A stretch of 21,240 nucleotides of DNA, from positions 1 through 21,240 of the IMG/VR virus record IMGVR_UViG_3300013129_000045, one strand, 5' to 3'. A model generated the notes under the pieces. It saw only the letters and a list, made by a program, of their open reading frames with translations, ran no database searches and was not told the origin of the DNA. The stretch is from a virus. Numbering within the stretch: the stretch's first letter is position 1; the number at the start of each line of letters is the position of its first letter. A program made the translations under genes and the position numbers. Shown here piece by piece: positions 1 through 21,240 of this stretch.

Positions 1-306
1 CTTCGGGTGCGGGCTATCCGCTGTCAAGGTCACGTTGCGATATGACGTGTATATGATATCTGGGAAGGCGGGGGAATACAGTATGTTTTCACCAGAATAG
101 CCTACCATGGGTAGCCAGTCCTCAAGGACCAGGCCGGTATAGATCAGCAGATCAAGGATACCGATGTTTGCAGGCAGCCGCATGTGGTCCATGTTGGTGG
201 GGGTCCATATGAACTTGGCGTAGACCCCCTGTTGACGGCGATACTCAAGGTACCGTTCGAAGTCAAAGCTTGGGTTGTAGGGCACATAGGCATGTGTCAA
301 GGCCAT
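1..306 (-). CDS. Truncated phage protein of unknown function (5' end only)
   Basis: The reading frame is open from an ATG at 306-304 to the left edge, giving the first 102 residues; the rest lies outside the window. The start overlaps the stop of the upstream gene by one base (TAATG), so translation is probably coupled. The protein begins MALTHAYVPYNPSF and continues with an aromatic, soluble-looking sequence (FERYLEYRRQQG, then KFIWTPTNMDHMRLP, then a hydrophobic ILDLLIYTGLVLEDW segment). I do not recognise the family. Its place after the adaptor-like and head-closure-like genes suggests a neck or tail-connection protein, but that is inference from gene order only. Confidence 0.75.
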   Translation of the reverse strand, partial: MALTHAYVPYNPSFDFERYLEYRRQQGVYAKFIWTPTNMDHMRLPANIGILDLLIYTGLVLEDWLPMVGYSGENILYSPAFPDIIYTSYRNVTLTADSPHPK

Positions 307-824
307 TAGCTTTCGCCTCCCATCTTCTGCCCATAGACATAGAAGACCTCCGCGCGCCCATGGTCTCCATGCTCTACAACGACGCCAAGGACATCATACA
401 TCGCTGTAGCATGCAAAGGTGGCTGTGGTCTTGACGCTGACCCATCTGCGGTGATCTCATAGACTCGATCACCTATCCTTGGGATCCTTGTAAGATCCTT
501 GGTTACCTCTACGGCATAGAGCTTCTGGGAGGGATCGTCCATTCCTGCCACTCCATAGAGCGGGTCGGCCCCTCTGACTGGCATTCCTTTCGTAGCACGG
601 GCAAGTGTTACCAAGGAGCCAGGCCGAGAGATGGCCCGTACCAAGACATCATCATAAAGCCACTTCGGTCCGCCAATAGCTTCCTTTCTGTTCGAATCCC
701 AGTACTGGGAATACTGACCAACTCTGAACATTCGGATAACAATCCACTTACCCTGTGATACTGTCCTATGGTCACCTCTGGTGAGCGCACGAACATGATG
801 CCTGAGATTTATCCATCGTGGCAT
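306..824 (-). CDS. Putative head-closure/neck protein, 172 aa
   Basis: A 172-residue soluble protein with a basic N-terminus (MPRWINLRHHVRALTRGDHR). It has no signal peptide or membrane segment. Visible blocks are a tyrosine/tryptophan-rich stretch (YSQYWDSNRKEAIGGPKW, about residues 38-55) and a beta-rich C-terminus (IPRIGDRVYEI, then DVLGVVVEHGDHGRAEVFYVYG). Start and stop each share one base with a neighbour (TAATG at both ends), so it is translated in lockstep with the genes either side. Phage head modules usually place adaptor, stopper and neck genes after the major capsid gene, and this one directly follows an adaptor-like protein. The head-closure label rests on that order plus size and beta-rich character; homology is not established. 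Confidence 0.6.
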   Translation of the reverse strand: MPRWINLRHHVRALTRGDHRTVSQGKWIVIRMFRVGQYSQYWDSNRKEAIGGPKWLYDDVLVRAISRPGSLVTLARATKGMPVRGADPLYGVAGMDDPSQKLYAVEVTKDLTRIPRIGDRVYEITADGSASRPQPPLHATAMYDVLGVVVEHGDHGRAEVFYVYGQKMGGES

Positions 825-2089
825 TACCGATACACCCCATACATCTTGGTCTGCTCTCCACGGAGCTCACTGAGATACTTCCCTGACTTGACACCAATGA
901 AGGCCCCACCGGAACCACCGACGGGCGAATCAGGTGGAATAGATTCTCTGATGCACTTCTCAAGCTCCTCAGCGATCTTGTCCCAGTTGTTGTCAAAGTA
1001 TTCAACCTTGACAGCAAGAAGAGACCGGCTCTTGACCCCTCCCATCAGCAGCATGCCTCTGATGAAGAGATCTCTGAGAACCATGCAAATAGTCAGACGG
1101 TTTACCAGAATGAGATTCTGTGGTGTTATGACAGTCTGATACACGTCGCGGACCCATAGAGACGCCTCGAGGATCAGCTTCCATATGTCATACTCAGTGA
1201 TAGTAGCATCCAAGTCTACGTCCCACCCGGTGATACGCTTGAGAATCTGCTCTGGGGATGCGTAGACTGGACTAAGCGGTCCCATGAACCTAAAGGTATG
1301 TGTCTCTGCATCATACCCGCGGCGCGTAGTGCCGCGCACCACTCCTGGTGCTAGAGTGAAGATGTACTCACGGTTTGTGGTAGTAGTCAGATCGTCCGTA
1401 TCAAAGATGACTTGACGATCACTTACTACCACCCCGCTACAGTTGATACGACGATCACCAAATGGGTCAAGGTCAAGGGGCAAATCTGTCCATCGGCCAT
1501 TGAGCGCATTGGTTGGAATAGTGATTGCTGGATCGACAGTGTCATTGTAGAGGCATATGATTCTTGCCAGTGTATCTACACCAACTGTCTTATCCTGTGG
1601 GAATGTACTTACCAGTGCTATCGGTGCATCATCCCCTTGGTCGGCGAAAAGGCTATGGGATGGGTCTCCAGTCTCGTCAGTAGGGTCACCATCCCTCCAC
1701 AGATCTACCTCCGGAGTAACAACCGGAGGTCCAGTCTGTGGCGCTACTGTCTCAGCTGTCTTGAAGCCAAAGATCACGTTTGCAGCCAGCGTATCGTTGT
1801 CAATGGCTCGAATGCCAGACGTCCCACCTACGATAATCATGATGTAGTGGGTCAGAGGCTGCAGAACGGCTGTTGGATCTATCTGAACGATAGCCCCAAC
1901 CTTGGTTACAGTCACTGCCATGAACTCATAGAACTGACTTCTGGTCTCGTTGGTCCTATATAGTTTGAAGAAGTCAGAGTCAAGATACGACCCCTCTATC
2001 TCCTTGCTGAACTGGACAAACAGACTATGGTCCAGATAGTGTCCTGTAACGCCATCTGCCGGCGTCGTGCTGACGACAGTAATTGCCAT
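824..2089 (-). CDS. Virion protein with two Ig-like (Big_5/SbsA-like) domains and adaptor-like C-terminus, 421 aa
   Basis: Residues 3-113 begin TVVSTTPADGVTGHYLDHSL and contain FVQFSKEI, the usual opening of a bacterial Ig-like Big_5/SbsA domain. A second copy runs from about 156 to 270 (ALVSTFPQDKTVGVDTLARI, ending THTFRF). A 40-residue Asp/Pro-rich linker separates them. Residues 275-390 are helical, starting YASPEQILKRITGWDVD and followed by an acidic stretch and ILEASLWVRDVYQ. That layout resembles the small helical head-tail adaptors (HK97 gp6 type), and the gene lies downstream of the capsid gene as adaptors do. The Ig calls are pattern matches made with fair confidence; the adaptor call is weaker. 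AAGGGG lies before the ATG, across the upstream gene's stop. Ig domains on phage particles are usually surface-exposed and bind carbohydrate or cells. This could instead be a decoration or neck protein. Confidence 0.75.
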   Translation of the reverse strand: MAITVVSTTPADGVTGHYLDHSLFVQFSKEIEGSYLDSDFFKLYRTNETRSQFYEFMAVTVTKVGAIVQIDPTAVLQPLTHYIMIIVGGTSGIRAIDNDTLAANVIFGFKTAETVAPQTGPPVVTPEVDLWRDGDPTDETGDPSHSLFADQGDDAPIALVSTFPQDKTVGVDTLARIICLYNDTVDPAITIPTNALNGRWTDLPLDLDPFGDRRINCSGVVVSDRQVIFDTDDLTTTTNREYIFTLAPGVVRGTTRRGYDAETHTFRFMGPLSPVYASPEQILKRITGWDVDLDATITEYDIWKLILEASLWVRDVYQTVITPQNLILVNRLTICMVLRDLFIRGMLLMGGVKSRSLLAVKVEYFDNNWDKIAEELEKCIRESIPPDSPVGGSGGAFIGVKSGKYLSELRGEQTKMYGVYR

Positions 2090-2093
2090 TTAC

Positions 2094-2570
2094 CTACCCC
2101 TTGAGGGAAGCCAGCTGACTGGTCAGCAGATTGATCCTGTTCGGCCTGGCCTGCCCTTCCTTCTCAAGCTCGAGAGCAACCTCGAGGGTCTTTCGGGAGA
2201 AGGTGCGGCGTGCCGCTTCCATGAACTGATGATCCTTGTAATCAAGCAGCCGGCGGGCAGCCGGCGCATACTCCGAGGTCAGCCACTTGGTATCCACGGG
2301 CTTTCCGGTAACGAGTTTGTCGACGACGATAACCCGCCCCGTTCGTATCCCATTGAGAACAAACCTGACTTCCCGATCCGTCAGTTTCGATCCATCAACC
2401 TTGGTGCTGAGCTTTCCGGTGAAGGCATTGAGTTCAACCTTCCCGGAGTCGATCTTCCAAAAGACCTCTCCAGGGCCAAGACGCAGGACGAGCCCGGCCT
2501 TGACGTGGTCGACGGTCACTTCCTGTGGTGCCATGATTGGTTTCTGGTGCTTCACTGTTGGTTCACTCAT
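2094..2570 (-). CDS. Hypothetical protein, 158 aa, first gene after the capsid terminator
   Basis: Supported by a strong AGGAGG site nine bases before the ATG and by a four-base gap to the next gene. The N-terminus is probably beta-rich (AGLVLRLGPGEVFWKIDSGK), followed by charged segments (DGSKLTDREVRFVLNGI, RVIVVDKLVTGK) and a helical basic C-terminal half with EAARRTFSRKTLEVALELEK. There is no cysteine cluster, signal peptide or membrane segment. I do not recognise the family. It sits between the capsid gene and the Ig-domain gene, behind a terminator and a candidate promoter, so it may set a lower expression level for the connector genes than for capsid. A minor head protein is the simplest guess. 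Confidence 0.75.
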   Translation of the reverse strand: MSEPTVKHQKPIMAPQEVTVDHVKAGLVLRLGPGEVFWKIDSGKVELNAFTGKLSTKVDGSKLTDREVRFVLNGIRTGRVIVVDKLVTGKPVDTKWLTSEYAPAARRLLDYKDHQFMEAARRTFSRKTLEVALELEKEGQARPNRINLLTSQLASLKG

Positions 2571-2608
2571 GTCTGCAGTCCTCCTACTGGGTCATGAATA
2601 TTGGGCCT

Positions 2609-2638
2609 ATTGTACCATAGTGCCCATAGACAAAACAA
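2609..2638 (-). promoter_or_regulatory. Candidate promoter for the connector genes
   Basis: On the minus strand a -10-like TACAAT (2614-2609) lies 18 bases after a weak -35, TTGTTT (2638-2633). The -35 overlaps the T-run of the capsid terminator, giving a terminator-then-promoter arrangement about 40 bases before the next start codon. The nonamer GGTACAATA here is identical to the one in the other sizeable left-arm gap at 6827-6835. Confidence 0.4.
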
Positions 2639-2668
2639 GGGGCCGACCCTGTTAGGAGCCGACCCCTT
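2629..2668 (-). terminator. Rho-independent terminator after the major capsid gene
   Basis: Read on the minus strand, AAGGGGTCGGCTC (2668-2656) pairs with GGGTCGGCCCCTT (2649-2637) across a six-base loop. The 13-base-pair GC-rich stem includes three G-T wobbles. It is followed at once by TTGTTTTGTC. It begins about 22 bases after the capsid stop codon. The plus-strand reading lacks a T-run, so the signal is directional and matches the capsid gene. Confidence 0.85.
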
Positions 2669-2690
2669 GGAAACTTCTATGCGGTTCTGC

Positions 2691-4142
2691 TTACACCCTG
2701 TTGACCGTTGTGTCGATCGGAGTGAGCGTCACGCTGTTGACGTTGTCAAACGCATACGTCTTGTCGATGACGACGTTCCGAGCGACGGCCACCGCACGAC
2801 CCTGCTCCCGCAGCGCCATGCCATACCGCTCGCGGATCTTGATGTAGTTGATCTCGCGCTCGATATCGGTCCATCTTTCCATGGTGGGATTCTCCTTCTG
2901 GAGGATCAGGCCACCCTTGCGGCTGTCTGCGAAGATAACGTTCGTCGCATACTTGCCGGACGAGGGACCTCCGCTGACCTTGTAGTAAGGTACCAGCGGG
3001 GTGACCAGGATCTTGAAAGCCCGGTCGACGTGCTTGGGCGTCGTGTAGTAAGTAGCCCCGAAGGGTGTCAGATTCGGCCAGGCATACGGGGCCACGCCGA
3101 GCTTCTGGTAGATCGGGTCTACCGTGTTCCAGTTGCCACCACCGACCGCGCCAGGGGCGAGGGAGGGAACGCCGTTCCCGCCAAACTTACCCCATGGAGT
3201 GCCGAGGCTTCCCCAAGGCATGGGATCCCAGCCAGGATTCGCATTGCCCTGTGGCACGTACTGGACCCCGCCGTCCATCATAACTTCGCGGATCTCAGCG
3301 TCGCGCGCCCAGAGCGCCCACGCGAATGGGTGGATAAGAATGGTGTCGATCATGTAGCCTCGCATCTCCATCCAGGCGAGCAGGTTCATGATGTCATCCA
3401 ATCCGAGGGCACCATTGGGATTACCATCGATGCCACGACCTGTGCAAGAACCGAGCGGTACGTTACCCGCATCGGCGTTATCAATGAGAGTGTATCCGCA
3501 CTGCTCATTGAGCATCTTGACGCACAGGGTTTCCTTCTTGTTCAGAAGTTCCTCTGCTAGGGATCTCACCGTGTAGGCAAAGATACCCCAGTTGTCAGAC
3601 TCGAGCAGCTCGCGAGTGCCTGCCACCTTCGCCCCGTACTTCTTGATCTCGAGGTTCAGGCGGTAAGCCTGGTCGCTTACAGCCGAGCTGGTTTCTGGGT
3701 ACTCACTGCCTTCCGGAACTTCTTCCACTTCCACCCCACCGAGCGTACGTATGGTCACGTTGATGGCGTTCCCCGCGTAGGGGATTGTGTCAAAGAGGTT
3801 CGCGGATACGAGCCGCGAGGGAACGATCCTCGACTTCATGAGGATCTCTGTCGCAGCGTAGAAGAGCTGCGGAAAGTCCTTGGACATGAGAACTTCCTTG
3901 ATAGCGACTTTCTCGCCGGCGAGCTTGCCGGTCTCGAAAGCACTCAGGATTTCCATGATGTCCGCCATATCGCGCTCGGCCGCGGCCTGAACCACTTCCG
4001 ACAGATATGTCTTTCCATCCTTGTCAAAGGGGCTGATCCCCTCCTTCTGCAGCTCTTCGGCGGCGATCTTTACCGACTCGGACGCATTGTACGAGTCGAG
4101 ATATCGCAGGGAACCTAAAGCTGGTGTGAAGATCTTACTCAT
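2691..4142 (-). CDS. Major capsid protein, HK97-fold type, 483 aa
   Basis: Forms the icosahedral shell. It is preceded by the protease/scaffold and a probable decoration gene, followed by connector genes, and has its own terminator, as expected for the most abundant structural protein. Residues 105-200 look like the P-domain/E-loop region of tailed-phage capsid proteins (ANLFDTIPYAGNAINVTIR, VEEVPEGSEYPE, IKKYGAKVAGTRELLES). The N-terminal 100 residues are helical and charged, like a delta domain removed or retained during maturation. Residues 296-360 form an unusual Gly/Pro/Trp-rich stretch, perhaps a surface loop. I chose the ATG at 4142 (MSKIFTPALGSL) because AAGGGGG lies nine bases upstream; an in-frame ATG at 4181 lies inside the preceding gene and looks spurious. 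Identity rests on context and general pattern, not on a matched reference. Confidence 0.85.
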   Translation of the reverse strand: MSKIFTPALGSLRYLDSYNASESVKIAAEELQKEGISPFDKDGKTYLSEVVQAAAERDMADIMEILSAFETGKLAGEKVAIKEVLMSKDFPQLFYAATEILMKSRIVPSRLVSANLFDTIPYAGNAINVTIRTLGGVEVEEVPEGSEYPETSSAVSDQAYRLNLEIKKYGAKVAGTRELLESDNWGIFAYTVRSLAEELLNKKETLCVKMLNEQCGYTLIDNADAGNVPLGSCTGRGIDGNPNGALGLDDIMNLLAWMEMRGYMIDTILIHPFAWALWARDAEIREVMMDGGVQYVPQGNANPGWDPMPWGSLGTPWGKFGGNGVPSLAPGAVGGGNWNTVDPIYQKLGVAPYAWPNLTPFGATYYTTPKHVDRAFKILVTPLVPYYKVSGGPSSGKYATNVIFADSRKGGLILQKENPTMERWTDIEREINYIKIRERYGMALREQGRAVAVARNVVIDKTYAFDNVNSVTLTPIDTTVNRV

Positions 4143-4155
4143 TGCTTTAACCCCC

Positions 4156-5271
4156 TTATACCAGGATACCGAAAGCAACATCGAGCTGACCGATGATGAT
4201 GCTTACGTTAGCGGTGTTCGTCAGAAGAGGCTCATACATCACCTTCTTCACATTGTCCTTGCTGGCAGCGTAGGACACCGAAGCGATCGCACTCTGCTGA
4301 AGGATGGTTGTGATGAAGTTGTAGAGACGAGCCGTGAGGCCGCCAGTGTCAGTGCCCTTCATCCCGGAACCGGGTATGGAGTCGATGACTTCGTCCAGGT
4401 TCCATGGTACGCGGTTCCTGTGCTCGAGAATCTTGCCGAACTTCTGGGCCTGATCCGCGCCATCGAACTTGGTGAACTTACCCTTGATGTCTGGCATCAG
4501 AAAGTCACCGGACTGAATGACGGATTCGAGAGTCGCAAGGTCAGCTTCGCTGAACCATGCGTACTGGTGCTTCGCATCGACCGCTGCCCTGATCGCTGTC
4601 AGAACAGTGGCACGGGCGCCTGCACCGTATACGCCGATGAAGGGTATGGTCAGAACGCCACCGAGGGCGATGCTGTTACCATTGGACCCCTGACGGGCGT
4701 CGTAGTTGAGATACCGGAGCCGCATGTCACTGAAGACCTTGTGGTTCACGATACCGATTGGCCTGTTTGCAACCCGTACATACGGATCGCTGGCAGCTTC
4801 GGCAACTTCGCCGGAGAGTGTCAGGATGCCGTACTTCCCACAGTTGGCCGTATAGCCGTCGTTCTGGTCGGCTCCGCCATTGGCGGCGACGATCAGTCCA
4901 GCTATGTCCTTGGGGTACATGTAGTTGATGGGCTTCTCCAGATGGCTGCCATCAACGCCGATGGAAACGTACTGATATCCGTCTGTGCGGATACCTGCGG
5001 AGTCATCGTCCGCAGTGTACGCCCTGGCGTCCTTGAGAGGAACGACGGCCACAATGGTGCCCGCAGGCATTACCACCGGCCACTCCGCATCCATGTCGAT
5101 ATCGACGGAGGGGAGTGTTCTCACCGGGTAGTAGTTGCCTATGGCTTCTTTCCCATTGTAGCGGTACAGGTCCTCGATGCTGTTGAGATAGCTCAGACTC
5201 TCAACAGACTTCATGGGCAGCTTGTTGGAGAACTGACCACCGGTCGGGTTGTAGAAGAGATCTGTACTCAT
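4156..5271 (-). CDS. Putative capsid decoration/structural protein, 371 aa
   Basis: Lies between the protease-scaffold gene and the major capsid gene, the position of decoration (cement) genes in many siphophages and myophages. It has a good Shine-Dalgarno (AGAGGTGA) before the ATG and gaps of about 15 bases on either side. The sequence is soluble, with a probable beta-rich middle (DAEWPVVMPAGTIVAVVPLK near residues 61-80, and GGVLTIPFIGVYGAG). The C-terminal third is more helical and ends in a hydrophobic IIIGQLDVAFGILV. It is larger than lambda gpD-type cement proteins (about 110 residues), so it may be a multi-domain cement protein, a second capsid component or an internal head protein. 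No catalytic motif is visible. Function is inferred from position. Confidence 0.7.
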   Translation of the reverse strand: MSTDLFYNPTGGQFSNKLPMKSVESLSYLNSIEDLYRYNGKEAIGNYYPVRTLPSVDIDMDAEWPVVMPAGTIVAVVPLKDARAYTADDDSAGIRTDGYQYVSIGVDGSHLEKPINYMYPKDIAGLIVAANGGADQNDGYTANCGKYGILTLSGEVAEAASDPYVRVANRPIGIVNHKVFSDMRLRYLNYDARQGSNGNSIALGGVLTIPFIGVYGAGARATVLTAIRAAVDAKHQYAWFSEADLATLESVIQSGDFLMPDIKGKFTKFDGADQAQKFGKILEHRNRVPWNLDEVIDSIPGSGMKGTDTGGLTARLYNFITTILQQSAIASVSYAASKDNVKKVMYEPLLTNTANVSIIIGQLDVAFGILV

Positions 5272-5286
5272 TTCTTCACCTCTACC

Positions 5287-6807
5287 TTAATGATTTCGCC
5301 TGATCGCCGAAGCGATCGAACGGCCACCCAGCGGATTGCCGCTCATCTTAGGTGGCATGCCGTTGCGCAGCCTTGAACCAAGAGCTTCCCGTATTACGGT
5401 CTGACCCTCAGGTTTATTGGCATCTTTGGCACTGCTGCCTGGTTCACTGCTTCCGTCAGAGTCCTTTGGAGGATCGGTCTTTGACCCATCATCCCCGGAC
5501 TTGCCGGATGTATCTGATCCCCCGTCCGCAGGCGTACCGGATGGTTGATCGTTGGTCTTTCCGCTATCGTCTGCGGATGCACCTGCTTCTCCTGCACTAC
5601 CATCCCCAGCTGGCGCTGCCGGAGGAGATACCTCCCCGGCACCATCAGGGCTAGCGGCAGGATCGCTCGTTCCACCATCAGGATCTCCTGTGTTGGTATC
5701 GGGGTCTGTGTCGCCTCCTGGAAGGGCCGAATCAGGAGGTGTTTCGCCAGGACCTTTGCCCTGTTCGTCATCACCTTCCTGTGGCTGGATATTCCCAAGG
5801 CTGAGATCGCTCTTGAGCTTATCGAGCTCATCGATCCTATCCCTGAGTGCAGTGGCAAGAGAAACAATGACGTCGTCTTTCTCCTTCAGCTTTGCCTCAT
5901 ACAAGGCAATAACCTGACCAATCGATTGCTCGGTTGATTGGGTTGGTGCAGGGGCAGAAGCCGGGGGAGTCGATGCTTGTGCATTGTCACCCATAGTGTC
6001 ACCACCTTCTGGTTTAATGCTGGCTGATGGATGGACGCTCTTTCCGACTTCCTCGTAAACGTGCAGGTAACCAAGTGATGGTTCCTGATCGATTACCTGG
6101 TACTTGTCGGGTGCGCCCTCACCTTCCATGACGTCCATTCTGCGAACAGCAGCGTAGATGTCAGAGGGATTATACACCACGGAGTATTCCCGGAACAACG
6201 GGTTATACACTTCTGCCATGCAGATTGCCCCATCGTAGTCCTTGCCCGGAGTGTGTCCACACTCTTCATCATACATTGACTTCCCACAGATTGAACATCG
6301 GTAGTCATTATCGGCAACCCGTGCACCCAGGGAAACTGTCAAGAGTCTCCTCGACCGCAGGGCATCGATAGCATTCTGTCCACCTATCATCGCATCGTTC
6401 GGTATGAACGTAGCGACCTTTCCGTAACCAGTGGACAATCCCGAGGGAGTCTCTGTCGCCCTACGGGAGTATCGTGAGAATATGTTGGAGCCAACCGAGA
6501 GAAGTGTGTGGTCTCCCGAGGAGAACAGACCTCCACCACCCATCTCATGATGCATGAGGAAGGGAGTGAGGTGTGGCTGGAAGAAGGACATAACTGCCTT
6601 GTCCATGCCCTTCTCCATGTACTTTCTGTGGTTGGAGTTCTTAAGGCCTGTGTGGAATACCTCAGAGACTACTACTGCACCAGGACCAAAGTCATGCTTC
6701 TTGATGATCTCGGTCGCTATGGCAATAAGTTCGTCGTCTTCCTTCTTGGCGTACTTTGGAACTTCAGCGCCAGGATCCAGGCCATAGTTGACTATGCTTA
6801 GTCGCAT
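5287..6807 (-). CDS. Fused prohead maturation protease and scaffold, 506 aa
   Basis: The N-terminal domain (about residues 1-225) looks like a phage prohead protease of the herpes-protease fold. It has a histidine pair at 86-87, the TVSLG motif with Ser159, and REYSVV with Glu207 before a final conserved stretch. These match in order the His-Ser-Glu triad known for HK97 gp4, though the exact residues are my inference. A cysteine/histidine cluster sits between Ser and Glu (CSIC at 171-174, ECGH at 182-185, C196), as in several phage proteases, and may bind zinc. Residues 293-335 form a charged coiled coil. Residues 341-468 are a Gly/Asp/Ser/Pro-rich linker, and the tail is basic (residues 472-506), like the capsid-binding end of scaffolds. 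A candidate promoter lies just upstream. Self-cleavage after assembly is expected for such fusions. Confidence 0.8.
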   Translation of the reverse strand: MRLSIVNYGLDPGAEVPKYAKKEDDELIAIATEIIKKHDFGPGAVVVSEVFHTGLKNSNHRKYMEKGMDKAVMSFFQPHLTPFLMHHEMGGGGLFSSGDHTLLSVGSNIFSRYSRRATETPSGLSTGYGKVATFIPNDAMIGGQNAIDALRSRRLLTVSLGARVADNDYRCSICGKSMYDEECGHTPGKDYDGAICMAEVYNPLFREYSVVYNPSDIYAAVRRMDVMEGEGAPDKYQVIDQEPSLGYLHVYEEVGKSVHPSASIKPEGGDTMGDNAQASTPPASAPAPTQSTEQSIGQVIALYEAKLKEKDDVIVSLATALRDRIDELDKLKSDLSLGNIQPQEGDDEQGKGPGETPPDSALPGGDTDPDTNTGDPDGGTSDPAASPDGAGEVSPPAAPAGDGSAGEAGASADDSGKTNDQPSGTPADGGSDTSGKSGDDGSKTDPPKDSDGSSEPGSSAKDANKPEGQTVIREALGSRLRNGMPPKMSGNPLGGRSIASAIRRNH

Positions 6808-6827
6808 TCATTCACCTCTCGACCAAT

Positions 6828-6857
6828 ATTGTACCCTTATGCACGGGTTCGTGCCAC
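6828..6857 (-). promoter_or_regulatory. Candidate promoter before the protease-scaffold/capsid genes
   Basis: On the minus strand TACAAT (6833-6828) lies 18 bases after GTGGCA (6857-6852; four of six match TTGACA). The predicted transcript would start about 15 bases before the protease-scaffold ATG. A 14-base inverted repeat (GCACG-4-CGTGC, 6841-6854) occupies the spacer and could be a weak operator or chance. The nonamer GGTACAATA is shared exactly with the site at 2608-2616. Confidence 0.45.
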
Positions 6858-6866
6858 ATCTTTGCC

Positions 6867-7304
6867 TCATGCGATACTTTTGGCAAGGAGCGCAAGGGCA
6901 GCATCGATCTCTCCGCGGTTCGCTAGACCGACAATGTCAGCCACGTTCCGCTTGCTCACGCTCATATTCTCACACATGTCGACCACAACTGCAACGATTT
7001 CGCTGTAGCTGATGGCTTTCTCGTTGTACATATGGAGGAGTTCCTGAAGGACGTCAAGACCCGCGAACTCTTTCCCGGTGTCTCCCTTGAAACACTTGAG
7101 GCTCTTGGCCTTCCGGTAGATACACGCCCTGATCTTGTTCTTGTCCCCGGGACCCTTGTATCGTCCGAGCAGGCTTAGCCCAGCCTTAACATGCTTGCAG
7201 TCTGGAACAGGAAACGACCGATTTGGTCCACAGAAAGTGGACGAGGCCAATCCCTTGCGCTGCTTCGCAGACAAATGGGCGTCCTGTGTGTTAGTAGTAC
7301 TCAT
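6867..7304 (-). CDS. Small phage protein with FCGPNRSFPVPD motif (DUF6582-like), 145 aa
   Basis: Starts at an ATG with a near-perfect AAGGAGG six bases upstream; that site overlaps the portal stop. Residues 10-72 carry a pattern familiar from phage head-module proteins and the tails of some prohead proteases: LSAKQRKGL, then FCGPNRSFPVPD, KHVKAGLSLLGRY, then NKIRACIYRKAKSLKC. The family name DUF6582 is from memory and is tentative. Cys25, Cys36, Cys61 and Cys71 fall in this block and may bind metal. The C-terminal half is helical (VLQELLHMYNEKAISYSEIV). In related phages this motif is linked to the protease; here it is a separate gene just before it, so a role in prohead assembly or protease regulation is reasonable but inferred. 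Confidence 0.75.
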   Translation of the reverse strand: MSTTNTQDAHLSAKQRKGLASSTFCGPNRSFPVPDCKHVKAGLSLLGRYKGPGDKNKIRACIYRKAKSLKCFKGDTGKEFAGLDVLQELLHMYNEKAISYSEIVAVVVDMCENMSVSKRNVADIVGLANRGEIDAALALLAKSIA

Positions 7305-7315
7305 AAGTAACCTCC

Positions 7316-8908
7316 TTAATCTCTACGAGAACCAGGTCCTGCCTTGGTTCCATGCTGATTCGTTGGTTGGTTCTGACTCCGGGTCTTTGCTGACACTGAG
7401 CCCGTACTATCGCCACCAGCAAAGGCGTTTACGGGACCCGCTTCCTTGACAGGAATCTGAACCATGTTGACAAACAGATCGTTCTCGGCTCCATCACCAA
7501 TAGGAGAGAACTTGAGCATTCGTCTGGCTTCTGGGTGCGTTATGATATTGCCCTCCCAGAGGTTGATGATGTCGTTGTGACGGGCTATTTCCTTCTCAAG
7601 GCGCATCTCGTTGAAGATCATGCGCACCTTCATCTCCCCTGTTTCGTCGAACAGATCAGGATCCTCGTACGTGGTCTCAGCCCTGACGAGCAGGTCAGGA
7701 ATGAGATTGAAGTTGATTGGAGCAGTGAGTGCGGATGCCAGATATGTACAATGATCGGCCAGGGCATCATCTATCGACTCGGCCGTATTCCTGTTGGCAC
7801 TATTGCCCTCACCAACCGATATGGGGGAACTTCCCGACCCCATGAGAACTCGGTTCTTGAAGTGTTCAAGGTAGGGTACCAGATTGGCTACCCCACTCTG
7901 CAGGTTCACTGCAGTCACTTTCGTACGGTGGTCGGTAGTGATCATACCATTGGGGGCCATGTTGATGATTGCATCATTGACCCCGCGCACTTCGTCTGGG
8001 CTTGATGGAAGCTCGTCGGTGCCTACCTGGGTATGCAGAAGAGGTGACCCAAACTGAAAGCACAGGAGCTCAATGGTTTCCTCTATAGATCTGAGGGTCA
8101 TGATATCATCAAGCATCTGAAAGCATGGGGGCTCTGGGAACATCTCGTCCCCGGGGTCAGCCATGTAGGCAATCATGATATCCTCAGCTGGAATGCCAAA
8201 GAACGACCCTCCTATCATCTTCTGGATTGCTTGGGCGATCACGCTGAAACTGCCGTCCTGTACTCCTACCAGTCTCCCGCGATCGTTCACATAGAACAAT
8301 GCATTGTGAGGCTTGATAATTCTGAGCTTGGTAATTCTGTTCTTGCGCTTGTCATCAATGGCCATTTCGTCTTTGATGCGTTCCCTGACCTTCTGCAGGA
8401 TCACAACCCCGTACTTGAGAAGACTGATGGCCGCAGAGAAGAGAGTCTGATCCAGAGGCATCATGCTGTCCATCTGGATGCGAGCAATCTCCTTCTTGAG
8501 GGTACCAAGGATCTCCGTGTCGTCAGAGGAGAATCCATATCCATTCCTCATCATAGTCTCAACCTGTCTGATCAGAGATCGTGAGAAGTAGGACTCGCGG
8601 TTGTAAAAGGCATCTATCCTGTCATACATGAACGGGGAGCGCACCATCGTGATGTTGGAGAAGGTCTTCGAGGTAACCTTCCGGCGCTCCATGATGAACC
8701 TATTGAACTTCCTTCCCGACGGCCGGTGTTGACCGAGCATGTCGCTGAGGAGTACAGGGTTGAACTCCGGCATGCCTGTCTGTCGTGTGCTATCTTCAGA
8801 GAAGATACGCTGAGCGAGAGCCGGCACGTTCGTTTGGATCTCTGTGTCATATAGACGGTTAAGCTTGCGCAGGTCTCTGCGCTGGCGAATGTTGTCAAGC
8901 AGTTTCAT
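7316..8908 (-). CDS. Portal protein, 530 aa
   Basis: Portals form the dodecameric ring at one capsid vertex through which DNA enters and leaves. Length (about 500 residues), position between terminase and protease, and sequence style all fit. The N-terminus is helical and basic; the middle has a wing/stem-like region with LRIIKPHNALFYVNDRGRL and VPYLEHFKNRVLMGSG. Near residues 350-380 is SSPISVGEGNSANRNTAE, resembling the SG.P....G...NR.T.E motif common in portals of myophage and siphophage type. A long helix follows, then a Ser/Gln/Gly-rich disordered tail. It starts at an ATG with AGGA nine bases upstream, overlapping the stop of the preceding gene by 14 bases. Its stop lies within the next gene's ribosome binding site, so the three genes are translationally linked. 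Confidence 0.88.
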   Translation of the reverse strand: MKLLDNIRQRRDLRKLNRLYDTEIQTNVPALAQRIFSEDSTRQTGMPEFNPVLLSDMLGQHRPSGRKFNRFIMERRKVTSKTFSNITMVRSPFMYDRIDAFYNRESYFSRSLIRQVETMMRNGYGFSSDDTEILGTLKKEIARIQMDSMMPLDQTLFSAAISLLKYGVVILQKVRERIKDEMAIDDKRKNRITKLRIIKPHNALFYVNDRGRLVGVQDGSFSVIAQAIQKMIGGSFFGIPAEDIMIAYMADPGDEMFPEPPCFQMLDDIMTLRSIEETIELLCFQFGSPLLHTQVGTDELPSSPDEVRGVNDAIINMAPNGMITTDHRTKVTAVNLQSGVANLVPYLEHFKNRVLMGSGSSPISVGEGNSANRNTAESIDDALADHCTYLASALTAPINFNLIPDLLVRAETTYEDPDLFDETGEMKVRMIFNEMRLEKEIARHNDIINLWEGNIITHPEARRMLKFSPIGDGAENDLFVNMVQIPVKEAGPVNAFAGGDSTGSVSAKTRSQNQPTNQHGTKAGPGSRRD

Positions 8909-11399
8909 TGGTCGTATCCTGCCCCCTCAGTATATCAAAGATGTACCGCATAGACTCCTCTATTTCGCTCACCTTTGTGCCCGTCATCTCCTCCATCATG
9001 ACAATAAACTGATCCATGGTGACTATTTGTCCTGTAATAGGATCAACGAACCTGGATACTGAAAGGAGTGGGGCATTGATTGCATTGCTGACAATCTCCT
9101 TGGCGGCTGGTCCGAACTCTCCGAACTGACCTGACATACCGGCCTCAAGGCCATCCAACATCTCCTGATCCTCGACGGTGAAGGTCGTAGACTCGGCCAG
9201 GAGAGGCTTGCTGTATTCGTCAAACTTGGCAAGGTTCTGGGGTGACCCAGCGACCTCCACAAGGAACTTTGCCCTACCATACTCATCAATGATCTCCCGT
9301 CTGACGATCTTATTGATCAGATCCTCAGGATCGTAGCAATCCCTGAGATTAAGGATGAGGTTAATGACAGCCTGTAGAAGCTTTGACAGAGCCTCAAGAG
9401 ACTTCAGTCTCATCCTCGTCAGCATGACATCGTTAAGAATGACTATGTCAGGAAGAGTAAAGTCAAGGACCCTCATGATGGAGTTAAGTATACCCCACTT
9501 GAGGTTGCCAAGCAGACAGAGCAGGAACTTGAGGAACTTGTCGAATCCAAAGCATTCGTTGTTGATCATATGACGAATCTCTGGGATTGTTTGCAATCCA
9601 GCGAGCAGCTGATCCAATGGACCGAAAAGGATATCCAGGAACTCTGACAAACCATTGGCAATGGTTACCTTGATCATCTCCCACATCTCGGTAAGAGGAA
9701 GCGTAAGACCGGCAAGCAGGATCTGTCTCTGCATCTTCCCAATGAAGATATCGAGGATCTGCTTCAGAACCTGCAGGAGCTTGACAAACTCCTGGAGATC
9801 CTTGTTGTTGCGAAGGTCCCTGGCCCATCTCAGATGTAGCTCTTCACGGACAGCATCACCGTCTTCCTGATCAGGGCACCATACTCCCTTTGTGATAAGA
9901 GCCCTCCATATTGACGCTACCGCCACAATAAGGTAGATGAAGCAGCAAAGCTGTTTCGAGGAACCCCACTTGGAGAGGTCAGCAACCATACACACCATAC
10001 GGTCAGCAAAGCTCAGTATCTCATAGAGGACGTTGTCAAGTTGCTCCAGGAACTGGAATTGGGATCTTCCAACGAGTGGAGTACCATTGTTCTTTGGTAA
10101 CCATTGGCCAGCAGCCTTGTTAACTGCCACGGTCATTCGCTCCTCTGGAGATCTGTTGTCCGTATCCTGCATTCCAAAGCAATCCCATGGGGCCGTTGGT
10201 TTCCCTGTGTGCTGATACAACCGTTGGTTCTTGATGGCACTCTGGACAGTATCCGTCATTACGGTACCAACATCTGCCGCCTCAATGGTCTTGGTAAGTA
10301 CCCTGACATTCTCAGCTCCAAAGCCCATCGTTCCAGTAGTGGATTGCCTGGTCTCAAGATACCTGGCTACTTCTTGGGCAGCAACCCGCTCATACTCGTT
10401 AGGCTCGATGTTCTTGTTCGTGGCATTGTCGACCGTACAGATGGTCCGTTTGCCAGCGTAGTCTGGATCCATCTCCTGTCTGATCCACTTCTCGAAGCAT
10501 GAGCTCTGTATGAACGAGAAGACGTCATTCTCTGTTATGCCAAAGAAGATTGGCTCCATCACACAGCAGTTGATCTGCTTGAAGTCCATCTTGCGCCATT
10601 GGTCGTGGTCGCACTTGTGCGGTGGCTTGCTGCGAAGACTGCACTTGTATCCAACCAACTTTAGGAGCTGCTTCTCAATCTTGTGTAACTGGTCGGCGAT
10701 CTTATCACCTATCTTCCATTCGAACTTGAGCCTGACCTTCATGATCTTCTTGTTGATACCAAACTTCAGCTTTCCCCTGAAGAATCCACAGACCCAACCC
10801 ACTGTGTAGTGGACAGAGATCACATGAGCCATCTTCAGGACTATCACAAGCAGCTTTAGACCGTACATTACCTGCTTCAGGTAGGAGGCATTCTGAAGCT
10901 TGCTCGTGACCTTCTTCTTGAGAGCATCGGCGTTGAAGTTCTTCACATCATCAAGATAGGGTTTCTCCTGACCCTTGGGGTCATATGCTCCAGCAACCCT
11001 GAAGATACACTGGGCCACATCTGCGGGCAGCGTGTATGCAGGATCTGTTGGAGGAAGTGGCTCTCCTGCCGAGTCTGTGAAATGGATGTCAGTAAGATCC
11101 GTCAGGAGTCTCAACACATGCAGTGGTGCGTCGCCCACATATAGGTCAAGATCCTCGATGGTCTTGTCGAGAAGGAACTCCGAGCGTAGTCTGATCTCAG
11201 CAGCTATGCGTCCATATTCTATGAAGCGCATCTCGAATGCGGTAAGGGGGTCTGGAACATCCTCTTTAGGGATGCCAAGATCCTCCAGGATGGTATCACG
11301 CACTGCGTGCTCTGCTGTGATCTCATCTGGAATGTTTACCCGCTCCCTGATTGGAGCCTTGATGTCCGGTCTATAGAAGAGTTCGTCGCGTTCCGCCAT
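8895..11399 (-). CDS. Large cysteine-rich protein with hydrophobic segments between terminase and portal, 834 aa
   Basis: Not recognised. I chose the ATG at 11399 (MAERDELFYRP) because AGGA lies just upstream (GGCAGGACTAT before ATG). A longer in-frame start at 11516 would only add sequence antisense to nothing and out of frame within the terminase tail. Features: acidic N-terminus (residues 1-130); membrane-like segments around 174-207 (QVMYGLKLLVIVLKMAHVIS) and 484-503 (LCCFIYLIVAVASIWRALIT); amphipathic helices through 530-690; and an acidic, methionine-rich C-terminus. There are 16 cysteines, several clustered at 253-301 (YKC, HKCDHD, NCC, SSC). A gene this large between terminase and portal is uncommon. 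Possible roles include an internal head protein, a portal-associated protein or one delivered with the DNA; all are inference. It overlaps the terminase stop by 29 bases. Confidence 0.8.
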   Translation of the reverse strand: MAERDELFYRPDIKAPIRERVNIPDEITAEHAVRDTILEDLGIPKEDVPDPLTAFEMRFIEYGRIAAEIRLRSEFLLDKTIEDLDLYVGDAPLHVLRLLTDLTDIHFTDSAGEPLPPTDPAYTLPADVAQCIFRVAGAYDPKGQEKPYLDDVKNFNADALKKKVTSKLQNASYLKQVMYGLKLLVIVLKMAHVISVHYTVGWVCGFFRGKLKFGINKKIMKVRLKFEWKIGDKIADQLHKIEKQLLKLVGYKCSLRSKPPHKCDHDQWRKMDFKQINCCVMEPIFFGITENDVFSFIQSSCFEKWIRQEMDPDYAGKRTICTVDNATNKNIEPNEYERVAAQEVARYLETRQSTTGTMGFGAENVRVLTKTIEAADVGTVMTDTVQSAIKNQRLYQHTGKPTAPWDCFGMQDTDNRSPEERMTVAVNKAAGQWLPKNNGTPLVGRSQFQFLEQLDNVLYEILSFADRMVCMVADLSKWGSSKQLCCFIYLIVAVASIWRALITKGVWCPDQEDGDAVREELHLRWARDLRNNKDLQEFVKLLQVLKQILDIFIGKMQRQILLAGLTLPLTEMWEMIKVTIANGLSEFLDILFGPLDQLLAGLQTIPEIRHMINNECFGFDKFLKFLLCLLGNLKWGILNSIMRVLDFTLPDIVILNDVMLTRMRLKSLEALSKLLQAVINLILNLRDCYDPEDLINKIVRREIIDEYGRAKFLVEVAGSPQNLAKFDEYSKPLLAESTTFTVEDQEMLDGLEAGMSGQFGEFGPAAKEIVSNAINAPLLSVSRFVDPITGQIVTMDQFIVMMEEMTGTKVSEIEESMRYIFDILRGQDTTNETA

Positions 11400-13314
11400 A
11401 TAGTCCTGCCGTCCTTGATCTTGATTGGCCTCCCCGAATTGGCCCCAGGGAGCCTGTAGCAATCCTGGCAACGTTCTGAGCTGCCTGTACGCTACGCGAT
11501 TCCCTGACAACGTCATAGAGTTCTGCTGTCTGTATGTTTAAGTGCGCACTCTGTGGTCTCATCTGCAATGAGTTGGAGAAGATATCATAACCGTGGACAC
11601 AGAACTGAAGTGCCGAGAGTGAGTGCGTATTGTCTGTATACTCAAAGCCACCATCACGCTGGTAGCCCTTGCGACGGAAGTTCCTGAGCTCCTTGATAAG
11701 TCCGTCGCGCTTTCCCTCTTCCTCCTTTGGAAGTACGAGGGACTCTTCCAAGTACTTCGCGAGGAGTCCAACAATCTTTGTCTTTACTCTCACGACAATG
11801 GTATTCCGCCGTCGACCGCCGGTCTCAGGAGAGTCATATTCGACAACCATCTTTTCCTTCTTGGTTGAGTCAACAATGTTGAGCAGCTTTGATGGCTCTC
11901 CGCCTACCTTGGGAAGCTCCTTCTGGAGGAGTTCGATCTGGGTCTCTCCATATCCTGAGTCTACAGAGATTACAAGATGCTTGCCTTCCTTGTACAGATT
12001 GACAATGCGCTCAACTGATCGTGATTGCGTATACTCAGCATATGAGATACTCTCATGACGAGTAACCCATGGTCGTCCAAACATCGTACATATCTCGATG
12101 ATCCTGACGCCGTTCTGGGGATTGTTCCAGTCTACTCCAAGGTATTTGGATCCGCGCTCATACTCAAGTGTCTGCCTGAGTTCCTCCATGGTAAGATACC
12201 GCCCGGCAAGGGCGCCCCGCATAAGCGCTTCATCTATGGCACTACCCTTGTAGACAGCGCCCTTCGCCTCAGCCCACTCTGCGAGAACCTCGAGCTTCCA
12301 TGTGACTTCATCAAAGATAAGCTCACGAAGACGGGCTTCAATCTGTGGCCAGTTCTTCTCAAGCGTTGATGGTAGGTGATACTCTGCACCGTTCTTGTTC
12401 TTTGGGTCAGCACACTTGTCGCAGAACTGTCTGAACCATGTGTCCTCAAGACCGGACGGAGTAGATGACGCCCAGATAGGAATGTTCGGGTTACCTTTGA
12501 TGATACCATTGATGACAGGCCATGCCTTGTCGGGAAGGTATTCAGCCTCGTCCACATAGATATGTGTGGCTGTCTGTCCGCGAGCTTTGTCTGGCCTCTG
12601 TTTCATGAAGAAGAAGCGTATTACGGACCCAGTCGATGCCTTGATCTCATAGTCATACTCTGGTTCCAGCGCATCGCGCAGCTTCTTCCTCGTCCCCAGT
12701 CTATAGGATGTCCTGAGCTCAGAGCCTCTGATGAGATTCTGCATGATCTCAAGCATACGGTTCATGTTCTTCTTCTCTGGGACAAAGATCAGTATTACCG
12801 CATGCTGGTTTATGCCAGCACAGTGTAGAATATCAACGCACATGTGCACGGTCTTTCCCTGCTGACGACCTACGCGAGCTGCTCGATTGAGAGATCCGTC
12901 ACGTAGCAGGGCCTTGAACTGATCCCTGCATTCAAACTTGGTCTTTCCCACATCGGGATCTGTCAGATAGCTTTCTGACCAGGTGACAGGATCGAGAGAC
13001 GCCTCAAGCTCTCGGATGTCCTCATCAGTTGCCCCGTCTCTCTTCAGTAGTGCGATCTGTTCGGGGGTGAACTTCTTGACGATTGCAGGCATGCCTACCT
13101 CTATGGTGTAATCATGGCATATATTGTAGAATGTACCCAGGTCAAAAGACCACTCTGGAGGGGGAATGAGGAAGCTCGGACGATTCAGTAAGACCACCGG
13201 AAGGTTCGGTTCCCAGAAGGTGAGGAAGTACTTCACGACTGGGGCCAACCCTGGAGTGTTCTTCATGGGGAAGGGGGCCAGGTCTACCACAAGCCGGTTG
13301 ACCAGAGCACTCAC
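11371..13314 (-). CDS. terL: Terminase large subunit (ATPase plus nuclease), up to 647 aa
   Basis: Packages phage DNA into the prohead. Numbering from the GTG at 13314: Walker A RVGRQQGKT (147-155), Walker B IYVDEAE (252-258) with catalytic Glu256, and the coupling motif WASSTPSG (281-288). The C-terminal RNase H-like nuclease has acidic residues at Asp395 (YLGVDWNN), Asp452 (VISVDSGYGE) and Asp561 (YTDNTHSLSALQ). Length fits large terminases, and the Ser/Arg/Gly-rich tail is probably flexible. The start is uncertain: neither the GTG at 13314 nor the ATG at 13266 has a visible Shine-Dalgarno. The 5' end overlaps a divergent plus-strand gene. It heads the leftward gene series. Confidence 0.93.
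   Translation of the reverse strand: MSALVNRLVVDLAPFPMKNTPGLAPVVKYFLTFWEPNLPVVLLNRPSFLIPPPEWSFDLGTFYNICHDYTIEVGMPAIVKKFTPEQIALLKRDGATDEDIRELEASLDPVTWSESYLTDPDVGKTKFECRDQFKALLRDGSLNRAARVGRQQGKTVHMCVDILHCAGINQHAVILIFVPEKKNMNRMLEIMQNLIRGSELRTSYRLGTRKKLRDALEPEYDYEIKASTGSVIRFFFMKQRPDKARGQTATHIYVDEAEYLPDKAWPVINGIIKGNPNIPIWASSTPSGLEDTWFRQFCDKCADPKNKNGAEYHLPSTLEKNWPQIEARLRELIFDEVTWKLEVLAEWAEAKGAVYKGSAIDEALMRGALAGRYLTMEELRQTLEYERGSKYLGVDWNNPQNGVRIIEICTMFGRPWVTRHESISYAEYTQSRSVERIVNLYKEGKHLVISVDSGYGETQIELLQKELPKVGGEPSKLLNIVDSTKKEKMVVEYDSPETGGRRRNTIVVRVKTKIVGLLAKYLEESLVLPKEEEGKRDGLIKELRNFRRKGYQRDGGFEYTDNTHSLSALQFCVHGYDIFSNSLQMRPQSAHLNIQTAELYDVVRESRSVQAAQNVARIATGSLGPIRGGQSRSRTAGLYGGTRRTLL
13083..13112 (+). 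promoter_or_regulatory. Weak candidate promoter for the rightward genes, inside terL
   Basis: TTGCAG (13083-13088; three of six match TTGACA), an 18-base spacer and TGTAAT (13107-13112; five of six match TATAAT) lie about 53 bases before the first plus-strand start. The CTATGGT lead-in matches the one at the site near 2614. As there is no non-coding space between the divergent gene sets, any rightward promoter has to lie inside terL. Evidence is pattern only. Confidence 0.25.
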
Positions 13315-13555
13315 TCGCTATGGGGGCACAGTGTCAACAGCAAAGAGACTTGGACTTGGTGCCGGTCTTGCCGGCATAGGTGCTGCTGCACTTGGAGCCA
13401 CTGCGGTATACAAGCTCTCAAACTTCAGAGATGGTCTCGCCCGCGGTCTCTTTCCCAATAGCTCCATGCCCATGGAATCAGGTATGTACGGCCATCGAAC
13501 GTCGTCTCAGCCTGCCGGAATTGGCGGACTAAGGTTCAGCTTCCGCAGGGGGTAA
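13166..13555 (+). CDS. Small basic membrane-prone protein with glycine zipper, 129 aa (or 96 aa)
   Basis: First gene of the rightward series. It has a basic N-terminus, one strongly hydrophobic glycine/alanine-rich segment at residues 61-82 (RLGLGAGLAGIGAAALGATA) and a Gly/Ser/Met-rich tail ending FSFRRG. Such glycine zippers occur in membrane-inserting phage proteins and in holins, but nothing identifies a lysis gene. Two starts are possible. The ATG at 13166 has GGAGGGGG just upstream with a short gap and overlaps terL by 149 bases. The ATG at 13265 (MGKGARSTTSRL) has GGAG eight bases upstream and overlaps terL by 50. I favour the shorter form slightly, since it spares the conserved-looking terminase N-terminus. 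Its stop (TAA) is followed three bases later by the next gene's GTG. Confidence 0.6.
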   Translation: MRKLGRFSKTTGRFGSQKVRKYFTTGANPGVFFMGKGARSTTSRLTRALTRYGGTVSTAKRLGLGAGLAGIGAAALGATAVYKLSNFRDGLARGLFPNSSMPMESGMYGHRTSSQPAGIGGLRFSFRRG

Positions 13556-13558
13556 TGA

Positions 13559-15070
13559 GTGGCACTCTTTTCCGCATACAACGGTGAGAATCTTGCCTAC
13601 AACATAAGGGAGATGGGTAATATTCGCTCAGATCCCTACACGCGTCAAGACTTCGAAGACGCGATGCCTAGTCCTACTTCAATTGCAATGCTGCCTCTCA
13701 AGCTCAGCCTCTATGCAAGTACCATAAGATCAGCATGGTATGGAATGGGCTACATAGGCAGCACAGCAAATAGGTTCAATCCTAACCGCCTCAAGTGGCG
13801 GTATCGTGCAACAACAGTAGATGGCCTCATTGGTGGTACCATACGTGCCATTCAGAATGGTACGGTTCGTCTGTTCAGAGGTGAAGCGTTCACCTTTGGT
13901 AAGTGGAAGACGATGAAGAACAGTGTCAAGTCTATGCGTGATGCATTCGTACAGCACGGTCTTTCCCCGCTCACCGCAGGGAAGTACCCAGGAACCATGG
14001 TGGGAATCACGAAGGCCACGAGATCTTTCAGGCCAAAGGAGGGTTTCAAGGAAGTCAGGCGTCTCTTCATGGAGCACACCGGAAGATCTGGCCCCGCAAT
14101 AGAGAGCGGCCAGCGAACCAAACCATGGTCAAGGATATATACACCACAGGGAGAGACAGCATTCATGGCTGCACGAGGAACATGGTCCATGGGTCTCATG
14201 GATCGGTTCTATCTAAGTCCAAAGAACATCAGTTCCAACTTGGAGTCACTGCTTGAGAAGGGCGTCTTCGCCGCTGGAGATGATGCGCAGGGAATCTACA
14301 AGGCTCTCTCAACTGATAATGCCTTCGCACAGAACCTTGCCAGAGAACTATATGCCGGGGATCTGAGGTCAGTTGCACACCAGAGAGGAAAGGCTGACAT
14401 CATTGAGCGCTCTGTCTGGGGCAAGACCAGAGCTGACGCAATGAGCCGCAAGCAGTATCGTCAATACTACAGGGATGTACTGAAGGACCGGAAGACCACT
14501 ACCCTGTGGGATATCATCAAGGGAGAGAGTAGAACCAAGGGGACCTTCTGGGATAGACGTAAGGGATTCTTTGTTGGCGAGAACAGAGTACGGTTCACCA
14601 GGAACATGACTGGTGCCCGTCCGTTCATGGGCACGAGGTTCACCTTCTGGTGGAACCGTGCAGCATACGGAAAGCTCTATGGCCAGGTCGCTGAGGCAGC
14701 TATGCGAACCATGCGCGATCAGGGAGTTCAGAACGTTGCATCTGCCGCAGTGAGAGAGGCAGCTGGAAACATAGCATCCACCGTCGTTGGCAGGGTACGC
14801 CTCGCAAAGCTGGTACGTGGCGTGGGGATTGCCGCATATGCAATTCCCATGGCGCTTCAGGGAGCCATGAGTGCATACAAGACCGCCACTGAGGTGGTTG
14901 CCAGAGCAGCACCAACCATGAGGATGTTGACAAGAATGGAGTTCGGCACAGGAGAAGTACTTGATTCCGCCAGGATGGCTACCGAGCGCCAGAGGGCGGT
15001 GTCTGCAATACAGAATGCCCACATGAACGCCCGGTACCTCCTTGGCAACGAGGCATCACTCTACCATTAA
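13559..15070 (+). CDS. Basic protein of unknown function, 503 aa
   Basis: Begins at a GTG (13559) with AGGGGG eight bases upstream; an ATG at 13555 is in another frame and stops quickly. The protein is rich in Arg, Lys, Ala and aromatic residues. It has a possible amphipathic or hydrophobic stretch near residues 41-70 (SIAMLPLKLSLYASTIRSAW), basic tryptophan-containing sequence through the middle (KGTFWDRRKGFF, RFTFWWNRAAYGK), and a glycine/alanine-rich hydrophobic segment at 418-440 (VRGVGIAAYAIPMALQGAM). The rest is helical. No catalytic motif is visible. Basic charge plus a membrane-like segment could suit a DNA-associated or ejected virion protein, but this is inference. Its stop codon shares a TTAA with the stop of the convergent regulator gene, so the two end back to back with no terminator between them. 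Confidence 0.8.
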   Translation: MALFSAYNGENLAYNIREMGNIRSDPYTRQDFEDAMPSPTSIAMLPLKLSLYASTIRSAWYGMGYIGSTANRFNPNRLKWRYRATTVDGLIGGTIRAIQNGTVRLFRGEAFTFGKWKTMKNSVKSMRDAFVQHGLSPLTAGKYPGTMVGITKATRSFRPKEGFKEVRRLFMEHTGRSGPAIESGQRTKPWSRIYTPQGETAFMAARGTWSMGLMDRFYLSPKNISSNLESLLEKGVFAAGDDAQGIYKALSTDNAFAQNLARELYAGDLRSVAHQRGKADIIERSVWGKTRADAMSRKQYRQYYRDVLKDRKTTTLWDIIKGESRTKGTFWDRRKGFFVGENRVRFTRNMTGARPFMGTRFTFWWNRAAYGKLYGQVAEAAMRTMRDQGVQNVASAAVREAAGNIASTVVGRVRLAKLVRGVGIAAYAIPMALQGAMSAYKTATEVVARAAPTMRMLTRMEFGTGEVLDSARMATERQRAVSAIQNAHMNARYLLGNEASLYH

Positions 15071-15324
15071 GGAATAGGCCGAAGATGCGCCGGGATGGGT
15101 CCTCCATTATACTCTGGAGTCCCATCTGATCTGAACTTCCTCGAAAGAGAATGTTTGCGTCTGAAACGATTCACGGTGTACCGATCAATGCCCAGGTATT
15201 TGGCGATAGACACATCACCCCAACCTAGAACCATCAGATTTGCGAGCTGTGCCCCGTGTTTCACCTCCGCCTCCTGGAGACGTTGTTCTAACGATCCCTC
15301 AGGCTTGTGTAGCAGTCTGGCCAT
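15067..15324 (-). CDS. Helix-turn-helix DNA-binding protein, 85 aa
   Basis: The only minus-strand gene in the right arm. The ATG at 15324 (MARLLHKPEGSLEQRL) has GGAGG five bases upstream; a longer frame to 15456 lacks such a site and begins with unlikely sequence. Residues 27-57 fit a helix-turn-helix: LANLMVLGWGDVSIAKYLGI, then DRYTVNRFRRKHSLSRK as the basic recognition helix. Residues 1-25 are charged and helical, and the tail is Gly/Pro-rich. It resembles small phage repressors or homeodomain-like HTH proteins; the exact family is unclear. A TTGACA promoter lies upstream, and a candidate rightward promoter lies next to it, so it could control the plus-strand genes and itself. Its stop overlaps the convergent gene's stop by two bases or more in a TTAA. 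Confidence 0.8.
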   Translation of the reverse strand: MARLLHKPEGSLEQRLQEAEVKHGAQLANLMVLGWGDVSIAKYLGIDRYTVNRFRRKHSLSRKFRSDGTPEYNGGPIPAHLRPIP

Positions 15325-15394
15325 GCCAACCTCCGAATATATAGTTGCTCCTATCCGCTCTCCCCACCCGACGGGGTATCTCTGTCTCCATATC

Positions 15395-15423
15395 AGTATG
15401 AAAGCTACGATACACAATGTCAA
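15395..15423 (-). promoter_or_regulatory. Sigma70-type promoter for the HTH gene
   Basis: On the minus strand a perfect -35 TTGACA (15423-15418) is followed after 17 bases by CATACT (15400-15395; four of six match TATAAT). Transcription would start near 15388, leaving about 64 bases of leader before the HTH start codon. Confidence 0.6.
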
Positions 15424-15442
15424 GCAATAATTGAACTGTGAG

Positions 15443-15472
15443 TTGTATTTGTTCACCTGCCTCGGGTAGAAT
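15443..15472 (+). promoter_or_regulatory. Candidate promoter for the 97-aa gene and the nuclease operon
   Basis: TTGTAT (15443-15448), an 18-base spacer and TAGAAT (15467-15472; five of six match TATAAT) lie about 30 bases before the ATG at 15502. GGGTAGAATGTT resembles the GGGTACAATATT of the site before the protease-scaffold gene. A TGAAC-14-GTTCA inverted repeat (15432-15455) overlaps the -35 and may be an operator for the neighbouring HTH protein. The match is moderate. Confidence 0.4.
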
Positions 15473-15501
15473 GTTACAAGCTATTCATTAAGGGGGACGC
15501 A

Positions 15502-15795
15502 ATGGGACAAACAATGGGATTAAAGATGGTCAGCTACGACCAGGTCAGGGACCAGGGGATGATCGCCTTTCTATCGAAGAAGGGGAACATGAAGACAGTC
15601 TCGATTCATCGGAAGACATTCGACCGCCTGATGTCGGGGGAACTCGACCGCAGTACCGAACCAGGAGAGACACCATCGCTTGACCAAGTGGATCTTCGTG
15701 AGGCCCTTGTCAGCGAAGTCAAGAAGGACTATAGCCAGTGGTTCGATACGAACGCGAATAGGCTGTCCCAGGAGGCATGCAACGGTGCAAGGTAA
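15502..15795 (+). CDS. Hypothetical protein, 97 aa
   Basis: ATG with AGGGGG five to six bases upstream; first gene after the divergent intergenic region. The protein is soluble and charged. The N-terminal half (GMIAFLSKKGNMKTVSIHRK) looks like a short beta-strand pair, and the C-terminal half is acidic and helical (LDQVDLREALVSEVKKDY). No known motif. Its stop overlaps the next gene's GTG start by 11 bases, and it encodes the AGGAGG used by that gene, so the two are translationally coupled. An accessory or regulatory role is possible but unsupported. Confidence 0.75.
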   Translation: MGQTMGLKMVSYDQVRDQGMIAFLSKKGNMKTVSIHRKTFDRLMSGELDRSTEPGETPSLDQVDLREALVSEVKKDYSQWFDTNANRLSQEACNGAR

Positions 15796-16759
15796 TCCTG
15801 GTGATACCACTACCAGTGGGGAAGTACAGAACACCAAGGCAAAGCCGCGGAAGAAGAAGGCCAAGGTCGTTCTTCCCCAGCGCAAGATGGGAGCCAACAG
15901 CATCAAGGATAGGGTGCCTGTCAAGTCAAGGCTTGTGGCTGTTGAGGGAAAGGATCTGCTCACAGAGCCAATTACCCTCACACAGAATTCCATGCAGCCA
16001 TTCAGGTCAATACCTAACCCCGATGATGTGATGCCTCACGACCAGATTGCACCCAACATAAGGGAGGCAATCATTACCAACTATGGCGAGGAGTTCTTTC
16101 GCAATAAGACCTGGACAGTTGGCATCATACGGAAGCTTACGAGAGCTATCTCAACACCAAGGGAGAATCTGACGGGCGCCCTCGCCCAGATCTGTGGACC
16201 AAAGTGTGCGTACAAGGACCTCTGTCCTCACGATATCGTTGGACGTGCTCCTATCGGAGACAGATGTCCTCAGGAGATGGCTCTGATCTCACTTCTCTAT
16301 AATGAGTATATGTCGTCTGTCTCTGACCGGTTGCGTACAGATGTTCAGTCACTGAAGGAAGATATCATAACGCACAACCTTGTTATGGGTCTGGTAGAGG
16401 CAGACATTGTATCTATGAGGCTGGATGGAACCATTGCTTCTGAGGGCTTTATTTCCCTTGCTCCAGCCGTTGTCAACGAGACCACGGGTGAGTTATATAC
16501 CAAGGAGGAAGAGGCGGTTGCTGTCCGTATCAAGGAACGGGTATATCGCCGAAGGGACCAGTTGTACCGCCAGCTCCTGGCCACGCCCGAGATGGCAGAG
16601 AAGTATCGAAGGAAGGAAGGAGCAGATCCACTGGCAAAGACCGCGTCACTCCTTTCCAGACTGGAGCAGTTAGTTACCAAGGTGGAGAGCAAGCAAATCA
16701 CAGATGGAGAAGTTATAGGCGATAGCAATGTCGCTGATCGAATCCCTCAAACCGAGTGA
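15785..16759 (+). CDS. Four-cysteine protein with basic N-terminus, 324 aa
   Basis: Start chosen at the GTG at 15785 because AGGAGG (15770-15775) lies nine bases upstream; longer forms would overlap the previous gene deeply. Residues 17-35 are basic (KAKPRKKKAKVVLPQRK). Residues 137-161 hold a cluster C-x3-C-x5-C-x13-C, read as ICGPKCAYKDLCPHD then APIGDRCPQE, suited to a zinc or Fe-S site. After it comes a helical region of about 130 residues (LLYNEYMSSVSDRLRTDV; ERVYRRRDQLYRQLLATPEM) ending in a coiled coil. I do not recognise the family with certainty. The overall shape (DNA-binding basic segment, metal site, helical oligomerisation region) would allow a small-terminase or DNA-tethering role. 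The last 32 bases overlap the nuclease gene, suggesting a shared function. Confidence 0.8.
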   Translation: MQGNPGDTTTSGEVQNTKAKPRKKKAKVVLPQRKMGANSIKDRVPVKSRLVAVEGKDLLTEPITLTQNSMQPFRSIPNPDDVMPHDQIAPNIREAIITNYGEEFFRNKTWTVGIIRKLTRAISTPRENLTGALAQICGPKCAYKDLCPHDIVGRAPIGDRCPQEMALISLLYNEYMSSVSDRLRTDVQSLKEDIITHNLVMGLVEADIVSMRLDGTIASEGFISLAPAVVNETTGELYTKEEEAVAVRIKERVYRRRDQLYRQLLATPEMAEKYRRKEGADPLAKTASLLSRLEQLVTKVESKQITDGEVIGDSNVADRIPQTE

Positions 16760-19700
16760 CCACACTCAGCAGAAGGAGTGGATGAAGTACGACAGGTATC
16801 TTGGTCGTACAATATCACCATCCTATATTGAGAGTGTCGCCACCTGTCCCGCCAAGGCCTACTTGGAGAAACTCACCAAGTCGAGCTATGACGCGTTCGT
16901 AAGCATCGCTGCGGATGCCCAGGGCTCTGCCGTGCACAATGCACTTGAGCAGGCCTTCAACTTCCTTCAATCAGGAAAGTCAAACTGGAAGTCAGCCATG
17001 AGCAAGAGCAAGGGCACCTATAACCCTAGCTCAAAGCAGATAGAATATATGCTCCGCAGGTCTCAGACAAGAGCGGAACTCTCCCTCAAGCAGCACATTC
17101 CCATCAATGACCCATCAATAGGAAAGATGCAATCCTACATACATGATGTCATCTTTGACTATGGCAAACGGTATCTCGACGACGAACAGGTCTTCCTCGG
17201 ATCGGAAATGAACGTCCAGACGAGGGGTCTGAAAGCTGGGGCACAGATAGGTGGTAACCTCGATCTAGCTCTGTACAACGCACGCACCAAAGAGATGGAT
17301 CTCATCGACTTTAAGTACGCCAGGAAGAAGGGGGCTGACATTGGCCACGACTTCCTGAGTGTTATGAAGCCAGGAGCAATGGATGCACCTGAGCAGCACA
17401 TTCAGCCCAAGATATATGCGTACTCATTGTTGGAGCGCAATGCGCAGATTGAGAAGATCCATTTCATGTATGACATCTACTGGGACTTCGAGTCAGGTAC
17501 GAAGAAAGGTAGACAAGTGGTCAAGGGTAAGAATCCATTTACCCGCCGGGACATGGCTAGTCTGAAGGCTGAGCTTTCTGACAGAGTGTCAGAAGTTCTT
17601 ACTCATGAGCGCCAACTATCTGCCAGCCTGAAGCGCGCAAGAGGATCCAATGTTCTCAGAGCTCTGGCCCAAGTACGTAAAGGAGCATGTAACCCAGCAG
17701 TATGCGGATCCTGCCCATTCAAGTATCAGTGCTCTTTCAAGAGCTTTGTCGAAGAGGCCAGGTATAAGGCAAAGGGAACGGGTGGTGAACTGTTTGCAGA
17801 CACTGAGCTAAGGAAGCTCTCTCACCTCGATGATCGACAGTTCAATGAGCAGATGAGCAAGCAGTACAGTGAATTCGTCAACGAGAAGAAGCGTATCTTT
17901 ACCGTTGACCGAGTGAAGCAGCTTCGTAGTGAGTTCCACTTTGACCGGCGCACTGCCTACGATATTGCCAAGGTAGAGGCAGAGGAACTAGGGAAGTCAT
18001 ACGAGAACATGCGCTATTACAAGCGAGGTCAGTTCGTTGACTCTCTCGAGAAGGGAGCATGGGCGGCAAGAGCAAGGCTACCATACAGTTTGCTTGATCC
18101 AGATGCACGAGCATCATGGATGACTACAACCATTCAGCGCAATCTCAAGGACTACTCAGAGGAACACGTCGAGCGTCTTGCCAAGGACTTTGATGTGCCT
18201 GTGAACCTTGCCCGTGAGGTCGTCATAGACAACGTCTACAAGGATAGGAACTTTGCTGCCCACCTCCATGGAATGGTAATGGATAATACCATAGAGGTTC
18301 TCAGGCAGGAGGGTATCTCTCTTGGAAAGTACGAGGGACAGCTGACCTATGACATGCAAAGGGACGTTGGCAAAGCACTCAAGCAATACCACCGTACGAT
18401 CAACAGAAACGTGGCTCTTACAGTCCAGGGCGCACTGGATCAGGAGTTTGTCCGCTATGTGATGACAGTGGATCAGGAGAAGATCAGATCGTTGATCAAT
18501 GTCGCTGAGCGACAGGATATCAAGGCTATCACTAAGGGATTGGTAGACATGGGTCTTATCAAGTCTGACCCTGACAAGTTTCTGTCTCAAGTTGCTCAGT
18601 CAGAATCCTTTGGGGCAGTCATAGAAAGATCACGCCTTGGATCACCAAAGTTCCCACTTGGGTCTCTGATGATCGCAGGCATGCTGACCTACATTGCCGG
18701 CGCAGAGTCTATCTCTCGGATAGTCGGCAACAAGATAGAGAAGTTCAAGTTTTACTCTACACATCAGGATGATCAGGTAGATGACGGAACCCACTCCTCA
18801 GTATACACTGTGTCACGACGACTCCTCTACAGTGACTTTGGCTCTTCGGTCCGTTTCGTCATGCGAAGAAGCAGCCAGGTTCTCCGTCATCTACGTGACT
18901 ATCGTGACTTCATGAAGGATGCAGTTACTCTGCTCACTGGGTATACCTCAACCAAGGCACAGGGGTTTGCCGTGCATATGGCAAAGGCCATGGGGGTGGG
19001 ACTGGAGAAGTCCGTCAAGTCCTTGGTAACCCTCTCTGATAGCACCATCAAGGAACCAAGGCTCTTGCTTGCAGGAACCGCCGCGGCCGCTGGGTTCTTC
19101 GCAGTCATTCCACATCTGGCAACCGACCGAGAGATTCGTAACCGAACGGAGGAACGCCGGAGAGCTTTCAAGGCCATCAAGAAAGCCAAGTGGAATAGTT
19201 CCTCTGGGGATAGGATAAATGAGTCTCCCCTCAGGGAGGCCTACCGATCATTCAGCCCATTCGGGTCCGGACTGTTCCTTGAGGCAGCAGCAAACTTTAT
19301 CGCCCCAGCCATGCGTAAGATAGCACTCATGTGCGAGACTCCTCTTGGGAAGAAGAGCTTCGTTGAAGCTGCATCAATGGTCAAGACCCATCTTCTTGAG
19401 GCATGGCAGGGTATGAAGCATCGAGCCGAGGATGTCTATGCCCAGAGTGATCTCAGGACAGTGCTCAAAGATCTCAGGCACGACATCGCGGAGTCCCATT
19501 CCAAGAGGGTTCTCACGACAGGCATCGATGTAGTAAGCAACGCTGCACAGAAAGTCAAGGCCACACTGGAAGAGTCAAAGCTCCGACAAAGGATGATGGT
19601 CTCTTCACTTGACAGAGCCAAGGGGCTATCAACCAGACTGAGAAAGACAGGTGCAGATCTCTCTGAGAAGGATCTGAAGAGGACCCTCGGGAAAGCAGCA

Positions 19701-20294
19701 TCTGAAACCATACACTCGGTTGATGAGATTGCCATGGCGTTCCCAGCAGGTGCCCCTGCCGTTTCAACTATTGCAGGGGCCGGCACTATGGGAACAGAGC
19801 GGGCCCTGCAACATGTGCATACTCAGTATAGACAGAATGCATATCTCAGGGAAAGAGGTGGGGTAGATCCTGACTACTACCAGTCATATAGGACAGAGAC
19901 AAACAGAAAGGACGGAGTGCAGTACCAGTATCCAAGGCGGCATCCAAGGCAACCTGTTGACATGAGTTCTCTCATGGAAGGCAGTGGAGTTGAATCACCT
20001 GGTATGCTTGACCTGTATACAGGGGGCGCCCGGGAGATTGATCCTGGCGTTGGCATAGCATCTGGAGGAGCATCTGCGCGACACATAGCGATGCCCGCTT
20101 CACAGAGACGCGCCAGGGTGATGAATGTACCACACGTCATCGAACCCGGGAGAGCGTTCGACGCCCAATGGGCCGATACTATTGGCGTCAACCGATTCGT
20201 AATGAGCAGGTCTCGGACGAGAGGGTCCTGGTACACGAATGGGAGCAATACACTCCAAGCATTTCATGAGGTAGTCCATGGGTATCAACGGTAA
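16728..20294 (+). CDS. Cas4/AddB-like Fe-S PD-(D/E)XK nuclease fused to a giant unrecognised C-terminus, 1188 aa
   Basis: Residues 28-340 form a RecB-family nuclease with all expected motifs in order: SPSYIESVATC with Cys40; GSAVHNALE with His70; GGNLDLAL with Asp179; DLIDFKYA with Asp194 and Lys196; QPKIYAYSLLE with Gln227; then C-x4-C-x2-C-x5-C (Cys321, 326, 329, 335). Cys40 plus the last three match the 4Fe-4S ligands of Cas4 and AddB, which cut single-stranded DNA ends. Free-standing phage versions are normally 200-350 residues. Here about 840 more follow: helical charged sequence (350-640), a hydrophobic segment at 643-666 (PLGSLMIAGMLTYIAGAES), another at 778-798 (RLLLAGTAAAAGFFAVIPHL), coiled-coil-like helices (900-990), and a Gly/Arg/Pro-rich tail. 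No helicase motif is present. The ribosome binding site is weak; the start overlaps the preceding gene by 32 bases. Confidence 0.9.
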   Translation: MSLIESLKPSDHTQQKEWMKYDRYLGRTISPSYIESVATCPAKAYLEKLTKSSYDAFVSIAADAQGSAVHNALEQAFNFLQSGKSNWKSAMSKSKGTYNPSSKQIEYMLRRSQTRAELSLKQHIPINDPSIGKMQSYIHDVIFDYGKRYLDDEQVFLGSEMNVQTRGLKAGAQIGGNLDLALYNARTKEMDLIDFKYARKKGADIGHDFLSVMKPGAMDAPEQHIQPKIYAYSLLERNAQIEKIHFMYDIYWDFESGTKKGRQVVKGKNPFTRRDMASLKAELSDRVSEVLTHERQLSASLKRARGSNVLRALAQVRKGACNPAVCGSCPFKYQCSFKSFVEEARYKAKGTGGELFADTELRKLSHLDDRQFNEQMSKQYSEFVNEKKRIFTVDRVKQLRSEFHFDRRTAYDIAKVEAEELGKSYENMRYYKRGQFVDSLEKGAWAARARLPYSLLDPDARASWMTTTIQRNLKDYSEEHVERLAKDFDVPVNLAREVVIDNVYKDRNFAAHLHGMVMDNTIEVLRQEGISLGKYEGQLTYDMQRDVGKALKQYHRTINRNVALTVQGALDQEFVRYVMTVDQEKIRSLINVAERQDIKAITKGLVDMGLIKSDPDKFLSQVAQSESFGAVIERSRLGSPKFPLGSLMIAGMLTYIAGAESISRIVGNKIEKFKFYSTHQDDQVDDGTHSSVYTVSRRLLYSDFGSSVRFVMRRSSQVLRHLRDYRDFMKDAVTLLTGYTSTKAQGFAVHMAKAMGVGLEKSVKSLVTLSDSTIKEPRLLLAGTAAAAGFFAVIPHLATDREIRNRTEERRRAFKAIKKAKWNSSSGDRINESPLREAYRSFSPFGSGLFLEAAANFIAPAMRKIALMCETPLGKKSFVEAASMVKTHLLEAWQGMKHRAEDVYAQSDLRTVLKDLRHDIAESHSKRVLTTGIDVVSNAAQKVKATLEESKLRQRMMVSSLDRAKGLSTRLRKTGADLSEKDLKRTLGKAASETIHSVDEIAMAFPAGAPAVSTIAGAGTMGTERALQHVHTQYRQNAYLRERGGVDPDYYQSYRTETNRKDGVQYQYPRRHPRQPVDMSSLMEGSGVESPGMLDLYTGGAREIDPGVGIASGGASARHIAMPASQRRARVMNVPHVIEPGRAFDAQWADTIGVNRFVMSRSRTRGSWYTNGSNTLQAFHEVVHGYQR

Positions 20295-21063
20295 GGCAGT
20301 AAAGGAACACTATCACGTCTTGATTGCGTATGGGGATCTTCACATACCCCGCAACAATAGAGGATATCAGAGAATACTCCTCGACATTATTTCAGACGTC
20401 CAGCCCGATGTTGTGCTCGACGGTGGGGACATCATATGCGCGGACTGTCTCTCAAAGTACCTCAAGAAGCACAGTCAGCTAGTTGGCCTGCAGGAAGAAC
20501 TGGACGAGGCATACATGTGGATGGTTTCTATCAACTCCACGGTTCCTTCGGCACGGAAGATCATGCTTCGTGACAATCACTTCTGGCGAAGGCTCGAAGA
20601 CAAGAAGAAAGGTGAGCTCTGGCTCGAGAGTCTCAAGGCGGCCGGCGGCCGTCAACTCCTGAGGCTCGAGGAACTAGGATGGGAGGATATGGTTGAATAC
20701 CAATGGAGGGATCAGCTGCTTTTCGTCCACGGTGATGATAAGGCAGGCAGCCAGGATTGTCCAGTGAACCGAACCCGCAACATGGTGCGCAACACCGGAC
20801 TCAGCATCGTGAGATTCCACTCCCACACCTCAGGAGTGGAAGTAAGAAGACACATGTCAAAGGAACATATGGCTATCCAGCTTGGGGCCTTCGAGGATCT
20901 TGACCACCCAGATATTTACATGAAGCACCCGAAACTGTCAAACTGGTCAACATCATTCGGGGTATTCTATCTTCCACGGGAGAAAGGCGAGAACTTCCAG
21001 TTCGAGCCAATCTTCTTCCGGGGAGGAAAGGCTGTCTTCAATGGAAGGGCATATGGACTCTAG
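20278..21063 (+). CDS. Calcineurin-like metallophosphoesterase, 261 aa
   Basis: Two-metal phosphoesterase fold. Ligand motifs appear in order: GDLH (Asp20, His22), DGGD (Asp51), RDNH (Asn100, His101), FVHGDD (His151) and FHSH (His181, His183). Family members cleave phosphodiesters or phosphomonoesters; phage examples are often linked to DNA metabolism, as are SbcD/Mre11 nucleases. The usual GNH is DNH and the usual GHTH is FHSH, so flanking glycines are lost while metal ligands stay. The protein is short and lacks the SbcD C-terminal cap. ATG with GAGG upstream; it overlaps the nuclease stop by 17 bases, so the two are translated together. A nuclease or phosphatase acting on the same DNA ends is a reasonable guess; substrate unknown. 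Confidence 0.88.
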   Translation: MGINGKAVKEHYHVLIAYGDLHIPRNNRGYQRILLDIISDVQPDVVLDGGDIICADCLSKYLKKHSQLVGLQEELDEAYMWMVSINSTVPSARKIMLRDNHFWRRLEDKKKGELWLESLKAAGGRQLLRLEELGWEDMVEYQWRDQLLFVHGDDKAGSQDCPVNRTRNMVRNTGLSIVRFHSHTSGVEVRRHMSKEHMAIQLGAFEDLDHPDIYMKHPKLSNWSTSFGVFYLPREKGENFQFEPIFFRGGKAVFNGRAYGL

Positions 21064-21080
21064 GCTCTGAACGGCGAGGG

Positions 21081-21224
21081 ATGCAAGATGTTCTGGTCGA
21101 CTATAGAGAAGACCAGAGGTCCTGCGCTCTCGGGCGCACCATTCCATCTCTTCTCCGTCTTATCGAGAAGCATGTTGAGGACAAGATGCTCCGCATGCTT
21201 CCATATATCCAGCTTGGCAGTTGA
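21081..21224 (+). CDS. Possible small protein, 47 aa
   Basis: An ATG at 21081 opens a 47-codon frame ending in TGA, with a helical-looking C-terminus (LLRLIEKHVEDKMLRMLPYI). GAGGG abuts the start codon, which is closer than usual. The same GAGGG is seven bases from an ATG at 21088 in another frame, open to the window end, but that frame's product (cysteine- and serine-rich) looks less protein-like. Either one may be real; the window ends too soon to decide. Confidence 0.35.
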   Translation: MQDVLVDYREDQRSCALGRTIPSLLRLIEKHVEDKMLRMLPYIQLGS

Positions 21225-21240
21225 CCTAATGGCAATTATA

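What the first reader, a model, noticed from the sequence alone, without database searches (positions are those of the whole stretch)
16728..20294. Cas4/AddB-type Fe-S nuclease fused to an 840-residue membrane-prone region
All nuclease motifs and four Fe-S cysteines are visible in the first 340 residues. Phage Cas4-like nucleases are normally free-standing and short. Here the remainder is large, unrecognised and contains at least two membrane-like segments, with no helicase motifs. The enzyme may be anchored to a membrane or to the virion, perhaps acting on DNA at entry (processing ends, attacking host or competitor DNA, or interfering with CRISPR adaptation). The fusion is seen directly; the roles are inference.
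Basis: partly seen in the sequence, partly recalled or inferred. Interest (0 to 1): 0.75.

Follow-up and report, generated by a model that had tools for sequence, protein, structure and literature searches.

The report
Membrane-linked phage nuclease, probably injected effector
A giant-tailed-phage protein joins a DNA-cutting domain like that of the bacterial repair enzyme AddB to a long membrane-prone region; relatives carry other enzymes in the same gene slot beside the DNA-packaging genes, which suggests an interchangeable weapon carried into the host, although presence in the virus particle has not been shown.

Summary
The ORF is real and the fusion is genuine. Residues 28-335 match PDDEXK_1 (PF12705, E 1.4e-14); a structure model of this part best matches AddB. 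It is not Cas4 by profile. The same fusion stands in one open frame in three diverged viral contigs (23-35% identity) and, cut off by a contig end, in a fourth. Catalytic residues and CxxCx5C are invariant in all five. The 840-residue part is low-confidence helical, with two conserved hydrophobic segments.

Context changes the reading. The gene directly follows a conserved cysteine protein beside the terminase of a myovirus lineage distantly related to KLEB27-3, MTATph1 and ME3. In this slot other members carry long multidomain proteins: DEDDh exonuclease, staphylococcal nuclease, kinase, HExxH. These share a TM plus 'H.G.A..R..TDFGSGWQG' linker; a profile of it made without our clade hits the fusion's most conserved column (hhalign 27.3; null maximum 19.2, 0/200).

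Best explanation: an interchangeable nuclease effector of polyvalent-protein type, packaged with or injected beside the DNA and tethered at the membrane (about 0.5). Nuclease family, fusion, slot and linker are supported; packaging, tethering and target are inferred. New variant of a known kind.

The parts
16728..20294 (+). Nuclease-membrane fusion protein, 1188 aa
   Evidence: ORF; homologues with the same fusion in G003, G004, G005 and, truncated, G006
16809..17732 (+). AddB/RecB-type PD-(D/E)XK nuclease domain (residues 28-335)
   Evidence: PF12705 E 1.4e-14, 16809-17732 in a DNA search; AddB top in Foldseek; invariant catalytic residues
17688..17732 (+). Cysteine cluster C321-x4-C326-x2-C329-x5-C335 (residues 321-335), candidate Fe-S ligands
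   Evidence: C326, C329, C335 invariant in five homologues; fourth Cys 4-5 residues before C326 in all five
18657..18713 (+). First hydrophobic, membrane-like segment (residues 644-662)
   Evidence: hydropathy, conserved position in four homologues
18792..18845 (+). Linker motif H689-S-S-V-Y-T-V-S-R-R-L-L-Y-S-D-F-G-S706
   Evidence: most conserved block of the C-terminal part; matched by a linker profile built outside the clade
19062..19118 (+). Second hydrophobic, membrane-like segment (residues 779-797)
   Evidence: hydropathy, conserved position in four homologues
19227..19271 (+). Second FGSG-like motif, about residues 834-848 (LREAYRSFSPFGSGL)
   Evidence: sequence; best linker-profile hit in P0001 lies at residues 840-848, weak, 24/500 shuffles
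15713..16759 (+). Conserved upstream cysteine protein ('TS-like', C-x3-C-x5-C-x13-C), candidate small terminase or DNA-binding partner; start codon uncertain
   Evidence: alignment A2; profile finds it before the slot protein throughout the lineage
15502..15795 (+). Small conserved protein of the block, 97 aa
   Evidence: homologues in L001, L004, L005
13559..15070 (+). Hydrophobic, basic 503-aa protein ('P503') with conserved C-terminus NARYLLGNEASLYH and an FGTG motif
   Evidence: homologues next to TerL across the lineage
13166..13555 (+). Small Gly-rich hydrophobic protein, 129 aa, of the same block
   Evidence: homologues in L001, L003, L004, L005
11371..13314 (-). Terminase large subunit, divergent from the block (true start probably near 13083)
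   Evidence: phrog_2 E 6e-25; homologues start at that point
20278..21063 (+). Metallophosphoesterase-like protein after the fusion gene; among the complete relatives found also in G004 only
   Evidence: phrog_221 E 3.5e-17

Best explanation
The protein is an interchangeable nuclease effector of a large myovirus, working like a polyvalent protein: made late, carried in the particle or ejected with the genome, with hydrophobic segments that place or pass it at the host inner membrane, and an N-terminal AddB/RecB-type PD-(D/E)XK domain that cuts DNA ends (host DNA, competitor DNA, or ends relevant to RecBCD/AddAB-type defence) early in infection. Supported here: nuclease family and intact catalytic motifs, conservation of the fusion, position directly after a conserved cysteine protein in a terminase-linked block, other enzymes in the same slot in related phages, and a shared TM/FGSG linker. 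Inferred: late expression, packaging or ejection, membrane insertion, and the DNA target.
For: Nuclease: PF12705, phrog_69, AddB chains as best PDB fold matches, phage PD-(D/E)XK exonucleases as best viral fold matches, catalytic residues invariant in five homologues. Fusion conserved at 23-35% identity in one frame with synteny. Slot: the TS-like gene is followed by a long protein, then P503 and TerL in many loci. Slot proteins carry DEDDh exonuclease (profile against PDB: oligoribonuclease 9.3e-6, DnaQ 1.3e-5), SNase (1.3e-12, 1.4e-7, 2.2e-12; 6.2e-12), kinase and HExxH motifs (7 against 0.66 expected in shuffles). Linker: a profile of 33 segments from outside the clade hits the same alignment site in three fusion homologues (0/500, 0/500 and 3/500 shuffles), and hhalign scores 27.3 against a null of 11.3 +/- 1.9, maximum 19.2, 0/200. 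Published frame: phage polyvalent proteins combine unrelated enzymes, occur in portal-terminase phages and are likely packaged in the capsid (PMC5512222).
Against: No virion proteomics could be read; the 0305phi8-36 proteome paper is not held. The window protein has only one recognised enzymatic domain, no HExxH conserved in the clade, and no Pfam polyvalent-associated domain, so it is a simple case if it is one. The linker match is short, and for the window protein itself the single-sequence score is at noise level (24/500). Hydropathy of the two segments is borderline. In this clade the block is inverted relative to the terminase and reordered, so co-transcription with late genes is not shown.
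Confidence: 0.5

Rival explanations
1. DNA-packaging or end-processing nuclease: the fusion works with the TS-like cysteine protein and terminase at the portal, trimming or resolving DNA during packaging, and the hydrophobic part assembles with P503 in the prohead.
For: Neighbour of a conserved small-terminase-like cysteine protein, within a block beside TerL; ME3 has a TnsA-like 'head completion' nuclease in the same block (PF08722 5e-14).
Against: Slot content is variable and includes kinase, SNase, HExxH and DUF4406, and many lineage members have only small proteins there, so a fixed packaging step is hard to assign.
Confidence: 0.2
2. Membrane-tethered intracellular nuclease made after infection, for host-chromosome degradation, recombination or superinfection exclusion, not carried in the virion.
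For: Free-standing PDDEXK_1 nucleases (267-289 aa) lie far from the terminase block in KLEB27-3 and MTATph1, so such enzymes also serve inside the cell; in the window and G004 the fusion is followed by a metallophosphoesterase, a fold used by SbcD-type nucleases (the functional link is from general knowledge); the block is divergent from the structural operon in this clade.
Against: In relatives the same block runs in one direction with TerL and the structural genes; the metallophosphoesterase is not found with the fusion in G003 or G005.
Confidence: 0.22
3. Structural or pilot protein (ejection or tail-like) in which the nuclease domain is a decoration with little enzymatic role.
For: Most of the length is helical and hydrophobic-prone (low confidence); neighbours P503 and the 129-aa protein have a similar character; L063 carries a 340-aa TM/FGSG protein without a recognised nuclease.
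Against: Catalytic residues and the cysteine triplet are invariant at about 25% overall identity, which implies selection for activity.
Confidence: 0.08

Closest known systems
AddB nuclease domain (AddAB; PF12705 PDDEXK_1)
   Same: PD-(D/E)XK motifs of RecB type, C...CxxCx5C cysteine pattern; best PDB fold match
   Different: No helicase part; nuclease is N-terminal, not C-terminal; N-terminal cysteine missing in two of five homologues, with a further cysteine 4-5 residues before CxxC in all; followed by an 840-residue membrane-prone region
Cas4 / free-standing phage Cas4-like and RecB-like exonucleases
   Same: Same superfamily; phage Cas4-like and RecB-like models are among the best viral fold matches
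   Different: Pfam Cas4 does not match; the viral matches are short (218-480 aa among those listed)
Phage polyvalent proteins (Iyer et al. 2017, PMC5512222)
   Same: Large proteins of portal-terminase phages joining unrelated enzymatic domains; slot relatives carry kinase, SNase, exonuclease and HExxH
   Different: The window protein has one recognised enzyme only and none of the polyvalent-associated Pfam domains; a nuclease of this type with TM/FGSG linkers was not found in the parts of that paper searched
Acinetobacter phage ME3 gp011
   Same: Same block (after the TS-like gp009, before the P503-like gp012 and TerL); FDTETTG exonuclease-like N-terminus and one hydrophobic segment near the C-terminus
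   Different: DEDD-type, not PD-(D/E)XK; Pfam support only weak (RNase_T 0.039); shorter

Membership tests
PD-(D/E)XK nuclease, AddB/RecB type (PF12705) | Profile match above the curated cut-off | tested here: met
   55.1 bits against 22; also G003 and G006; G004 and G005 not over the cut-off alone but align at 24-37% in the domain
PD-(D/E)XK nuclease, AddB/RecB type (PF12705) | Catalytic H/E, D, DxK, Q residues | tested here: met
   H70, E74, D179, D194, K196, Q226 invariant in five
AddB | Superfamily-1-like helicase region joined to a C-terminal nuclease | tested here: not met
   No helicase family; nuclease is N-terminal
Fe-S nuclease (AddB/Cas4 type) | One N-terminal and three C-terminal cysteines that bind 4Fe-4S | tested here: inconclusive
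   Complete in the window, G003 and G004; N-terminal Cys absent in G005 and G006, alternative Cys present; a bound cluster cannot be tested here
Cas4 | Match to the Cas4 profile PF01930 | tested here: not met
   No match in the window; control genomes ring
Polyvalent proteins | Two or more unrelated enzymatic or conflict domains in one polypeptide | tested here: inconclusive
   One recognised enzyme plus an unrecognised region in the window protein; several in slot relatives
Polyvalent proteins | Zincin-like metallopeptidase or polyvalent-associated Pfam domain | tested here: not met
   None in P0001; the single HExxH at residue 1180 is not conserved. A common, not a universal, feature of the class
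Polyvalent proteins | Encoded by a portal-terminase phage and delivered with the DNA | not testable with these tools
   Portal and terminase are present; delivery needs proteomics
Terminase-linked slot proteins of this lineage (defined here) | Gene directly after the TS-like cysteine protein, in the TerL/P503 block | tested here: met
   order within the block differs in this clade
Terminase-linked slot proteins of this lineage (defined here) | TM plus H.G.A...R...TDFGSG linker | tested here: met
   clade profile 27.3 against null maximum 19.2; weak in the window sequence taken alone

The most novel reading that the evidence does not exclude
A lineage of large myoviruses keeps, between a small-terminase-like cysteine protein and the large terminase, an undescribed polymorphic effector slot. 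Nuclease classes (PD-(D/E)XK, DEDDh, SNase), kinases and putative peptidases are swapped in and out behind a conserved hydrophobic plus FGSG linker that may act as the processing or particle-loading signal.
Probability: 0.4. Interest if true: 0.75.

Novelty: new variant of a known kind. Interest (0 to 1): 0.6.

Why it matters
No relative of the fusion was found among 50,697 phage records at the sensitivity used, so this arrangement is not in that set of annotated phage genomes. If the slot reading is right, the position next to the terminase predicts where to look for injected effectors in a large group of uncultivated phages, and the FGSG linker offers a sequence handle for a loading or cleavage signal. 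Cultured relatives (KLEB27-3, MTATph1, ME3) make the virion question testable.

Tried and rejected
Cas4 membership: profile negative. Single-sequence searches with the fusion in phage records and viral contigs found nothing; relatives came through the terminase. Genome-contig searches with the fusion and with the capsid protein found no relative, so no host can be named. Structure of the C-terminal 843 residues: pLDDT 41, pTM 0.23, not used for a fold search. Profile of the C-terminal part against PDB: only chance-level hits. Assembly artefact: rejected by three other contigs. A PD-(D/E)XK domain in slot protein L138 was suspected from motifs, but hhalign gave P 0.09, so it is not claimed. The downstream metallophosphoesterase as a conserved partner: rejected, seen in the window and G004 only and not alignable with MTATph1 CDS0003. 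A C-terminal HExxH in the window protein: not conserved, treated as chance. 0305phi8-36 records and the proteome paper were not available.

Full report
What was checked. The window is a 21,240-base IMG/VR virus fragment. The ORF at 16728-20294 is open over 1188 codons. PF12705 matches residues 28-335 at E 1.4e-14, and phrog_69, a phage exonuclease family, matches residues 28-372 at 4e-12. The Cas4 profile PF01930 finds nothing in the window.

The fusion is not an artefact. A terminase search fetched related contigs. Three of them carry the fusion in one uninterrupted frame: G004 1143 aa, G003 1203 aa and G005 1185 aa, at 35, 24 and 23% identity. A fourth, G006, has the nuclease part and runs off its contig end at 448 aa. 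Gene order around it is shared. In the five nuclease domains H70, E74, D179, D194, K196, Q226 and C326, C329, C335 do not vary. The N-terminal C40 is absent in G005 and G006, but all five have a cysteine 4-5 residues before the CxxC (C321 here). If a cluster is bound, the ligand set may therefore differ from that of AddB.

Fold. The nuclease model (366 aa, five sequences, mean pLDDT 67.7, pTM 0.69) has AddB chains as its best PDB matches (E 8e-4 to 7e-3), then MGME1 and RecE. TM-scores are low (0.2-0.3), so this supports the fold family, not a close relationship. Viral matches are short PD-(D/E)XK, RecB-like and Cas4-like exonucleases. The C-terminal part is predicted helical at low confidence and has no convincing database match. 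Its two hydrophobic segments recur in all four complete homologues.

Surroundings. On the minus strand lie terminase, an 873-aa protein, portal, protease or scaffold candidates and capsid; the long relatives continue with conserved proteins of 809 aa (read here as the sheath) and 266 aa (read as the tube). The sheath and tube names are inferred from position and size, not from a profile search. The terminase is distantly similar to those of ME3, MTATph1 and KLEB27-3, and the ME3 record notes homology of its terminase to Bacillus phage 0305phi8-36. On the plus strand is a block: 129 aa, 503 aa (P503), 97 aa, a cysteine protein (TS-like), the fusion, and a metallophosphoesterase.

The slot. A broad terminase alignment fetched 80 loci. 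Profiles of the TS-like protein and P503 place both beside the terminase in much of this set and in KLEB27-3 and MTATph1; ME3 has the TS-like protein and a P503-like gene recognised only by eye. Where a long protein follows the TS-like gene, it is often an array of enzymes: DEDDh exonuclease at the N-terminus (seven aligned; profile against PDB oligoribonuclease 9.3e-6 and DnaQ 1.3e-5), SNase in L099, L105, L110 and L119, kinase-like domains in L098, L101, L105, L113 and others, and HExxH in seven of fifteen proteins against 0.66 matches expected from shuffles. Many other members have only small Gly-rich proteins there. In the window's clade the order within the block is changed (P503 before TS-like) and the block is inverted relative to TerL.

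The linker. The long slot proteins repeat a motif of the form NTIEGLxHxGIAxxxRKxxTDFGSGWxG, often after a hydrophobic segment. The most conserved block of the fusion's C-terminal part, H689...RR...SDFGS706, follows its first hydrophobic segment. A profile of 33 linker segments from outside the clade hits that site in G005 (12.6 bits, 0/500 shuffles), G004 (0/500) and G003 (3/500); in the window protein its best hit is weak and lies at the second motif (24/500). Profile against profile gives 27.3 against a column-permuted null of 11.3 +/- 1.9, maximum 19.2 in 200; control alignments reach at most 18.0 (P503, which has an FGTG/FGSG motif of its own).

Interpretation. An interchangeable set of nucleases, kinases and putative peptidases in one terminase-linked position, joined by a hydrophobic linker, resembles the polyvalent proteins described by Iyer et al. 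(PMC5512222), which are argued to be packaged and injected. The window protein would be a simple member of that kind with an AddB-type nuclease in the place that DEDDh exonucleases hold elsewhere. It works like one; strict membership is not shown, because no metallopeptidase or polyvalent-associated domain was found and delivery cannot be tested here. Packaging-enzyme and intracellular membrane-nuclease readings remain open.

Limits. Survey loci were taken by terminase similarity and oriented by it, so they are not an unbiased sample. Loci from one record recur under several ids. Several domain calls are weak (L116 kinase, L124 ATP-grasp, ME3 exonuclease) and are marked so. The linker motif was first noticed by eye in the fusion and then tested with a profile built outside the clade; the test set is only four related proteins. 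The genome collection gave no host.

Noticed in passing
window 15713-16759; lineage-wide (A2): The TS-like protein has an invariant C-x3-C-x5-C-x13-C motif followed by conserved helices; no Pfam or PHROG family. Candidate small terminase subunit or metal-binding partner of the terminase.
   Followed up: partly
L030 (ME3) 4078-5373 and 9152-11434; L065 9962-12226: ME3 gp009, annotated as RNA methyltransferase, reads as a TS-like protein with an intein-like insert inside its cysteine motif; the ME3 and L065 terminases also carry intein-like inserts.
   Followed up: no
L132, L136, L143, L130, L134, L137, L065, KLEB27-3 gp008 (L028), MTATph1 CDS0251 (L036): A small protein of the block ends in a conserved tail, 'GDLVFALHNLRHGG', and a related tail ends slot protein L138; possibly a shared loading or assembly signal.
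   Followed up: partly
window 13559-15070 and homologues: P503 proteins share a C-terminus of the form RQ.A...I....NAR..LGNEA...H across very diverged phages, much more conserved than the rest of the protein.
   Followed up: partly
window 8895-11516: An 873-aa protein between terminase and portal, conserved at 37-69% in the relatives, with no confident family (weak tape-measure PHROG, E 0.05).
   Followed up: no
G003 19861-22880 and G004 52993-56426: Tandem runs of paralogous small genes beside the block in two relatives.
   Followed up: no
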